A stretch of DNA of 64,000 bases from Paenibacillus piri (GTDB lineage Bacteria > Bacillota > Bacilli > Paenibacillales > NBRC-103111): the NCBI RefSeq assembly GCF_004354045.1, contig NZ_SMRT01000006.1, positions 124,001 through 188,000 on the forward strand. The letters run 5' to 3'. Positions within the stretch are counted from its first letter, which is position 1, and every line of letters begins with the position of its first letter. Under the pieces are notes generated by a model. That model did not search any database. It saw only the letters and a list, made by a program, of their open reading frames with translations, and had not been told where the DNA came from. Below, piece after piece: positions 1 through 64,000 of this stretch. The translations under genes and the position numbers were made by a program.

Positions 1-466
1 ACGAATACAGCATATTCGCCAGCTGCAGCCGGTTCAACTGCGTGTCGGGACGGAACGTAAGCTGGCCGTTCGAGCTTAATCCGTACACGCCCCATTGGAA
101 CGAAGTGTCAAAAAGCTCCGAGATTTGCTTATACGCCCAATGGTCCTGCGGCACATCCGCAAAGCCGTTTATTTTGGAAATACCCTGTGCATACAAATTG
201 GGCCGATACGTATCGAACAGCTGGTACATCATTTTCGTCCATTCCGCTTTGCTGATCGGATTGCCGGGCCGGAAAGTCCCGTCCGGATAGCCGCTCAAAA
301 TCTGCCTCTCCGCCATCAGATTAATGGAACCGATCGACCAGCTGTCTTTTTGCGGGTTCACATCGCTGAACGTGACGGCCGCGCGGGCCGCTGATCCCGG
401 AACCATCCAGACTGCCGCCAACAAAACAAGGACCCCTTTTTTGATCGTGCTGCGAATCTTGCTCAT
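1..466 (-). CDS. SLH-domain surface protein, 5' part only
   Basis: The reading frame is open from an ATG at 466 to the window edge, so only about 155 N-terminal residues are visible. The start is set by a GGAGG ribosome site about 7 bases upstream. The protein begins with a short basic stretch and a hydrophobic signal peptide ending near an ARA-A site. Two S-layer-homology modules follow: one begins FSDVNPQKDSW and carries GYPDGTFRPG, the other begins FADVPQDHWAY and carries LTFRPDTQLNR. SLH modules bind pyruvylated secondary wall polymer and anchor exported proteins to the cell surface. The C-terminal function is outside the window. It is divergent from a second SLH protein gene, so the two may form a surface-protein locus. 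Confidence 0.88.
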   Translation of the reverse strand, partial: MSKIRSTIKKGVLVLLAAVWMVPGSAARAAVTFSDVNPQKDSWSIGSINLMAERQILSGYPDGTFRPGNPISKAEWTKMMYQLFDTYRPNLYAQGISKINGFADVPQDHWAYKQISELFDTSFQWGVYGLSSNGQLTFRPDTQLNRLQLANMLYS

Positions 467-768
467 CTCAACAACCTCCAATCTCCCTTTTTATATCGGT
501 CAAATGACGAAAAATGTTTACACGATACGCAAAACTTGCCGGAACTGGCCGCCATTTCAGTCAAAAAAATGCATTTTTCGGGTCAATCCGATTATTTTCC
601 CGATAAAGATAAAATTTTTTGGCTGCAATACCGATATAAACGTTATGGTGAAATGCAGAAAAACGATCATGTTTTGGGGAAGTGTGAATAGGCGGTGATT
701 TTAATTAAGTGATGGTTCGATGCAACGCTGGATGAAGTTGAAAATTGATGAATTAAGGAGCGATACCA
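467..768. other. Divergent intergenic region between two SLH genes
   Basis: About 300 AT-rich bases separate the two divergent surface-protein genes. It must hold promoters for both directions, but I see no clear -35/-10 pair with correct spacing, no RNA gene and no convincing small ORF. The AAGGAG at 755-760 belongs to the right-hand gene. Confidence 0.5.
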
Positions 769-3700
769 TTGACACCAATGAAAAAAATAATAAATTACAT
801 GCTGCTGTTCGCGCTGTTGTTTTCCTTTATACCGGCACCCTACGCCGCTGCAGCTCCGGCTCCGCCGTGCTTGGATACGGACACTTCCGTTGTCAGCTGT
901 CCTCCGCTGGTGCCCAACTATTTTTTCCCGGATGACGGGGAATTAAAGGGAACGGCCAATATGAAGATTTCAACTCCCGAGTCGGCTGATAACCTAAGCC
1001 GCAGCACCGCCAAAATTATGAACTCCGGCAAAATATCGATCGGCGGTACGTTTCAACAGGTAGCGGGCTCGACGATTACGCTGAAGGTGGAGCAGCTCAT
1101 CCGAACTGGTGACGCTTGGGTCGCACAGCCTAACAGAAGCTCCGTCACAACAGTCGGCGCGGTCAATCTGCGCTTCCAGGTCAGCGATGTCGAGCTGTTC
1201 CAGGGCTACAACCGTCTGACGTTTACGGGATCGCAGGGGTCGTCAACGAAAACAGACGTGTTCTATGTTCTCTACGATTCGGCGCCATTGATTAAAAAGA
1301 TGCAGATCAATTCCAACGGCGAGCTGCTTGATTTGAATGAAGGCGCGAGTCTGGTACTGACGAGAAGCGTGGCATATATTCAAGGTACCCTTGAAAATGC
1401 AACGAATTTGACGATCAACGGGGAGAAAGCTTCCGTTCTGGATAACGGCCAATTTTACGGACCGGCGATGAACCTGAAGGCCGGCTTGAACAAATTCGAA
1501 ATTACGCTATCCAACAACACCGACTCGGTTACGGTGAAGCGGCAAGCGTACTATTACGATAAGGATCACCCTTTTACGAATGTCGAGGTCACGCAGGATG
1601 GCGTTAAACAGAGCTTGATCGGCGCAGTGCCTACGTTTACGGGATCGTCCGATATAGCGACGCTGGATCTTGAATTTCTGGCTCCTTACGATACGAAGTC
1701 GTATAACGGGGCGAGCCTCGTCATCAACGCCGGTACGCCGTATTCGATTACCGGTGCTACGGAAACGGTTATTACCAACTCGTACGGCGCTCCTGCCTAC
1801 AGATTGGTTAAAGTAAACGTTCCCGATACGGCGTATCCATTGCAAAAGGATTCGTCGTCGGTGCTTTTGCCAGGCCAACCGGTGAACATTGCGATCAACT
1901 TTACTCCGTCGACAGGCGGTACGCCATGGACGGTTATCGACAAGTTTGAGTTCAAGCTCGCTGCCGGCCAAAAGCTGGTCAGGGGCGCGCGTCTGCTGCC
2001 GAGCTATGACGGCGTCTCCGCAATTGACAATAATACGCCAAGCATGCCGTTAAACGGAGCGGAAGTGAAGACGGACAGCTTCTATATTGTGGTGGATGCG
2101 ACGCAGGATTTGGCGGCCGGAGAGCTTAAGGCGGCTTTGCAGCCTGTAGGCGCGCCGATAACCGTAGGCGAGGTCATTGATCCTGCCACGAGTGCGATCA
2201 GGAAAGTGGTTGGAACGACTAACAATAACGGACAAGTGTTTAAAATTTCCGGTGTGCCGGAAGGCGCCCAAACGATCGCCTTTTCGGTCGGCGCGAACCC
2301 GCCTTCCTATACGGCGAGAGTAACTTATGTATCGAAGCTGTACGTGGAGCTTGACAACTTGTACGACGGGCAGGTCGTTGAAATCGATTCTTCGGTGACC
2401 TCGAATAAGATCGTATTGAGCGGCCGGTATATCGGCTTCGGCAGCGATACAAGGGTTAAAGACGAGAATTTGTACGTCAATAACGTCAATAAAACGCCAT
2501 CGCCATTTGCAACTTATGACCCGACCACCAATGAGTACAATATCAACTCGATGGATTTGAACATCACGCCGTCCGGCCCGCTGTTTATCGGCGAAAACCG
2601 GATTAAGATCACAGTGAATTATACCGATGGCGGGACGACGATTTTACGGAATTATGTGAAGGAAGTCAAATTTTATATCGTCGATAAAAATTTGCCGGCG
2701 GTTATCGATATCAGGCCGTTGACACCGCCGAAGTCGACAAGGGCGCCGCTGACGGATCCGGTTCGCGCCAACTATTTGCCGCCTTCACCGGAGCTGCAGC
2801 TGATCAACGGCGCGTACGTTACGACGCTTGATAAATTCGACTTGTTTATCGAAGGCTCGGGGGCTGACGATGTGACGGTCCGCGAGGGCGCGACCGAGAT
2901 TTTCAAAATGAACCCGTCCTCAACCGTGCCTGCGCCTAACGCTTATTATTCCAGAGCCGATTTTGACGGAAGCCGCAACGGGTTCAAGATTCGTCTTGAC
3001 GACGTACTGATTCCGGCCGGTACGCACACGTACACGATCGTGTTTACGAATAATACGAACGGTGCGACGGCTACCGCGACCTTAACGGTACAAAGCCAGA
3101 ACGTTCCGTACCGCATCCTTTCGCCGGTTGCGAATACGGGCAGCAAAATTATTGTGAACAAAAACTTCGTATTGTTTGATATCGAAGCGGCCGGTGCGAA
3201 GGACGTGCAAATTAACGGGAACTCGGCCAATAAGCGCACCGACTTTACGGACCGATTCGTATACACGTTAACAGGGCTTAAACCGGATACGGATAATAAA
3301 ATTAATGTCGTTATTAAGGGTGCGAGCGCGGATGTGAAGGAAACGATCACAGTCACCTATATGTCCAACCCGGATAAGGGTACGATGTTTATGGAGCCGA
3401 TGGGCGACAAGCATAACGTATTCAACAAAGCGATACAGCTCACTTTCCCGAAAAACAACGCGCTTCGCCGCAAGTTTGACGGCAAGATCGAGCCGAAGGT
3501 CAATTTGTTGTTCGGCATCGCCGATCCCGAGAACGGCAACACCGAGCTCGTCAACGATTACAATCAGGTCGTCGGAACGGATATCGACTCGAGAACGCCG
3601 AATACGCCGACACAGTCGCGAATACCGATCGACAGCTCGCTATCCAGCAAATTCGACCCTGATCTGACGAGACATTTTATTCGCGTATCCGATTATTACT

Positions 3701-4653
3701 GGATATCGGCGGGGATGGGCGAGGCGTCCAAAGTCGGCGCTTCCGACTATAAAGAAGTGACGGGCGGATTGGCGCCGTACTCCACCGAAGGCACCTTCAC
3801 GCGTTACGACGACCGGAGAAAAGTAGTTCCCAGCGAGCGCGGCGTGCTTACGTTGAAGTACGACGACAGCGTAGTTACGACGGCCGCGGCGGAAGTTACC
3901 GTGTTCCTGCTCGATTCGAAAGGCGAATGGAAGAATATCGGCGGTAAAGTCGATGCCAAAGCCAAAACCGTCACCGTGCCGTTCGACGAATTCGGCTATT
4001 ATATGGTAGCCAAACTGAAATACGGCTATAACGATATTTCCAATCACGGATGGGCACGCGACATTTTACAGGCGCTTCTATCCAAAGGCTATATGCCGGC
4101 TTTATCCGGAAACGAGTTTGGGGCTGACGACGATATAACCCGCGGCGAGTTTGCAGGTCTCATCGTTCGTTCGCTCGGTATGAGAATCAACTCGGACGAT
4201 AACAACACGTTCGGCGATATTTTGCCGGGCAGCAACTCGGCGGCGTGGCGTTACGAGGAGATCGAAACGGCGGCACGCGCCGGAATTATTCAAGGCTTCG
4301 ACGGCCAAATCTTCGGCGCCGACAGACCGTTGACACGCGAGCAGGCGGCGGTTATGCTGTCGCGGGCGATGAGCCTCACGCTGCCGATGAACGACGACAA
4401 GCTGAAGGCGAAGATTGAGAAAGCATTCGCGGACAGCGCTAAAATGGACGTATACGCGCTGCCGTCGATCGATGCGATGAATTCCGCCAAGGTTATGGTA
4501 GGCAGCCCGGTCATTTCGCCGATTCCTACCCAGAACAAGCCGCTGATCAACTTCGATCCGAAAAATAAAATGACGAGAGCGCAAGCGGCTCAAATCGCGG
4601 TGCGGCTGCTGCAAAAATATGTAAAAGGCAGCCTGCCGGCTAACTTGTCCTAA
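769..4653 (+). CDS. Large secreted SLH-domain protein
   Basis: This 1294-residue exported protein has a signal peptide (KKIINYMLLFALLFSF, then an Ala-rich cleavage region near residue 28). A long beta-rich region with many Ig-like or adhesin-like stretches follows. Near residues 1085-1285 there are three S-layer-homology modules; the second contains GIIQGFDGQIFGADRPLTRE. It is probably displayed on the cell wall. The start is taken as TTG at 769 because AAGGAG (755-760) sits 8 bases upstream; the ATG at 778 would be 17 bases from it, which is too far. The gene is followed by a strong terminator and seems monocistronic. The central region has no catalytic motif I recognise, so a structural or adhesive role is the best guess. 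Confidence 0.85.
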   Translation: MTPMKKIINYMLLFALLFSFIPAPYAAAAPAPPCLDTDTSVVSCPPLVPNYFFPDDGELKGTANMKISTPESADNLSRSTAKIMNSGKISIGGTFQQVAGSTITLKVEQLIRTGDAWVAQPNRSSVTTVGAVNLRFQVSDVELFQGYNRLTFTGSQGSSTKTDVFYVLYDSAPLIKKMQINSNGELLDLNEGASLVLTRSVAYIQGTLENATNLTINGEKASVLDNGQFYGPAMNLKAGLNKFEITLSNNTDSVTVKRQAYYYDKDHPFTNVEVTQDGVKQSLIGAVPTFTGSSDIATLDLEFLAPYDTKSYNGASLVINAGTPYSITGATETVITNSYGAPAYRLVKVNVPDTAYPLQKDSSSVLLPGQPVNIAINFTPSTGGTPWTVIDKFEFKLAAGQKLVRGARLLPSYDGVSAIDNNTPSMPLNGAEVKTDSFYIVVDATQDLAAGELKAALQPVGAPITVGEVIDPATSAIRKVVGTTNNNGQVFKISGVPEGAQTIAFSVGANPPSYTARVTYVSKLYVELDNLYDGQVVEIDSSVTSNKIVLSGRYIGFGSDTRVKDENLYVNNVNKTPSPFATYDPTTNEYNINSMDLNITPSGPLFIGENRIKITVNYTDGGTTILRNYVKEVKFYIVDKNLPAVIDIRPLTPPKSTRAPLTDPVRANYLPPSPELQLINGAYVTTLDKFDLFIEGSGADDVTVREGATEIFKMNPSSTVPAPNAYYSRADFDGSRNGFKIRLDDVLIPAGTHTYTIVFTNNTNGATATATLTVQSQNVPYRILSPVANTGSKIIVNKNFVLFDIEAAGAKDVQINGNSANKRTDFTDRFVYTLTGLKPDTDNKINVVIKGASADVKETITVTYMSNPDKGTMFMEPMGDKHNVFNKAIQLTFPKNNALRRKFDGKIEPKVNLLFGIADPENGNTELVNDYNQVVGTDIDSRTPNTPTQSRIPIDSSLSSKFDPDLTRHFIRVSDYYWISAGMGEASKVGASDYKEVTGGLAPYSTEGTFTRYDDRRKVVPSERGVLTLKYDDSVVTTAAAEVTVFLLDSKGEWKNIGGKVDAKAKTVTVPFDEFGYYMVAKLKYGYNDISNHGWARDILQALLSKGYMPALSGNEFGADDDITRGEFAGLIVRSLGMRINSDDNNTFGDILPGSNSAAWRYEEIETAARAGIIQGFDGQIFGADRPLTREQAAVMLSRAMSLTLPMNDDKLKAKIEKAFADSAKMDVYALPSIDAMNSAKVMVGSPVISPIPTQNKPLINFDPKNKMTRAQAAQIAVRLLQKYVKGSLPANLS

Positions 4654-4672
4654 TCGCTGAACGTAACAATCA

Positions 4673-4722
4673 AGAGGCAGCCCCGGGGTCATGAAATTGA
4701 CTTGGGGCTGCCTCTTTTTTTG
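4673..4722 (+). terminator. Rho-independent terminator of the SLH gene
   Basis: The 12-bp arms AGAGGCAGCCCC (4673-4684) and GGGGCTGCCTCT (4704-4715) pair perfectly and are followed by seven T. Confidence 0.95.
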
Positions 4723-4859
4723 TTTCGAAATGATGCACAGCAAACAGCCCGACTCTGCCTTGCGGCGCAAGGAGAGGTTGGGCTGCCGCTGCAACAGCCC
4801 TTCAAGCGGTATCGCTTCAAAGGCTTGCAGTATGTGGGGAGGAACAGCGGCTGTCGCGT

Positions 4860-5882
4860 TTAAGCTTTTTTCGTGCTGCCTCTGATGATCAGCTCAGGTT
4901 TCTGAATCAGCGCGGTCGGGGCGTTATCGCGGCCGTTGATGCGCTGCAGCAGCATATTGACGAGCGTATTGCCCTGCCATATCGTATCTTGTCCGACGGT
5001 AGTCAGGCTGGGCCGCGTATTGCGGAAAAAATCCGGATAACCGAACGCAATTAGCGATACGTCGTCAGGTATTTGAATCCCTTTATCGGTTAAAGCGTTT
5101 AATGCGGCAATCGACGTAACCTCGTTGGAGAGCAGCAGCGCACTTGGCGATTCGCGTAAAAATAAATCGTTAATAAAATTATAGCTGTTCTCCATATCGC
5201 CGGGCGTTCGCAATACCATCGATTCCTCGAATGGAATCCGGTATTCTTCGAGAGCTTTCTTGAAGCCGCTGATCCGCTGCAAATTGAAGGAAAGCACCTT
5301 GCCTTTAACGTCCCCGACAACAAGCTTGATGTGCCTGTGGCCCAGGTCGAGCAAATATTTGGCGGCGATGTAGCCCCCTTCAAAATCGTCGAACGTAACA
5401 TAACAATCGCTGCGTTTCTCGGAATATCTCATGTTGAACACGTATGGGATGCCGGCATTGTCCAACACTTCGTGCAGCGGGTCGTCAATCGTAGCGCCGA
5501 GCACAATAAACCCGTCCACCGCATGCCGCATCAAAATATTATCGTACGATTTGTACTCGACACCGGCAGAGGTGATCAGCAGGATGTGATAGCCTTCGCT
5601 TTGCGCTTTTTCGGAAATCGCCTTAATGATAGCGGGATAGTTCGGGTTCATGATGACTTCGCTGATTTGCTGTTGAGATACGACCAGACCGAGGATATGG
5701 CTTTTCCCGGATTTTAAGGAACGGGCGGAATTGCTCGGGGTATACCCCAATACCCGAATCGCTTCAAGCACCTTATCTTTCGTTTTTGGGCTGACAAGGG
5801 GCGAATTGTTAATGACGCGTGAAACCGTAGATTTGGTTGTGTTCGCATATTTGGCGACGTCGATTATCGTAACTCGATTCAA
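4860..5882 (-). CDS. LacI-family transcriptional regulator
   Basis: A LacI/GalR repressor of about 340 residues. The N-terminal helix-turn-helix reads TIIDVAKYANTTKSTVSRV, followed by a hinge helix (SARSLKSGKSHILG) and a periplasmic-binding-protein-like sugar-sensing domain (about residues 60-330). I place the start at a TTG (5882) just before NRVTIIDV, with GGGTGGTG about 8 bases upstream. An ATG at 5954 would add 24 residues that do not resemble the family and would run through the operator at 5903-5918. It is divergent from a carbohydrate ABC importer operon and probably represses it. The operator-like site next to its own start suggests autoregulation. The inducer sugar cannot be read from sequence. 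Confidence 0.92.
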   Translation of the reverse strand: MNRVTIIDVAKYANTTKSTVSRVINNSPLVSPKTKDKVLEAIRVLGYTPSNSARSLKSGKSHILGLVVSQQQISEVIMNPNYPAIIKAISEKAQSEGYHILLITSAGVEYKSYDNILMRHAVDGFIVLGATIDDPLHEVLDNAGIPYVFNMRYSEKRSDCYVTFDDFEGGYIAAKYLLDLGHRHIKLVVGDVKGKVLSFNLQRISGFKKALEEYRIPFEESMVLRTPGDMENSYNFINDLFLRESPSALLLSNEVTSIAALNALTDKGIQIPDDVSLIAFGYPDFFRNTRPSLTTVGQDTIWQGNTLVNMLLQRINGRDNAPTALIQKPELIIRGSTKKA

Positions 5883-5902
5883 TAGTTCACCACCCCTATG
5901 TT

Positions 5903-5918
5903 TTGAAACCGTTCCCAA
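5903..5918. promoter_or_regulatory. Operator / cre-like site upstream of the LacI-family gene
   Basis: TTGAAACCGTTCCCAA shares the ACCGTTCCCA core with two sites near the ABC operon. Positions 5904-5917 also match the CcpA cre consensus TGWAANCGNTNWCA at 13 of 14 positions, so either autoregulation by the local repressor or catabolite control by CcpA is possible. Confidence 0.6.
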
Positions 5919-6000
5919 TATGTCAATTATAAAGGGGTGGAATTGACAAATCAATTGCTTTTTACAAACAGGCTTTCACGACTTTTTTGAAAAAATAGTA

Positions 6001-6029
6001 TTGACAATGCAATTTATTATTTATAAAAT
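6001..6029 (+). promoter_or_regulatory. Promoter of the sugar ABC operon
   Basis: A perfect -35 TTGACA (6001-6006) is spaced 17 bases from a -10 TAAAAT (6024-6029). An operator-like repeat begins about 20 bases downstream, as expected for a repressible promoter. The leader to the first gene is then over 300 bases. From 6180 to 6375 I see only the ribosome site before 6376 and no gene. Confidence 0.75.
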
Positions 6030-6050
6030 CGGAAATGTAATCGGTTTCTT

Positions 6051-6070
6051 GGTACCGTTCCCATCAATGT
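6051..6070. promoter_or_regulatory. Operator copy 1 for the sugar operon
   Basis: GGTACCGTTCCCAT followed by CAATGT is an imperfect palindrome (GGTACCGTTCC) just downstream of the promoter. It repeats almost exactly at 6159. Confidence 0.65.
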
Positions 6071-6158
6071 TTAATAATTAATATTTTATTATAATGCTGT
6101 ATTTACATATAATCGACTTTAAATTACATAAATCGTGTTTATATTTATCGATTTTAAT

Positions 6159-6178
6159 GGTACCGTTCCCATTAATGT
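6159..6178. promoter_or_regulatory. Operator copy 2 for the sugar operon
   Basis: GGTACCGTTCCCAT followed by TAATGT matches copy 1 at all but one of 20 positions. The two are 108 bases apart in the leader. Two spaced operators fit LacI-family repression by looping or roadblock; this is inference. Confidence 0.65.
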
Positions 6179-6375
6179 CGAGATGAGGTCGCCATGATCC
6201 GCCATGCAGGACTTTGGGCCCGACTCGTGTGGAGAAAGTGTAAGCAATTATAACCCAAGCCAAACTTGGTGCTTATAGTACGTCTGCGTAACGGACGAAG
6301 GGCGGATAGAGGAGGGTCCGCGGAGAACTGGCACGTTATGCAGCACATTATCAAGATAATAAGGGAGGTTTACGA

Positions 6376-7701
6376 ATGCATACAAAAGTATTCAAACGTA
6401 CATGCATTATCTTGACTTCTTTATTCGCTTTAACCGCTTGCTCGCTTCCAGCCAATAAAGACAGCGCTTCACGGAACAAAGGCGAGGACCCGAAGTCCGG
6501 CGTTGCCGAAATTACGTTTTGGCATAATTGGTCCACAGGTCCGTCCGGCGATTCCATAACGAAATCGGTCGAAGCGTTCAACAAGTCTCATCCGAACATC
6601 AAGGTGAAGCCGGTATATGTAGCGACCGACGGCGGCGATTCGGTTACCTCCAAATTGCTGACCGCCGTTGCAGGAGGGAATCCGCCCGATGTCATGCTGG
6701 CAAGCCGCTACGGCGTTGCGGAATATATGGATGCGGTGACCCTGTTGAACGAGCGGGCCGAAAAGGACAAAATTACGGAATCGATGTTCTACAAATGGGC
6801 CTGGGACGAATCGATTTACGACGGGAAGCTGCTCGGCATTCCGTATGACGGAACGGCGAGAGCGCTTTTTTACAATAAAGACCACTTCAAGGAAGCGGGC
6901 CTGGACCCGGAAAAACCGCCGACTACGATTGCCGAATTGGAGGAAGCGGCCAAAAAATTGACCAAAAAAGAAGGCAATAAGTTTACCCGCTTCGGGTTGA
7001 TTCCGTGGTACGGGGAAGGCTGGGTATATTCATGGGGCTGGGCGTTCGGCGGCTCGTTCCTGGACGGGAAGGCCGGCAAAGTGACGGCGAACGATCCCAA
7101 TATTGTAAAAGCGCTTGAGTGGGAAACGAATTTTGCCAAGCAGTATGGCATTCAGGATGTGACAAGCTTCACGAGCTCAGCCGGCACGAATGCGACCAAT
7201 CCGTTTATTACCGGACAGCTGTCGATGATGGTGAACGGCAACTGGATGATTTCCCAGATCGACCAGTACAACCCCAAGCTCAATTACGGAATCAGCTACA
7301 TCCCGACGCCAACCGGCAAAGATTTCAACACGTTCGTGGGCGGCCGCGTGCTGATTATTCCGAAGGGCGTAAAAAACCAGGATGCTGCATGGGAGTTTAT
7401 TAAATGGATGTGCACCAGCGAGGAAGGACAAAGCTTGAAGAAAATTACCGGCGAATTTGCCGCCATTCCGGCCATTAATAAAAAAATGTACGCCGATGAC
7501 CGGAGACAGGATAAATTTTTGGAGGTGCTGCCTAACGGAAAAAACCGCCCTGTTGTGCTGGCTGGCAACATGATGTGGGATGAGCTGGCCAAAGCGCCTG
7601 ACCTGGTCAATAACGGCAAGGGAACAGCCAAAGAAGTGCTCGATCAAATAACGAAAAAGGTCAATGACGAAATCGATAAGAAAAAAGCTCAGCAGAAATG
7701 A
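6376..7701 (+). CDS. Sugar ABC transporter substrate-binding lipoprotein
   Basis: This 441-residue extracytoplasmic binding protein of the MalE/UgpB type (solute-binding family 1) delivers a carbohydrate to the two permeases encoded next. It has a lipoprotein signal peptide with lipobox LTAC (Cys at residue 22), so it is anchored to the outer face of the membrane. The first mature strand, ITFWHNW, and the later WKWMCTSEEGQ-like region are typical of the family. The start ATG has GGGAGG upstream. It is first in a four-gene operon controlled by the divergent LacI-type regulator. No ATPase gene is present, so the importer probably borrows a shared MsmX-type ATPase, as is common in Firmicutes. 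The ligand is unknown. Confidence 0.93.
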   Translation: MHTKVFKRTCIILTSLFALTACSLPANKDSASRNKGEDPKSGVAEITFWHNWSTGPSGDSITKSVEAFNKSHPNIKVKPVYVATDGGDSVTSKLLTAVAGGNPPDVMLASRYGVAEYMDAVTLLNERAEKDKITESMFYKWAWDESIYDGKLLGIPYDGTARALFYNKDHFKEAGLDPEKPPTTIAELEEAAKKLTKKEGNKFTRFGLIPWYGEGWVYSWGWAFGGSFLDGKAGKVTANDPNIVKALEWETNFAKQYGIQDVTSFTSSAGTNATNPFITGQLSMMVNGNWMISQIDQYNPKLNYGISYIPTPTGKDFNTFVGGRVLIIPKGVKNQDAAWEFIKWMCTSEEGQSLKKITGEFAAIPAINKKMYADDRRQDKFLEVLPNGKNRPVVLAGNMMWDELAKAPDLVNNGKGTAKEVLDQITKKVNDEIDKKKAQQK

Positions 7702-7723
7702 CGAACGGGAGGAATGAAGCGGT

Positions 7724-8635
7724 ATGTCGCCAAAGTCAGCGGTGAGCGGAAACATCGAAAGAAGCAGAGCTAAATACGCGTATCTGTTCATTGCCCCCTG
7801 GGTAGTCGGGCTGCTGTTATTTTACGCTTACCCCTTGCTCGGCTCCGTCTATTACAGTTTCACCAACTATAATATCGTCAGCGAAACGACCTGGGTCGGT
7901 CTCGCCAACTATCGCGATCTTTTGAAAGATCATCTGTTTTGGACCGGCATCAAGAACACCTTGATTTACGCTGCAATCGAAGTGCCGCTGAGCGTACTCA
8001 TCGGTGTGCTGCTTGCGCTTCTGCTGAACGTGCCTATTCGGTGCCGCGGGTTATTCAGGACTGTGTTTTTCCTCCCTACTCTGGTCCCGATTGTCGCTAC
8101 ATCCATTGTGTGGGAATGGCTGCTGAATCCGCAGTTCGGCCTCGTCAATTCGAAGCTTGACCTGCTCGGCATCAAAGGACCGGGCTGGTTGGGCGACCCG
8201 CTCTGGTCGAAGCCGTCTCTCATTCTGATGTCCTTATGGGGAATCGGCAATGCAGTGATCATTTATTTGGCGGGGCTGCAGGATATTTCCAAAGATTATT
8301 ACGAAGCCGCGGACATCGACGGCGCCAGCGCGTTGAAAAAAGCCCGGCACATTACGCTGCCTTTGTTGACGCCGGTTATCTTTTTCAACATGGTGATGGG
8401 CATTATTAACGCTTTGCAGGTGTTTACGCTGCCCTACGCGATCACGTACGGAACCGGGAAGCCGGCCGATTCGCTCCTGTTCTACAGCATGTATCTGTAC
8501 AACAACGCATTCTTATATATGAAGATGGGCTATGCTTCGGCGATGGCATGGATCATGTTCGTCATCATTATAGCTATCACCTTGTGGGTGTTCAAGCTAT
8601 CCAGCAAATGGGTTTATTACCAAGGGGACGATTGA
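7724..8635 (+). CDS. Sugar ABC transporter permease (MalF/UgpA type)
   Basis: A 303-residue inner-membrane permease with six predicted transmembrane helices. The first helix is APWVVGLLLFYAYPLLGSVYY. The conserved cytoplasmic EAA loop reads EAADIDGASALKKARHITLPLLTP (residues about 192-215) and contacts the ATPase. It forms a heterodimer with the next gene product. It starts 22 bases after the binding-protein gene, with GGGAGG upstream. Confidence 0.93.
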   Translation: MSPKSAVSGNIERSRAKYAYLFIAPWVVGLLLFYAYPLLGSVYYSFTNYNIVSETTWVGLANYRDLLKDHLFWTGIKNTLIYAAIEVPLSVLIGVLLALLLNVPIRCRGLFRTVFFLPTLVPIVATSIVWEWLLNPQFGLVNSKLDLLGIKGPGWLGDPLWSKPSLILMSLWGIGNAVIIYLAGLQDISKDYYEAADIDGASALKKARHITLPLLTPVIFFNMVMGIINALQVFTLPYAITYGTGKPADSLLFYSMYLYNNAFLYMKMGYASAMAWIMFVIIIAITLWVFKLSSKWVYYQGDD

Positions 8636-8654
8636 AAAAGGAGGGGACGACGCT

Positions 8655-9488
8655 GTGAAGAAGTCGATTGTAGCTGTGCCTTCGCTGGTTGTTTATGCGC
8701 TGCTTCTCGTTTCCGGCTTTCTGTTCCTGCTCCCTTTCTTGTGGATGGTGTCCACCTCCTTGAAGCCGAGCACCCAATTGTTCGTGTATCCGCCTGTTTG
8801 GCTGCCGGAGCCGTTCGAATGGTCGAATTATTATAAGGCAGTGACGACCGTACCGTTTTTCGCTTATTTGCAAAATACGGTCATCGTCGCCTGCTGCGCT
8901 ACTTTAGGGGTTGTCATCTCCTGCCCGTTGGCCGGGTACAGCTTTGCCAGATTGCAGTGGAGAGGCCGGGACACGCTATTCCTCGTCACGTTGGCCGTAT
9001 TGATGGTGCCGAGCCAGGTCACGATGGTGTCCTTGTTCATCATATTTTCAAAGCTTAATTTGGTAGGGACGTTTTATCCGTTGATTTTGCCCAGCTTCTT
9101 TGGGGCTCCGTTCTTTATATTCCTTATGAGACAGTTTTTTAAGCAGCTGCCGAAAAGCCTGGAGGATGCGGCGAGAATCGACGGATGCTCCGAAATCCGG
9201 ATTTATACGCGCGTTATGCTGCCCTTATGCCAGCCGGCGATATTGACGATTGCGTTGTTCCAGTTCATGCACTCGTGGAACGACTTCGTAGGCCCGCTCA
9301 TTTATTTGAGCGATGAAAGACTGTATACGCTTCAGCTCGGCTTGCAGCAATTCAAGCAGGCCTACCATACGGAATGGAGCCAACTGATGGCCGCCTCCGT
9401 ATTGGTCGCGGTTCCGATCATCGTGTTTTACTTTTTTGTCCAGAGGTCCTTTATCCAAGGGATTACCTTCGGGGGCATAAAAGGATAA
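8655..9488 (+). CDS. Sugar ABC transporter permease (MalG/UgpE type)
   Basis: A 277-residue partner permease with six predicted helices and the EAA loop EDAARIDGCSEIRIYTRVMLP near residue 177. It begins at GTG (8655), with AGGAGGGGAC upstream that overlaps the end of the previous gene. It ends in GITFGGIKG, the usual terminus of this family. It is translationally close-coupled with the first permease. Confidence 0.93.
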   Translation: MKKSIVAVPSLVVYALLLVSGFLFLLPFLWMVSTSLKPSTQLFVYPPVWLPEPFEWSNYYKAVTTVPFFAYLQNTVIVACCATLGVVISCPLAGYSFARLQWRGRDTLFLVTLAVLMVPSQVTMVSLFIIFSKLNLVGTFYPLILPSFFGAPFFIFLMRQFFKQLPKSLEDAARIDGCSEIRIYTRVMLPLCQPAILTIALFQFMHSWNDFVGPLIYLSDERLYTLQLGLQQFKQAYHTEWSQLMAASVLVAVPIIVFYFFVQRSFIQGITFGGIKG

Positions 9489-9513
9489 CGATAAAAAGGA
9501 TGGAGGAAGTAAC

Positions 9514-10575
9514 ATGACAAAAGTAAGCTTGAGAGAAAAGATGTACGGGTGTCTGGTCGGCGCCCATGTGGGTTCCGCGATGGGAGCTGCGGTGGAAGGC
9601 TGGAGCTATCAGGAAATTGAAGAAAAGTACGGGACGCTGGAGCAGCTGCTTCCTTATCACCATTACAACAACGGCTGGATTCGCGAGCCCGGCACGACGG
9701 AAGACGGCATCGAAAGACAGAAGCTGATGATTACAGCCATTATTGAAAAGCAGGACAGAGTGGGCGCCGAGGATGTCAGACAAATTTGGCTTCGCGATAT
9801 TAAACCGATTTCCGCGGGAAAAGTGTCGGAGCCGTTCGAGGCGACGCTGCTGGCTATGGCCAAGAGCGGAATTCCGGCGAGAGATCTCGGCAAATATTGC
9901 GATTACGCGGGCTTGAACAGCTTCTCCCGTTCATGCCATCCGATCGGCCTTATTAATGCGGGTGACGAGCAAGGGGCGGTGGCCGACGTTATGGAAGTCG
10001 GACAGTTATACCAAACCTCCAACAGCCGCGGTCTGAAATGGGCGTGCGTAACAGCTGTAGCCATTGCCGCGGCAGCCAAACCGAAGGCGACGGTCGATAC
10101 GGTTCTCGGTTCGATATTCGACTATTGCGATAAAGATCAAGTGGTCAAGGAAATTGACAGGGAGCTGAAAAGAACGCAGTCCTGCCAAGATTTCCGCGAA
10201 TTGCGCGCAGCTTTTGACAGCGTGTACAGCGGGTGCGGGATCCCTTACGCGTTCAGCTCGGCGAACGAAGTCGTAACGAAGGCGGTCTGCATTTTCCGGA
10301 TGGTCGGCGGCAATTTGAAAGACGCCATGGTAGCCGCAGTCAACATGGGCCGGGATGTCGATTGCATCACGGCGGTTTCGTCGGGCATTTCCGGCGCATT
10401 AACCGGAGCGGACAGCGTCCCCAAGGAATGGATCGGGCAGACCGATTATGCGACAAGCATTAATGTGTACACCAATTCGCAGCGAACGATCCGGGAGCAT
10501 GCGGACGGCTTGTACCAGGCTTATATTGCCAGATACGAAAAAATAAAGAAAGTTTACGAAGGAATGGCCATTTAA
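9514..10575 (+). CDS. ADP-ribosylglycohydrolase-family protein
   Basis: This 353-residue all-helical protein belongs to the ADP-ribosylglycohydrolase (DraG/ARH) superfamily, which cleaves N- or O-glycosidic bonds using a binuclear Mg centre. The N-terminus KMYGCLVGAHVGSAMGAAVE matches the family opening. The first metal motif appears as TTEDG (near residue 70) in place of the usual T/S-D-D-T, and the second as GRDVDCITA (near residue 285), which keeps both aspartates. It is the last gene of the LacI-controlled importer operon with a ribosome site GGAGG. Its context suggests hydrolysis of an imported glycoside or nucleoside rather than protein de-ADP-ribosylation; that is inference. Activity with the altered first motif is uncertain. 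Confidence 0.85.
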   Translation: MTKVSLREKMYGCLVGAHVGSAMGAAVEGWSYQEIEEKYGTLEQLLPYHHYNNGWIREPGTTEDGIERQKLMITAIIEKQDRVGAEDVRQIWLRDIKPISAGKVSEPFEATLLAMAKSGIPARDLGKYCDYAGLNSFSRSCHPIGLINAGDEQGAVADVMEVGQLYQTSNSRGLKWACVTAVAIAAAAKPKATVDTVLGSIFDYCDKDQVVKEIDRELKRTQSCQDFRELRAAFDSVYSGCGIPYAFSSANEVVTKAVCIFRMVGGNLKDAMVAAVNMGRDVDCITAVSSGISGALTGADSVPKEWIGQTDYATSINVYTNSQRTIREHADGLYQAYIARYEKIKKVYEGMAI

Positions 10576-10584
10576 GGGAACGAA

Positions 10585-10614
10585 TGCCCCGAGCGCGGTA
10601 CATGGCTTGGGGCA
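10585..10614 (+). terminator. Probable terminator of the sugar operon
   Basis: TGCCCCGAGC (10585-10594) pairs with GCTTGGGGCA (10605-10614), 8 bases after the stop. The following tract (ATTTCATTAT) is only moderately U-rich. Confidence 0.6.
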
Positions 10615-10649
10615 ATTTCATTATAGTAAAAAATTCCATTACGGTACGT

Positions 10650-10678
10650 TTGCTTTTTGGATGGAGGCGTGGTAAGAT
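10650..10678 (+). promoter_or_regulatory. Promoter of the first csp gene
   Basis: TTGCTT (10650-10655), 17 bases, then TAAGAT (10673-10678). It predicts a 5' UTR of about 130 bases, in keeping with long leaders of cold-shock genes. Confidence 0.55.
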
Positions 10679-10704
10679 GAGTGTAATCAAATACGTGAGA
10701 CCTG

Positions 10705-10765
10705 AATTCACATATTGTTAAGGGTTATCATTAGTTGATGGAACCTTTTACAATATGTGAATTTT
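10705..10765 (+). promoter_or_regulatory. Structured csp 5' UTR element, copy 1
   Basis: A long inverted repeat: the arm starting AATTCACATATTG (10705-10726) pairs with the arm ending CAATATGTGAATT (10742-10763), with a 15-base loop. It contains AAGGGTTATC on the 5' side and TGTGAATTT on the 3' side, both also present in the leader of the second csp gene (14281-14340). It lies between the predicted promoter and ribosome site, so a temperature-responsive RNA switch is plausible. Confidence 0.6.
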
Positions 10766-10816
10766 TATTTTGACAATAAAAGGATCATGTTAAATTTAAT
10801 TTTGGAGGTATGTAAC

Positions 10817-11017
10817 ATGCAAACAGGAACAGTAAAATGGTTTAACGCAGAGAAAGGCTTTGGCTTTATCGAAGTGGAAGGCGGCAACGATGTATTCGTT
10901 CACTTCAGCGCGATCACAGGCGAAGGCTTCAAAACTTTGGAAGAAGGCCAACGCGTTGAATTCAACGTGGTTCAAGGCAACCGCGGCCCTCAAGCCGAAA
11001 ACGTTGTAAAACTGTAA
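10817..11017 (+). CDS. Cold-shock protein, CspA family
   Basis: A 66-residue single OB-fold nucleic-acid chaperone. RNP1 is KGFGFIEV and RNP2 is VFVHFSAI; these aromatic residues bind single-stranded RNA and prevent secondary structure in the cold. Length and sequence match the family end to end. The ATG at 10817 has GGAGG 8 bases upstream; an in-frame ATG at 10757 lies inside the leader hairpin and is rejected. It is flanked by its own promoter and terminator. It differs at only a few positions from the second copy at 14027-14227. Confidence 0.96.
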
Positions 11018-11036
11018 TTACTTGGAACAAAACACG

Positions 11037-11070
11037 AACTGCCCTTAACATCGGTTAAGGGCAGTTTTTT
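11037..11070 (+). terminator. Terminator of the first csp gene
   Basis: AACTGCCCTTAAC (11037-11049) pairs perfectly with GTTAAGGGCAGTT (11054-11066), followed by a T run. Confidence 0.95.
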
Positions 11071-11202
11071 ATTTGTCCGGCCATAGCTAACGATAAGGTA
11101 ACTTATAGACAAAGCCCCGGCAGTTCATTAGTATGGTAATTGTAAGCCGTTACGGAAAATGACGGCATCCCCAATTTAAACCGCAGTCAGGAGAGAGAAT
11201 CC

Positions 11203-11622
11203 ATGTCCCAAGATTGTATTTACTGTGCAAAAGATGAAAGACAGGAAAAGCTGATGATTGAGATCGGCCAGCTTCGCGTGTCCACGTTGTTTTTGTTCCG
11301 CGAGCAGACGTACAGAGGCCGCTGCATCGTCGCGTTGAACGAGCATCAGACGGAGTTTTTCCATTTGTCCCAGGACAAGCAGGACGCTTATATGCGCGAT
11401 GTAGCGCAGGTGGCGAAAGCGATCGAGCAGGCGTTTAATCCCGGCAAAATCAACTACGGCGCATTCGGCGATACCATGCCTCACGTTCATTTCCATATCG
11501 TGCCGAAATACAAGGACGGAGCGGCCTGGGGGAAAATGTTCGAGATGAACCCTGCGGAAAACAAGCAGCTCACGGATGAAGAATACGAAGAAATGATCGG
11601 CAAAATTAAACAGCACCTGTAA
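11203..11622 (+). CDS. HIT-family nucleotide-binding protein
   Basis: A 139-residue histidine-triad protein. The signature HVHFHIVP (residues about 95-102) supplies the nucleophilic histidine used to hydrolyse or transfer nucleoside phosphoramidates and dinucleoside polyphosphates. CIYC at residues 5-8 hints at a metal site, but the second Cys/His pair seen in Zn-binding members is not obvious. AGGAGAGA precedes the ATG. The gene stands alone between the csp terminator and the aldo/keto reductase. Confidence 0.92.
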   Translation: MSQDCIYCAKDERQEKLMIEIGQLRVSTLFLFREQTYRGRCIVALNEHQTEFFHLSQDKQDAYMRDVAQVAKAIEQAFNPGKINYGAFGDTMPHVHFHIVPKYKDGAAWGKMFEMNPAENKQLTDEEYEEMIGKIKQHL

Positions 11623-11680
11623 GTCGAGGCAAAACTCAATACGCTTACGAAGTAACTTTCCGTTAGGAGGAAAATAACCC

Positions 11681-12673
11681 ATGGTCTATACGGCAAACAA
11701 CCAAAGATACGAGACTATGAAGTACCGCCGCTGCGGCAGAAGCGGGCTGAAGCTTCCGGCGATTTCGCTCGGGCTGTGGCATAATTTCGGCGGCGTGGAC
11801 GTGTATGAAAATGGACGGGCGATGCTGAGACGAGCTTTCGACCTCGGGATTACGCATTTTGATTTGGCGAACAATTACGGTCCGCCTCCCGGCAGCGCGG
11901 AGGAAATGTTCGGCAAGGTGCTTCAGAGCGACTTCGCTCCTTACCGCGATGAAATCATTATTTCGTCAAAAGCCGGCTACTACATGTGGCCGGGGCCTTA
12001 CGGCGAATGGGGATCGAAGAAATATTTAATTTCAAGTCTGGATCAAAGCCTGAAGCGGATGAAGCTGGATTACGTCGATATTTTTTACCATCACCGTCCG
12101 GATCCGGATACGCCGCTGGAAGAGACGATGGGCGCGCTCGATTTGGCCGTTCGGCAAGGTAAGGCGCTCTATGTCGGGCTTTCCAATTATAATGCGGAGC
12201 AGACGAAAGCTGCTGTACGCATCTTGAAAGAGCTGGGGACCCCTTGCTTAATACATCAGCCGCGATATTCCATGCTCGACAGATGGGTTGAAAACGGATT
12301 GCTGGATGCGCTCGAAGAGGATGGCGTAGGAAGCATTGCATTTTCGCCGCTGGCCAAAGGCATGCTCACCGACCGTTACCTGCACGGCATTCCGAAAGAT
12401 TCCCGCGCGGGTGGACAGAGCGTGTTTTTGAAGCCTGAGGATTTGACCGATGAAGTGATGAATAAAATTCGCAGTCTGACCGTCGTCGCGGAAAAACGGG
12501 GGCAAAAGCTGTCGCAGATGGCGTTGGCCTGGGTGCTGCGCGGCGGCGGGGTAACCTCTGCATTGATCGGCGCAAGCCGGATCAGCCAGATTGAAGATGC
12601 GGTAAACGCTCTGAACGGATTGGAATTCAGCGCGGACGAGCTGGCTGCCATTGAAGCGATCCTTAAAGCATAA
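11681..12673 (+). CDS. Aldo/keto reductase, YghZ/Gpr-like
   Basis: A 330-residue NADPH-dependent TIM-barrel reductase closest by eye to the L-glyceraldehyde-3-phosphate reductase group (YghZ). Visible family elements are GLWHNFG near residue 31, the catalytic Asp/Tyr region FDLANNYGPPPGSAE (about residues 60-75), catalytic Lys in SSKAGYYMWPGPYG, and catalytic His in DIFYHHRPDP. The NADPH-binding end has IGASRISQIEDAV. The ribosome site is GGAGG before ATG 11681. It probably detoxifies aldehydes such as methylglyoxal. No terminator is seen before the convergent YwmB-like gene 36 bases away. Confidence 0.9.
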   Translation: MVYTANNQRYETMKYRRCGRSGLKLPAISLGLWHNFGGVDVYENGRAMLRRAFDLGITHFDLANNYGPPPGSAEEMFGKVLQSDFAPYRDEIIISSKAGYYMWPGPYGEWGSKKYLISSLDQSLKRMKLDYVDIFYHHRPDPDTPLEETMGALDLAVRQGKALYVGLSNYNAEQTKAAVRILKELGTPCLIHQPRYSMLDRWVENGLLDALEEDGVGSIAFSPLAKGMLTDRYLHGIPKDSRAGGQSVFLKPEDLTDEVMNKIRSLTVVAEKRGQKLSQMALAWVLRGGGVTSALIGASRISQIEDAVNALNGLEFSADELAAIEAILKA

Positions 12674-12708
12674 CGCCCGGTTAAATACATGACTATATAA
12701 ACAAGAAG

Positions 12709-13458
12709 TTAATATTCAATCGAAATCGCAGGCGTGCCGATCGTCATCCGCGGCCGCTCCGTTTTCGAATCCCGATGAACCGCCGTTTGGAGGTTCATTT
12801 TTTGTTCGCCGCGGCCGGCCGTTTCGCGGATTTGCGGGGAATAATAGGAGACGCTCACACTGCCGGCGTCCTCATAACGTCCAATCTCCCGCACATGCAG
12901 CTGCCGGGCGAGCGGGGCTTGCAGCCACGATCCCGGAGCTTCGTAAGCTGTAGCCGGCGTTCCCTGGATCATCACATTCCAATAGGGGGTTATACCGATC
13001 GCCTCGAGCTCGCGGCTCAGCCGTTTTTGAACCTGCGCGATCCCGGCTGTATTGTGCCCGCCGGCGGCTTCCGCGCTTATGACAAGCTCGGTGGTGCCAT
13101 CGGCAAACCCGATCCATAAAAGCGTCGTCCCGATTCCGTCCGCTTGGACGGCCGAAGCTTTATACAGCAGCTGTCCTTGAGCCGCAGATATTTCCGCCGG
13201 GCGGCTGCCGGAACGGTCCAGCTCCAGCTGTGCGCGAAGCTGCTTGCCGATCCGCTCGAAATCGGACGAATCCGTATAGCTGCGGTAGCTGCCGGTATGC
13301 TTGATGATGACCTTCCGGTCGGCGGCGAGAAGCTGGTCCGCCAAGGGCAGGAGCAGCTCGATATCGTTATTTGCAGCTGTGGCGTGCACTGCCCATAAGC
13401 CGCCGGCAATTCCGGCAGCAAGACATACCGCCACACCATATTCCAGCAACCGCTTCAT
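12709..13458 (-). CDS. ywmB: YwmB-family protein (TATA-box-binding-like fold)
   Basis: An exported or membrane-tethered protein of about 249 residues in the YwmB family, whose fold resembles TATA-box-binding proteins although no DNA role is established. The N-terminus is hydrophobic (YGVAVCLAAGIAGGLWAVHA), fitting a signal anchor. A repeated beta-alpha domain follows, with features such as GTTLLWIGFADGTTELV and GITPYWNVMIQG. The start is taken at ATG 13458, nine bases after GGGGG; TTG 13467 in frame is the alternative. In Bacillus ywmB lies near murAB and spoIID, but not here. Family assignment is moderately sure. Confidence 0.75.
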   Translation of the reverse strand: MKRLLEYGVAVCLAAGIAGGLWAVHATAANNDIELLLPLADQLLAADRKVIIKHTGSYRSYTDSSDFERIGKQLRAQLELDRSGSRPAEISAAQGQLLYKASAVQADGIGTTLLWIGFADGTTELVISAEAAGGHNTAGIAQVQKRLSRELEAIGITPYWNVMIQGTPATAYEAPGSWLQAPLARQLHVREIGRYEDAGSVSVSYYSPQIRETAGRGEQKMNLQTAVHRDSKTERPRMTIGTPAISIEY

Positions 13459-13568
13459 CGCATTCAACCCCCGGCATCAAATCTATGAATCTATTAAAAC
13501 AGCATTCACAGAATTGTGCGGATATATACCCGTACCGGAGAAACGTGTACATTTTCTGCAATGGCGAC

Positions 13569-13601
13569 AACAGCGCCAACCGGATAGGTTGGCGCTGTTT
13601 G
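13569..13601. terminator. Strong hairpin between YdjO-like and YwmB-like genes
   Basis: AACAGCGCCAACC (13569-13581) pairs with GGTTGGCGCTGTT (13587-13599). There is no long T run on either strand, so it is a weak or bidirectional terminator, or a processing hairpin. Confidence 0.5.
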
Positions 13602-13627
13602 GGGAAGACCGCGCTCAAACGGCGCGA

Positions 13628-13828
13628 TCAGGTTACTTTTTGGTGATTTAATAGCAAAGGCAGCATCTTCGTATGTTTAACCATCTCGGACTGGCAGAGC
13701 GGGCAGAGCGGGCTTTCCACAAGGGAGAAGTTTTCCCGCATCCAGCATGAACAGCCTTCATTACTGCACATCCAAACTGATGTTTGTTCTTCCTGAATCG
13801 GTTCCGTAGCTTTTTTAGAGAAGTACAA
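13628..13828 (-). CDS. ydjO: YdjO-like cold-inducible small zinc-ribbon protein
   Basis: A 66-residue protein whose two cysteine pairs (CSNEGCSCW and CPLC) suggest a zinc ribbon. The pattern EEQTSVWMCSNEGC, then ESPLCPLCQSEMV, matches the YdjO family, cold-inducible in Bacillus. The start is TTG 13828 with AAGGAGGG at proper spacing. It lies just downstream of the second csp gene on the same strand. A terminator separates them, so co-regulation rather than one operon is likely. Confidence 0.8.
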   Translation of the reverse strand: MYFSKKATEPIQEEQTSVWMCSNEGCSCWMRENFSLVESPLCPLCQSEMVKHTKMLPLLLNHQKVT

Positions 13829-13977
13829 GACGAACCCTCCTTCGGTTTGTGCGGTGCGAATTCCAATATGGGGACGTTGGCGATGGTCAAGAGCCGGAAA
13901 TCGATCGGCCCGGTCCTTGAATGGATGTCCGTGTTGGACGTGATGCGTAGCCTTTTATATATACGTTTGTAATTACT

Positions 13978-14006
13978 GAAAAAGAACTGCCCGGATGAGC
14001 AGTTCT
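13978..14006 (-). terminator. Terminator of the second csp gene
   Basis: On the minus strand AGAACTGC, an 8-base loop, GCAGTTCT, then TTTT, 20 bases after the csp stop codon. Confidence 0.88.
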
Positions 14007-14026
14007 CTTCCTCGGATGAAACTGAA

Positions 14027-14227
14027 TTACAGTTTCACAACGTTTTCAGCCTGGGGTCCGCGATTGCCCTGGACCACGTCAAATTGCACGCGTTGTCCTT
14101 CATCAAGGGATTTGTAGCCTTCCCCTGTAATTGCGCTAAAATGAACGAATACATCTTTGCCGCCTTCGACTTCAATGAATCCGAATCCTTTTTCCGCGTT
14201 GAACCACTTGACTGTACCTGTTTCCAT
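14027..14227 (-). CDS. Cold-shock protein, CspA family, second copy
   Basis: A 66-residue OB-fold RNA chaperone nearly identical to the copy at 10817. RNP1 KGFGFIEV and RNP2 VFVHFSAI are intact. The ATG at 14227 is preceded by GGAGG with an 11-base gap and by the closer AGGAAG. The in-frame start at 14245 is rejected because it precedes the ribosome site. It has its own promoter, structured leader and terminator. Confidence 0.96.
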
Positions 14228-14280
14228 CTTCCTAAAAACCTCCAATAATTGTCTTCATTTGATTATGTATGAACAGCAAA

Positions 14281-14340
14281 TTCACACATTAGAAAGAGTG
14301 CCCAAAAATCCGGAAGGATAACCCTTTCTAATCTCTAAAT
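14281..14340 (-). promoter_or_regulatory. Structured csp 5' UTR element, copy 2
   Basis: On the minus strand the leader has the arm ATTAGAAAGGGT (14321-14332) and the arm ACTCTTTCTAAT (14288-14299), with AGGGTTATC on the 5' side and TGTGAATTT after the stem. These two blocks match copy 1, while the stem bases between them differ in both arms, as expected for a conserved RNA fold. Confidence 0.6.
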
Positions 14341-14364
14341 TCGTATTTCGGAGGTGTTAACCAA

Positions 14365-14393
14365 ACCATACCACATTTTAGAAAATAGCACAA
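14365..14393 (-). promoter_or_regulatory. Promoter of the second csp gene
   Basis: Minus strand: -35 TTGTGC (14393-14388), 17 bases, -10 TATGGT (14370-14365). It gives a leader of about 130 bases, like the first csp gene. Confidence 0.5.
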
Positions 14394-14500
14394 TTAATTA
14401 GCAGCATTTGAAAATTCATCCGAACCTTTGTGCGGCCAGGGGACATCGGTATGCAGACGGCTTCGCGAACTCGATCCCGATGTAAAGGAGCGGCCGCGGA

Positions 14501-16114
14501 TCACTCGGCCGGCTTCTCCTCTTTCTTGCGGTCGCTCAGTTGAATGCATCCCAGGAACGGGGTTAATACCGCCCCCAAAACGACGAACACCAGACCGATA
14601 CGAAATACGCTGTGCAGCGAATCGACCAAAGAAAATTTCAGAATCGGGACGATCTGTCCCACGATTGCCCCGGGCAGCTGGGCCAATGATTCGGGATTCA
14701 ATAGCATGGAATATAAACCTTGCGGATCGGTATGGATTTTGGCAATCATCTGTTCGGCGAAACCGCCGGCTTGGGCAGGCAGCTGCTGCAGAACCGGCAC
14801 CAGCTTGTTGGTCAGCTCGAGATCGGAACGGTAGTTCATGACGGCGCCGAGCACGGTCATGCCGAAGGTGCCGCCGATTTGCCGGAAAAATTGGCTGGAT
14901 GATGTCACGACGCCGAGCTCCGACTTGGGGAAGCTTTCCTGCAGCGCCAACGTCAGTATGGGCATGACTAACCCGATGCCGAATCCGATCACCATCATAT
15001 AGATGGAGGCGGTCAATTTGGACGTATCGATGTTCAAATTGCCCAGCAATAAAAAGCCTGACGCCATAATGATCATGCCGACGGACATTTGCAGACGAAC
15101 GCCGACTTTTTGCACGATTTGTCCGCCGAGGACGCTGGCGACAATCATCGTGACCATCATCGGCGTCATCACGGTGCCGGAGGCGGAGGCGCTGATCCCG
15201 ACGATGCCCTGCATAAACAGGGGAACAAACATGATCGCGCCAAACATCCCGACGGACATGAGGAAGCCGATGCCGTTAATGATCGAGAATGTCCGGCTTT
15301 TGAACAGCCGCATCGGCAAAATCGGTTCGTCCGCTCTGGATTCAATATAGACAAAGGCTACGAGCGAGACGAGGGAGACGCCGATCATGCCAAGCACCTG
15401 CCACGAGCCCCAAGCGTACTGTTTGCCTCCGAAGGTAAGCGCGAGCAGCAAAGGTACGACCCCGATAATCATCGTGATCATCCCAATGTAGTCGAAGCGA
15501 ATGGGACCGGTCGAACGTACGCTTTTTAAGCCGAGAGCGATGAAAATGACGGCCAGCAAACCTACGGGCAGATTGATGTAGAACACCCAGCGCCAATTCA
15601 GGGAGTCGACGATCCAACCGCCTACCTGAGGGCCGATGACGGAGGCGAGACCGTAGATCGCACCGAAGACGCCCTGCCATTTGGCGCGCTGCTTGCCGGT
15701 AAACAAGTCGCCAATAATAATCATCGCCATCGGCATCATAATGCCGCCGCCGATACCCTGCAGCGTACGGTACCATATGAGCTGGGTCATCGATTGCGAC
15801 ATGCCGCAAAGAGCGGAGGCGAGCATGAAAACGATAAGCCCTGTAACATAAATGGCTCTTCGCCCCAATAAATCGGCCAGCTTGCCGGCAATAGGGACGA
15901 CAGTCGTGGAACTGAGCATATAAGCGGTCGTCAGCCAGGCCATAACGCTCAAGCCGCCCAGTTCGCCGACGATCCGAGGCATTGCCGTGCCGACGATGGT
16001 GCCGTCCAATGCGGCGAACAGCATGGCGATAATCAAGCCTGTAATCAAAAGGGAGCGGTTGGTTTCGGATCCTTTCGTCATAGGTTCCGATGGTTGCGAA
16101 GCTTCCGTATCCAT
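14501..16114 (-). CDS. MFS drug:H+ antiporter, DHA2 family (14 TM)
   Basis: A 537-residue multidrug-type exporter of the EmrB/QacA group in the inner membrane, with about 14 predicted helices. Family marks are LDGTIVGTAMPRI in helix 1 (motif D1), the loop GKLADLLGRRAIYVTG (motif A), RTLQGIGGG (motif B) and GPQVGGWIVDSLNWRWVFYIN (motif C and following). The start is set at ATG 16114 with AGGAGG nine bases upstream. The reading frame is open further upstream, but the extra 58 residues do not resemble the family. It is divergent from the AAA+ ATPase gene. The substrate is not predictable. Confidence 0.92.
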   Translation of the reverse strand: MDTEASQPSEPMTKGSETNRSLLITGLIIAMLFAALDGTIVGTAMPRIVGELGGLSVMAWLTTAYMLSSTTVVPIAGKLADLLGRRAIYVTGLIVFMLASALCGMSQSMTQLIWYRTLQGIGGGIMMPMAMIIIGDLFTGKQRAKWQGVFGAIYGLASVIGPQVGGWIVDSLNWRWVFYINLPVGLLAVIFIALGLKSVRSTGPIRFDYIGMITMIIGVVPLLLALTFGGKQYAWGSWQVLGMIGVSLVSLVAFVYIESRADEPILPMRLFKSRTFSIINGIGFLMSVGMFGAIMFVPLFMQGIVGISASASGTVMTPMMVTMIVASVLGGQIVQKVGVRLQMSVGMIIMASGFLLLGNLNIDTSKLTASIYMMVIGFGIGLVMPILTLALQESFPKSELGVVTSSSQFFRQIGGTFGMTVLGAVMNYRSDLELTNKLVPVLQQLPAQAGGFAEQMIAKIHTDPQGLYSMLLNPESLAQLPGAIVGQIVPILKFSLVDSLHSVFRIGLVFVVLGAVLTPFLGCIQLSDRKKEEKPAE

Positions 16115-16316
16115 AGGCAGTAACCTCCTGTTCTGCATCATTATGGTTTCCCGGTTCCACTGCCGCCATTCAGCCCGTAAAATAGCGCAAAGAGGCAGAT
16201 GTTGGAAAACCGCCGCGGGAGCTGTCTTCTCTGCCGTAACAATGTTTGGTAAGATGGGATAAAAGGATTCCGACAGTGAGGCAAACATGACAAGATGAAA
16301 TGCAGGTGGGGGGCAA

Positions 16317-18566
16317 ATGATGTACGGCGGACGAGGGAATGGACAGATCCGGGCGGAGGACGAGCAGCGTTGGGATCAGGAAGGTTATGCCAGCAGCTGG
16401 GAGCATTATGCGGATGAGCTGCGCCTGTTCGATTGCAGGCTGGAGCGGCTGTATGAGAGCAGAAAGAGCCGGATGGAGGCTTGGCAGCATGACCCTTACC
16501 AGGGCATGTTCGTATCGGAGGACGAATTTATCGGACTTATCCACGAGACATCGGACGGCTGGACGGATGATCCGGAGGCGAGGGTCCGGCTTGGGCGGTT
16601 GGAGGCGGCGGTAGCCCGCAGGCTGGCGCTTAGCGAGCGGGCCGGCACGGAGCTGCCGTTATTGACGGCCGCCCGTGTGTTCGGCCTGCAAAGTCTGGAG
16701 CGCGAGCTGCTTGTCGCCGCCTTGGTGGTCGAGCTGGATCGCAAATACGAGCGGATATTCGGGTATTTGCTCGACGATTTGACCTGCAAGCAGCCGAATG
16801 TCGGCCTGCTGCTTCAGCTGCACTGCCGGGACGCGGCCGCATGGAGCCGCGCCCGGACGGCATTGTCGCCGTCGGGGCCGTTGGCGACCTATTTTTTCAG
16901 CGGCGACGAGGCGGATGCCGCCCGCTCGCTGCTGTCCAGGCCGGTCAGGCTGGACCGGCGGATGGCGCAGTTCCTGCTCGACGGGTACGCCGCCGAGCCG
17001 TCGGAAGCGGCAGCGCGCGTAACGCAGCGCTGCGGGATGGATGCGCGGCTGGAACCGCTGCGCATCGATCTGGAGCTGCAGCGGCAGCTCCGGACATTCG
17101 TCGGCGGCGTATATGCGCCGGAGCGGCAGGCCGCACGCAAGCGGCTCGCCCTCCAGCTCTGGGGGCCGCCGGGCGCCGGCAAAAAGCTGCAGGTGAAGCA
17201 CTGCTGCCGCTCCTTCGGCAAGCCGGTGCTGTTCGCCGATGCCGCCGGCCTGCTGCTGGAGGAGCAGCCGTTCGCCGAGCTGCTCGCCGACGTGCTTCGC
17301 GAAGCGATTCTCCAGCAGGCCGTGCTTTGCTTCACGCATGTGGAGGCGCTGTTTCCGGAGGAGCCGGATGCGGCGGCGCGTCAGCGTCAACGCGTGTTTT
17401 TTCGCGGCTTGAACGGCTACGGAGGGCTGCTCTTTTTGCTCGCCGATAAGCAGCTGAAGCTCGCCGCCGAGATGAAGGACCGGTGGGTCGTCGATATCGA
17501 GCTGAAGGTGCCGGAAGGCGATGCGCGCGAAGCGCTGTGGTCGGCCCTCGGCTCCGAAGCCGGCCTCGACGGAACCGGGGCGGATTGGCGGCTGATCGCC
17601 GACAAGTTCCGGTTCACGCCGGGCCAGATCGGACAGGCCTTTTCCCAGGCGCAGGGCTTTGCGGAATGGAGCGGCGGAGGGCAGGCCGGCAGCGCCGGCG
17701 GCGTCGACGAGCAGGCGCTGTACAAAGCCTGCGCCATGCAGGTGCAGCACAGGCTGGAGAAGAAGGCGACGCGCATACAGCCGAAGTACGCCTGGGACGA
17801 TATTATACTGCCCGCCGAGCAAAAAGAGCAGCTGCGGCAGGCCTGCAATCAGATGAAATACCGCGGCATCGTGTACGGGCAGTGGGGGTTCGAACGCAAG
17901 CTGGCTTACGGCAAAGGCTTGAGCATGCTGTTCGCCGGGCCTCCGGGGACGGGCAAGACGATGTCGGCGCAGGTTGTCGCCCGCGAGCTGCAGCTGGAGC
18001 TGTACAAGATTGATTTATCGCAAGTGATAAGCAAATATATCGGGGAAACGGAAAAAAACCTGCATGAAATTTTTCAAGAGGCCCGCCTCAGCAATGCGAT
18101 TTTGTTCTTCGACGAGACCGACGCGCTGTTCGGCAAACGGTCCGAGGTTAAAGATTCTCACGATAAGTATGCCAACATCGAAACGGCCTATTTGCTGCAA
18201 AAGATGGAGGAATACGACGGCATTTCGGTGCTTGCGACCAATCTGCTCGGCAATATCGACGAAGCGTTCATTCGCCGCATCAATTATATTATCAAGTTTC
18301 CGTTTCCGGATGCCGATTACCGCGAAATGATATGGCGCTCCATGTTTCCGCAGGAGGCTCCGATCTCGGCGGATGTCGATTTCCGGCTCATCGCCGGAAA
18401 ATTCGCAATCGCGGGGGGCAGTATTAAAAATATCGCCGTATCCGCCGCCTTTTTGGCCGCCGATGCAGGCACGCCTATCGGGATGCAGCATTTGCTGCAG
18501 GCGATCAAGCATGAGCTGATGAAAACGGGGCGGCTGCTGACCAAAGAAGAGCTGGCCGTGTTTTAA
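16317..18566 (+). CDS. AAA+ ATPase, eCIS-associated (Afp15-like)
   Basis: A 749-residue double AAA+ protein. The N-terminal helical part (about 1-240) is variable. Domain 1 is degenerate: its Walker A is GPPGAGKK near residue 282, with Lys replacing Ser/Thr, and Walker B reads VLCFTHVEALF with no acidic pair. Domain 2 is intact: Walker A GPPGTGKT near residue 541, Walker B ILFFDETDALF near 595, sensor-1 SVLATN, and an arginine region FIRRINYIIKFPFPDADYR. Such ATPases accompany every major contractile injection system lineage (Afp15/Pvc15) and act in particle assembly or cargo loading. The start ATG follows AGGTGGGG. It is monocistronic here and 9 kb from the structural operon. Confidence 0.88.
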   Translation: MMYGGRGNGQIRAEDEQRWDQEGYASSWEHYADELRLFDCRLERLYESRKSRMEAWQHDPYQGMFVSEDEFIGLIHETSDGWTDDPEARVRLGRLEAAVARRLALSERAGTELPLLTAARVFGLQSLERELLVAALVVELDRKYERIFGYLLDDLTCKQPNVGLLLQLHCRDAAAWSRARTALSPSGPLATYFFSGDEADAARSLLSRPVRLDRRMAQFLLDGYAAEPSEAAARVTQRCGMDARLEPLRIDLELQRQLRTFVGGVYAPERQAARKRLALQLWGPPGAGKKLQVKHCCRSFGKPVLFADAAGLLLEEQPFAELLADVLREAILQQAVLCFTHVEALFPEEPDAAARQRQRVFFRGLNGYGGLLFLLADKQLKLAAEMKDRWVVDIELKVPEGDAREALWSALGSEAGLDGTGADWRLIADKFRFTPGQIGQAFSQAQGFAEWSGGGQAGSAGGVDEQALYKACAMQVQHRLEKKATRIQPKYAWDDIILPAEQKEQLRQACNQMKYRGIVYGQWGFERKLAYGKGLSMLFAGPPGTGKTMSAQVVARELQLELYKIDLSQVISKYIGETEKNLHEIFQEARLSNAILFFDETDALFGKRSEVKDSHDKYANIETAYLLQKMEEYDGISVLATNLLGNIDEAFIRRINYIIKFPFPDADYREMIWRSMFPQEAPISADVDFRLIAGKFAIAGGSIKNIAVSAAFLAADAGTPIGMQHLLQAIKHELMKTGRLLTKEELAVF

Positions 18567-18594
18567 TGGCGGAGCGGGGCAGGACCGCGATCAA

Positions 18595-20451
18595 TCAACG
18601 GACCAGCGCGGCATCCGTCCGCTGCTTGGCGGCGAAGGCGGGAACCGCCTCCTCCGACAGCGGCTTGCTCAACAAATAGCCCTGCACGATATCGCATTTC
18701 CATGCAGCGAGCCGGTGCAGCTGATCATACGATTCGACGCCTTCGGCGACGACGTGAATGTCGAGATCTTGAAGCAGCCGGATAATCGATTGGGTAATGC
18801 GTCCTTCGTTATTTTTGCAAATATCGCGGATAAACGATTTGTCCAGCTTGACGAGATGAAGCGGCAGCCGGCTCAAATAATGGAGCGACGAGTAGCCTGT
18901 ACCGAAATCATCCAGTGCAATGCGGATGCCGAGCCGGCTCAGCTCCTCCAGCCGGTCGTTGGCTGAATCGATCGATGCAATCAGCATGCTTTCCGTAATT
19001 TCCAGTTCGAGCAGCCGGGGAGGCAGGCCGGTTTCCGACAAAATCTGCGAGACCAGCTCGGGGAAATGAGTCTCGTTGAGCTGTAGGGCCGAAATGTTGA
19101 CGCATATGACCGCATCGGGGAACGCAGCCTTAAACAAGGTGCCGTGCAGCTCACAGGCACGCCGCAGCACCCACAACCCGATGGGCACAATCATACCGTT
19201 CTCCTCTGCGATCGGGATGAATTCGCCGGGCGGGACGGCTCCCAACTCCGGATGCCGCCAGCGGAGAAGCGCTTCAAAGCCGCGCACCCGGCCTGTCTGC
19301 ATCTGGAATTGGGGCTGGAAATGGAGCTCTAGCTCATTGTTGGCCAAAGCCTGCTGCAGTCCCTGTTCCAGCTTAAACCGGTACAGCTGCTGCTGAAGCA
19401 GCTTTTCATGGTAGATCATCGTATGGGAGTGACCTTGCTCTTTCATATGGCGAAGGGCCGCATCCGCATGCTGGATCAGCATCTCCGCCGTCTCCTGTCC
19501 GTTGTAGGCGGCAATGCCTAACAGAGCGTTGATGTGAACGGGGCGATTTCGGACGATAACGGGCTCGGACAGCTTTTGTTGAATATGGGACGCCTGCGAG
19601 AGCAGCCGCTCCGGGTCGGGAGAGGCCGTCAGACTGCATATCAGTTCATTCTCCCGGATTCGGGCGACGAAGCCGCGGGGCAGCAGGCTTGTCAATCGCT
19701 GGTATACGCTCTTCATCAGATCGTCAGCGAACGGATAAGCGAGTTGAACATTGCTGATATGAACGATGCAGACCGCATCCGTCGTTCCCGAGTGGTCCAG
19801 ATAATGCTGCAGCCGTTCGACGGATGCTTTGGCATTCCATGGGTGGGCGGCCAAATCCCGGAAGTACGAACCGGTGTTGTGCCATTCAACGATGAAATGG
19901 CGGAAACCTGCAGTAGCGAGGGACGATATGATCATCATCGGCAGAAGGAAATGACTGGCGATGGATACCGTAACGGGGACTGGGAGCATGAGGCTCCAGG
20001 CGAAGCTCGCCACCGCAATGGAGGCGCCGAACAGCAGGTCGGTTCCGAGGGTCGTGGGGATGATTCCGCGCTTCTCCAATTCCTTGTAAACAACGCCCAG
20101 GATCGCACAGGTTGCAATCCCGCCCAAGCCGGGCTCCCATCCGGCCCCGCCCAGCAGAACCCGGTAGCCCCCTGCGAACACGACCGCAAGCAGGGCCGAG
20201 CGCCACCCTCCGTAAGTACCGGCCGCCGCCACCGAGACGTTTCTCAAGTCAAGGATGACGCCGTCTGCCACGACAAGCGGAATTTGCATCGATATAATAC
20301 TCGAGATTCCGAACGTCACCCCCAAAATCATATCCTGCAGTTTTTTGGAAAGTTTCATGGCATGTGGACGCAAGTGGTTAATTAACACAATGAAAATGGC
20401 GATATCCGTAAAATTGCGTATAAAGCTGGTAACAATTTGCAGCCAAGACAC
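18595..20451 (-). CDS. Membrane-bound c-di-GMP phosphodiesterase (5TM-LYT / degenerate GGDEF / EAL)
   Basis: A 618-residue protein. The N-terminus (about 1-190) holds several transmembrane helices of the 5TM-5TMR LYT type, with the motif SMQIPLVVADGVILDLRNV. A GGDEF-like domain (about 200-350) has RENELIC at the signature site, so it cannot make c-di-GMP. The C-terminal EAL domain (about 365-605) keeps the key residues: FEALLRW, the Asn in VNISALQL, ELEITES, LDDFGTGYSSLHYL, KLDKSFI and VAEGVES. It therefore probably hydrolyses c-di-GMP. The start is GTG 20451 with GGGGGG upstream. It is convergent with the ATPase gene (28 bases apart) and may link c-di-GMP level to the injection-system locus. 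Confidence 0.9.
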   Translation of the reverse strand: MSWLQIVTSFIRNFTDIAIFIVLINHLRPHAMKLSKKLQDMILGVTFGISSIISMQIPLVVADGVILDLRNVSVAAAGTYGGWRSALLAVVFAGGYRVLLGGAGWEPGLGGIATCAILGVVYKELEKRGIIPTTLGTDLLFGASIAVASFAWSLMLPVPVTVSIASHFLLPMMIISSLATAGFRHFIVEWHNTGSYFRDLAAHPWNAKASVERLQHYLDHSGTTDAVCIVHISNVQLAYPFADDLMKSVYQRLTSLLPRGFVARIRENELICSLTASPDPERLLSQASHIQQKLSEPVIVRNRPVHINALLGIAAYNGQETAEMLIQHADAALRHMKEQGHSHTMIYHEKLLQQQLYRFKLEQGLQQALANNELELHFQPQFQMQTGRVRGFEALLRWRHPELGAVPPGEFIPIAEENGMIVPIGLWVLRRACELHGTLFKAAFPDAVICVNISALQLNETHFPELVSQILSETGLPPRLLELEITESMLIASIDSANDRLEELSRLGIRIALDDFGTGYSSLHYLSRLPLHLVKLDKSFIRDICKNNEGRITQSIIRLLQDLDIHVVAEGVESYDQLHRLAAWKCDIVQGYLLSKPLSEEAVPAFAAKQRTDAALVR

Positions 20452-20707
20452 GGTTTCAGCCCCCCGGATTTATATGAAGCGTTCCTCTTCGATGTCTTTT
20501 CTTTCTTCCATTATGGATCAAGAGTATGAGGAAAATTACCCGGTAACCATTTAAGCGATGTTAAATTTTCACATAAATACCAGACCCGGACAAGAACGGG
20601 ACGGTTCCCCTCCGCTATCTTACAAGGATCAACGGCTTCGCCGTCCTTAGGGACGAGCGCGTTTATCAATGTTGTGCGAAGCAAAATATATAATCTTGTG
20701 CTTTCAA

Positions 20708-20762
20708 CAAAAAAAGCCCGGCCGCTTCCCTGCTTATCGCGAGAGAAGTTAAGGCCGGGCTT
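20708..20762 (-). terminator. Terminator of the response regulator gene
   Basis: Minus strand AAGCCCGGCC pairs with GGCCGGGCTT, followed by a run of T, directly after the regulator stop codon. Confidence 0.92.
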
Positions 20763-20775
20763 AAGACGAAGCGTT

Positions 20776-21516
20776 TTACATAATCTCGAACTTGTAGCCG
20801 ACACCCCATACCGTCTTAATATGCTTGGGCTGCTTCGGATTAAGCTCAATCTTTTTCCGCAGGTTGGTCACATGAACATCGATGGAGCGGTCATTAACGA
20901 ACGAATCGATGCCGCGGATGGCATTGATGAGCTCGTCGCGGCTGAACACTTTGCCCGGATAGCTGTAAAACAGCTTCATGATCTCAAACTCGGAGAAAGT
21001 TATGTCCACCGGCTGGTTTTGCACAATCAGCGTGCGGCGGTCCATATCGAGCTCCAGCCACGGCTCCGGGAGATGGGCCGCAGCTTCCCTTGCAGGCTTG
21101 GCGGCTTCTGCCGCGTCCGCGGGCAAATTTTCCCGGGACAGCCGCGTCTGGGAACGCCGAAGCTGGGCGATAATCCGGGCTTTCAGCTCCTGCATGCTGA
21201 AGGGCTTGCTTAAGTAATCGTCCGCACCGGAAGACAGTGCCTGAATACGATCGGTCACCTTGTTTTTCATGGAAACGATCAGGATCGGCACGGGAGTCCG
21301 GTTGCGGAGCAGCGAGCACAACTCGGCACCGTCGACGTCGGGCAAGATCAGATCAAGCAGAATGACATCCGGTTTGAATGCGTCCAGCGCATGAAAGCTG
21401 TCATGTCCCGTCTCCACCCGATGCACGACGAAATCTTCCTCACTCAAATAAAGCTTCAGCATTTCTCCAATAATCGTATCGTCTTCGATAATTAATACTC
21501 GCGGCATTTCAGACAC
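20776..21516 (-). CDS. OmpR/PhoB-family response regulator
   Basis: A 246-residue two-domain regulator. The receiver (about 5-120) has the acidic pair IIEDD, the phospho-acceptor Asp in VILLDLILP (near residue 55), Ser in LIVSMK and Lys in YLSKPF. The winged-helix DNA-binding domain (about 145-245) shows ITFSEFEIMKLFYSYPGKVFSR and ends in VWGVGYKFEI. A proline-alanine-rich linker joins them. The ATG start has a weak upstream ribosome site. It lies directly downstream of the hybrid kinase on the same strand, so the two probably form a phosphorelay. OmpR-type regulators bind direct repeats; candidate repeats lie upstream of the eCIS operon (27540 and 27606). Confidence 0.93.
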   Translation of the reverse strand: MSEMPRVLIIEDDTIIGEMLKLYLSEEDFVVHRVETGHDSFHALDAFKPDVILLDLILPDVDGAELCSLLRNRTPVPILIVSMKNKVTDRIQALSSGADDYLSKPFSMQELKARIIAQLRRSQTRLSRENLPADAAEAAKPAREAAAHLPEPWLELDMDRRTLIVQNQPVDITFSEFEIMKLFYSYPGKVFSRDELINAIRGIDSFVNDRSIDVHVTNLRKKIELNPKQPKHIKTVWGVGYKFEIM

Positions 21517-21638
21517 CCCAATGATTGATATATTAAATTATTAATGGTCTGAAAGCTAATACTTTGCTAATATTTTCATACTTGCTTGACTAATTTTATT
21601 ATATCTTGCCGAATTCCGTACGTCTATAAGCGGGAGTG

Positions 21639-24600
21639 TTAGAATGTTTGGATTTTGTTAGCGACAATCGCCGTATCAATCGTTGCACATACTTCCACCA
21701 AGGCCGATTCCAGACTTTGCGATAACGGTTCGCAAGCCGACAAACGTTGTTCCTCGACCGCCAGCTCGAACGCATAGGCCGCCTCAAAGACGCTTTTCAT
21801 GCCGAGGTTGCCCGCCGCACCTTGCAGCGAATGGGCAAGACGTCTTGCTTCGGCGAATTGCTGAGCCGTTACAAGCTGTCTGAGCTCCTTCGCCGTATGT
21901 TCGTGCTGCTTGCGAAACAGCAGGAGGAGCCTGAAGACGATCTCGACTTTGCCGTCCAACCGCTGCAGCGCATCCTGCATATCAATGCCCGCCCAGGCAA
22001 ATGCATCTGCCTGAGGCTTCAATTTCGACGGAATGCCGGCTTCGGAGGCGGCCGCCGCCTCGCTGCGAGGCAGCCATTTCGACAAGACGGCGAGCAGCAG
22101 CTCGGGCTCCAGCGGCTTGCTTAACAGATCGTTCATCCCCGCCTGCCGGCACTGGTCGTCCCGGACTGACGTCGCATCGGCGGTCAGCGCAATGATCGGG
22201 AGCTGCTGAAGCCGCGGATTCCGGCGAATTGCCGCCGTCGTTTCCAGACCGTCCAGTTCCGGCATATGAATATCCATCAGAATAAGATCGAATGTTTCGT
22301 TGCGCAGCAGCTCCAGCGCCTCCAGGCCGTGACGGGCTCCGGTTACGGAAAGCCCCAGCTTTTCCAGCATAGCTGTCGCTACCGTCTGATTAATCATTTG
22401 ATCCTCCACCAATAATACATGTCCTTCAAGACTTCGAACATTCGTTCCCCGGCCGGATGGTTTGTCAGCGGAAGCTGGTTCGTTCAAACTGTGTTCCTGC
22501 AGTGCCGCTATTGTCTGGTACATCTCCAATCGGCTGACCGGCTTGACGAGGATCGCATCCGGCCTGTGAGCCTTAGGCAGCCGCTGCAGCGCGTCGCGCC
22601 CGGCCAGCGTCGTATATGCGATGGTGAGCGCTCCGCGTCCGTATGCCGCCTGCTTCATCTGCAGCCATATATCTTCACCGTACATATCTTCGGCTTCCAT
22701 ATCCAGCAGCAGCGCATGTACCGGCCGCTCCACGCCGTCCAGACGGCGCAGGGCGTCCGTCCAGCTTGGGGACACGTCCGTCTGTACGGACAAGCTGTTG
22801 ATCATCATGGATAAATTTGAACGCACGAGCGGCGAATCCTCGACAACGAGAATCCGGAAATCGCCATGGCTTCTGGTCAAAGGAAACGCGCGTTTGCGCG
22901 AAGGATCCGGGCTTTCAAACCGGACCGTAAACGAAAAAGTGCTGCCGAGGCCCGGCTCGCTCTCGATCGTTAATGTGCCGCCCATCATTTCAATCATGCT
23001 TTTGGAAATGTTCAAGCCGAGGCCCGTCCCCCCGAATTTCCGGCTGGTTGACTCGTCGGCCTGCATAAACGGCTGAAACAGCCGGTTTAATTGCTCCGGC
23101 GTCATGCCGATTCCCGTATCCGTCACTGCAAAACGGACAGCCGCCATGCCGTCCTTATGATCGACGATCCGAATCAGCAAAGTCACCGCGCCTTGATCCG
23201 TAAATTTGATCGCATTGCTGGTCAGGTTCAGCAAGATTTGCTCAAGCCGCAGCGGATCTCCGATCAAAACGGCGGGGATGCCGCCCTCCATCCGGATCGC
23301 CATATCGATCGGTTTGTGGCCGAGCAGGACGCTCAACGTGCTGCTCAGCTTGCGGACGGATTCATCCAACTGGAAGTTGGCCCGCTCCAGAGTCAGCTTC
23401 TTTGCTTCGATTTTGGAAAAATCCAAAACATCGTTAATGACTTGAAGCAGCGTTTGGGCCGAGCCTGTAATCTTGCTCTGATAATCGCGCTGAATGTCGG
23501 TCAGCTTCGTCTGCTGCATCAAATAAGAAAGACCGGTAATCCCGTTAAGCGGCGTTCTGATTTCGTGGCTCATGCGGGCGAGAAACATGCTTTTAGCCAA
23601 GCTGGCGTTGTCGGCGTCTTCTTTGGCCTGCATCAATTCCGTCTGCGTCCGCTTCTGCTCCATAATGTCCCGGACAATGGTGGAAAAGAAAGGATCTCCG
23701 CCGTCCGAAGGCTTATGCGCGACAATGACCTGAGAGGTCACGATGCCCCCGCGGTCGGTCATAAATTCGGTTTCGCCCTCCCAGTGCCCGCATTGCTGGG
23801 CTATGGCAAGTCCTTCCGCCAGCTGAATAGCCGTATCGGCCCGCAAATATTTGCCGAGCCGGCGCGATTCGCTGTCCAGCGTATCGATGCCGAGCAGCCT
23901 TTTGCCCGCCGCATTGATGTAGAACATATTGCCCTTGAGGTCGAATGAAGCGATAAAATCTTGGGCTGCGTCCAAAATGTGCAGGAGCCGGTTGCTCGTC
24001 TCCGTCGCATGGAAAAACACGCTCATATCCCGGGCGAGCATGACGTAACCTTTGACCGAGCCGTCGGAGCGCGTCATCGGGCTGACATTCAAATTAATCG
24101 GCAGGCGCGTCCCGTTCGCGCGGATATAAATCCATTCCTGATCCATTTCCATATTTCGTAAAGGTTTCGCTACAAGCACGGAGCAATCCGGTTCGACCGG
24201 AATGCCGAGATCGACGGAGTAGGCGCTTGCCCGCTCGCTTAGCTGCACCGGATCATGCCACAGCAGCGGGGTTTCCGTGTGGATCACATCCCGTGCCCGG
24301 TAGCCGAGCATGGTTTCGGCCATCGGACTAAACTTGATGATCCGGTAGTCGCTATCGGTTATGATCATCGCCAGCTGGTTGGAATGGATAAAAGATTCGA
24401 AGGGCTCGAACAAATCGCGCAAATTTTGCGTCATATCGTTAACCGATACGGACAGCAAGCCGAGTTCATCACGGCTGTTCGTTTCTATGGCCGCCACGGA
24501 CAGGTTGCCTCCGGCTACGGCTTTCGTTACAACCAGCAGCTTGTGAATGCGCCGAATGATCATCGTGTTGAAAACGAAATAAATCAAGCTTGCCAATACG

Positions 24601-25466
24601 AACTCCATCAGGGCGATCAATCCGACGGTGGAGTAGAGCAGCGAGTTAAGCGGCTTTTCCATACTTGCCTGCGGGATATAAAGCAAAAGATACCATTGCG
24701 TGTTAGGCACTTTGGCATAAAACAGCAGCAGTTGTTCCCCTTGAAAGCGCACCATTTGAAAACCGGAGCCATTCTCGATCATTTGCTGGTACACAGGCAG
24801 GAGATCGGGGAAATCTCTTAAATAATTGCGGTTCAAGATCGTTTCTATATTTTTGCTGTACAGGACGGTAGAGTCGGATTGTATCAGGATGACGCGGTCT
24901 TTTAAATCGGGATTGTCCGTTTTCAGCTGACTTTCAAATAAATTTCGGGCATCGTACACAATTTCCAGCAAGCATGATACGGTGCCGTCGTCATTCCAAA
25001 CCGGCAAAATCAACGTTACGATATAACCCCCGTCTCTTTGTCCGAAGAAAGGATCGGAGATGCGGCCTTGCCCGGCAAGAGCGGCTTGGAAAGCCGGGTT
25101 ATCCGATACGTTAAACATTTTTCCGTTCGTTAAGGTCAGGTTTCCGCTCAGATCGGCGATGCCCGCAGAGAGATAGGCGGTGCCGGCATATGCGGTTTCC
25201 TGACGCAAATAAGTCAGCTTTTCTTCAAGCGTGCCGGTCCGGATAATGGGGGTGCGGCTGATGACCTTGGCTTCCGCGTAGCGGACGGCAAACCAATCGC
25301 TCAGACGGCTGGACGTGTCCTGGACGGCCGAAAGGTTTTGCTGCTCGATGTACGAACGCATTTTGTCTTTTGCCATTGAATAGTTCACAGCCCCCACAAC
25401 GCTTAAGCAGATTGTCGTAATGGCTACGAGCAGCAGCACCCATTTAATGCGCAAGGAGCTGGTCAT
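21639..25466 (-). CDS. Hybrid sensor histidine kinase (Cache-HAMP-PAS-PAS-HK-REC-REC-HPt)
   Basis: A 1275-residue membrane kinase. In order: TM1 (about 10-30), an extracytoplasmic Cache-type sensor, TM2 near 290-310, HAMP, two PAS domains, HisKA with ARMSHEIRTPLNG, an HATPase with N box LNLTSNAIKFT, G1 DTGIGM and G2 GGTGLGLNISKSM, a first receiver (LLLDME), a second receiver with LILMDIHMPELDG and LSKPLEPE, and an HPt domain with AHSLQGAAGNLG. ATG 25466 is chosen because GGGAGG lies 7 bases upstream; the open frame continues to 25505 without a ribosome site. It likely passes phosphate through its receiver and HPt to the regulator encoded downstream. The first receiver lacks a clear LP motif after its Asp and may be regulatory only. 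Confidence 0.93.
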   Translation of the reverse strand: MTSSLRIKWVLLLVAITTICLSVVGAVNYSMAKDKMRSYIEQQNLSAVQDTSSRLSDWFAVRYAEAKVISRTPIIRTGTLEEKLTYLRQETAYAGTAYLSAGIADLSGNLTLTNGKMFNVSDNPAFQAALAGQGRISDPFFGQRDGGYIVTLILPVWNDDGTVSCLLEIVYDARNLFESQLKTDNPDLKDRVILIQSDSTVLYSKNIETILNRNYLRDFPDLLPVYQQMIENGSGFQMVRFQGEQLLLFYAKVPNTQWYLLLYIPQASMEKPLNSLLYSTVGLIALMEFVLASLIYFVFNTMIIRRIHKLLVVTKAVAGGNLSVAAIETNSRDELGLLSVSVNDMTQNLRDLFEPFESFIHSNQLAMIITDSDYRIIKFSPMAETMLGYRARDVIHTETPLLWHDPVQLSERASAYSVDLGIPVEPDCSVLVAKPLRNMEMDQEWIYIRANGTRLPINLNVSPMTRSDGSVKGYVMLARDMSVFFHATETSNRLLHILDAAQDFIASFDLKGNMFYINAAGKRLLGIDTLDSESRRLGKYLRADTAIQLAEGLAIAQQCGHWEGETEFMTDRGGIVTSQVIVAHKPSDGGDPFFSTIVRDIMEQKRTQTELMQAKEDADNASLAKSMFLARMSHEIRTPLNGITGLSYLMQQTKLTDIQRDYQSKITGSAQTLLQVINDVLDFSKIEAKKLTLERANFQLDESVRKLSSTLSVLLGHKPIDMAIRMEGGIPAVLIGDPLRLEQILLNLTSNAIKFTDQGAVTLLIRIVDHKDGMAAVRFAVTDTGIGMTPEQLNRLFQPFMQADESTSRKFGGTGLGLNISKSMIEMMGGTLTIESEPGLGSTFSFTVRFESPDPSRKRAFPLTRSHGDFRILVVEDSPLVRSNLSMMINSLSVQTDVSPSWTDALRRLDGVERPVHALLLDMEAEDMYGEDIWLQMKQAAYGRGALTIAYTTLAGRDALQRLPKAHRPDAILVKPVSRLEMYQTIAALQEHSLNEPASADKPSGRGTNVRSLEGHVLLVEDQMINQTVATAMLEKLGLSVTGARHGLEALELLRNETFDLILMDIHMPELDGLETTAAIRRNPRLQQLPIIALTADATSVRDDQCRQAGMNDLLSKPLEPELLLAVLSKWLPRSEAAAASEAGIPSKLKPQADAFAWAGIDMQDALQRLDGKVEIVFRLLLLFRKQHEHTAKELRQLVTAQQFAEARRLAHSLQGAAGNLGMKSVFEAAYAFELAVEEQRLSACEPLSQSLESALVEVCATIDTAIVANKIQTF

Positions 25467-25692
25467 ATGGTACCTCCCGTAGTTCGGTATTTTGTTAGAA
25501 GGCACGGGCGCAATTGTTTATGAACTGTTAGAGAATCTTAACAAAACTAAATATATATATCGGAAAAGATTTAACGAATGCTTACTATAATTTAAAGAGC
25601 ACGGTGAATTCATGCCCGCTGGAACCGAACTTTTATAAAGAACGCAGCTTCAATAAGTATAGCATGCGCATCGGCGCGAGGGGGAAACGGTT

Positions 25693-27378
25693 ATGAAGTG
25701 GACGGTCGGCAAAAAGCTGTTTATGTCTTACATGGCGATTTTGGTTATTATGGCGCTGGTCGGAATATTGAATTTAAAGAGCATGAACCAGATGCAAAAA
25801 AATACGTCGGAAATTTCCCACGTCTGGTTGACGGGCACTGAAATCGCAAGCCAGGTCGATTTTTCGCTGGAGCATATCCTCGCTCTTACTTATCAAATGG
25901 GCATGGAGCCGGATGCGGCGAAAAAAGCGGCATTTTCCAAGCAAATGGAAGAAACGTTCGATACGATAGACGCGAAGCTGGCGGAATACAAGGAATCGTT
26001 GGCCGATGCGGAGGACGAACGCAATGCGGCCAAGCTGACCGAAAGCTGGAAAGCGTTCAGAGAAGCCAACGCATTGTCCAAAGGTCAGCAAGGAAACGCG
26101 AAAACCTCGGAACAAGTATCCAAGACGTTCCAGGAGGTCAGGAATGATGTCGCTGTGATCGTCAAATTCAATCATGAAGGCGCATCGGCAGCGGAAAAGA
26201 ACGGTGAATCCCTCTATCGGAGCAGCTTGATCCAGTTTATCGGTCTGCTGATCGTATCGATCCTGTTCGTGGTCTTCACCGCTTATGCGGTTATACGAGT
26301 GGTTTCCAGGCCGATTCTGAAGGTTGCCGATGCGCTGGAAATGATCTCGCACGGCAATTTGACGGTTAAAGCCATACATACGGCATCCAAAGATGAAATC
26401 GGAAAGCTGGTCGCATCGGTAAACCGGGTAGCCGGCTCGTTGAAGGAATCCGTCCTGCACATGCAGGAAGCTTCCAATCAGGTGGCGGCTTCCGCGCAGC
26501 AGCTGACGGTAAGCTCGGAGCAAAATGCGCAGGCGGCGGAAAACGTGGCGCAATCAGTCATGGAAGTTGCCAACGGATCGGAAAATCAGGCGGTGAGCGC
26601 GCTGGAATGCGGCAGAGCTATGGATGAGATGACGATCGGGATTCAGCGGATCGCCGAAACGACGTCGGAAGTAGCGGAGCTGTCCGATGAAGCGGCCAAG
26701 CGCGCGGAGGAAGGCAGCAAAGTGATGAGGAACGCTTCCTCCAAAATTCAATCCGTCAGCTCGACCGTGGAAAAAGCAAGCGGCATTATTAGAAAGCTTG
26801 AAGAACATTCGCAAAATATCGGGCGCATCTCCCAGCTTATCGGAGAGATCGCAAATCAGACCAGTCTGTTATCGCTTAACGCCGCGATCGAAGCGGCGCG
26901 CGCCGGAGAACACGGAAGCGGCTTTGCGGTAGTCGCCGGCGAAATCCGCAAGCTGTCTACGCAAACGGCGAATTCGATTCAGGAAATTAATGAAGTCATC
27001 GGCGGGATCCAGGAAAACACGCAGCAGGCAGTGGCCACAATGGACGAAGGGTTGTCCGAAGTCGGCGGCGGGTTGAAGGCTGTGGCGCATGCGGAGGAAG
27101 CTTTCGGCCTGATCGTCAGGTCGACCGAGGAGGTCATGCGCAAAATTCAGGAGGCTGCGGCCTGCGCGCAGCAAATGTCGGCCAGCTCGGAGGAGGTCGC
27201 CGCAACGGTGACGAGCATGGGCGACATTGCCCGGCAAAGCGCCGGTCTGGCACAGACGGTTGCCGCAACGTCGGAAGAGCAGCTGGCCTCCACGCAGGAG
27301 ATTACGGCTTCCGCCGGCATGCTGTCCAATATCTCGCTCGATTTGCAAAACCTCACGATTAAATTCCGTGTTACCTAA
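25693..27378 (+). CDS. Methyl-accepting chemotaxis protein
   Basis: A 561-residue transmembrane chemoreceptor. TM1 is about 10-30, and a four-helix-bundle (4HB_MCP-like) ligand domain spans about 31-190. TM2 ([20 protein letters not shown]) is followed by HAMP and a long coiled-coil signalling domain. The conserved tip reads [25 protein letters not shown], which contacts CheA/CheW. The start ATG has GAGGGGG upstream. It is divergent from the hybrid kinase and just upstream of the injection-system operon, but a terminator separates it from that operon. Confidence 0.95.
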
Positions 27379-27406
27379 CCGCATTTCATTCGCAGTTTCG
27401 CTGTTC

Positions 27407-27445
27407 AAAAGGCGGCCTATTCCCGGCAGGGAGGGGCCGCCTTTT
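27407..27445 (+). terminator. Terminator of the chemoreceptor gene
   Basis: AAAAGGCGGCC (27407-27417) pairs with GGCCGCCTTTT (27435-27445), 28 bases after the stop codon. Confidence 0.92.
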
Positions 27446-27538
27446 CGATTAGGCGCACATAGAAGCGGGATTTTTGTGATCTTTTACACAAAACGCAATA
27501 TTTTGTCCAAGATAGGAGGTAAGTCTTATATTAAAGTG

Positions 27539-27567
27539 TAGTCAACATGTGAAAATACAACTATAAT
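27539..27567 (+). promoter_or_regulatory. Putative promoter of the eCIS operon
   Basis: TAGTCA (27539-27544, 4 of 6 to consensus), 17 bases, then TATAAT (27562-27567), about 95 bases before the first structural gene. AGTCAACATG overlaps the -35 (27540-27549) and recurs at 27606-27615, so a direct-repeat-binding activator may act here. Confidence 0.6.
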
Positions 27568-27659
27568 AGAAAAAGATTCAAGAAATTACGACATAGTTAA
27601 CACAAAGTCAACATGATTCGTCAATATAGCCGACAATAAGGCATTAGGAGGGATTACCT

Positions 27660-28229
27660 ATTGGCGATTATACCGTTATTGCCGATGTCGGCGCTTCTCT
27701 GCTGAAGCTGCTGCGCGAGCAGATGACGCCGGATCCCATCCCGCAGCCGGAGTTGATCGGGCTCGCATCGCCTGCCGACAAGGGCGATCTCTACCTTTCC
27801 TTATATTTGTACAGCATTAAAGAAAGCGGAGACAACCGACAGACGCGCATGATAGCCCGGGGAACCGGCGAGATTCAATATCCGCCCGAGACCGTGGACC
27901 TTTATTATTTGCTGACCGCATATTCGGCGGCGGAGCTGCAATCGCGCGTCATGGACGAACACCGGATACTCGGCAGAGCGATCCAGGTGTTGTACGATAA
28001 CTCGATATTGCGCGGATCGTCACTTGTCGGGACGTTGGCTGATCAAGGCGAGGAAGTGCGCATCGTCATGGATGCGCTGTCGGGGGAGGCGCTGACCCGC
28101 ATGTGGAATTTTGGAGACGTTCCTTACCGGCTCTCCGTCGGTTATGTGGCAGGCCCCGTCAATATTGACTCCACGCGGATTAAAACGACGAAGCGGGTAA
28201 CCGAACGCGATTTTCGGATTCAAGGATAG
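27660..28229 (+). CDS. DUF4255/Pvc16-like eCIS protein, apparent ATT start
   Basis: A protein of about 189 residues in the DUF4255 family (Pvc16/Afp16), placed at the sheath/tube terminus in characterised particles. The family opening is visible as GDYTVIADVGASLLKLLRE, then TPDPIPQPELIGLASP. That opening lies upstream of the first ATG (27723). In frame, between TAG (27645) and this conserved start, there is no ATG, GTG or TTG. AGGAGGG (27646-27652) is spaced 7 bases from ATT 27660, which is therefore my start. The TTG at 27661 is out of frame and hits a stop within 15 codons. It is the first gene of the structural operon. Confidence 0.85.
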   Translation: MGDYTVIADVGASLLKLLREQMTPDPIPQPELIGLASPADKGDLYLSLYLYSIKESGDNRQTRMIARGTGEIQYPPETVDLYYLLTAYSAAELQSRVMDEHRILGRAIQVLYDNSILRGSSLVGTLADQGEEVRIVMDALSGEALTRMWNFGDVPYRLSVGYVAGPVNIDSTRIKTTKRVTERDFRIQG

Positions 28230-28240
28230 GAGGATTCGAG

Positions 28241-29035
28241 TTGGAGCATGTCAGAATAGCGAGGCTGAGGACGAAGGTTTCGCTGGTCGTTTGTTTGGTG
28301 GATGCCTTTACCTCGGATCATCCGCATGGCGCGAACATCTCCGTCGTTCTCGAAGGGTCGCTGTCCAAGCCGATCGTCACTTCCAAAGGAACTTATATCT
28401 TTACAAACCTGCAAGCAGGCGCTTACGGGCTGCGCGTGAACGCGCAGCATTATTTCGAAGAGCGCCGTCCTATAGAAGTGGGCCTTGAGAATACGCTGGT
28501 TCATGTTACGCTGTCGCCCCGTCCGTCTTATCCGTTTAAAGAGAAGGATACCTTATTGCGCGTCAGCGTCGGCAATGAAGAAGGCCAGCCGTATGCCAAG
28601 GCTCTTCTGCATGCTTCTGTACAGACGGAGGATGAGGCTAAGGCAAGGCTGGCGCAGGACCGGGCGGAGCCGGGGGCGGACGAGCTGGTCGTCGGCTCGG
28701 TTACCGGAGTCATCAGCCCGGGAGACCGTTATTTGATTCGCGGCCGGGGCGCCGAAGCCGGGGAAGAGCTTTGCAGGATCGCTGAAGTACTGGAACACCG
28801 GCGGAGGCTGAAGCTGGACCGTCCGCTTGCCGGAAGCTACACGCGGGGGGCGCTGCTGCTCCCGGCGATGCAGACGCAGTCGGACGAGCAGGGCGAGGCG
28901 GTAGTCGCTTTTTCCAACTGCAGGGCGAGAAGCTTTAACGTGAAGCTTGACATTGTGCACGGCGGCCGTTCGCTTTCGAAGGAGGTGAATGTCGCGGAGG
29001 GCGGTACGACAGCTGCGGGCAGATTGCAATTCTAG
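28241..29035 (+). CDS. eCIS-locus protein with carboxypeptidase-regulatory-like N-terminal domain
   Basis: A 264-residue protein with no precise family name that I can give. Residues about 15-95 resemble a CarboxypepD_reg/Ig-like beta domain: GANISVVLEGSLSKPIVTSKG, then a YIFTNLQAGAYGLRV strand. The middle (about 140-195) has a cradle-like GDRYLIRGRG segment, and the C-terminus has a second beta region. It starts at TTG 28241 with AGGAGG 7 bases upstream, 11 bases after the DUF4255 gene, so the two are co-translated. Its place between the Pvc16-like and sheath genes suggests a structural or assembly role in the particle. There is no signal peptide. Confidence 0.7.
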   Translation: MEHVRIARLRTKVSLVVCLVDAFTSDHPHGANISVVLEGSLSKPIVTSKGTYIFTNLQAGAYGLRVNAQHYFEERRPIEVGLENTLVHVTLSPRPSYPFKEKDTLLRVSVGNEEGQPYAKALLHASVQTEDEAKARLAQDRAEPGADELVVGSVTGVISPGDRYLIRGRGAEAGEELCRIAEVLEHRRRLKLDRPLAGSYTRGALLLPAMQTQSDEQGEAVVAFSNCRARSFNVKLDIVHGGRSLSKEVNVAEGGTTAAGRLQF

Positions 29036-29236
29036 CTTCGATGATCCGACATAACGGGCACAGCTCCTATCGAGCTTGCCGACCGGGAAGGGCAGAGCAG
29101 TACATAACTTTGTTAGTAGATCGGATTCATCCATCTTCTATAAACCATAAGCAGAAAGGAGAGAACTGGTTTTGTCGTTAGCCTGAACCTGTCCCGCAAG
29201 CGCGGGAAGGAAGCGGACGGACGAAACCGGGGAACA

Positions 29237-30988
29237 ATGGCTGAGTATTTATCACCGGGAGTCTATGTAGAAGAATTCGACAGCGGCGCGCAACCGCTGG
29301 AAGGTGCAAGTACGAGCACGGCAGGCTTCATCGGTCTTGCACAAAGAGGGGAGATCGAGGGCGTTCCCCTGCTGATTACAAGCGTAGCCGATTTCCATCG
29401 CAATTTCGGCAGCTATTTATCCGAAAATGCGTTCGGGGACTATCGCTTTCTGTCCTATGCGATAGAGCATTTCTTTCTGAACGGGGGCTCGCGCGCATAT
29501 GTGATGCGTGTGGCGCCATCCGATGCCAAACCGGCCTCGAACCAAGGCAGCGCGAACAAGGAAGCGGCTCTTCTGCAGATTGCTTCCAAAAACCCGGGCA
29601 CATGGGGCAACCAGGTGCGGGTCGTGCTTGTTCCGGCCAGCAAAGCCAAGACGCAAATTCTCGACATTGTCGGAACACCGGGCGAATCGGTGCAGTACCG
29701 CGTCAAAAACAATGCGGGCTTCAACGTCGGGGACGTCGTCGCCTTCGAAAACGGCGGCAGCAAGCAGTACAACCGTGTAGTCTCTTCGCTTGACAACATC
29801 ATCGAACTGGAATCCGTGCTGGAAGGCGAAGCGGATGTCATCGACACCAATCTATTGCCTGCAAAAGTGCTCACCACCTGCGAATTCACCATGCACGTAT
29901 TTTACGGGGATGAAGCGGAAACTTTCGAGAGATTATCGCTTAACGTTTCCGCAGCCAACCACGTGGACAAGATCGTAAACCGCTCCAATATTATCAGCGT
30001 CAAAGATTTGAGCCTGGAAACCGATCTGGGCGCCGTGCCTCCGTTCGAGGCGCTTTCCGGCGAGAAGGAAGAAGCCGGCAAATTCCAGATTTCCCTGTTT
30101 AACGGCAGCGACGGCTCCATCGCGAATTTATCCGCCTCCGACTTTATGGGGGTTGACCGCGGTCCCGGCAAAAGAACCGGCATCCAGTCGTTTATCGACA
30201 ACGACGTGGTGAGCCTGATGGCTATCCCGGGCGTGACCGACCCGAATGTGCAGCTGTCGCTGGTGGCGCATTGCGAAAATCTCGGCAGCCGGTTCGCGAT
30301 TCTCGATATTCCGCGCGAGAAAACGAAAGTGGCCGACGTGATGACGCACCGCAACATTTTTGACAGCAACTATGCGGCGATGTACAACCCTTGGCTGCAA
30401 GTGTTCGATCCGCTCGACAAACGCAATATTTATATTCCGCCGTCAGGCTCCATGGCAGGCATTTACTCCCGTTCCGACCAAACCCGCGGCGTGCAAAAGG
30501 CGCCAGCCAACGAAGTCGTCCGCGGCTGCGTAGGCTTGGACTGCCAGTACAACAAGGGCGAGCAGGATATTTTGAACCCGCAGGGCGTTAACCTGATCCG
30601 TCATTTTGCAGGCCAGGGCATTCGCGTATGGGGCGCGCGCACTTGCTCCTCTAACGGTTTGTGGAAATACGTCAACGTTAGACGGCTGTTCATTTTCATC
30701 GAGGAATCGATCAAGAACGGCACCAACTGGGTCGTGTTCGAGCCGAATGACGAGCAGCTGTGGGCCCGCGTACAACGTACCATCGAAGCATTCCTGACCC
30801 GCGTGTGGAGAGACGGCGCGCTGATGGGCAGCAGCCCTGGCGAAGCATTCTACGTGAATATCGGCCGCAGCACCATGACGCAGGACGATATCGATAACGG
30901 CCGGCTGATTTGTATTATCGGCGTTGCGCCTGTAAAACCGGCAGAATTCGTCATCTTCCGGATCACTCAGAAAACTAGAGAGGAATAG
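29237..30988 (+). CDS. Contractile tail sheath protein
   Basis: A 583-residue sheath protein (Afp2-4/Pvc2-4 and phage gp18 family), forming the contractile outer tube. The N-terminus EYLSPGVYVEEFDSGAQPLEG is the family hallmark; the C-terminal domain has GIRVWGARTCSSNGLWKYVNVRR and ends with a strand leading to RITQKTREE. The length is close to that of long Afp sheaths because of an inserted variable domain (about 140-330). Only one sheath gene is present, whereas Afp and PVC have three. The leader contains AAAGGAGAG (29155-29163) not spaced for this gene; the proximal ribosome site is the weak GGGGAAC. Confidence 0.97.
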   Translation: MAEYLSPGVYVEEFDSGAQPLEGASTSTAGFIGLAQRGEIEGVPLLITSVADFHRNFGSYLSENAFGDYRFLSYAIEHFFLNGGSRAYVMRVAPSDAKPASNQGSANKEAALLQIASKNPGTWGNQVRVVLVPASKAKTQILDIVGTPGESVQYRVKNNAGFNVGDVVAFENGGSKQYNRVVSSLDNIIELESVLEGEADVIDTNLLPAKVLTTCEFTMHVFYGDEAETFERLSLNVSAANHVDKIVNRSNIISVKDLSLETDLGAVPPFEALSGEKEEAGKFQISLFNGSDGSIANLSASDFMGVDRGPGKRTGIQSFIDNDVVSLMAIPGVTDPNVQLSLVAHCENLGSRFAILDIPREKTKVADVMTHRNIFDSNYAAMYNPWLQVFDPLDKRNIYIPPSGSMAGIYSRSDQTRGVQKAPANEVVRGCVGLDCQYNKGEQDILNPQGVNLIRHFAGQGIRVWGARTCSSNGLWKYVNVRRLFIFIEESIKNGTNWVVFEPNDEQLWARVQRTIEAFLTRVWRDGALMGSSPGEAFYVNIGRSTMTQDDIDNGRLICIIGVAPVKPAEFVIFRITQKTREE

Positions 30989-31000
30989 GTCCTCTCTAGT
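30974..31000 (+). promoter_or_regulatory. Hairpin at sheath-tube junction
   Basis: ACTAGAGAGG (30974-30983) pairs perfectly with CCTCTCTAGT (30991-31000), spanning the sheath stop codon. With no T run it is more likely an mRNA stabilising or processing element than a terminator. Confidence 0.6.
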
Positions 31001-31052
31001 CGTCCGTGCCATAGACGGGTAACGATCAGAACGAAAGGGGAAGCGGTAAATT

Positions 31053-31487
31053 ATGCCTGGCGAGCGTAAAGATCCATACAGAAATTTTCGATTTAGGGTT
31101 GAGGTAGAAGGAATACAACAAGCGGGCTTCAGCGAGGTGTCCGGATTCGACGCATCGTTGGCCGTGATTGAATACCGTGAAGGCAATGAAACGATTACGC
31201 CCCGCAAGCTGCCGGGGCTGGCGAAATACGGTAACATTACCTTGAAATGGGGCGTTACCGATTCATTGGATATGTACAACTGGATGCAGGAATCGATTCA
31301 AGGAAAAATAGCGCGCAAAACCGTCACGATCATCGCGATCGACGAAGAAGGCGCCGACGTGGCGACGTGGCAGGTTATCGAAGCGTGGCCATCCAAATAC
31401 ACGGCTCCGAATTTTAACGGAACAGGCTCGGAAGTGGCCATCGAATTCCTGGAGCTGGCGCATGAAGGCATGACCCGCACGAAGTAA
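31053..31487 (+). CDS. Inner tube protein 1 (gp19/Afp1-like)
   Basis: A 144-residue tube subunit of the phage T4 gp19 family, which polymerises inside the sheath. The opening DPYRNFRFRVEVEGIQQAGFSEVSG and the later ITLKWGVTDSLDMYNWMQ are typical. The ATG follows AAAGGGG. It is paired with the sheath upstream and followed by a partial terminator, so sheath and tube 1 may be made in excess over downstream baseplate parts. Confidence 0.95.
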   Translation: MPGERKDPYRNFRFRVEVEGIQQAGFSEVSGFDASLAVIEYREGNETITPRKLPGLAKYGNITLKWGVTDSLDMYNWMQESIQGKIARKTVTIIAIDEEGADVATWQVIEAWPSKYTAPNFNGTGSEVAIEFLELAHEGMTRTK

Positions 31488-31502
31488 CAATTGCATCGGG
31501 GA

Positions 31503-31550
31503 ACAAGAGAAGGAATGAAGCGGTCATCGCTCTTCTTATCTCTTGTTTTC
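31503..31550 (+). terminator. Partial terminator/attenuator after sheath-tube genes
   Basis: ACAAGAGAAGG and following (31503-31522) pair imperfectly with the arm ending ATCTCTTGT (31529-31546), followed by TTTT then C. It would let only part of transcription continue into the baseplate genes. Confidence 0.6.
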
Positions 31551-31573
31551 CTGCTTATGCGATAGGATTGACA

Positions 31574-31672
31574 ATGGCCGTCGGCTATCCTTTTCGGGCC
31601 AAGCTGATGTTGACTTTATACAGGCGAGATGGAAGGCCGAAGCCGTTTCGCATGGATGCGGTGGAGGCATAA
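31574..31672 (+). CDS. Possible 32-residue basic peptide
   Basis: A small ORF in the 214-base gap after the tube gene: ATG at 31574, preceded by AGGA at 31564-31567, ending TAA 31670. The peptide is basic (MAVGYPFRAKLML, then TLYRRDGRPKPFR) and ends shortly before the ribosome site of the next gene. I know no family for it. It may be a genuine small protein, a gene remnant or chance. Confidence 0.3.
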   Translation: MAVGYPFRAKLMLTLYRRDGRPKPFRMDAVEA

Positions 31673-31701
31673 CGAAAAAAAGATTTTAGGAGGGTGCGCG
31701 A

Positions 31702-32079
31702 GTGGCTTTTAAAACGGAATACGAATTTGAGCTTCCCAGAGGCTATGTCGACGATAACGGCACATTGCACAAAAGGGGCATTATGCGGCTGGCGACGGCG
31801 GCAGACGAAATTTTACCGATGCGCGATCAGCGGGTACAGCAAAATCCGGGTTATTTGACGATTATACTTTTGACCCGCGTCATTACGACGCTTGGCGAAT
31901 TGAGAGCGATCGACACCCGTGTCATCGAGAAATTGTTTACGGCGGACTTGGCGTTTTTGCAAAATTTTTACCGGGAGATCAACGAAATGGAAGTGCCGAA
32001 GGTTCACACCGCATGTCCGAAGTGCGAGCATGAATTCGAGGTCGATGTATCTTTTATCGCAGGGATGGAGGAGGCATAG
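31702..32079 (+). CDS. Phage-tail-assembly-like protein
   Basis: A 125-residue protein like those annotated as phage tail assembly proteins in actinobacterial and Firmicute injection clusters. The N-terminal half has YEFELPRGYVDDNGTLHKRG and MRLATAADEI; the C-terminus contains CPKCEHEFEVDVSF, which could form half of a zinc site. It is a likely assembly chaperone or minor structural protein rather than part of the mature tube. The start is GTG 31702 with AGGAGGG 8 bases upstream. Its stop overlaps the apparent start of the next small gene. Confidence 0.75.
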   Translation: MAFKTEYEFELPRGYVDDNGTLHKRGIMRLATAADEILPMRDQRVQQNPGYLTIILLTRVITTLGELRAIDTRVIEKLFTADLAFLQNFYREINEMEVPKVHTACPKCEHEFEVDVSFIAGMEEA

Positions 32080-32273
32080 CGGGTTATCCCATTGACAAGA
32101 TTTACGAGGAGGCCGGGTTTATCGCTTATTACTTTCACTGGCCGCATGATGAAATCATGTCGATGGAGCACCGGGAGCGGCGGAAGTGGTGCGAGGAAAT
32201 TTCGCGGATTAACCGCAGCATGAACGAGGACAAGCCCAAAGATAACCCGTTTGACGTATTTAATAAGAGGTGA
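32076..32273 (+). CDS. DUF6760-like small eCIS protein, apparent ATA start
   Basis: A protein of about 65 residues: AGYPIDKIYEEAGFIAYYF, then WPHDEIMSMEHRERRKWCEEI, then SRINRSMNED. The pattern matches the DUF6760 group found between tube-family genes of injection clusters. The conserved GYP-D start lies upstream of any ATG in frame. No ATG, GTG or TTG exists upstream in frame before it; ATA 32076 overlaps the previous stop as gcATAG, with GGAGGAGG just before, which suggests stop-and-restart coupling. ATT 32091 and ATG 32157 are alternatives; ATG 32157 would lose half the domain. Its stop overlaps the GTG at 32270. Confidence 0.65.
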   Translation: MAGYPIDKIYEEAGFIAYYFHWPHDEIMSMEHRERRKWCEEISRINRSMNEDKPKDNPFDVFNKR

Positions 32274-32281
32274 GCAAGCAG

Positions 32282-32728
32282 ATGAGCATTCCGTCTAAAA
32301 CATACGATGTCAGTGCTGCGTTTCGATTTGTGGTGGAGCTGGACGGGTTGTTGGTCGGCGGCTTTTCGGAGGTGACCGGGCTTCAGGCAGAGACGGAAGT
32401 GATGGAATACAGCGAGGGCGGCGTGAACGATTACGTTCATTACTTGCCGAAGCAGACCAAATACCAGCGCATCGTGCTGAAGCGGGGAATCACTCAGGCA
32501 AGCGAGCTGTGGGATTGGTATGAAGGAGTCATCGGCGGCAAAATAAAGCGGAAAAGCGGCTCCGTCATTTTAAATAACCCGGCGGGAAAAGAGATTTGCC
32601 GGTGGAATTTTTTTGAGTCGTACCCGGTTAAATGGATCGGTCCGAAAATGGATGCCGCCAGCACGGGCGTCGCCATTGAAACGATCGAAATTGTGCATAA
32701 CGGATTGAAGACGATTTTCAAGAAATAA
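32282..32728 (+). CDS. Tube-family protein 2 (Afp5/gp19-like)
   Basis: A 148-residue second gp19-fold tube protein, probably the tube initiator on the baseplate (Afp5 position). Family signs are AFRFVVELDGLLVGGFSEVTGLQ, a YLPKQTKYQRIVLKRGIT strand pair, and EIVHNGLKTIF at the C-terminus. The ATG at 32282 is favoured by AAGAGGTGA 8 bases upstream; GTG 32270, which adds four residues and overlaps the previous stop, is possible. Confidence 0.93.
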   Translation: MSIPSKTYDVSAAFRFVVELDGLLVGGFSEVTGLQAETEVMEYSEGGVNDYVHYLPKQTKYQRIVLKRGITQASELWDWYEGVIGGKIKRKSGSVILNNPAGKEICRWNFFESYPVKWIGPKMDAASTGVAIETIEIVHNGLKTIFKK

Positions 32729-32747
32729 TCGGGCAGGGGGGGCATTC

Positions 32748-35700
32748 ATGAAATCACGGCAAACGTATAACCCCCGGAAACAAGCCCGGAAAGCAAAGGA
32801 TGCTTCTGCCCGACCTGAAGCTCGAAAGAGTAAAGTTCAAGCCGAAGAGGACAATAATTCCACGGTTAAAACAGCCGGACCGGATGCGGGCGGCGGTGCG
32901 CTGCTCAGACGGCGGTTCGCGGACGGGATAATCGGTAAATACGGTTTTGCGCGGAGCGACTATTTAGGGCGCTTGTCGCTCACCTTCCGTGAGCGGGAAG
33001 CGGCTCGGGCGGGAGTCCGGGGCAATCGAGACACCGAATGGCGTTCGATCGTCGCCCGGCTCCAGCAGCAGTTGGATCAGCTGCAGCGCTCGGGTGCGCA
33101 GCATACCGTCACGTATCGGGAGACGGTGCATCGGCTCGAGCGGTGGATTCGCCAATATGGCGGTGAGCCGGAGGAACGGATGCGTCCGCGCTATCGAGCC
33201 GAAGCCGCTTATATGGAAGCCGGCAGTCATGGCACGCTTGCGCAGCGTAAGCAATTGAACGAGACTACGGCGGATAGCGTGCTGCCCGGACAAACGATAA
33301 AACCTGTGCAAGGGCGGCGCATTCTCAGTCAGGATCAAGAACCGGAGCGGGCCTATGAACAGCGGTCGATTCATGGAGAGCTGCAGCCGCAAGGCCCGAT
33401 GCAAGAACCTGCACAGCAGAAGCAGCGGGGGTACGGCGAGGATCGGACATCAGAACAGCCGCAGCCGGAGAAAAGGCGAGGCCGGCCCAGGAAGCAGCCG
33501 CAAAGCGAAGAACCGGTGCAGAGGCAAGCTAGGGGTCCGGAGCAAGGACAGGCCTGGAGTCAGGAACAAGCTCAAATTCGGAATCAACAAGATCAGAACC
33601 TGGATCGGGATCAAGGATCGGTTCCAAGACAAAAGCGAGTGCAGGATCATGAGCGCGATCATCAACAAGGAAGTCCGGCACAAGCTCAAGAGCAAGGGCA
33701 AAAACAGGGACGAGGGCGTAAGCGGGAGTCCGAACAAGCGCGGGGCGCGGAGAACAATCGCCGTCCCATGCAAAGTCAGATGCCGGACAAGGCTCCGGTA
33801 AATGAGCAAGCAAAGGAAATAAAGGTTAAGGACGTAAACGATGAACGGGTTAAAGGAATATTGCGGTGGCCCTTAAATCCGGAAGACGGCCGACCGATGG
33901 TACGGCATCGCAGCGGGCAATTGAGTCCTGGCGGACAAACAACCGCAGAGACAGCGCTCGTCCATGCAGGGATCAAGTCGGCACGCGGGGGTATCGCAGC
34001 GGGCGTTTTACGATGGGAGTCAAGCCGAGTTGACGATAGCGGGCAGGATACATCCGTTCGTTTCGCAACGGGACGAATAAATTGGCGCCCTGTACCTTCT
34101 TCCTTCCCAAACAACAACCGGCTTCCCGCATTGCGTCGGCGCACAGCCGATGGCGATGAAATGTCTCAACTCGCCGGAGAGGCGTTAAATGACTCCGGGC
34201 AGTCAGCAGTCGGACGAAGGCCAACGGCATTGATAAAGCACCAGCATCGTGCGGGAAAGGTTGGGATCAACCAGCAGCCATGGGAGGAAAGCCGCGCTTT
34301 CCGGGGCGGGCCGCTTTCAGGACAACACGGGTTGATCCCGTCGAACCGGCTTGCATATAGCAAACTAGGGATTGCGCGCTTGCCGGACCGGGATGGACGC
34401 GTGGGCAAGCGGTCATTGTCAAATCGCCGTTCCAAAGACGGCGCCTATGGCGGGCAAGCGGCTATTCTTGAACAGAGGCCGATGTTTACGGGCTTGCGGA
34501 AGCCGGCGGTCGTCGGAGCGGATTGGCAAATTCGCCGGCAGCACGGAAATGAACCCGGACAACCGGGGAATAGAGCCCGGAGGCTCGCATACAACGGTAG
34601 CGGCGCCAAGGAAGAGCAGAACAGGTCCGGGATGTTGGATCCGAATGATGGCATCGTACCTAAGCGGCACGAACCGCTCTTATCCGGGACTTATCGCGAC
34701 TTATGGATTGAACGCCGGACAGAAGCCCGGAGACGGACAACCTTCCGCGGCAATCAAGCTTATTTTGGGATGAAGGCTGCCCCCGGGATGCGCGCAGCGC
34801 AAGCGGCAGAAGCTGTGCGACCGAGGATACCGCAAGGCACCGAAGGAAGCGGCTTGATTCAACGGAACGCAGCAGGCGCTGAGCGGCCGACGGATAACGA
34901 TCCGACAAGAGCGCTGTACATGGCCGTTATTGGCGAAAGCAGCGGCTCAAGCGCCGGGTCGCCAACGGCGTATCGCTTAGCAGACGATGCGGCAGTACTG
35001 AGGCTGCCTAAGCGAGGCGGGACGAGTCCGGGAGCGGGTCTCCTCCGCCTGCTGTCGGAGGAAGGCGTGGCTCCCGCAGGGTCCGGTTTGGCGCTGATGC
35101 TGCATCGGACATGGCAGCATGATGCAGCATCGGCAAATCGGCCGCAGAGCATGCTGCGGCCGGATGAAGGCGGCAGCGGCGCAAACGCTGCCGGAGACGG
35201 CATCGTCCGGCGGCGTAAAGCGGCCGGACGGCGGGAAACGCAGCCCCGGTGGGACGAGGGGCTGCACAAGCGGCAAGCGGCTGCACAGCGACCGCAGCCG
35301 CTTGCCCGGGCGGAACAGGCGCTGCTGCGGCGCCTGCCGGCAGGACTGCCGGCCATGGAGCGCTCGCGCTTTGCGGCGGAGCGGATTTCGGCCGGCACGG
35401 CACTGCAGCGGGCCGGGCATCGAGCCGGCCCGGCTGTTCAACGCAGCGCTTCGGCTGCCGGATTTGAGCGGCCCGCTGCGGGTGCAGCCAGCCTTGTGCG
35501 GCGCACAGCCCCATCAGCCGAAGCGGGTCGTTACGGCCTGCATGGCGATGGCGCTTCGTTCAATCCGGCCTCCGCGCTGCGTGATTGGAACAGGCAGTCG
35601 GCCCGGTCGATAAAGACAGCTGCAGATGCAAGCGAGCCATTACGCCGGCAGAGGCCGACGTCCCCGATGGCAGGCAGTAACTTAACCGCATTCGGTTGGG

Positions 35701-38003
35701 CTGGACGGACGTCACCGATTTCCGAGAAGGCCCCGTATCCGATGTCGTTCGGGAATGCGGCGCGAATTGTACAGCGGTTTATCGGACAGCCGGCCCCGCT
35801 GTATACGGGCTCTGTCTTCCGGACAAGCGTCCTTATGGAAGGAAGTCAGGCGCAGCAACGCGACGTATGGTTCGCCGATCGTCCGGGAGCATCTCGTGCG
35901 TCAGCCGGCGTTGAACCGACGGGAAGTATCGCTGCGGCGCAGATAATGATTAATCGGGCGGCATTATCCGATAACCGCCCATCGTTCGCCGGGAGCCGGT
36001 TTGCGGGCTCCACATCGGCCACATGGAGAGATACAGGCGGCCGTCCTGTCAGTCGCTCCGTTGAGCTTAGTGCCAATGGACTTGGAAGCTTGATAAGCCG
36101 ATCAGCGGCTTTGCCTGCAATACGAACGACCAACGGCCCATTGTCCGTATCCGGCCGGCGAGCGTCAGCTGCCTCTGACGCCGGGGGGGATGCAGCGGCA
36201 TTATCGGCTGCGCGGCAATCGGTCGGTCCGGGATCAAAATCGCCGATAACCGGAACCTTCGGGGGCGGCGGTCGGATGGCAAACGTGACATCACGTGCTG
36301 GATATGACATAGGCGGATTGAATGTCCCCACATCGGCTATTATTTTGCCGAAACGGCTTGGTTGGACCCGCGAGCAGTTGGGCTCGAATGGAGCCGCATT
36401 GCGGACGCTCTCACGGGTTGCACGGGCTGCACTACCAGAGGTATCACAGCGAGCCTTGGGGGTAACATTGACCGGGGCTTCGCCGCGAGCGCGGCTGCTG
36501 CGATCGCCGCCGGCGATTGCGCATCGAAACGAGGCGCTGCCAGTGGCGACGCCTACGGCAGCAGCGCATCAGCAGCAGCCGACATCGCCGTCATCGGTAT
36601 TGCGGCGATCCGGCCAATCGGCGGCGCCGGCGGCAATGACAAGGCAAGCGCAGCCGCAGTCATCGCCGTCATCGGTATTGCGACGATCCGACCAATCGGC
36701 GGCGCCGGCGGCAATGACAAGGCAAGTGCAGCCGCAGTCATCGCCGTCATCGGTGTTGCGGCGATCCGGCCAATCGGCGCCGGCGGCAATGACAAGGCAA
36801 GCGCAGCCGCAGTCATCGCCGTCATCGGTGTTGCGGCGATCCGACCAATCGGCAGCGCCGGCGGCAATGGCAAGGCAAGCGCAGCAGCCGACATCGCCAT
36901 TATCGGTGTTGCGACGATCCGAACAATCGGCGGCGCCGGCGGCAATGGCAAGGCAAGCACAGCAGCCGACATCACCGTCATCGGTACTGCGGCGATCCAA
37001 CCAATCGGCGGCGCCATCGGCAATGGCAAGGCAAGCGCAGCAGCCGACATCACCGTCATCGGTGCTGCGGCGATCCGAACAATCGGCAGCACCATCAATT
37101 ACAAGGCAAGCACAGCAGTTGCCAGCATCATCTGCGGCACTGCAGCGGACGCAGCGGTTAGCCTCGACACCGATGGATTCGCCGCTTGCAGGTACCCTCG
37201 TGCAGAAGGGACGGGCACTGTACGGAGGGGGCAACATTGCACTGCGAAGAAACGACGGACTTGCGAAAACTCCGGGACATATCGCCGCAATGCCGGTTTT
37301 GACGGCTTCGGTGACCGGCAGTACCACGCCGCTTTCCCGTAAGCCGATGGTGCTGCAGGCTGCCGGGACGGGTGAAGCAGGTCCAGGCGGCCGGACAGGC
37401 TTGCGCGCGGCATTGCACTGGCAGGCGGAGCAGGCACGCATGGACCGCCTGCGGCAGTCCGCGGCCGGCGCAGCGGCGGCTCCCGCTTTGCCGCTGCAGC
37501 GGAGCGCCACGGGCTCCCCGCTGCGGCTTACGGCGGCGAGCCTGGCTCCTGCCGCCGGATCAACCATCGCGGCCCGCACGGCAGGCCGCGCCGCTCCCGT
37601 AGCGGCGGAACGCGCTGCGAGCCTCCTTGCCGCGGGCAGCGCCTCGCGGCAGCCGGCAGAGGGCCCGTTGGACCCGGGCCCCGGCTTGCTCCAACGGCAG
37701 GCCGCTCAGCCGTCGCCGCTGCTCGAGCACAAACTGCTGCCCGAAGCAGGCAGGGACGGCTACGAAGACGAGACGCTGTCGCCGAGCATGGACGTGCTGA
37801 GGACGCATCGGACGCCCGAGGAACGTCTTGCACAGCCTCAGTCCATGACGGAACAGCCGATCCAGCCAAATGAGCTGAGCAAAGAGCAGATCAAGGAACT
37901 GATCAAGCAAATTCCGCAGCTTGATGTGAACAAAATCGCCGATAAGGTCGCCCGTGAGCTGGAGCGGCGGATGCGGTTCGAACGTCAGCGGCGGGGCATG
38001 TAA
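32748..38003 (+). CDS. Giant low-complexity eCIS protein with 26-residue repeats
   Basis: A 1751-residue protein, largely predicted disordered, rich in Arg, Gln, Ala, Ser and Pro. Residues about 200-330 are Gln/Glu/Arg-rich; about 1274-1457 hold seven tandem units built on SPSSVLRRSGQSAAP then AAMTRQAQPQ. The last about 50 residues are different: EQIKELIKQIPQLDV, then NKIADKVARELERRM, then RFERQRRG. A similar C-terminal amphipathic helix ending in ERERRG-like residues occurs on proteins at this place (between tube 2 and the LysM gene) in other clusters, so I take that helix as the docking part. No toxin domain is recognised. It might be a tape measure, scaffold or lumenal cargo. It starts at ATG 32748 after AGGGGGGG. 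Confidence 0.8.
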   Translation: MKSRQTYNPRKQARKAKDASARPEARKSKVQAEEDNNSTVKTAGPDAGGGALLRRRFADGIIGKYGFARSDYLGRLSLTFREREAARAGVRGNRDTEWRSIVARLQQQLDQLQRSGAQHTVTYRETVHRLERWIRQYGGEPEERMRPRYRAEAAYMEAGSHGTLAQRKQLNETTADSVLPGQTIKPVQGRRILSQDQEPERAYEQRSIHGELQPQGPMQEPAQQKQRGYGEDRTSEQPQPEKRRGRPRKQPQSEEPVQRQARGPEQGQAWSQEQAQIRNQQDQNLDRDQGSVPRQKRVQDHERDHQQGSPAQAQEQGQKQGRGRKRESEQARGAENNRRPMQSQMPDKAPVNEQAKEIKVKDVNDERVKGILRWPLNPEDGRPMVRHRSGQLSPGGQTTAETALVHAGIKSARGGIAAGVLRWESSRVDDSGQDTSVRFATGRINWRPVPSSFPNNNRLPALRRRTADGDEMSQLAGEALNDSGQSAVGRRPTALIKHQHRAGKVGINQQPWEESRAFRGGPLSGQHGLIPSNRLAYSKLGIARLPDRDGRVGKRSLSNRRSKDGAYGGQAAILEQRPMFTGLRKPAVVGADWQIRRQHGNEPGQPGNRARRLAYNGSGAKEEQNRSGMLDPNDGIVPKRHEPLLSGTYRDLWIERRTEARRRTTFRGNQAYFGMKAAPGMRAAQAAEAVRPRIPQGTEGSGLIQRNAAGAERPTDNDPTRALYMAVIGESSGSSAGSPTAYRLADDAAVLRLPKRGGTSPGAGLLRLLSEEGVAPAGSGLALMLHRTWQHDAASANRPQSMLRPDEGGSGANAAGDGIVRRRKAAGRRETQPRWDEGLHKRQAAAQRPQPLARAEQALLRRLPAGLPAMERSRFAAERISAGTALQRAGHRAGPAVQRSASAAGFERPAAGAASLVRRTAPSAEAGRYGLHGDGASFNPASALRDWNRQSARSIKTAADASEPLRRQRPTSPMAGSNLTAFGWAGRTSPISEKAPYPMSFGNAARIVQRFIGQPAPLYTGSVFRTSVLMEGSQAQQRDVWFADRPGASRASAGVEPTGSIAAAQIMINRAALSDNRPSFAGSRFAGSTSATWRDTGGRPVSRSVELSANGLGSLISRSAALPAIRTTNGPLSVSGRRASAASDAGGDAAALSAARQSVGPGSKSPITGTFGGGGRMANVTSRAGYDIGGLNVPTSAIILPKRLGWTREQLGSNGAALRTLSRVARAALPEVSQRALGVTLTGASPRARLLRSPPAIAHRNEALPVATPTAAAHQQQPTSPSSVLRRSGQSAAPAAMTRQAQPQSSPSSVLRRSDQSAAPAAMTRQVQPQSSPSSVLRRSGQSAPAAMTRQAQPQSSPSSVLRRSDQSAAPAAMARQAQQPTSPLSVLRRSEQSAAPAAMARQAQQPTSPSSVLRRSNQSAAPSAMARQAQQPTSPSSVLRRSEQSAAPSITRQAQQLPASSAALQRTQRLASTPMDSPLAGTLVQKGRALYGGGNIALRRNDGLAKTPGHIAAMPVLTASVTGSTTPLSRKPMVLQAAGTGEAGPGGRTGLRAALHWQAEQARMDRLRQSAAGAAAAPALPLQRSATGSPLRLTAASLAPAAGSTIAARTAGRAAPVAAERAASLLAAGSASRQPAEGPLDPGPGLLQRQAAQPSPLLEHKLLPEAGRDGYEDETLSPSMDVLRTHRTPEERLAQPQSMTEQPIQPNELSKEQIKELIKQIPQLDVNKIADKVARELERRMRFERQRRGM
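36571..37118 (+). repeat. Seven-copy 78-bp tandem repeat in the giant protein gene
   Basis: Units of 78 bp (one of 75 bp) encode 26 residues each and diverge mostly by single-base changes. The copies start at SPSSVLRR seven times (one reads SPLSVLRR). The repeat also keeps other frames open and creates long spurious ORFs on both strands. Confidence 0.92.
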
Positions 38004-38068
38004 GCCTGAGGGAACGGATGAGGTACCGCATAATCGCCTGTTCGTGCGAAGGCTGTGCTTCGCCGGGA

Positions 38069-38202
38069 TGAGAGTACAAGCTTTTTCACCACAAGCTTTG
38101 CACAGGGAAGCATCCATATTTCAAGCGGCATTTCAACAAGAGGGGAATCCTGTGTACACTGCAGCGGACGAAGAAGCTGCTTACCGCGGCATCGCCGTGT
38201 GA
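38069..38202 (+). CDS. Possible 44-residue ORF in the gap before the LysM gene
   Basis: The 227-base gap between the giant gene and the LysM gene holds an ORF of 44 codons beginning MRVQAFSPQALHREAS. The ribosome site is weak (CCGGG) and no family is recognised. It could be coding or chance. Confidence 0.2.
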
Positions 38203-38230
38203 TAAATCGCGAAGGAGAGGTGAACCGCCG

Positions 38231-38857
38231 ATGGCACTCAAAAAAGCAATGATCATCGTAGATAAAGGGAGCAGCAAAGAAACGGTCGAAGTGCTGTTTA
38301 ACCCGAACGAATACTCGCTCGATACGAGCAACAGCTATTCCTGGGACAACGTTCCCGGTCTTTCGATGCCGATCGGCCAATTTGTCAGCGGCGGTACGAC
38401 TTCGTTGTCGATGGACATTTTTTTCGATACGTATGAGAAAGGCACGGACGTCCGTGAGTATACCCGGAAAATTTCCGGGCTGCTCGATGTGGATAAAGAT
38501 TTGCACGCCCCGCCGATTTGCCGGTTTGTATGGGGTTCGCTTGATTTCAAAGGCGTTGTGCAGAAGGTCAACCAGCGCTTTACGATGTTTCTCGATTCGG
38601 GGATTCCGGTGCGCGCGACCTTGAAGGTGACGTTTCTCTCTTGGTACAGCAAGACGGAGCAGCTGCAGCAAATTCCCCGTCAATCCGCCGACCGTACGAA
38701 GCAGAAGCTCTTGAAGCAAGGGGAGCAGCTATGGATGATTGCCTCCCATGAATACGAGGACCCGGGGCTGTGGCGGGAAATTGCCGATGCCAACGGGATC
38801 GATAACCCGCTGAAATTGCAGTCAGGACGCAGAATAACCGTGCCAAGGCTGGAGTGA
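38231..38857 (+). CDS. LysM-domain baseplate protein (Afp7/gp53-like)
   Basis: A 208-residue baseplate protein. The N-terminal domain opens VEVLFNPNEYSLDTSNSYSW and contains the SMDIFFDTYEKGTDVREYT segment typical of these proteins. The C-terminal LysM module (about 155-207) has the motifs LWMIASHEYEDPGLWREIADANGI and LQSGRRITVP. In related particles it holds the hub to the first tube ring. ATG 38231, with AAGGAGAGG 8 bases upstream, is the start. The hub gene starts five bases after its end. Confidence 0.92.
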   Translation: MALKKAMIIVDKGSSKETVEVLFNPNEYSLDTSNSYSWDNVPGLSMPIGQFVSGGTTSLSMDIFFDTYEKGTDVREYTRKISGLLDVDKDLHAPPICRFVWGSLDFKGVVQKVNQRFTMFLDSGIPVRATLKVTFLSWYSKTEQLQQIPRQSADRTKQKLLKQGEQLWMIASHEYEDPGLWREIADANGIDNPLKLQSGRRITVPRLE

Positions 38858-38861
38858 TTGT

Positions 38862-39953
38862 ATGGCAGAGCTGAAGCTTGATTCCGCCTCGTTTACGATG
38901 GGCGATTTGGAAACGAAATACAAACTCTTTTTTGCGCCGAGCTTTGAAATTGCGGTTGACGGGAGCAAAATCCCGGATGCCGTCGCCATTTCCGAAATCC
39001 GCGTCGAGAACAGCTTGCAGGGCGTCGCCGATTCGTTCTCGTTTCGGGTGACCAATGCGTTCGATATCGTCAAACGCGATTTTTTATGGGATAACATCTT
39101 TTCTTTGGGCAAAGCCATCGACATTAAGCTCGGATACGTCGACAAGCTGACGCCGGTGTTTCAAGGATACATTACATCTGTGACCGCCGAGTTTACGGAG
39201 GACGGCACCCCCAGCCTGATCGTTCGGGGAATGGACGCTTCTTATTTAATGATGAAAGGCGCCAAGTCCAAGTCGTGGGCAAAAAAAAAGTATAGCGATA
39301 TCGTGACCGAGATCGCTCAGGCGCACGGACTTAAAGTGCAGGTGGACGCAACAACTATGCAATATGAAACCGTGTCGCAAAATCAGATCGACGACTATCA
39401 TTTTATTCAATATTTGGCCGATCTGGTCAATTACGATTTCTTTTTAGTAGGCAAGACGCTGCATTTCCGCAAGCCGCTGACGGAGATGACGCCGGTCGTT
39501 ACGCTGGACTGGGGCACTACGCTGCGAAATCTATCGATCGATATGAACATTGCCGAGCAGATTACGGGAGTGACCGTACGGGGATGGGACAATAAAGAAT
39601 TGAAAGTCATAGAAAGCAAAGCCACTACGGTAACGAAGCTGGGCTCGAATTCGAAGACCGGCAAAGACATTATGAAAGCTCAGGGCGATTATATCGAGCA
39701 TGTGTATACGAATATCGACTCCGTGTCGGAGGCGAAATCGCATGCCGAGGCCCTTTTTAATAAACGTTCGATGAAGCTGATCAGCGGTCAGGGGGAAAGT
39801 GTGGGCATTCCCGAAATCCGCTCCGGCCGCTACTTGAAACTGGACGGTGTCGGCAAACGGCTGAATCAGCCTTACTATATTATAGCGGTAACCCATATTT
39901 TGGACGAAGGCGGTTATGTGACCCGATTCCAGCTGGGAGGCAATGCGGTATGA
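38862..39953 (+). CDS. Baseplate hub protein (gpD/gp27-like; Afp8 N-terminal equivalent)
   Basis: A 363-residue late-control-D-type hub protein, making the ring that converts six-fold tube symmetry to the three-fold spike. Visible features are SFRVTNAFDIVKRDF, GKAIDIKLGY, YHFIQYLADLVNYDFFLVGKTLHF and a final GGYVTRFQLGGNAV. Its stop overlaps the next start as ATGA (39950-39953), so hub and spike are translationally coupled. Afp8 and VgrG carry both parts in one chain; here they are split, as in phages P2 and many Gram-positive clusters. Confidence 0.92.
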   Translation: MAELKLDSASFTMGDLETKYKLFFAPSFEIAVDGSKIPDAVAISEIRVENSLQGVADSFSFRVTNAFDIVKRDFLWDNIFSLGKAIDIKLGYVDKLTPVFQGYITSVTAEFTEDGTPSLIVRGMDASYLMMKGAKSKSWAKKKYSDIVTEIAQAHGLKVQVDATTMQYETVSQNQIDDYHFIQYLADLVNYDFFLVGKTLHFRKPLTEMTPVVTLDWGTTLRNLSIDMNIAEQITGVTVRGWDNKELKVIESKATTVTKLGSNSKTGKDIMKAQGDYIEHVYTNIDSVSEAKSHAEALFNKRSMKLISGQGESVGIPEIRSGRYLKLDGVGKRLNQPYYIIAVTHILDEGGYVTRFQLGGNAV

Positions 39954-40675
39954 TGAATTACCCTGATTATATGCTGCGAGGGATGTCGGAGCCCGTATTT
40001 CCGAAAATCGACGGTGTCATGGTCGCGGTCGTGACGAACAATAAAGATCCCGAAGGGCTTGCCCGGGTCAAGCTGAAGCTGCCTCTGCGCGAGGCGGAAA
40101 CAGAGACCGATTGGGTGCGGATCGCTACCTTAATGGCCGGCAAAGACCGGGGCAGTCTGTTTATCCCGGAGGTCGGGGATGAAGTGCTGGTCGCTTTCCA
40201 TTTGGGCGAAATACGCCAGCCATTCGTGATCGGCACGCTTTGGAGCAAGACGCAGCCGTCGCCCAAAGGCAACGATAAAAACAATCTTCGCAAATTCAAG
40301 TCGCGTGCCGGACATGAGCTGGAATTTGACGATGACGATGCGGACGCGAAGGTTACGATCAAGACAAAGAAGGGCCAGACGATTGTTTTTTCGGACAAGC
40401 AGGATACGATCGATATTCATGAGCAGAGCGGCAACAATGCAATACAGATCAAAGGCGCTTCGGCCAATGAAATTACGATCAAAAGCAGTACGTCGGTCAT
40501 CAAGCTGAACGCCACGGGCGATGTCAGCATCGAAAGCTCCAAGGCTATAACGTTAAAATCGACGCAGGTCCAGATCGAAGCCTCCGCGACGATGGCCTTG
40601 AAGGCGGGCGCCTCGCTCGATATTAAGTCGGACGGAATCATAACGATGAAGGGCAGCATGGTCAAAATTAATTGA
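39950..40675 (+). CDS. Baseplate spike protein (gpV/gp5-like OB-fold and beta-helix)
   Basis: A 241-residue spike. The N-terminal OB-fold (about 15-95) has GVMVAVVTNNKDPEGLARVKLKLP, then WVRIATLMAGKDRGSLFIPEVGDEVLVAFHLGE. The C-terminal half is a repetitive beta region (residues about 115-240) with many K, S and I residues in short strands, fitting a needle. It lies under the hub. No separate PAAR cap gene follows; a DUF4280 PAAR-like gene at 56202 is the nearest candidate. Confidence 0.93.
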   Translation: MMNYPDYMLRGMSEPVFPKIDGVMVAVVTNNKDPEGLARVKLKLPLREAETETDWVRIATLMAGKDRGSLFIPEVGDEVLVAFHLGEIRQPFVIGTLWSKTQPSPKGNDKNNLRKFKSRAGHELEFDDDDADAKVTIKTKKGQTIVFSDKQDTIDIHEQSGNNAIQIKGASANEITIKSSTSVIKLNATGDVSIESSKAITLKSTQVQIEASATMALKAGASLDIKSDGIITMKGSMVKIN

Positions 40676-40706
40676 TGCCGGGAAAACGGCGGAGGGGGAT
40701 CAACGC

Positions 40707-41108
40707 ATGTCGGAAGCTTTTCTCGGAAGGGGCTGGAAATTTCCGATACAAGTCGACAAGGCGACGGGACGTATACGCATGTCGGAATATGAGGAGGATA
40801 TCGCCGAGGCGATCCGAATCATTCTCGGCACCTCCCATGGCGAACGCGCAATGCGCCCGAATTTTGGCTGCGAGGTGAACGAGTTTGTGTTCGGACAGAC
40901 GGACGACACAACGCTTCGATTGTTGGAAAGCAGTATCAAAGAGGCGATCCGGGCCTGGGAGCCCCGGGTGCACGAGGTCGATGTCACCGCTGTCCCCGAC
41001 CGGCAGGAGCATGGCAGAGTCAATATCGGAATCCGTTATTTGGTGCGGACGACGAATAACTTGTTCAATCAGGTATACCCGTTCTATATTCACGAAGGCT
41101 CGAACTAA
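40707..41108 (+). CDS. gp25-like baseplate wedge protein (Afp9)
   Basis: A 133-residue gp25/lysozyme-like wedge protein. The family motifs EDIAEAIRIILGTSHGERAMRPNFGCEVNEFVF and ESSIKEAIRAWEPRVHEVDV (near residues 33-90) are clear. It nucleates sheath polymerisation on the baseplate. ATG 40707 has GGAGGGGG upstream. The gene is followed by an unusual 366-base gap with repeats, then the J proteins. Confidence 0.95.
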   Translation: MSEAFLGRGWKFPIQVDKATGRIRMSEYEEDIAEAIRIILGTSHGERAMRPNFGCEVNEFVFGQTDDTTLRLLESSIKEAIRAWEPRVHEVDVTAVPDRQEHGRVNIGIRYLVRTTNNLFNQVYPFYIHEGSN

Positions 41109-41116
41109 ATGGGATA

Positions 41117-41197
41117 GCTCTAAAAGTCAGGCGAATAATCTTGACTGCGCAGCAGGCAGTTATTCATCGGACTCCTAAAAGTCCGGTGAACTATTTA
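41117..41197. repeat. Short hairpin/direct-repeat unit next to gp25
   Basis: CTAAAAGTCAGGCGAATAA (41119-41137) is echoed directly by CTAAAAGTCCGGTGAACTA (41174-41192) and inversely by TTATTCATCGGACT (41160-41173). A small ACTGC...GCAGT stem lies between. This resembles a small palindromic repeat element. Confidence 0.55.
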
Positions 41198-41392
41198 AGT
41201 TGAACCAAAGAACATCCGAGATAAACCTAATGAAATGGAAAAAGGGAATGGTCTTGCAGGCGAGTTTTGGCTTTGAGTTTTTTCTAGCCGGAGGCCTATA
41301 AGATCAAGGAAACTCAAAACAAGATGCCTGAAGCTGCAAGACTATCCCTTTTGGAATGCAATGGACACGCTTTATTGGTTCAACTTATATAG
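41191..41392. mobile_element. MITE-like inverted-repeat element
   Basis: A 202-base non-coding stretch with near-identical termini: CTATTTAAGTTGAACCAA at the left and the reverse complement of TTGGTTCAACTTATATAG at the right. Inner arms also pair: AAAAAGGGAATGGTCTTGCAG (41239-41259) with CTGCAAGACTATCCCTTTT (41334-41352). The whole forms one long imperfect hairpin. CGGTGAA occurs just left of it (41184-41190) and again shortly right of it (41398-41404), which may be a target duplication if the ends are slightly shifted. It has no ORF, so a partner transposase would act in trans. Confidence 0.65.
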
Positions 41393-41473
41393 TAATGCGG
41401 TGAAAAAATTTCATTATTTCGTAAAAGGGACGAGGCACGATCATGACAATGCGGACAGAGAGGGGGTGGATGC

Positions 41474-44400
41474 ATGCAGCCTCCCAAAATTGATTCAAAC
41501 GGGATTCAGGATCTGATTGCCCGGATGAAGGAAATGGCGCCATATTATACGCCCGAATGGCGCTTCTCGCCGGAGGACCCGGATCCGGGCACGGCGCTGT
41601 TTCTGCTGTTTGCCGAAATGTTCCAGGAGAACGTAAAGCGGCTCAACCGGGTGCCGATGAAAAATTTTATCGCCTTCATGAATTTGCTGGACGTTATTCT
41701 GCTTCCTGCCCGTCCGGCCAGCGCTTTCTTGACGTTCCGGCTGAATGCGGGCATGGCCGATCCGATTATGCTTCCGGCCGGAACGCGGGCGTCGGCCGCA
41801 GCGGCTGACGGCGACGTGCTGTTTGAAACCGAGCGTGCGCTGCTGTTAACGCCGGCGATGCTTACGGCAGCCTATTTATCGAGTCAAAAACACGACATGA
41901 TCGTGCGGATACCGGAATCGTTTACTGCTGCATCCAACGCGGGAACGGCTTCCCCGACCGCTCTGTTCGAACTGCGTGAAGCGGATAATTTGCAGGAGCA
42001 TGCGTTGTTTTTGGAGCACGGGCAGTTGTTTCTGCTGCAGGAGACGGCAAGCATCGAGTTGGAGATCGGCCACTCGCTGCGCAAGCATGATGAAACTTCG
42101 CTTGGCCGCCAACTGGCCGATTCGCGACAGGTGGAATGGCTGTATGCTGCGGCTGACGGATGGAAGCTGTTTGACCGCGTGGAGTTGAAGGGGGATCGGC
42201 TGCTGCTGCTGAAATCGCAGGCGGGCGAGCTGGTGGAAAGCGAAGTCGACGGCCATGCGGGCCGCTGGATCCAATGCCGGATGAAGCGGGGCGCGCAGCA
42301 CAGCGGCCTTCCGACATTGGCCGACCAGCAGCTGGAGCTGGATCGTATCGCGGTAAAAACCGATTACGCGGACAGCTTGGATCATGGCGGCATTTCACCC
42401 GATGTGATGTTTTATAACGATGTGCAGGCGGACCCGGACGGCTTTTATCCGTTCGGCGATTTGTTCGCGCCATACGGAACATTTTATATAGCCAGCCGTG
42501 AGGCGTTAAGCAAGCTGGACGGGTTCATCACCCTATCCTTCGGGCTGAAGGCCATTCCGAACCGGTTCCAACCGGAGACCGTACAGCCGGTGGACTGGAA
42601 ATTGATTATGAAAAAGTCCAAGTTCGACAAGCGTGACGTACCGCTTGTTTCCGTTGCCGAGGTGCTGTGGGAATATTGGAACGGCAGTACATGGGCCCGG
42701 CTCAATACCGGTAAAGAAGCGGAGCGGCTGTTTTATCATCCGGGAGAAGAGCTCAAGCGAATGGAGGTTACCTTCCGCTGTCCGCAAAATTTGCAGGAGG
42801 TATACGTCAATTCGCAATTGAGCTACTGGATTCGGGTTCGCATTCTGCATATCGAAAATATGTATGCGGCAGAGCCGGTCTATTTATCCCCATGGATGGA
42901 GGATGTGAAGCTGACCTATCGGTATGTCGATCGGAACTATTCGCTTCGGCGCTGTCTGACCTTAAACAACACCGCATTTGTCGACAGAACCGCACAAAGC
43001 CGCGGACATGGCGAAGCCTTTGCGCCTTTTACCCATTTGGAGAGCGATTGTCCGAGCCTGTATGTAAGCTTTAACGCTCCGCCCGTCAAAGGGCCGATCT
43101 CCATGTACGTGTCCGTGCAGCAGCAACGGCTGACCGAAGACGATATTCCGTTATTGGAATGGCAGTATTTGAGAACGGGTTACGGCCACGGAGGCAGTTC
43201 TGCTGAATGGTCGCCTCTCAAAGTTATTGACGATACGAACGGGCTAACGCGCAGCGGGACGGTTCAGTTTGCCGGCCCGGCTGATTTTGCTCATGCGCGG
43301 CGATTCGGGACGGAAGGCTATTGGGTGCGCATCGTGAACCGAGACGGCAAGTATGACGACCGCACCGGCGCCTATGCGCTGCCTGTTGTGAACGGTATGT
43401 ATATCAATACGGTTGCTGCGCTTCAGCAGGAAACGGTTGTCGGTGAATATCCGGACCCGCGGCCCGGGGATATCGTTTCCGAGTTTCAGTTGAGTCGTAT
43501 GCCGGTCGTATCGGAAACGGTTTGGGTGGATGAAACGGGTGTGATGACGGAGGAGGAAGTGCTGCGGCATGCGGAACAAGGAACGCTGGATATGGATGTC
43601 GTCCGCGACTCAGAAGGCCACATTCAGCGACTGTGGGTGAAATGGCTCCCTGTCGGACATTTGGCCGATTCCGGAGATAAAGATAGACATTACACAATAG
43701 ACCGTGTGTATGGGCGCATCGGCTTCGGCGACGGCATTCATGGTATGGTTCCGCCCAAAGGCGGTCTGGAACAGATTAAAGTCCATTATAAAGTGACACG
43801 CGGCCGAGCGGGCAACGTAGAGGCCGGACATATCGTTCAATTGCAAAATACGATCGCTTTTGTGGAAGGAGTGGCCAATCCGGAGGCAGCGGCCGGCGGA
43901 TGCGATGCTGAGCACCAAGAATCGGCCCTGCGCCGCGGTCCGTGGCAGCTGAAGCATCGGGGGCGCGCCGTTACCGCCGAGGATTTCGAGTGGCTGGCGC
44001 GTGAGGCGTATCCGAACATTGCACGTGTGAAGTGCCTCGCCAATTACAATGCTCTTGTTAAACCGGATATCGGCTGTATTACACTCGTCATTTTGCCGCA
44101 GGAGGGCGTCGGCGGCTTGGCCGCTTTCTCCGAGCTGAAAAAGCAGGTGGAGAAATACATCCTGCAGCGCGCATCCAATCTGGTCGCTTTGCCGGAACGC
44201 ATTCAAGTCATTCAGCCGGCCTTCCTCGAAGTGTCCGTCATCGCGAATGTCGCCGTACAGGGGCTGGAGGCTGTTGTTCCTACGGAATTGGAGGCAATTG
44301 AGAAGCTGCAGAGGTTTCTTGATCCGCTAAACGGCAATTACGACGGAACCGGCTGGCAAATTGGCCAGGAGATTCATATGTCGATGTTTTACTCGCTGCT

Positions 44401-44560
44401 GAAATCGATTCGTTCCATCAACCATGTCGAGAAGCTGTATATGACCGTTGAGAAAGTTGAGGATGGCGTCCGTACCGAGCTTGACGTGAATCGCCTCGAG
44501 CCGCTGCTGCATGGCATCGTCATCAGCGGCAGCCATAAGGTGATCGTCAATGCGATATAG
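41474..44560 (+). CDS. Baseplate J-like protein 1 (Afp11/gp6-like)
   Basis: A 1028-residue baseplate wedge protein. The C-terminal third has the family block RGRAVTAEDFEWLAREAYP, then NIARVKCL, and QIGQEIHMSMFYSLLKSI near residue 975. The N-terminus has YYTPEWRFSPEDPDPGTALFLLFAEM, the usual start of large J proteins in injection clusters. Together with the next gene it frames the baseplate that locks and triggers the sheath. It starts at ATG 41474 with GGGGGTGG upstream. The MITE-like element lies between it and gp25. Confidence 0.93.
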   Translation: MQPPKIDSNGIQDLIARMKEMAPYYTPEWRFSPEDPDPGTALFLLFAEMFQENVKRLNRVPMKNFIAFMNLLDVILLPARPASAFLTFRLNAGMADPIMLPAGTRASAAAADGDVLFETERALLLTPAMLTAAYLSSQKHDMIVRIPESFTAASNAGTASPTALFELREADNLQEHALFLEHGQLFLLQETASIELEIGHSLRKHDETSLGRQLADSRQVEWLYAAADGWKLFDRVELKGDRLLLLKSQAGELVESEVDGHAGRWIQCRMKRGAQHSGLPTLADQQLELDRIAVKTDYADSLDHGGISPDVMFYNDVQADPDGFYPFGDLFAPYGTFYIASREALSKLDGFITLSFGLKAIPNRFQPETVQPVDWKLIMKKSKFDKRDVPLVSVAEVLWEYWNGSTWARLNTGKEAERLFYHPGEELKRMEVTFRCPQNLQEVYVNSQLSYWIRVRILHIENMYAAEPVYLSPWMEDVKLTYRYVDRNYSLRRCLTLNNTAFVDRTAQSRGHGEAFAPFTHLESDCPSLYVSFNAPPVKGPISMYVSVQQQRLTEDDIPLLEWQYLRTGYGHGGSSAEWSPLKVIDDTNGLTRSGTVQFAGPADFAHARRFGTEGYWVRIVNRDGKYDDRTGAYALPVVNGMYINTVAALQQETVVGEYPDPRPGDIVSEFQLSRMPVVSETVWVDETGVMTEEEVLRHAEQGTLDMDVVRDSEGHIQRLWVKWLPVGHLADSGDKDRHYTIDRVYGRIGFGDGIHGMVPPKGGLEQIKVHYKVTRGRAGNVEAGHIVQLQNTIAFVEGVANPEAAAGGCDAEHQESALRRGPWQLKHRGRAVTAEDFEWLAREAYPNIARVKCLANYNALVKPDIGCITLVILPQEGVGGLAAFSELKKQVEKYILQRASNLVALPERIQVIQPAFLEVSVIANVAVQGLEAVVPTELEAIEKLQRFLDPLNGNYDGTGWQIGQEIHMSMFYSLLKSIRSINHVEKLYMTVEKVEDGVRTELDVNRLEPLLHGIVISGSHKVIVNAI

Positions 44561-44690
44561 ACGGTAAACAGCATATACCCGCAATTGCCGGCGGACGGCA
44601 CAAGCTAAAAGGTTGTCCAAGCAATCAGACGGCTGTCTTCGGCCGGAAAGCCGCAAATCGGCGAAACGTGTGATAAGGAGGTGAAGTCCG

Positions 44691-46931
44691 ATGCTGCCTG
44701 TTCCGAATTTAGACGACCGTTATTTTGAACAGATTGTCCAGGAAGCGCGCAAGGCGATACCGAAGCTGATGCCCCAGTGGACCGATGAAAACGCGCATGA
44801 TCCCGGGATTACGCTGGTTGAGCTGATGTCATGGATGACTGAAGTGCAGCAATATTATTTGAACCGGATTACGGAGAAAAATGAACGCAAGTTTCTCAAG
44901 CTGCTGGGCATCCGGTTGCGGGAAGCGGAGTCCGCTATAGCGGAGGTCGCCTTTACCGGCATTACCCGGCAGAAGGCGCTGCCCAAAGGAACGAAGCTGA
45001 TGGCGATGGACCAGCCTTTTGAAACGGCGGAGACGGTACAGCTGATTCCGGCCCGGCTGGAAAAGATCATCGTCCGCACCGATGCGGCGGCAAGCGATTA
45101 CACCTCCTCGAACCATAACGCCGGCATTGCCTACTACGCGTTCGGGAACGAAGCGAAAAGCGGCAGCAAGCTGTATATCGGCTTCGATCAGGCGCTTCCG
45201 CAGCATACGGATATTTCGTTGGCTTGCAAGCTGTTCGACGATTATCCGGTCCGCGTAGGACGAGCGGCAACCGGAACGACCCGGCTTACTTCATCCGCAC
45301 AGGTGTCCTGGAAATATTTTGGCGCCGGGGAGGGAGAGAGTTGGCTTCCGGTGGAGCTCGTCAGCGATACAACAGTGCAGCTGTCGCAGAGCGGAAGGCT
45401 CGTGTTTCGCATCCCCGCGTCCATGCAGCCGATGCTCGTTCATCCCGCGAATGACCGGAGACGCTATTGGATTTGCTGCACGCTGGAGCGGGAAGGCTAC
45501 GAGCTGTCTCCCAAAATCGAGCAGCTGCATATAAACGCCGTAACCGCAGTACAGCGGGAAACCTGGAGCGAAGCGTTCGTCTTCCCAAGCTCGGGAGAGG
45601 CCGGCATGCGGTTGGAAATCGCGGCGAGCTTGCCGTTTTATGGGTTAACGACGGTGCAAGTTCGAAACGATGACGGCGATTGGCACGATTGGGTGCCGGT
45701 TATGGGATTGTCAAGCTGCGGCCCGCAGGACCGCTGCTACGAGCTGCATAGGGATTCGGCAAGCTACACCGTCACGCTTGTATTCGGAGACGGAATTCAC
45801 GGCCAAATTCCGGCAGCAGGCGAGCAGCGCGTCAGGTTGATTGCCCATGCAGCCGAATTTGAACTGGACCGTTGGATCGGCCGCAGCAACGGGCTGCCGA
45901 ATCAGGAGTTCGAGGTAGAGCGTTTGCGCAGCTGTCTGAGCGAAGGGCTGCAGCTGCAGGTCGGACGGCCCGTCCCCGGCAATGCGGAGCTCATATGGGA
46001 AGATTGGACAAAAGTCGATGACTTCGACCATTCAGGCTCCGAGGAACGGCATTATGTGCTGGATGTCGCTAACGGTATCATCCGGTTCGGCAATAACGAA
46101 GAAGGGCTCGTCCCTTTTGCGGCGGATACCGACAATGTGCGGATCATTGCGCTGCAAACGGGCGGAGGCCTCAGGGGCAATGTGAAGGACGGGCTTATAT
46201 CCGAGCTCGTGACGAATGATCCGGAGCTGCTGGCCGCGCAGGTGACCAATCCGTTTCCGGCTGCGGGAGGAGCCGAGCGGGAATCACTGGAGGAGGCCAA
46301 GCTCCGCGTAAGAAAAGAACTGCATACGCCTTACCGCGCCGTGACCGGCGAAGATTATGAGGCGATTGCCCGCTCGACGCCGGGAGTTCGCGTCGCCCGC
46401 GTAAAGGCGATCCCCCTTTACCGTCCGGGGATGAAGGATGAGCCGCATAGCAAAGCGCCCGCCCAAATGACGGTCGTGGTCGTCCCGTACAGCGAAGCGG
46501 CACAGCCCAGGGCGAGCGATGGCTTTTTGCAGACGGTTCGCGAGCATCTCCAGCTTCACCGGCTGCTGACAACGGAGCTGCATGTCATTCCCGCGGAGTA
46601 CATTAAAATTACGGTGCACGCCGTAGTTGTCATGGAGCCGCATATGAAGGGGGAGACAAGGCGGATCGTTCGCGAGCTTGAAAGGCTGCTGCATCCGCTC
46701 GATCAAGGGAACGGAGCGCAAGGATGGGCGTTCGGACGCGCCGTGTATAAGGGCGACATTTATGGTGCGATCAGCCGGATCAAAGGCGTCGTCTACGTAC
46801 AGGATCTATGGATCGATTATGAGGGAGCCGAGGCCCGTAAAGACGCCAGCGGCGACATTATGATCCCGCCTTACGGCTTGGTCATGTCCGGCGAGCATGA
46901 AATTGAATTAATTAGCAAGACGGATATTTAA
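44691..46931 (+). CDS. Baseplate J-like protein 2 (Afp12-like)
   Basis: A 746-residue second J-family wedge protein, related to the previous one. N-terminal YFEQIVQEARKAIPKLMPQWTDE and HDPGITLVELMSWMTEVQQYYLNRITE lead to the C-terminal block YRAVTGEDYEAIARSTPGVRVAR and a final repeat ending VVYVQDLWIDYEG. ATG 44691 has AAGGAGGTG upstream. The 130-base gap before it holds only the ribosome site. It matches Afp12 in place and size class. Confidence 0.93.
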   Translation: MLPVPNLDDRYFEQIVQEARKAIPKLMPQWTDENAHDPGITLVELMSWMTEVQQYYLNRITEKNERKFLKLLGIRLREAESAIAEVAFTGITRQKALPKGTKLMAMDQPFETAETVQLIPARLEKIIVRTDAAASDYTSSNHNAGIAYYAFGNEAKSGSKLYIGFDQALPQHTDISLACKLFDDYPVRVGRAATGTTRLTSSAQVSWKYFGAGEGESWLPVELVSDTTVQLSQSGRLVFRIPASMQPMLVHPANDRRRYWICCTLEREGYELSPKIEQLHINAVTAVQRETWSEAFVFPSSGEAGMRLEIAASLPFYGLTTVQVRNDDGDWHDWVPVMGLSSCGPQDRCYELHRDSASYTVTLVFGDGIHGQIPAAGEQRVRLIAHAAEFELDRWIGRSNGLPNQEFEVERLRSCLSEGLQLQVGRPVPGNAELIWEDWTKVDDFDHSGSEERHYVLDVANGIIRFGNNEEGLVPFAADTDNVRIIALQTGGGLRGNVKDGLISELVTNDPELLAAQVTNPFPAAGGAERESLEEAKLRVRKELHTPYRAVTGEDYEAIARSTPGVRVARVKAIPLYRPGMKDEPHSKAPAQMTVVVVPYSEAAQPRASDGFLQTVREHLQLHRLLTTELHVIPAEYIKITVHAVVVMEPHMKGETRRIVRELERLLHPLDQGNGAQGWAFGRAVYKGDIYGAISRIKGVVYVQDLWIDYEGAEARKDASGDIMIPPYGLVMSGEHEIELISKTDI

Positions 46932-46982
46932 TGTGATGAACCATAGAGCCGGGAGGCCGGCAGGGATAAGGGGGTGATCACC

Positions 46983-49091
46983 GTGCAGGAGCCTTTCCAA
47001 TTTTTCTCCTTTAATAAACGGTTGGACTGGGACAAAGGAAGCCTCTATAATCTTCGGATAATGGAGGGAGGCATGGCCATTCATCAAACCGAGAAATACG
47101 CCGTGTACAAGGTAGTTCGTTCCGCGGACATGAACGGGCCCGAAGAGGTGATGGATTTTACGGTCGGGCAGGGCGGCAAGCTGATCGTATTGGATGGCGA
47201 AGCGGCCGTCTGGTCCTACGATGCGGAAAATCGCCACACGGAGCTGCTGCTCGGCAGAAACCACCAGTTGTTTACCGGGGATGGGCTGCTGGCCGCAAGA
47301 GGTGATACGCTGTTTGTAGCTGATCCGGTCAGCGAGCGTCGCGTGGCGGCCTACTCCGTCTCGAACAGCCAGCTGCTGTGGGCGGTGGAAGCCTGGAAAG
47401 ATCGCCCGTTGTATCCGTTGGCCGTTGCGGCTGACTCGCACAAACATCTGTATACGGTCATTCCGCTGGATATAATTATTGGAATGAATGGAAAAGAAGA
47501 GGTTCCGGAAGGAGGGAGGATCGGGCTTGTGCAGTGGGATGCGTCGGGCGAAGCGGTTCGCATATTCCAGCACGACTCATTCAGGCTCGACGAACGGGCG
47601 AATGCGGAGCAGCTGCGCAGGAGATTTTATACAGCGGTATCCGAAAAGGGCGGGGTCCATTTGTTCGATGCCGAGCGCAGGCGGTATATCGCGTTTGACG
47701 GCGAAGGAGCGGTTACGGCCCAATTCGGTATCGATCCGGAGGGGACGTACGCCGGGCTTTCCATTGATACGAATAATTATATTTATATCGGAGACAGCCG
47801 GCATATCGGAGCGGACGAAGAGGACGAGCGGTTTATTTTGAAGCTCGGGTCGCAAGGCGGCATCGAGACCAGAGTGCCGGGCTATCGCGGGCGCACCGAT
47901 AAGCTTCTGACGGATTCAAGAAACCGGATGTACGTATTGAACGGCGAAACGGCGGAAATTACGCTGCTGGAGCTGCAGCAGCGAACACTGGAGCTGGAGC
48001 ATACCAGGCTGCCCGAGGGAATTTATTTATCGGCGGCGCTGGATACGACGGCTGCGGAGACCGAATGGCATCGTTTCCGGCTGGACGCGCAAATTCCCGA
48101 GGAGACGCAGGTCCGTATTTCCTATTACGCTTCGGACCGGAAGGAGCTGCTGCTTCACGGGGAGTACGTCGATTTCAGCCAATATTTGACCGATCCCGGC
48201 ATACCGCTTGCAGACAAGCTGGGAGCGACCCGGGAGCTGTGGTCGGAGCCGATCGTCAATCCCCGGGATGCGCTGCTGATGAACGCACGGGGCAGGTATT
48301 TATGGTTCAAGCTGGACGTAGTGGGCAGCGAACGGCAGTCGCCGGTGCTGCATAAGCTGCGAATTTATTTTCCGAGACAATCGCTGTTGGCCTACTTGCC
48401 CCCCATATACCAGGAGATGCAGGACGATAGCCGGTTTCTGGAACGGTTTTTATCGTTGTTCGGCACGTTCTTTCAGGATATGGAGGAGCAAATCGATCAT
48501 ATTTCCCGATATTTCGATCCCGATGCCGTTCATGGTCATTATCTGGAATGGCTCGGCACGTGGCTGGCCGTCTCCGAGGACGAATCGTGGGGCGAAGCCA
48601 AGCTGCGTCAATTGATCAAGCAAGCGCCGGAGCTTTACAAGCTGCGCGGCACCCGCCAAGGCTTGTCGCGGATGCTCCGTCTTTATACCGGCTCGGAGCC
48701 TTATATCATCGAATATTTTCAAATGAAGCAAATGCAGGAAAGATCCGAGCTCAAAGAGCTGCTTTCCCATCTGTATGGCGACAACCCGTATGTCTTTTGC
48801 GTCATGCTGCCGCAGGAATGCATTCAAACCGATAAACAGCGGTTGATTATCGAGTCGATCATTAACGATCAGAAGCCGGCGTTTACCGACGGCAAGCTGA
48901 CGCTGCTGCAGCCGTGGATGTACATGGATATGCATACGTATCTGGGAATCAACACGTATTTGTCGGAGCCGACGCTGCTTACTTTGGACCAACGCTCGTC
49001 GATGCCATACAATACGGTGCTGATCGATGTCGAGCGGGATAAACGGATGGATATTCATACGCGGCTCGGGCTGGATTCGGAACTAGAATAA
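46983..49091 (+). CDS. Tail protein I fused to an N-terminal propeller-like domain
   Basis: A protein of about 702 residues. The N-terminal two thirds (about 1-430) have repeated beta motifs (GGKLIVLDGEAAVWSYD, GDTLFVADPVSERRVAAYS, TNNYIYIGDSRH) suggesting a beta-propeller. The C-terminal part (about 470-680) is a gpI-type tail domain: LLAYLPPIYQEMQDDSRFLERF, YLEWLGTWLAVSEDE and LYKLRGTRQGLSRMLRLYTG. gpI links baseplate wedge to fibre in phages. GTG 46983 is preferred because AAGGGGGTG is spaced 6 bases away; GTG 46974 adds three residues. The propeller may serve as receptor-binding or wedge spacer. Confidence 0.85.
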   Translation: MQEPFQFFSFNKRLDWDKGSLYNLRIMEGGMAIHQTEKYAVYKVVRSADMNGPEEVMDFTVGQGGKLIVLDGEAAVWSYDAENRHTELLLGRNHQLFTGDGLLAARGDTLFVADPVSERRVAAYSVSNSQLLWAVEAWKDRPLYPLAVAADSHKHLYTVIPLDIIIGMNGKEEVPEGGRIGLVQWDASGEAVRIFQHDSFRLDERANAEQLRRRFYTAVSEKGGVHLFDAERRRYIAFDGEGAVTAQFGIDPEGTYAGLSIDTNNYIYIGDSRHIGADEEDERFILKLGSQGGIETRVPGYRGRTDKLLTDSRNRMYVLNGETAEITLLELQQRTLELEHTRLPEGIYLSAALDTTAAETEWHRFRLDAQIPEETQVRISYYASDRKELLLHGEYVDFSQYLTDPGIPLADKLGATRELWSEPIVNPRDALLMNARGRYLWFKLDVVGSERQSPVLHKLRIYFPRQSLLAYLPPIYQEMQDDSRFLERFLSLFGTFFQDMEEQIDHISRYFDPDAVHGHYLEWLGTWLAVSEDESWGEAKLRQLIKQAPELYKLRGTRQGLSRMLRLYTGSEPYIIEYFQMKQMQERSELKELLSHLYGDNPYVFCVMLPQECIQTDKQRLIIESIINDQKPAFTDGKLTLLQPWMYMDMHTYLGINTYLSEPTLLTLDQRSSMPYNTVLIDVERDKRMDIHTRLGLDSELE

Positions 49092-49141
49092 TCGCGACGT
49101 TGGAGAATATGAATCAAAGTAAAGGAAGGCGAGGGATTTCG

Positions 49142-50794
49142 ATGAAAAAAACACGCTATTATCCGTTTGAACGAAACCGTTATTTTTACGGCAAGCTGCT
49201 GACTGTCCGCGATTTTGAGTCGGAGCAAAAATATTTTAACGACAAGCGTCGGATGATGAACCGGCTGCTGCATGGCGTAGGGGTCATTACGGGACTGCAG
49301 GTAATCGCCGTCGACGATAAATCGGTTTCGGTGGAGATGGGGGCGGCGATCGATGCGCTGGGGCGGGAAATTATCGTTTCCTCGCCGGTTACCCTGAAGC
49401 TGTCCATGATGGACGGCTTTACGAATAATGAATACGCGAAAAACGTATACCTTTGTATCGCCTATGATGAAAAAGGCAAGGAACCGGTCCATTCCGTAGC
49501 GAACGCTGCCGTCCGCTCCGATGAGATCAGCGAATACAACCGCGTGCTTGAAAGCTACCGGCTGTTTATCCGCGAGGAAGCGCCCGACCCGTCCTTGTTC
49601 GCGCTGGATAGCGTGATGGAGCAGACGAGCGTACTGTATCAGGATTCGCAGGTCCGCGTGCTGCAAACGACGCCCCGCTACGTCAATCCGGGCCAATTGT
49701 TCGAAATGATTCTGAAAGTGGAAAAAACGCTTCAGGCCCCTAAGGTGGTTTTGCAATGCGAGGCGGCCGGAGATCAGGTGGAGCCGGAAGACAGCTCGCC
49801 GGTGACGTTCAGCGAGCCGCAGGACCGGCAGGAAACGGAATATGAAATCAAGGTGCCGCTGCGGGCCGGGCGTGTGTCCAAAGGCAAAAGCAGAGTCGGC
49901 ATCAGGCGGGATACCGCGGTGCTGCGCATCGGCGACAAGCAGGTCAGTCTGTCTGCGGCGAGCATGAACGAACTGAGCATCATCAGCGGCTCCGTGCAGG
50001 AGCAGTGGCTGGACGATTATGTTAACCGTTCCTTGGAGGATTCCCTGGAGTCTCCTTCCGAGCCGTGCATTTATTTGGCCAAAATCAACCTGCTGCAGAT
50101 GGGTCCGACCTATATTATCGAGAAGGTGGAGCCGGTTCCGTTCGGAGAGTATGTGTACAACGCTACCGCCCTGCATAAGCTGGGACTCCATGAAGGAACA
50201 TCCTCTTCGGCAGCCGGTCCTATCGTAACGAAATCGACGGTAAGAAGCGTCCCGGCCGATCGCGAGCCCGAACTGACGGTGACCTACAACCGGAACGACA
50301 ACGAGCTTTCGTTCGACCTCGGTTTGCCGGAAGTACGGACAGGCGAAGAGCTGAGGACAGGCGTTGTCGATATCCCGGTCTCTTCTTTCAATAAATTCGC
50401 CGTCTCGCCATTCGGAAAAGGCGGCAAAAGCTATGTCTCTGCCGAAATCGAGCACGGCTTTGGCGCGGGGAATACGTATATCGTAACCGGTCTCGAGGAA
50501 GTATCCGACGATTACATTTCCGATATTCTCAGCAACAGCGAGCGCGTATACTACGGCGCCGCAGACGTGTTTAAGGGCAGTGAATATGAGCAGCACGGGC
50601 CCGATGTGAAAATCGGCACGATCGTGTACCCGCGCAAAGGAACTTTCCGCATCGGGGTGCGGCTGCAGCAGCCGACGGAAGCGACGAATATCCGGGTTCG
50701 ATGGTGGGCGTACCAAAAGCCGTCCGAAGCGGAAGACGCCGGCGCGAGCGTCGAGCATTCTGTGTTGGAGGCGGCCATCGGCAGGGAGGAATAA
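49142..50794 (+). CDS. eCIS distal protein with FYGKLLT-type N-terminus
   Basis: A 550-residue protein. Its opening RYYPFERNRYFYGKLLTVRDF, then QKYFNDKRRMMNRLLHGVGVI, is a conserved pattern of uncharacterised proteins encoded at the end of contractile-tail clusters. The rest is mainly beta (about 190-540). I place the start at ATG 49142 with GAGGG eight bases upstream; the TTG at 49100 would precede it. It is the last gene before the operon terminator and so is a candidate for a baseplate attachment or fibre-associated protein. No receptor-binding fold could be assigned. Confidence 0.75.
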   Translation: MKKTRYYPFERNRYFYGKLLTVRDFESEQKYFNDKRRMMNRLLHGVGVITGLQVIAVDDKSVSVEMGAAIDALGREIIVSSPVTLKLSMMDGFTNNEYAKNVYLCIAYDEKGKEPVHSVANAAVRSDEISEYNRVLESYRLFIREEAPDPSLFALDSVMEQTSVLYQDSQVRVLQTTPRYVNPGQLFEMILKVEKTLQAPKVVLQCEAAGDQVEPEDSSPVTFSEPQDRQETEYEIKVPLRAGRVSKGKSRVGIRRDTAVLRIGDKQVSLSAASMNELSIISGSVQEQWLDDYVNRSLEDSLESPSEPCIYLAKINLLQMGPTYIIEKVEPVPFGEYVYNATALHKLGLHEGTSSSAAGPIVTKSTVRSVPADREPELTVTYNRNDNELSFDLGLPEVRTGEELRTGVVDIPVSSFNKFAVSPFGKGGKSYVSAEIEHGFGAGNTYIVTGLEEVSDDYISDILSNSERVYYGAADVFKGSEYEQHGPDVKIGTIVYPRKGTFRIGVRLQQPTEATNIRVRWWAYQKPSEAEDAGASVEHSVLEAAIGREE

Positions 50795-50879
50795 CTTTGT
50801 CGTCGGCTTGCAGTCTGCTTTCGAAAATGGTTAGGCCAAACGATAGAAATTTCGAAAATCGGAATTGATCTAAACCTTC

Positions 50880-51170
50880 TCATGTGCCTGCAGCTAGATA
50901 ATAAGCCATTCTGAAGAGGGGCTTTCCATTGGCAGAAATGCCGATCATGGGAAGGCCCTCTCTTTTTCGAATTGATTCGCGCCTTTTACGAAAACATTCG
51001 AGGATGGCTTCCGAAATTCCAAGCGAGATAACAACATTGTCATACTCCCTCCCCAACATCGCGCGAGCGTCATGTATGTACGGGATACCTGCTTGCAAAA
51101 CCGGGTTCTTGCGATATACCGGAAGGGACGGTGAAGCGTCATTTCCGCGCGTTCCGAATTCCTCTGCCAT
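50880..51170 (-). CDS. Doubtful ORF overlapping the hydrolase gene end
   Basis: A 96-codon ORF on the minus strand starts at ATG 51170 with AGGA upstream and overlaps the 3' end of the hydrolase gene by 32 bases. Its middle (VLQAGIPYIHDARAMLGRE, ISEAILECFRKRRESI) looks protein-like, but its end runs through the palindromic terminator at 50915-50967. I cannot name a family. It may be a small real gene or a shadow. Confidence 0.3.
   Translation of the reverse strand: MAEEFGTRGNDASPSLPVYRKNPVLQAGIPYIHDARAMLGREYDNVVISLGISEAILECFRKRRESIRKREGLPMIGISANGKPLFRMAYYLAAGT
50915..50967 (+). terminator. Terminator of the eCIS structural operon
   Basis: AGAGGGGCTTTCCATTGGCA (50915-50934) pairs with TGCCGATCATGGGAAGG and CCCTCT (50939-50961) around a GAAA tetraloop, followed by five T. 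Confidence 0.93.
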
Positions 51171-51837
51171 CGTCGTCCTGCCCGGCTGCCGGGCATCGAC
51201 GATCCCAGTCGGCCAGCAGCTCTTTGACGCGGGGCGCCGTCTTAAGGATGAACGATTCTGCGATAGCATTGGTAATGTAAGCGGGTTCTACGCGCGGTTC
51301 CTCGCACAGCAGGTCGAACCAATGGATCGTCCTTAGCCGCCAGAAGTTGACCTCATCTGCAGAAAGAAAAGGAGCAAACGCGAATACAGGGGTGGATATG
51401 AGCTTTTCCCATACACGAGGCGTCCATAGCTTTGTTTTATAAAGCGTAAAGTCGATCTGGTCCGTGTCTTTATAATAAGTCCGCCTGATTTCCTGTTCCG
51501 GAACCCCGTCGCGCTCCGCCGTCTCCTTAAATGGTTTGTACACGTCATGAAGCCAAAAGTAATCGGTAAGCAGGTGGGCAAAATACCCGCGCACAAACCA
51601 TTTCCACTCGCCCGTGTCGTTACGCAACATGTGATCATTGTAAATTTCCTGTACGGATTCGAAAGACTTACCACTGCTTTCAATGCTGAGATGGGTTTGT
51701 TTTTTATGCTCCCGGGTAGTGCCTTTTCGCATATGAATGGCGTCGGGCGCAATGCTTCCGAGTAAAAATGAGGCCGGGACGTCTTCGTCGTCAACATAGT
51801 TTACTGCTACATGAAAATGAATCATTGGCAATGGCAT
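51139..51837 (-). CDS. Zinc-dependent phospholipase-C-like hydrolase
   Basis: A 232-residue soluble protein resembling the zinc-dependent PLC/nuclease-like hydrolases. The family start MIHFHVAVNYVDDEDVPASFLLGSIAPDAIHMR has the HFH and Asp residues expected for metal binding. A second block reads FVRGYFAHLLTDYFWLHDVYK (His and Asp about residues 85-100). It starts at ATG 51837 with GAGGTG 8 bases upstream. There is no signal peptide. It is convergent with the eCIS operon but separated by a terminator and probably not part of it. Confidence 0.8.
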   Translation of the reverse strand: MPLPMIHFHVAVNYVDDEDVPASFLLGSIAPDAIHMRKGTTREHKKQTHLSIESSGKSFESVQEIYNDHMLRNDTGEWKWFVRGYFAHLLTDYFWLHDVYKPFKETAERDGVPEQEIRRTYYKDTDQIDFTLYKTKLWTPRVWEKLISTPVFAFAPFLSADEVNFWRLRTIHWFDLLCEEPRVEPAYITNAIAESFILKTAPRVKELLADWDRRCPAAGQDDDGRGIRNARK

Positions 51838-52028
51838 GAATGCTTCACCTCGTCATTATAATTAAGCAAAACCGGCGCTGCACGGGGTTAACGATTAATC
51901 CTGTGTACCGTTAATAGGCTTGAGTATTTTATTTTCCTCTATTTATGATCGCAAAACGCACTCGCCCATACAATGACGGCATGCTGACGGTTAACTGTGA
52001 GCCGGATGACATACATTTAGAGTGCTTG

Positions 52029-52364
52029 TCATAAAACAACCCGGTCATTATTCGCATTGGGCAATGAAATAACGAGAAACTCGAGGTCAAAACTGCTTTT
52101 ATTAAATACTTGATGCAACTGCAAGGGGGCGATTTCGATGCCTTCATGCTGTTGAAGAATATGCTCAACGCCTTCAATCTCCATGTGCATAATTCCGGAT
52201 AAAATAAAGAAGAATTGACGGGCTTTATGATGAAAATGCCTGACTTCGCTAGTGCCGGGAGGCATTCGCTCATGGATAATACTTTGCTTTTCATCGTTGA
52301 CAAGCCGCCATCCGTCGCATTGCGTTCCCCAAGTATAATGCTCCGCATTCGCTCTACTGATCAT
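52029..52364 (-). CDS. Small cupin-domain protein
   Basis: A 111-residue single-domain cupin. Motif 1 is seen as PPGTSEVRHFHHKARQFFFILSG, with His residues for metal binding and the Glu replaced by Gln, and motif 2 as EGIEIAPLQLHQVFN. It may be a sugar- or small-molecule-binding protein or an enzyme; the family is too broad to tell. ATG 52364 has GGGAG close upstream. A 39-codon ORF lies 22 bases upstream on the same strand. Confidence 0.88.
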   Translation of the reverse strand: MISRANAEHYTWGTQCDGWRLVNDEKQSIIHERMPPGTSEVRHFHHKARQFFFILSGIMHMEIEGVEHILQQHEGIEIAPLQLHQVFNKSSFDLEFLVISLPNANNDRVVL

Positions 52365-52386
52365 TTTACTCCCGCCTTTACATGAA

Positions 52387-52506
52387 TTATAGGGATCTTG
52401 GAATATCGTGCGGATAATTTTTCTTCACTTCCGATACAGCTTTGGAGGAGCGATATTTTAACGCAGCAAGAACATGTTCCGGGCAGGTCGGATAGGAGCC
52501 GTTCAT
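52387..52506 (-). CDS. Possible 39-residue protein upstream of the cupin gene
   Basis: ATG 52506 with GGAG nine bases upstream (an in-frame ATG at 52515 is closer to it). The sequence is MNGSYPTCPEHVLAALKYR, then SSKAVSEVKKNYPHDIPRSL, and no homologue is known to me. Its stop lies 22 bases before the cupin start, so the two could be one transcript. From 52507 to 52719 I see no further gene. Confidence 0.4.
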   Translation of the reverse strand: MNGSYPTCPEHVLAALKYRSSKAVSEVKKNYPHDIPRSL

Positions 52507-52719
52507 TGCGATCATCTCCGTTCATTAATAGGTATATGATCTTTTTTCTGGTAAACCTATCATAGCTTATACTGGAAAAAATTACATCTTTTGTTTCGGA
52601 TGACGGACCGTTCCAGGCCGTTGAAATAAAGGCTGCATAAACCGTATACCGAAGCTGTAGCTTCCCGGCGAATTACAAGGTAAAATATAAATAAATGTCG
52701 AAATGCGGGGGGAGAACGG

Positions 52720-53196
52720 ATGGAGGGGAGCAGGCTGAACCGGAAACGGACGAGATCGCGTTATGGACAGGCTCTATTGGGGATTATTTTGGCGGTGGCG
52801 CTGCTTCAGCCGTCTTCCACTGCAGAGGCCGGACTGTGGGATCGGATGCAGGATATTTATCAGCTGCCGGAGCAAATGAACACGCTGCAAAAGGAGTACG
52901 ATGCGGCCAGGCAGCAATTGGACGAGCAGAGGGACAAGCTGAGCGAAGCGGTCCGGCAGTCCGCGCAAATGCAGGAGCGGCTGCTGGCCCAAAATCAACA
53001 GCTGCAGCAGCAGAACGAAGCGCTGCAGCTGAGACTTCGGATCATGGAGCAAACCGCTGCAGACAAGGCCGCGAGTACGCGGAAAATGACGACGATCGCC
53101 GTCACGGCGGTCATTTTGGTGGCAGGGTACTTTTTAGCCGGCCGTTTCATCCGGGTTACCGTATGGAAGCGGCGCAAACGCGAGCTGCGGCGGTAA
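52720..53196 (+). CDS. Membrane-anchored coiled-coil protein
   Basis: A 158-residue protein with two hydrophobic segments: residues about 15-36 (YGQALLGIILAVALLQPSS; signal-like) and about 124-145 (TTIAVTAVILVAGYFLAGRF). Between them is a Gln/Glu/Leu-rich coiled coil (about 50-115) and after them a basic tail. It might be held by both ends to the membrane, with the coil facing out. GGGGGGAG precedes ATG 52720. It begins a two-gene unit with the AIM24-family gene. No specific family is known to me. Confidence 0.7.
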   Translation: MEGSRLNRKRTRSRYGQALLGIILAVALLQPSSTAEAGLWDRMQDIYQLPEQMNTLQKEYDAARQQLDEQRDKLSEAVRQSAQMQERLLAQNQQLQQQNEALQLRLRIMEQTAADKAASTRKMTTIAVTAVILVAGYFLAGRFIRVTVWKRRKRELRR

Positions 53197-53265
53197 GCTC
53201 CAGTTCCCAAACCATACCCATACCATAAGCATGCAGCCGGAGATTAGAGAGGGAGCGTGGAGCGT

Positions 53266-53964
53266 ATGGAAATTACTTACGAGCAGGCCGGACAAATAAC
53301 AAGGCTGGCTGTACTGGCCTTGGGTGCGGAGGAGTCGGTGCATGTCCTGCATCCGAATCAGATTGTCGCCTTCCAGGGCGAGCCCTCCCTGCGGGAAGAT
53401 TCGCTGATGAAGCTGTCGGGCATGTACAGGAAGAAGCGCATGCTCCAATCGCGCATCCGCGGTCCGGCTCGCTTCATGCTGGGATTGCCGGAAGGCTATT
53501 GCTTGGGAACGGTTGACATACAAGCGGAGGACGATCTGCTGTTCGAATTCCGCCACGTCCTGTTTTATACGGAAGGCATGAGCTTCCGGACGCATGTGCA
53601 AACCGTTCGCAATGCCATCATGACGCGCGATTTGATTAAAATGCGGTTTCAAGGCCCGGGGACGCTCGGTCTGCTGACGGCAGGCCCCATATATCCGGTC
53701 GAACTCGATCCCGAGCAGCCGCTTTATGTCGATGTCGGCTGTCTTGTCGCGTATCCGCAGCATGTCCGTTTAACCCCCTGTGTGTACGGAAATGCCTTGG
53801 CGAGCCAATATATGAATTATCACTGGGAGATAAAAGGCTCCGGGACGGTGCTGCTTCAGCCCTGCAAGCCCGACAGACAATTGGATGCCCACATGGAGAG
53901 CGACAGTATGATGCGGCGCATATTAAGAGAAGTGATTCCATTCGGCGGCATCTTTATTAAATAA
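53266..53964 (+). CDS. AIM24-family protein
   Basis: A 232-residue beta-rich protein of the AIM24 (DUF124) superfamily. Motifs are PNQIVAFQGEPSLRED, RIRGPARFMLGLPEG, MRFQGPGTLGLLTAGPIYPVEL, and VYVDVGCLVAYP-like residues read as LYVDVGCLVAYPQHVRL. The family is named from a mitochondrial protein, and bacterial roles are mostly unknown. I choose ATG 53266, behind GGAG, rather than GTG 53257, which overlaps the purine tract. It is probably co-transcribed with the preceding membrane protein. Confidence 0.85.
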   Translation: MEITYEQAGQITRLAVLALGAEESVHVLHPNQIVAFQGEPSLREDSLMKLSGMYRKKRMLQSRIRGPARFMLGLPEGYCLGTVDIQAEDDLLFEFRHVLFYTEGMSFRTHVQTVRNAIMTRDLIKMRFQGPGTLGLLTAGPIYPVELDPEQPLYVDVGCLVAYPQHVRLTPCVYGNALASQYMNYHWEIKGSGTVLLQPCKPDRQLDAHMESDSMMRRILREVIPFGGIFIK

Positions 53965-54000
53965 GGCGGCGGAGTGCCGGCCTCAAATGAGAGTGAACTC

Positions 54001-54090
54001 GTTCAGCTTTGCTGAACATCGGGGAATCAGATGGGGACTCTACCCCACCTGCTTCAAGGCCTACCTTAGAGGTGGGGGTCTTAACCCGAT
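54001..54090 (+). mobile_element. Orphan IS200/IS605-like right-end or omega-RNA-like sequence
   Basis: GTTCAGCTTTGCTGAAC (54001-54017) is a perfect hairpin. Further on ACCCCACCT (54042-54050) pairs with AGGTGGGGGT (54070-54079), followed by CTTAACCCGATAAAGTCG. The pattern of a CCCCACC / GGTGGGG hairpin after ACTC resembles the right end downstream of tnpB genes in Firmicute IS200/IS605 elements. No tnpA or tnpB is in the window, so it would be a solo end or a PATE-like element. This rests on recognition by eye. Confidence 0.35.
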
Positions 54091-54108
54091 AAAGTCGTAA
54101 TCGGATAA

Positions 54109-54150
54109 ACAGAACCTTCCCGCCAGCAGGCCGGAAGGTTCTGTTGTTTA
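54109..54150 (+). terminator. Terminator downstream of the AIM24 gene
   Basis: ACAGAACCTTCC (54109-54120) pairs with GGAAGGTTCTGT (54133-54144), followed by TGTTTA. It lies in the convergent gap of 332 bases, which otherwise holds only the IS605-like sequence. Confidence 0.8.
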
Positions 54151-54296
54151 CTGTAAAGAAAATGTAAATATGCTGCTGCTTTGCACAGCCTTGCCAAACG
54201 CGATCGTTCTCGATTGGGGGCGGCAAAGCCTTGTGCCCTTTCGGATGAACCATTGCGCCCGCTTAAAAAAACTGCATGTTACCGATAGCTATAAGA

Positions 54297-56114
54297 TTAA
54301 GGCTTGATCGGAATGATTTCCAGCTGCGTTACCGCATTTCCATTGCTGCGATGGGTGAGAGTAAACAGGAAGTCGTCCTTGTAGTAGCTGTTTGTATAGC
54401 CTCCGGCAAGCGAGGGCTGCTTAAGCTCGAGAATGTGGTATCCCGCAGCATTCGGTTTGGCCGGATCGGCGAACGTCTCAACAACCGGCTGAATAAGCGA
54501 CAGCGGCTTGCTTCCCCACAGCGTAACTGTCGTAACGATGGCTTCCTTCGGATTCATCGGGGTCGTTTCCACGTTAAACGACATCTGATAGTTCGGATAG
54601 CTCAGCAGCAGCTTGGCGGTTTCCGTATTGGCCGCCAAGGCGGAGGCGTCCGCGCCGGATGCAGGCTGAGCCGTCGACGCTCCGGGCGTGCCTGCTGCGG
54701 AAGCGCCCGCAGCAGGCTGGGCGGTCGGCGCCCCGGCAGCGGCAGTCCCGGCAGCGCCAGCTGCGCCAATTCCGGCAGCAGCGTTTGCCGCCCCGGCGGC
54801 GAAGCCGCCTGCAGCAGCGGAGCCGCCGCCAGCTGAGCCGGTTGCACCGCCAGCGGCGGCACCATCCGACGTAGCCGGCAGCCCAAGCGGATCGGGTTGG
54901 CCCAGCATCGTAACCTCGCCGGGCTTGCCGAGCAGGTCCTCCAGCTTTTTGCTGGATAGCCCGATAAAGCCCTGCAGATGAACGGTGCCGCCTGCGAAGA
55001 ACGTCTTCAGCAGCGGAGCGCCGTCGGCATCGAACAATGTGCCGACACCGTCGTAGGCGCCATTTTTGAAATCGCCCTTGTAGACGAGCTTGCCTGTCTC
55101 ATCCATCGCTTCCCCGGCTCCCTGATAAGCGCCGTTCAGGAAGGAACCTTTGTATAATGACGTGCCTTTGGCGCTGAAGGCCGTACCTTCGCCATTGTAC
55201 ATTCCTGCCGCAAAAAAACCTTTATACTTCAATAAGCCGTTGTCGTAAAACTCGGATCCTTCGCCCGAAAACCGGCCGTTTTTAAACTGGCCGTCGTACA
55301 GAAGTATCCCTTGGCTCGTAAACAGCTTCCCTGTTCCGTTGTACTCCCCAGCGGCAAACTCTCCCTCGTACAGCAGCGTACCTTTCGCATCGAACAGCTT
55401 GCCCGCCCCGCTGTAGCGGCCTGCGTTGAAGGCGCCCTCGTATTGCAGCGCTCCGTTCGGGTAAAACAGTTTGCCTGCGCCGCCGAACAGGCCGTTTTGA
55501 AATTCGCCGATGTAGGCTACCTTTTGATCCGGTGCATATAAAGTGCCTTGACCGTTGTACGCATCGCCGACGAACTGGCCTTTGTACAGCAGCCGTCCCT
55601 GCTCGTCGTTTAACGTGCCGTTCCCGTTTTTTTGCCCCTTGTCGAACTCGCCCTCATACAGCAAGGCGCCCTGGCTGCCGTACAGCTTCCCTTGTCCGGT
55701 GTACAGCCCGTCGGCCAAATCGCCGACATATCGGGAGCTGCGTTGTTCGTCGACGATTTTTGCCTTTCCCGAGAAAGCCGTCGTTTTAGGCGTGTTTTCC
55801 TGAAGCACGGGTATACGGCCGAGCCATTTATTTAGCGTCGCGGGCGGTCTAATAAAAATAAAATAGATGAGCACGAGCAGAGCGAGGGAGATAAACAACA
55901 GCAGTCGTTTGGAAACGTAATATTGGCCAATCAGCACATAATGACGGAGCGAGGTTTCCCGGGTGCCGAGTATCGCTTTCAGCAATTCCTGGAACTTCTT
56001 GATGAGAATGCCGGGAAGCTTTTGCGCTTCGCGCACCGGCTTGAGCAGCTTGGTAATAATGGGGTTTACGACCGGCTTGAAAACCGATTCAAGATTTTTC
56101 ACTAGGCCATTCAT
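54297..56114 (-). CDS. MORN-repeat membrane protein
   Basis: A 605-residue protein. An N-terminal cytoplasmic helical part leads to one transmembrane helix (RLLLFISLALLVLIYFIFI, about residues 68-88). About ten MORN repeats follow, such as YEGEFDKGQKNGNGTL and YKGQFVGDAYNGQGTL (about 125-365). A Gly/Ala/Ser-rich linker (about 410-500) and a C-terminal beta region (about 505-605) end it. MORN repeats form an elongated beta scaffold that can bind lipids or proteins. ATG 56114, behind GGGAG, is chosen over the open frame to 56180. It follows the DUF4280 gene on the same strand, so both may act together at the surface. Confidence 0.87.
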   Translation of the reverse strand: MNGLVKNLESVFKPVVNPIITKLLKPVREAQKLPGILIKKFQELLKAILGTRETSLRHYVLIGQYYVSKRLLLFISLALLVLIYFIFIRPPATLNKWLGRIPVLQENTPKTTAFSGKAKIVDEQRSSRYVGDLADGLYTGQGKLYGSQGALLYEGEFDKGQKNGNGTLNDEQGRLLYKGQFVGDAYNGQGTLYAPDQKVAYIGEFQNGLFGGAGKLFYPNGALQYEGAFNAGRYSGAGKLFDAKGTLLYEGEFAAGEYNGTGKLFTSQGILLYDGQFKNGRFSGEGSEFYDNGLLKYKGFFAAGMYNGEGTAFSAKGTSLYKGSFLNGAYQGAGEAMDETGKLVYKGDFKNGAYDGVGTLFDADGAPLLKTFFAGGTVHLQGFIGLSSKKLEDLLGKPGEVTMLGQPDPLGLPATSDGAAAGGATGSAGGGSAAAGGFAAGAANAAAGIGAAGAAGTAAAGAPTAQPAAGASAAGTPGASTAQPASGADASALAANTETAKLLLSYPNYQMSFNVETTPMNPKEAIVTTVTLWGSKPLSLIQPVVETFADPAKPNAAGYHILELKQPSLAGGYTNSYYKDDFLFTLTHRSNGNAVTQLEIIPIKP

Positions 56115-56201
56115 TAACGATTCACTCCCGCTACCGAAATCGCCTGCCTGAGGCAGGACAGGGGACACTTCATGGAACAAACAGAAAGCCGCAGCAGCAG
56201 C

Positions 56202-56597
56202 TTACGGCACCTGGATCGTAGCTTGTCCCGGATTAACAATCTGGATGACGCCGCCCCAATTGCACATGCACTTGGAACTGTTGTTCAATGCCGGCATATT
56301 GGCGATCTGGACGGTCGGGGAGCCGGGCGCCCACGGCGCTGCAATCACCGGCACGCAGGGCATTTGCACCAGCACGCCCTTGTTGGCAGCCGTCGCCGCC
56401 GCAACAGTCGGATTGGCCATCGATTTGCACATGCCGAACGGCGTAATATTCATGATCGGCTTGTTATCCATAATGTTCGCGATCGGCATCGAGGTCATGA
56501 CGCGGTTTGCCGGAAGCACCATTAACGTGCCGGGAGCCGCTCCAAAGCTGCACTGGGTCGAAGCGCCGCCACAGACGAGAATACCCACGGGATGCAC
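56202..56597 (-). CDS. DUF4280 PAAR-like protein
   Basis: A 131-residue PAAR-like protein of the DUF4280 family. Characteristic pieces are GTLMVLPANRVMTSMPIANIMD, NKPIMNITPFGMCKSMANPTV, and APWAPGSPTVQIANMPALNNSSK then CMCNWGGVI. PAAR proteins form the sharp tip of contractile-machine spikes and can link effectors. The start is GTG 56597 with a weak ribosome site; GTG 56588 is an alternative. The main eCIS operon has no PAAR gene, so this could supply the spike cap, though the family also occurs in other contexts. Confidence 0.88.
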   Translation of the reverse strand: MHPVGILVCGGASTQCSFGAAPGTLMVLPANRVMTSMPIANIMDNKPIMNITPFGMCKSMANPTVAAATAANKGVLVQMPCVPVIAAPWAPGSPTVQIANMPALNNSSKCMCNWGGVIQIVNPGQATIQVP

Positions 56598-56842
56598 CGC
56601 CTTCGGGGAAATATTTCAACTTCATTATAAGGGCAGGAGGACGCTGAATTGGCTGGCTGAAAAACGGACATATAATTGAAACGTTAATTCAATAGTACTA
56701 AAAAATGCCCCTTGCGGCAATAAAATCCTTTTTAGGACTAAATTCGTTCTTTTTCGTCGTTATTTTCCAAAAAGAGGGTGCGGTATCCCTGTAAGTATTG
56801 TACTATTAAACTATGTAAAGTCAGGTTTCGGAGGGATCTATT

Positions 56843-59800
56843 TTGAATGTCGCAAAAGGGGTCGGACGCTTCCTCGCGCTGCTGCTCCTGCTGAATCAGC
56901 TGTTTGTCGTCCCGGTATCCGCGGCGCCCGGCGATAAGGGCAAGGAGCTGCCGCAGCAAGAAGCGGTCCGATTAGGCGTCAAAAGCAGTCAGGATCTTCG
57001 CGACGCGAAAGCGGAAGTGACGAAGAAAAAGGCCGAGCTCGTCCAGGCGCAGTATGCGGTAAAAAGCGCGGAAGCGAAAGATGCGGGCCTGTTTGCCAAA
57101 CCGAGAAATTTGAGCCAGGACCTGCAGCTCCGGATGAAAATTCCCGAGGCGCGCAAGCAGCTGCTCATTGCGGAAGAGACGGTGAGGAGCAAGACGATTT
57201 CGGTGCAGTTTGAGATGGAGAAGCTGTATTGGAGCGCTGTGCAGAGCATGCTTGCCGAAGCGGCGGCGCGCAAGCAGTTGGACGGAGCCATGAGATCGCT
57301 CGACGGCATCAGAACGATGCAGAAGCTGGGCTTGGCCGATCAAGCGGCCCGGGAGCAGGCGGATAAGGCGGTGGAGCAAGCGGCTTCAGAGCTGAAGAAG
57401 TCGCAGCTGGCGTATAAATCGGTCCGGCTGGCTTTGGGGGAAAAGACGGGTCTCGATCTGGAAATGGGCGTGACGCTTTCCTATGAGCAGGACTATGCCA
57501 ATCTCAATCAAGCGATGCTGGAGAAGTACACCTCCCGTGCGGAACAAACGAACCTCGGCTTGCTGCAGGACCGCGAAGAACGGCGGCTGGCGGACGAGAA
57601 ATTCAACGTGAACCGAAAGCTGTACAGCGCCAAGTTCGGCGATGCGCGGATGAGGGTGATCGAGAGCATGTACCAGATGAAGGATATGGATTACGACCTG
57701 TTTATGGCAAGCTACGACGAGACGTTGGAGAAGATCCGCGAGGATTGGGAAGGCTGGGTATGGCTCGGCATTATCCCGGTTCCAAAATCGCTGATTCAGG
57801 GGGAATATGACGGGCTGCGTTATTTCGACGATTTGCGGCAGTCGCTGCCGATTTCAATGATGGACCGGAATAAAGCGATATTGAAGGAGAAAGAAAGCCG
57901 GCAAAACGTTATTTTGGAAATCCGCCAGTCATATTTGGATGCCAAAGGGGCGGAAGAAGCTTACGCCCAGTCATTGCGGGCTCGCGACAAGGCGGTGGAC
58001 GAGGCGGCCGCGGCTTCTAACAAAATAAAGCTGGGGCTATTGAAGCAGGATGAGCTGCAGAAGCTGAACGAGGTGCGGGAAAAAGCGGAGCAGGCCGTTA
58101 CGGCAAGCTGGCTCGGCTATAAGCTGGCGTTGGGCAAGCTGAATGTCGATTCGGGCGGCGAGGTGGAGCGGACTTATAAAAAAGGCGTGCTGCCGTATCG
58201 CGAGATTGATGACGGATTGGCCAAGATCAAGCCTCCGCAGCCGGAAAAGAAGGGGCCCTCCCTAAAATGGGAGCTGAAGCCGTCCGTCGGCGATCTTTTG
58301 AGCGATTTCTCGGTGCAGGCGGATAAGAAGCTCGGGGCGACCGACTATGCATTGTTTACGGCCGAGGGCAAGCCGATCGGTCGGAAGAAACCGATCCATA
58401 AGCCGCTGCGGCATTTGAGCGTCATGTTCAGTCAGCCGGACAGTTTAAACATCGCGCTGTTTAAGAAGAACGAGATCGTCGCGGAAGGGGCGCTGTCAGG
58501 CTACGGAACGTCCGGAACCGCGACGCTGGATAAGTCGGGCGGGCTTGCCGCTATGCCTGCGGTGAAGGAAGCGGCAGCGGCGCAGGCTTCGTCTGCACCG
58601 CAGAACGGGGCGGGCGGTACCTTGATCATCGGTACGTACCGCATACCGCTGGAGGCGTTGACGCCGGAATTGTACAATACCGCCAAAGCAACGATGACAG
58701 CGTCGGGGCAAGGTGTTTTTTATAAATCGGAATTATCCGGAGGCGCGTGGATTTCCGCCGACAGCGTGCTGGACCTGAAAGCGTTGGAGGACGCGAACGG
58801 TCCGGCGGCCGCAGCGTCGGACAAAATCGCGGCGCTGAAGCTGACCGTCGAGATCAACCCGGCCGGAACGATATCGCCGCTGCTGACGGCGGCGCAGCTG
58901 ACGCAGGAAATTGAGGCATTGACGAAAGAAGCGGAACGGTTGAAGCAGGCGAAGGAAGAGGCCGAAGCGGCGAATAAAGCCGCGGATATCGCCCGGTTGT
59001 CTGTTGAATGGGAAGATGCGAAGGCGCAGCTGGCGCTAATGCAGGCGCTGCAGAGCGGAGACCAGCAGGCGGCGCTGAAGCAGATCGCACTGGTGCATAA
59101 CCCTGACGCGCTGGTGCGGCAGCTAGAGGCTGAGGCAGCCGCTGGCTCAGCCGGCGGAGCGGGAGGCAGCACAAGCGGCGGCGCAGCGGGAGGCAGCACA
59201 AGCGGCGGCGCAGCAGGAGGCAGCACGAGCGGCGGCGCACCGGGCGCAGCAGGAGGCAGCGCAAGCGGCGGCGCACCGGGCGCAGCAGGAGGCAGCGCAA
59301 ACGGCGGCGCAGCGGGCGCAGCAGGAGGCAGCGCAAGCGGCGGCGCAGCGGGAGGCAGTGCGAGCGGCAGCGTGAGCGCCGCCGTGTACGAGCAGCGCCA
59401 GCAGGAGCTGCAGGCGAAGCTGCAGCAAGCGCTCGCTGCAGGCGACGCCGCGGCAGCAGCGGCACAAGCCGGTCCGCTGGCCGAAGCGGCGCTGCGGCTC
59501 GCGCAGCAGCAGAGCGGCGCAGCCGACAGCGTCGCTGCGCTGCAGCAGGCGAAGGGCAAGCTGCAGGCTGCGCTTGCAGAGGCGCAGCAGCGGGAGGATG
59601 CCGAGCGGGTTGCGCAGCTGCAGAACTCGATCGCGGCTCTCGACGATACAGTGCTGACCGTACAGAAGCAAGAGCTGTTTATGCAGCTGGATGCGCTGCA
59701 GCTGCTGCCCGCTCAATTGCTCGGCGATGCAGCGTCGGATGGCGCGAGCCTGCCGGAAGGAGTGAGCGGCGCGATAGCCGACAAGAGCCGGCAGCTGCTG

Positions 59801-60262
59801 GAGCAGCTCAAGCAAAAGGAATTGGAGAAATATACGCCGGAGCAGCAGGCGCAGTTGGCTGAAGCCGCAAGTGAGATCAAGCAGGCTTACGGCGCTGCGG
59901 CGCAAATCATTCCGGTTGAACAGGTGCTGTCTCCGGACCTGCCGATTCGATTCGAGGCGCCGCCCGTGCTTATTGGCGGAAATGCGTTTTTGCCGATAAG
60001 GCCGGTTTCCGAAGCGTTCGGCGCTGCGGTTATCTGGGACGAAGCGGCGCGGACCGTTACGGTCAGCCATGAAGGCGGGACGGTTGTATGCACGATCGAC
60101 AGCCCTGCCGCTTATGCGGACGGGGAGGAAGTAACGCTGGATGCGTTGCCCGCGTTGATAGCGGGGAGGACCTATGTACCGCTCCGGTTTATAGCAGAGA
60201 CGATAGGACTCCAGGTGGAGTGGAATGAGACAGCCAAGACCATACTGATTTCCTCGCATTAA
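56843..60262 (+). CDS. Secreted TolC-fold-like protein with C-terminal copper-amine-oxidase-N domain
   Basis: A 1139-residue exported protein. The signal peptide (about 1-28) ends in VPVSAAPG. Residues about 35-460 are long alpha-helical hairpins with the heptad pattern of outer-membrane efflux (TolC) proteins: ASNKIKLGLLKQDELQKLNE and QNVILEIRQSYLDAKGAEEAYA. A linker with about 70 Gly/Ser/Ala residues (about 772-845) precedes another coiled-coil part. The last 110 residues form a copper-amine-oxidase-N-like domain (FLPIRPVSEAFGAAVIWD and YVPLRFIAETIGLQVEW), common in Paenibacillus exported proteins. It starts at TTG 56843 with GGAGGG 6 bases upstream. A TolC-like fold is odd in a Gram-positive cell; it may span the wall or bind it. 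Confidence 0.75.
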   Translation: MNVAKGVGRFLALLLLLNQLFVVPVSAAPGDKGKELPQQEAVRLGVKSSQDLRDAKAEVTKKKAELVQAQYAVKSAEAKDAGLFAKPRNLSQDLQLRMKIPEARKQLLIAEETVRSKTISVQFEMEKLYWSAVQSMLAEAAARKQLDGAMRSLDGIRTMQKLGLADQAAREQADKAVEQAASELKKSQLAYKSVRLALGEKTGLDLEMGVTLSYEQDYANLNQAMLEKYTSRAEQTNLGLLQDREERRLADEKFNVNRKLYSAKFGDARMRVIESMYQMKDMDYDLFMASYDETLEKIREDWEGWVWLGIIPVPKSLIQGEYDGLRYFDDLRQSLPISMMDRNKAILKEKESRQNVILEIRQSYLDAKGAEEAYAQSLRARDKAVDEAAAASNKIKLGLLKQDELQKLNEVREKAEQAVTASWLGYKLALGKLNVDSGGEVERTYKKGVLPYREIDDGLAKIKPPQPEKKGPSLKWELKPSVGDLLSDFSVQADKKLGATDYALFTAEGKPIGRKKPIHKPLRHLSVMFSQPDSLNIALFKKNEIVAEGALSGYGTSGTATLDKSGGLAAMPAVKEAAAAQASSAPQNGAGGTLIIGTYRIPLEALTPELYNTAKATMTASGQGVFYKSELSGGAWISADSVLDLKALEDANGPAAAASDKIAALKLTVEINPAGTISPLLTAAQLTQEIEALTKEAERLKQAKEEAEAANKAADIARLSVEWEDAKAQLALMQALQSGDQQAALKQIALVHNPDALVRQLEAEAAAGSAGGAGGSTSGGAAGGSTSGGAAGGSTSGGAPGAAGGSASGGAPGAAGGSANGGAAGAAGGSASGGAAGGSASGSVSAAVYEQRQQELQAKLQQALAAGDAAAAAAQAGPLAEAALRLAQQQSGAADSVAALQQAKGKLQAALAEAQQREDAERVAQLQNSIAALDDTVLTVQKQELFMQLDALQLLPAQLLGDAASDGASLPEGVSGAIADKSRQLLEQLKQKELEKYTPEQQAQLAEAASEIKQAYGAAAQIIPVEQVLSPDLPIRFEAPPVLIGGNAFLPIRPVSEAFGAAVIWDEAARTVTVSHEGGTVVCTIDSPAAYADGEEVTLDALPALIAGRTYVPLRFIAETIGLQVEWNETAKTILISSH
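59155..59370 (+). repeat. Gly/Ser/Ala-rich repeats within the TolC-like gene
   Basis: About eight GGS(T/A)(S/N)GGA(A/P)-type units of 24 or 33 bp, some with an extra GAA. They make a flexible linker between two helical parts of the protein. The high similarity suggests recent slippage. Confidence 0.85.
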
Positions 60263-60304
60263 TCCAATGTAAAGAGCTTTCGAAAACGAGGCGATAAGAA
60301 ACCG

Positions 60305-63067
60305 ATGAAAAAGTATATTGCGGCTTTGCTGCTCGTGGTGATATTGGCAACGGCGGCAGGATATTACGTATACGATAACCGCGACGTCGTCGCGAGCTCC
60401 CCCTTCCGTCGGGATTTGCCCTTCGGGAGCATGTCCAATGCGCTTACCGATAAAGAAAACAATCTGTACGTGATCGACAACTCGAAGAAAACGCTGGTTA
60501 AGCTGGGTCCCGACGGCAATGTCGTCTATACAGTGGGGGTGAGCGACGGGGCAGGGGAAATTTACCAGTTCAATGAACTGGCGGCTGATAACGAGGGTAA
60601 CTTGTACACGGTCAAAACAACTCTCGATTCTTATGGCCTCACTGTCAAGGCGGAGGAGATTATCCGCTTTACCCCGGAGGGGGAGCAGGATCAATCCTTT
60701 TTCCGCAAAGATTACGCGAATAAATCCGAGCGCAAACGATACAGGCTGGGCAGCTTGAAATCGTTGAAGGTGAGCGACGGAATGCTGTCCTTTTTTGTGG
60801 ACGACTTTAACCAGGTAACGCTATATAAAATGGCTGTCGGCGGTACGGAGCCCGCGCCGGTATTTGCCGCCAAGCTGCCCGAAGGGAAGTATGTGGCGGG
60901 AGCGACGGGCACGAAGCTGGGACAAATTTATGTTACCGCTCGGAGCGGCGAAATTTTCCGCATGCTGGAGGACGGGCGTCCGGAACTGATTTACCCGTTG
61001 CCCGGGATTGACCGCACCAACAGAAACTTTCCGGAAAAGCTTTTGCTGGACGGTATGGGTCGCCTGGTTTACATCGACTATTACGGTGAAACGATCAGCA
61101 GAATTGACCCGGCCCATCCTTATATTGTAGAGGCTCTGCTGACGAAAGAGACTGCAAAGCAGCATGACATGCAAATTTCATCCGATAACATGCCGGCGGT
61201 CTCGATCGGTGCCGACAACAGCCTGACCGTGGTGCAGGAAGGGAAAATATTGCGTCAGCGCTCCGACGGATCATTGATCGGGAGCGTGACCAACGGGACC
61301 TACTCCGCACAGACGATGCGGCACAAATGGTTCGTATGGGCAATGGCGGCTGCTGCGCTGCTGCTTGTTGCCTTTGCAGTCAAGCTGCTCTATTTCAACA
61401 TCATGAAACGAAGAGCCTCGCTTATTTTGAAGCAAATGATCGTGTTCGTTCCGGTTATTGTAGGCTCCATGATAGTGCTGTCCTACTTTATTTACACGAA
61501 CTTTTCGCAAAAGCTGGAGGACGAAACGATTCATGAGCTTTCATTGCTCGCGCGGAACGGCCGCAATTTAATCGACGGCAACAAGCTGGAGAAGATGAAT
61601 TCCCCGCTCGATTACATGACCAATGACTATAAAACGTTTCGCGAAAAAATGGACTCGGTCTTCGAGGAAGTCGAGGACTCCGGGAGCAGAGGCTTCTACA
61701 GGGCGCTATATAAGGTTGAGGGCGGCTCCATTTACCGGATAATCGAAGATGCGGACGATGTGAACATGTTTAACCCGTTCCCGTCGACGGACAAAAACCG
61801 GGAGGTCGTTCAGCAGGGCAAAATTGTAACGGACCAATGGCAGGATGAAACCGGCTTCTGGATTTATGCGCTCGGACCGATTTATAACAGCTCCGGGAAA
61901 ATCGTCGGGATTTTTGAAACGAGTAAAAATATGGAGGGCATTCTCCAGCACAGGCGCGAGCTGCTCCACAACATTATTCAAAATATAGCGGTCATTACGC
62001 TCATTCTGCTTTGTATTTTTATGCTGATGACCTATGTGATGCTGTCGTCGATTCGTAAGCTGCGCAGCAGCGCTGTCGCCATTTCCAAAGGAAACTGGGA
62101 TACGGTGGTCGATATCCGTACCCGCGACGAGGTGTCCGACCTCGGAGACAGCTTCAATGTGATGGCGGAGCATATCCGGGGCTATATCGAGAAGGTTACC
62201 CGCGTCAGCGAGGCCTATTACCGCTTTGTGCCGCAGCAATTTTTGCAATATTTGGAGAAGGACAGCATTCTCGATGTTCAGCTGGGCGATCAGGTCGAGC
62301 AGGAAATGAGCATTTTAATCGTAAATATCCGCTCGTTTTACTCCATGTCCAAGAGGCTGACACCCGAAGAAAATTTTAATTTTATCAATTCGTTTTTGAA
62401 TCGCTTCGGCCCCTATGTCCGTAATCATGACGGTTTGATCAATAAATATGCCGGTGCCGGCTTTATGGCTTTGTTTCCGAATGAAGCGGAGCAAGCGCTG
62501 CTGTCCTGCCTCGGGATGAGGAAGGAGCTGGAGTTGTATAACGTGCACCGCGCCAGATCGGGATACCTTCCTATCGATATCGGTATCGGGCTCCACAAAG
62601 GACCTCTGCGGCTCGGCATTATCGGGGAGGAGCTGCGGCTTGAGGGCAACGTCATTTCCGACGATGTCAATCTGGCCAATGAATTGGAGAAGCTCACCGA
62701 GCCGCTGGGCGCGTCGATCCTTGTTTCCGATTTTATTATCCGTTCGCTTCAGGATCGTGAGCTGTTTCAATACCGCAGTCTCGGCATGATCCGGGTGGAG
62801 GGGAAGGAGGAACCGCTGCAGCTGTTCGACGTATATCACGGCGAGCCGGACACGACCCGAGCGTTGAAAGAAAAGACCAAAGCGTTATTCGAGCAGGCTG
62901 TACTGCTCTACCAGGTCGGCCGCTTTTACGATGCCAGGGAAGCGTTCGTGCAGGTCATCAAGATCAACCGGCAGGATAAAGCCGCCAAGCTGTATTTTTA
63001 TTTATGCGATGAATATTTCCAGAACGGTACCACAGAAGATTGGAACGGCACCTTGTCGGTTTCATAG
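60305..63067 (+). CDS. Membrane protein with propeller, HAMP, inactive class III cyclase-like domain and TPR
   Basis: A 920-residue multi-domain receptor. There is a TM near 4-23, then an extracytoplasmic NHL-like beta-propeller (about 40-330), TM pair about 345-400, an extracytoplasmic loop (about 400-560), TM about 560-585, a HAMP domain (about 585-635), a class III nucleotide cyclase domain (about 660-840) and TPR-like helices at the end. The cyclase core keeps the order of motifs, but the first metal Asp is Asn674 (LIVNIRSFYS) and the second is Ala718 (KYAGAGFMALF), so it should not make cAMP. It may bind a nucleotide or signal allosterically. It follows the TolC-like gene by 42 bases and probably belongs to the same operon. 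The start is ATG 60305. Confidence 0.88.
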   Translation: MKKYIAALLLVVILATAAGYYVYDNRDVVASSPFRRDLPFGSMSNALTDKENNLYVIDNSKKTLVKLGPDGNVVYTVGVSDGAGEIYQFNELAADNEGNLYTVKTTLDSYGLTVKAEEIIRFTPEGEQDQSFFRKDYANKSERKRYRLGSLKSLKVSDGMLSFFVDDFNQVTLYKMAVGGTEPAPVFAAKLPEGKYVAGATGTKLGQIYVTARSGEIFRMLEDGRPELIYPLPGIDRTNRNFPEKLLLDGMGRLVYIDYYGETISRIDPAHPYIVEALLTKETAKQHDMQISSDNMPAVSIGADNSLTVVQEGKILRQRSDGSLIGSVTNGTYSAQTMRHKWFVWAMAAAALLLVAFAVKLLYFNIMKRRASLILKQMIVFVPVIVGSMIVLSYFIYTNFSQKLEDETIHELSLLARNGRNLIDGNKLEKMNSPLDYMTNDYKTFREKMDSVFEEVEDSGSRGFYRALYKVEGGSIYRIIEDADDVNMFNPFPSTDKNREVVQQGKIVTDQWQDETGFWIYALGPIYNSSGKIVGIFETSKNMEGILQHRRELLHNIIQNIAVITLILLCIFMLMTYVMLSSIRKLRSSAVAISKGNWDTVVDIRTRDEVSDLGDSFNVMAEHIRGYIEKVTRVSEAYYRFVPQQFLQYLEKDSILDVQLGDQVEQEMSILIVNIRSFYSMSKRLTPEENFNFINSFLNRFGPYVRNHDGLINKYAGAGFMALFPNEAEQALLSCLGMRKELELYNVHRARSGYLPIDIGIGLHKGPLRLGIIGEELRLEGNVISDDVNLANELEKLTEPLGASILVSDFIIRSLQDRELFQYRSLGMIRVEGKEEPLQLFDVYHGEPDTTRALKEKTKALFEQAVLLYQVGRFYDAREAFVQVIKINRQDKAAKLYFYLCDEYFQNGTTEDWNGTLSVS

Positions 63068-63091
63068 CTTGAGGTAAAACGGGGGAGAACC

Positions 63092-63583
63092 ATGGAAAGT
63101 ATTAACGTTGTTCTTATGGAAAAGGAAGAAGAAGCGCGGAAGGTGAGCGAATTTTTCTTGTCGGAGCAATCGTTCGACGATCAAAGGCATACGCCCGGAG
63201 AAATCGATCATTTTCACAACAAGCCATTGGAAAGCTTGAAATCGGACAATCATCAGCATTGGTATGCGGCTATTCCGACAGGCGAAATTGTCGGAGCAAT
63301 CAGCGTGACCGAGAATGAGCATCGAACCGGCGGTTACTTATGGGATTATATCGTGGTGCGCAAAGATTACCGGAAGCTCGGCATTGCAACGCGGCTTTAC
63401 GAGACGATGCTCGCTTTCGTGAAAGAGCGGCGCGGGCGCTATATTTTGACTTACACTTGCGATTTGCAGGAGTACAGCACCATCCGGCGTATTTTCAAAG
63501 AGCGGGGATTTGAGCATATTGGCAGTTATCCCGACTATTATTATGAAGGGGAGGGCCGGATGGCCTTTCTGAAAAAGCTGTAG
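63092..63583 (+). CDS. GNAT-family N-acetyltransferase
   Basis: A 163-residue GCN5-related acetyltransferase. The acetyl-CoA-binding motif A is YIVVRKDYRKLGIATRLYETML (residues about 88-110), with the R/Q-x-x-G-x-A pattern. The final strand GFEHIGSYPDYYYEGEGRMAF is typical of the family. The start ATG follows GGGGGAG. The acetyl acceptor is unknown. It lies just after the cyclase-like gene on the same strand. Confidence 0.92.
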   Translation: MESINVVLMEKEEEARKVSEFFLSEQSFDDQRHTPGEIDHFHNKPLESLKSDNHQHWYAAIPTGEIVGAISVTENEHRTGGYLWDYIVVRKDYRKLGIATRLYETMLAFVKERRGRYILTYTCDLQEYSTIRRIFKERGFEHIGSYPDYYYEGEGRMAFLKKL

Positions 63584-63641
63584 GATGCTGCAGCCGGTTA
63601 TGCTTCGGGGGATATTTTACATAGATAGGACTTGATGAAGG

Positions 63642-64000
63642 ATGGGGACCCTGTTTCGATGGCTCGGACTGCGGGCGGAGGATTCACGTAAGCTGTGGGT
63701 GATGCTGCCGGTGTTTTATTGCGGCGGGATTGCCGAGCTGCTCAATTATACGGCTTTTATGGCGCTATTCAATCAACGCTTCGGGGTGCAGTTTATCCCG
63801 TTCGTTTATATCGCGGAAGCGGTCATTATGCCGCTGGAAGGCTGGTTGTTGGCGAAACTGGCCGACAGACTGCCCAAGGCGAAGCTGATGCGCACCTTGT
63901 ATTTGATGATGACCGGCCTGCTGCTGGTGAACGGGCTCATCCTGCTGGCGTTCAAGCTGGGAGGAGTCGATTACAGGTTTTATTATCCGATTTTGTTTAT
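63642..64000 (+). CDS. Start of a multi-pass transporter-like membrane protein, cut by window end
   Basis: The frame is open from ATG 63642 to the end of the window (about 119 residues). A TGA at 63633 fixes the start to this ATG or later. Residues about 15-110 show at least three hydrophobic segments: VMLPVFYCGGIAELLNYTAFM, FIPFVYIAEAVIMPLEGWLL and LYLMMTGLLLVNGLILLAF. A cytoplasmic loop AKLADRLPKAKLMRTL resembles motif A of MFS-type permeases. The family could be MFS or an ATP/ADP-translocase-like group; the rest is needed to decide. Confidence 0.7.
   Translation, partial: MGTLFRWLGLRAEDSRKLWVMLPVFYCGGIAELLNYTAFMALFNQRFGVQFIPFVYIAEAVIMPLEGWLLAKLADRLPKAKLMRTLYLMMTGLLLVNGLILLAFKLGGVDYRFYYPILF

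What the first reader, a model, noticed from the sequence alone, without database searches (positions are those of the whole stretch)
32748..38003. A 1751-residue disordered protein at a conserved slot, with a 78-bp tandem repeat that can vary in number
Between tube 2 and the LysM gene lies a giant Arg/Gln/Ala-rich chain ending in a helix seen in other clusters. It has seven near-identical 26-residue units (36571-37118), each with a VLRRS core. It may be a tape measure whose repeats change particle length, or an Arg-rich lumenal cargo with positive charge for nucleic acid or toxin packaging. No other tape-measure gene was found in the cluster.
Basis: partly seen in the sequence, partly recalled or inferred. 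Interest (0 to 1): 0.8.

Follow-up and report, generated by a model that had tools for sequence, protein, structure and literature searches.

The report
Missing tape-measure candidate of injection machines
A giant, fast-changing protein sits where the tail-length "tape measure" sits in a related phage, inside a bacterial syringe cluster in which no other tape measure was recognised; similar proteins occur in the same spot in other bacteria and may be the ruler or the filling of these machines.

Summary
ORF 32748-38003 (1751 aa) lies between tube 2 and the LysM tube initiator of a contractile injection system (CIS) and has seven ~26-residue VLRRS units. Of 57 loci fetched from the family scan, 49 carry one intact giant ORF (1237-2481 aa) in this slot; five are cut by contig ends. 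All 49 share the C-terminal segment and 48 an N-terminal motif. In 8 pairs of relatives the slot's dN was roughly 8 or more times the sheath's. The 78-bp array is lineage-specific.

Slot proteins ending alike occur in Nostoc and Rhizobium, and with a more diverged end in Streptomyces-type clusters (937-1295 aa, 54 loci), a group whose ~270-300-nm particle is reported to lack a tape-measure gene. In one complete Streptomyces phage with homologous tail genes the slot holds a tail protein with tape-measure and lysin matches. Pfam CIS_TMP matched 0 of 103 family genomes (weak positive control).

The chain carries a directional motif, [VIL]QR, strongly enriched also in eCIS-core (DUF4157) proteins of the same order.

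Best reading: a spike-anchored lumenal chain in the tape-measure role. Length control is not shown; indels do not compensate, and published S. coelicolor mass spectrometry does not name the protein.

The parts
32748..38003 (+). giant slot protein, 1751 aa, candidate tape measure / lumenal chain
32916..33008 (+). conserved N-terminal motif FADGIIGKYGF...YLGRLSLTFRE (residues 57-87)
   Evidence: motif in 48 of 49 family loci, 35 of 40 Bacillales representatives (38 with a looser pattern), and Nostoc
36571..37118 (+). tandem array, seven units with VLRRS core (78 bp)
37914..38000 (+). conserved C-terminal segment PQLDVNKIADKVARELERRMRFERQRRGM (residues 1723-1751); helix judged by eye, not predicted
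16317..18566 (+). AAA ATPase, probably the cluster's Cis15-like ATPase
27723..28229 (+). Pvc16_N tail terminator / cap
   Evidence: PF14065 E 5.8e-31
28241..29035 (+). carboxypeptidase-regulatory-like protein of the cluster
   Evidence: PF13620 E 2.2e-5, below cut-off; gene in the same place in many relatives
29237..30988 (+). sheath
31053..31487 (+). tube 1
31702..32079 (+). tail-assembly-chaperone-like protein
   Evidence: phrog_508 E 2.7e-6
32157..32273 (+). end of a small ORF resembling DUF6760 (by eye; true start probably upstream)
   Evidence: compare L068
32270..32728 (+). tube 2
38231..38857 (+). CIS_tube + LysM, tube initiator (Cis7/Afp7-like)
38862..39953 (+). hub (Phage_GPD)
39950..40675 (+). 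spike (Phage_base_V)
40707..41108 (+). gp25-like wedge
41474..44560 (+). baseplate J
44691..46931 (+). baseplate J (second)
46974..49091 (+). Tail_P2_I
49100..50794 (+). CIS13-like
   Evidence: NF053767 E 3.2e-32, 112 bits, below the cut-off of 370

Best explanation
The protein is a structural, lumen-resident chain of the CIS, encoded in the gene position that holds the tape-measure protein in a related phage. Its conserved C-terminal segment docks at the hub/spike (the site of the Alg6/Cis6 plug and of phage tape-measure C-termini); the conserved N-terminal segment marks the other end; the long, positively charged, low-complexity middle runs up the tube during assembly. The total chain sets or limits tube length, so expansion of repeats such as the 78-bp array would lengthen the particle. 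Shown: position, wide conservation of the slot gene, conserved ends, fast drift of the middle, no recognised other tape measure, motif. Inferred: lumen location, docking, length control.
For: Position: sheath-tube-TAC-DUF6760-tube2-SLOT-LysM-hub-spike-gp25-BPJ in the window and the Bacillales loci. In Streptomyces phage LuckySocke the order is sheath-tube-g90-g91-g92-g93-g94-g95-g96-gp25-BPJ; g90 matches the window's chaperone-like protein (E 3e-5), g94 the Streptomyces LysM protein (2.2e-10) and g96 the window's spike (4.4e-8; BLAST against 12 chosen proteins), g93 is CIS_tube (1.6e-9); g92 (1054 aa, 'hypothetical' in the record) matches phrog_329 minor tail protein (6.5e-212), tape-measure PHROGs 991 (3e-13, over residues 824-987) and 1533 (2e-4, over 364-561) and NlpC/P60 (4.8e-23). 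CIS_TMP: 0 of 103 family genomes. Slot gene: one intact ORF in 49 of 57 family loci and in 14 of 15 further Bacillales loci fetched (the 15th, L094, starts downstream of it). Streptomyces-type clusters: 54 of 60 loci with both flanks have a 937-1295-aa slot protein whose C-terminus is a moderate profile match to that of Bacillales and others (hhalign probability 60%, pairwise E 8.9e-5). Papers say that the tape-measure gene is absent there (PMC10066040, PMC12237407, PMC10286715; passages) although S. coelicolor particles were all one length, 268 nm; by locus numbers three genes between its tube (SCO4252) and tube 2 (SCO4248) were not modelled. Streptomyces-type slot lengths level off with divergence (rms difference 96-100 aa beyond sheath distance 0.06). 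Anchor precedents: Alg6 trimer with C-terminal helix in the spike cavity; diffocin tape-measure trimer whose C-terminal helices bind the spike.
Against: Close pairs show no compensation of insertions and deletions (mean net^2 / sum of squares 1.36 in 10 Bacillales pairs, 1.17 in 18 of 22 Streptomyces-type pairs, those above 60% identity; 1 = random walk), and in Bacillales length differences grow with distance (rms 104 to about 450 aa). The middle is not coiled-coil-like (P+G 16.9%, longest P/G-free run 26), unlike the diffocin tape measure. No tblastn match in phage records, no PDB match of the C-terminal profile (best E 0.15), no tape-measure family. Phage g92 shares neither the [VIL]QR motif (0 found) nor, by eye, the C-terminal segment. 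Mass spectrometry of purified S. coelicolor particles names sco4242, sco4256 and sco4251 among unknown-function proteins, not sco4249 (PMC10020575, passage). The S. coelicolor lumen looked mostly empty when Sco4256-4258 were deleted (PMC10066040, passages). The CIS_TMP negative has a weak control: of 17 plasmid records only Cereibacter gave a match, below cut-off. L064 has a slot protein of only 279 aa; its cluster was not searched for another tape measure.
Confidence: 0.5

Rival explanations
1. It is a cargo/effector: a lumenal protein ejected on contraction, like Tme of S. davawensis or Sle1 of S. lividans, which are related to tape measures but act in the target.
For: Tme is encoded upstream of the baseplate genes, is the largest ORF of its cluster and ~70% predicted disordered (PMC11126660, abstract, passages and sections 6, 9, 12). 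The [VIL]QR motif is shared with eCIS-core proteins (65 observed, 2.5 expected in 12 representatives; mirror 1). Fast evolution (dN/dS 0.33-0.58 against 0.00-0.08 for sheath, tube and LysM). Geller et al. list an antibacterial EAT8 of Paenibacillus jilunlii, 'Nucleoporin?' (PMC8213781, passages); whether it is a slot protein could not be checked.
Against: No enzyme, toxin or DUF4157 domain recognised, no transmembrane-like stretch in the window protein (highest 19-residue hydropathy 1.05), a slot ORF in 49 of 57 family loci with the rest mostly cut or broken, both ends conserved.
Confidence: 0.25
2. It is the spike plug (Cis6/Alg6) with a long passive or cargo-tethering tail: only the C-terminal segment is needed for assembly; the [VIL]QR motifs dock eCIS-core cargo to the tube or the loading machinery.
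For: The gene place corresponds to that of afp6/alg6 by their numbering. Clusters with a short 59-71-aa protein in this place exist (L067, L077, L179). Random-walk length drift fits a passive tail. Motif shared with eCIS-core proteins.
Against: No match of the C-terminal profile to any PDB chain; a passive tail need not keep an N-terminal motif; Streptomyces-type lengths level off.
Confidence: 0.17
3. It is a polyprotein or substrate cut at the repeated [VIL]QR sites, for example by the eCIS-core protein with an HExxH motif encoded 6 kb beyond the window end.
For: Directional repeated motif; eCIS-core hit at G000:C56:194082-194312, about window 70082; HExxH in it (L185).
Against: The motif is not enriched in the ~500-aa slot proteins L090-L093, L095; no evidence of proteolysis.
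Confidence: 0.05
4. It is an Arg-rich carrier that packages nucleic acid or toxin.
For: Net +110; positive in nearly all relatives.
Against: No nucleic-acid-binding domain recognised; one family member is net negative (L027, -23); the charge would fit a negative lumen equally well.
Confidence: 0.03

Closest known systems
Phage/tailocin tape-measure proteins (diffocin CD1366; LuckySocke gene 92)
   Same: Gene slot before the CIS_tube/LysM genes (LuckySocke); large ORF; a C-terminal segment that could sit on the spike
   Different: No coiled coil, no lysin domain, no sequence match; low-complexity chain with [VIL]QR motifs
Tme (BN159_7576, S. davawensis)
   Same: Largest ORF, upstream of baseplate genes, mostly disordered
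   Different: Window protein lacks DUF4157, endonuclease and transmembrane parts; ends in the conserved segment instead
Spike plug Alg6 / Cis6 / Afp6
   Same: Gene place by numbering; helix-like C-terminus
   Different: 1751 aa against a short protein; no sequence match found
CIS_TMP (Pfam PF19268)
   Same: Proposed role
   Different: No match in the window protein or in 103 family genomes
Sle1 (S. lividans)
   Same: Tape-measure-related CIS cargo
   Different: Encoded upstream of the sheath; coiled coil plus predicted membrane hairpin (PMC13277306, abstract and passages)

Membership tests
CIS / eCIS cluster | sheath, tubes, LysM tube initiator, hub, spike, gp25, baseplate J, AAA ATPase and Pvc16 terminator together | tested here: met
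   the ATPase lies 9 kb upstream of Pvc16
Tape-measure protein | gene between tube/chaperone and LysM/hub genes, as in a related phage | tested here: met
   (one phage examined)
Tape-measure protein | sequence match to a tape-measure family | tested here: not met
Tape-measure protein | long helical / coiled-coil chain | tested here: not met
   composition only; structure prediction never ran
Tape-measure protein | length under selection / sets particle length | tested here: inconclusive
   no particle data
Tme-type effector | N-terminal DUF4157 and a C-terminal enzyme | tested here: not met
Spike plug (Cis6) | gene between tube-initiator and LysM genes | tested here: met
   place of Alg6/Cis6 from its numbering
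Spike plug (Cis6) | C-terminal helix homologous to Alg6/Cis6 | tested here: inconclusive
   no PDB hit; so short a helix may not score
Lumenal protein | present inside particles | not testable with these tools
   needs mass spectrometry / cryo-EM

The most novel reading that the evidence does not exclude
A whole class of CIS (Bacillales, cyanobacterial and the Streptomyces type whose ruler is reported missing) uses a non-helical ruler: a low-complexity chain pinned at the spike and studded with a directional [VIL]QR short motif that is also the docking tag of eCIS-core cargo, so that ruler and cargo occupy the tube through the same motif, and repeat expansion retunes particle length and load.
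Probability: 0.2. Interest if true: 0.85.

Novelty: new variant of a known kind. Interest (0 to 1): 0.62.

Why it matters
Published work on the Streptomyces CIS says that the tape-measure gene is absent, although S. coelicolor particles were all of one length. This analysis points to one overlooked gene in the right place (by order SCO4249 in S. coelicolor, an inference) and to relatives in other phyla, which makes the question testable in a laboratory strain. The motif shared with eCIS-core proteins also suggests how cargo may be held in the tube.

Tried and rejected
Chance or out-of-frame ORF: rejected (single ORF in 49 of 57 loci, dN/dS of relatives). GC by codon position was not decisive for the window ORF (0.68/0.58/0.62). 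The 26-residue unit as a 39-A ring period: rejected, since motif spacing elsewhere in the chain is irregular and other lineages have other periods. C-terminal profile against solved plugs: none. Whole protein against the PDB: one low-complexity match, E 0.34, taken as chance. Helical moment of the C-terminal segment: only 23 of 46 representatives exceed z 1.5, so amphipathicity is not claimed. Charge-hydropathy puts the window protein on the disordered side but only 16 of 39 other Bacillales representatives and 1 of 56 Streptomyces-type proteins, so 'disordered' rests on composition. Proteins before the ATPase in three short-slot clusters as Afp14: only the Cereibacter one matched CIS_TMP (E 4.5e-5, below cut-off); those of L176 and L177 did not. 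The Nostoc DUF4157 protein is hardly enriched in [VIL]QR (3 against 1.3; mirror 4 against 1.1). Among the 46 slot representatives [VIL]QR exceeds expectation in 37 and z 2 in 24; L054 is depleted (1 against 6.7) and rich in the mirror (24).

Counts and drops: of 57 family loci, 49 have one intact giant ORF; L017, L020, L031, L051, L052 are cut by contig ends, L055 has broken frames (left as they are), L064 is a second cluster of one genome with 279 aa, L065 is not an orthologous cluster. From the order scan I fetched 15 regions, not all strong hits. Of 80 Streptomyces-type loci (two are Kitasatospora and Actinacidiphila) 60 had both flanks; 54 gave a slot ORF with the C-terminal signature and over 800 aa, 6 did not. 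The start of the L093 slot ORF (587 aa) is probably too early. In one search one of 30 picked ORFs (L196) was plainly a wrong ORF and was not removed before counting. In one search the group labelled Streptomyces (57) wrongly included the window protein; one search gives the corrected 56.

Full report
Observation. The window carries a CIS cluster: an AAA ATPase at 16317-18566, then Pvc16 terminator, sheath, tube 1, a tail-assembly-chaperone-like protein, a DUF6760-like small ORF, tube 2, the giant ORF, CIS_tube/LysM, hub, spike, gp25, two baseplate J proteins, Tail_P2_I and a CIS13-like protein. The giant ORF is as described.

Comparative anatomy. LysM homologues were found in 57 of 104 genomes of the family scan. 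I fetched 57 loci besides the window. In 49 the slot between tube 2 and LysM is filled by one intact ORF of 1237-2481 aa. All 49 have the C-terminal signature and 48 the N-terminal motif FAxxIxxKYGF. An order-wide scan led to 15 more regions; 14 include the slot, with ORFs of 499-1663 aa; 8 of these 14 have the same strict ending and the other six end in ERRGL or RRGLR variants. Plasmid-borne clusters of Nostoc (524 aa), Rhizobium (an ORF of up to 335 aa) and Paenibacillus cellulosilyticus (two overlapping ORFs of 352 and 532 aa, the frame apparently broken) end alike. In Streptomyces-type clusters the gene lies between DUF6760 and tube 2 instead of after tube 2; 54 of 60 loci with both flanks gave 937-1295 aa, median 1045.5. 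Their C-terminus is a moderate profile match to the others (hhalign probability 60%).

Evolution. In 8 close pairs of relatives the slot gene has dN/dS 0.33-0.58 against 0.00-0.08 for sheath, tube and LysM; its dN is about 8 to 50 times that of the sheath. Insertions and deletions do not compensate. Lengths diverge in Bacillales but level off in the Streptomyces type. Tandem arrays occur in 36 of 51 family slot genes, with differing units and, between close relatives, differing copy numbers. The window's array is one of many lineage-specific expansions.

Motif. Across 46 representatives that share under 5% of 5-mers in the middle, [VIL]QR occurs 216 times against 66.5 expected from local shuffles; its mirror RQ[VIL] 93 against 66.8. 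In the window protein outside the array it is 9 against 1.5, mirror 0. The ~500-aa proteins of one genus lack the enrichment. In eCIS-core proteins of the same order it is 65 against 2.5 in 12 representatives, mirror 1. Of the 34 of 149 order genomes with an eCIS-core match, 33 also have a strong CIS LysM match; the window's genome has one 6 kb beyond the window end. I take this as a shared interaction motif; a cleavage site is the alternative.

Tape-measure question. Pfam CIS_TMP is absent from 103 family genomes, with a weak positive control. A complete Streptomyces phage has homologous tube, chaperone-like, CIS_tube, LysM and spike genes in the same order, and its gene in this slot matches tail, tape-measure and lysin families. 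Papers of two groups state that the Streptomyces CIS lacks a tape measure, while S. coelicolor particles are all 268 nm with 60 tube layers. By locus numbers the modelled proteins leave three genes between tube and tube 2, matching chaperone-like, DUF6760 and slot; that SCO4249 is the slot gene is my inference. Against this, published mass spectrometry does not name it.

Anchor. Alg6/Cis6, in the same place by its number, is a trimeric plug in the spike cavity with a C-terminal helix, and the diffocin tape measure ends in three helices on the spike. The slot protein's C-terminus could be the same anchor; no sequence or structural proof was obtained (structure prediction never ran).

Verdict. 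Best explanation: a spike-anchored lumenal chain in the tape-measure role (0.5); cargo/effector 0.25; plug with passive tail 0.17. Papers were seen as abstracts, passages or named sections only. Searches for SCO4249, SCO4250 or SCO4251 and for tape measure with plug and baseplate returned no report of this reading among the listings and passages that I saw; the one paper listed with SCO4249 (PMC13033682, on Lon protease) was not opened.

Noticed in passing
about window 70082-70312 (G000:C56:194082-194312), beyond the window end: eCIS-core (DUF4157) protein near the cluster; 34 of 149 order genomes have a match, 33 of them with a CIS LysM match
   Followed up: partly
L213 (Streptomyces phage LuckySocke) 11985-23608: A complete myophage whose tail module is homologous to and co-linear with the CIS cluster, with CIS_tube and LysM as two genes; may be near the CIS ancestor
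   Followed up: partly
L058, L060: AT-rich relatives show longer recurring blocks (LxLIDRKLIDRGL, NLTEKIVRERIGE, SSLSPLIYQKF) in the slot protein, seen by eye
   Followed up: no
L064 (second cluster of G103): A slot protein of only 279 aa that keeps both conserved ends; a natural test of particle length
   Followed up: no
window 54297-56180 -: Membrane protein with MORN-like repeats, seen by eye in the translation
   Followed up: no
window 59152-59372: Second tandem array (27/36 bp) coding Ala/Gly/Ser-rich repeats in the ORF 56843-60262
   Followed up: no
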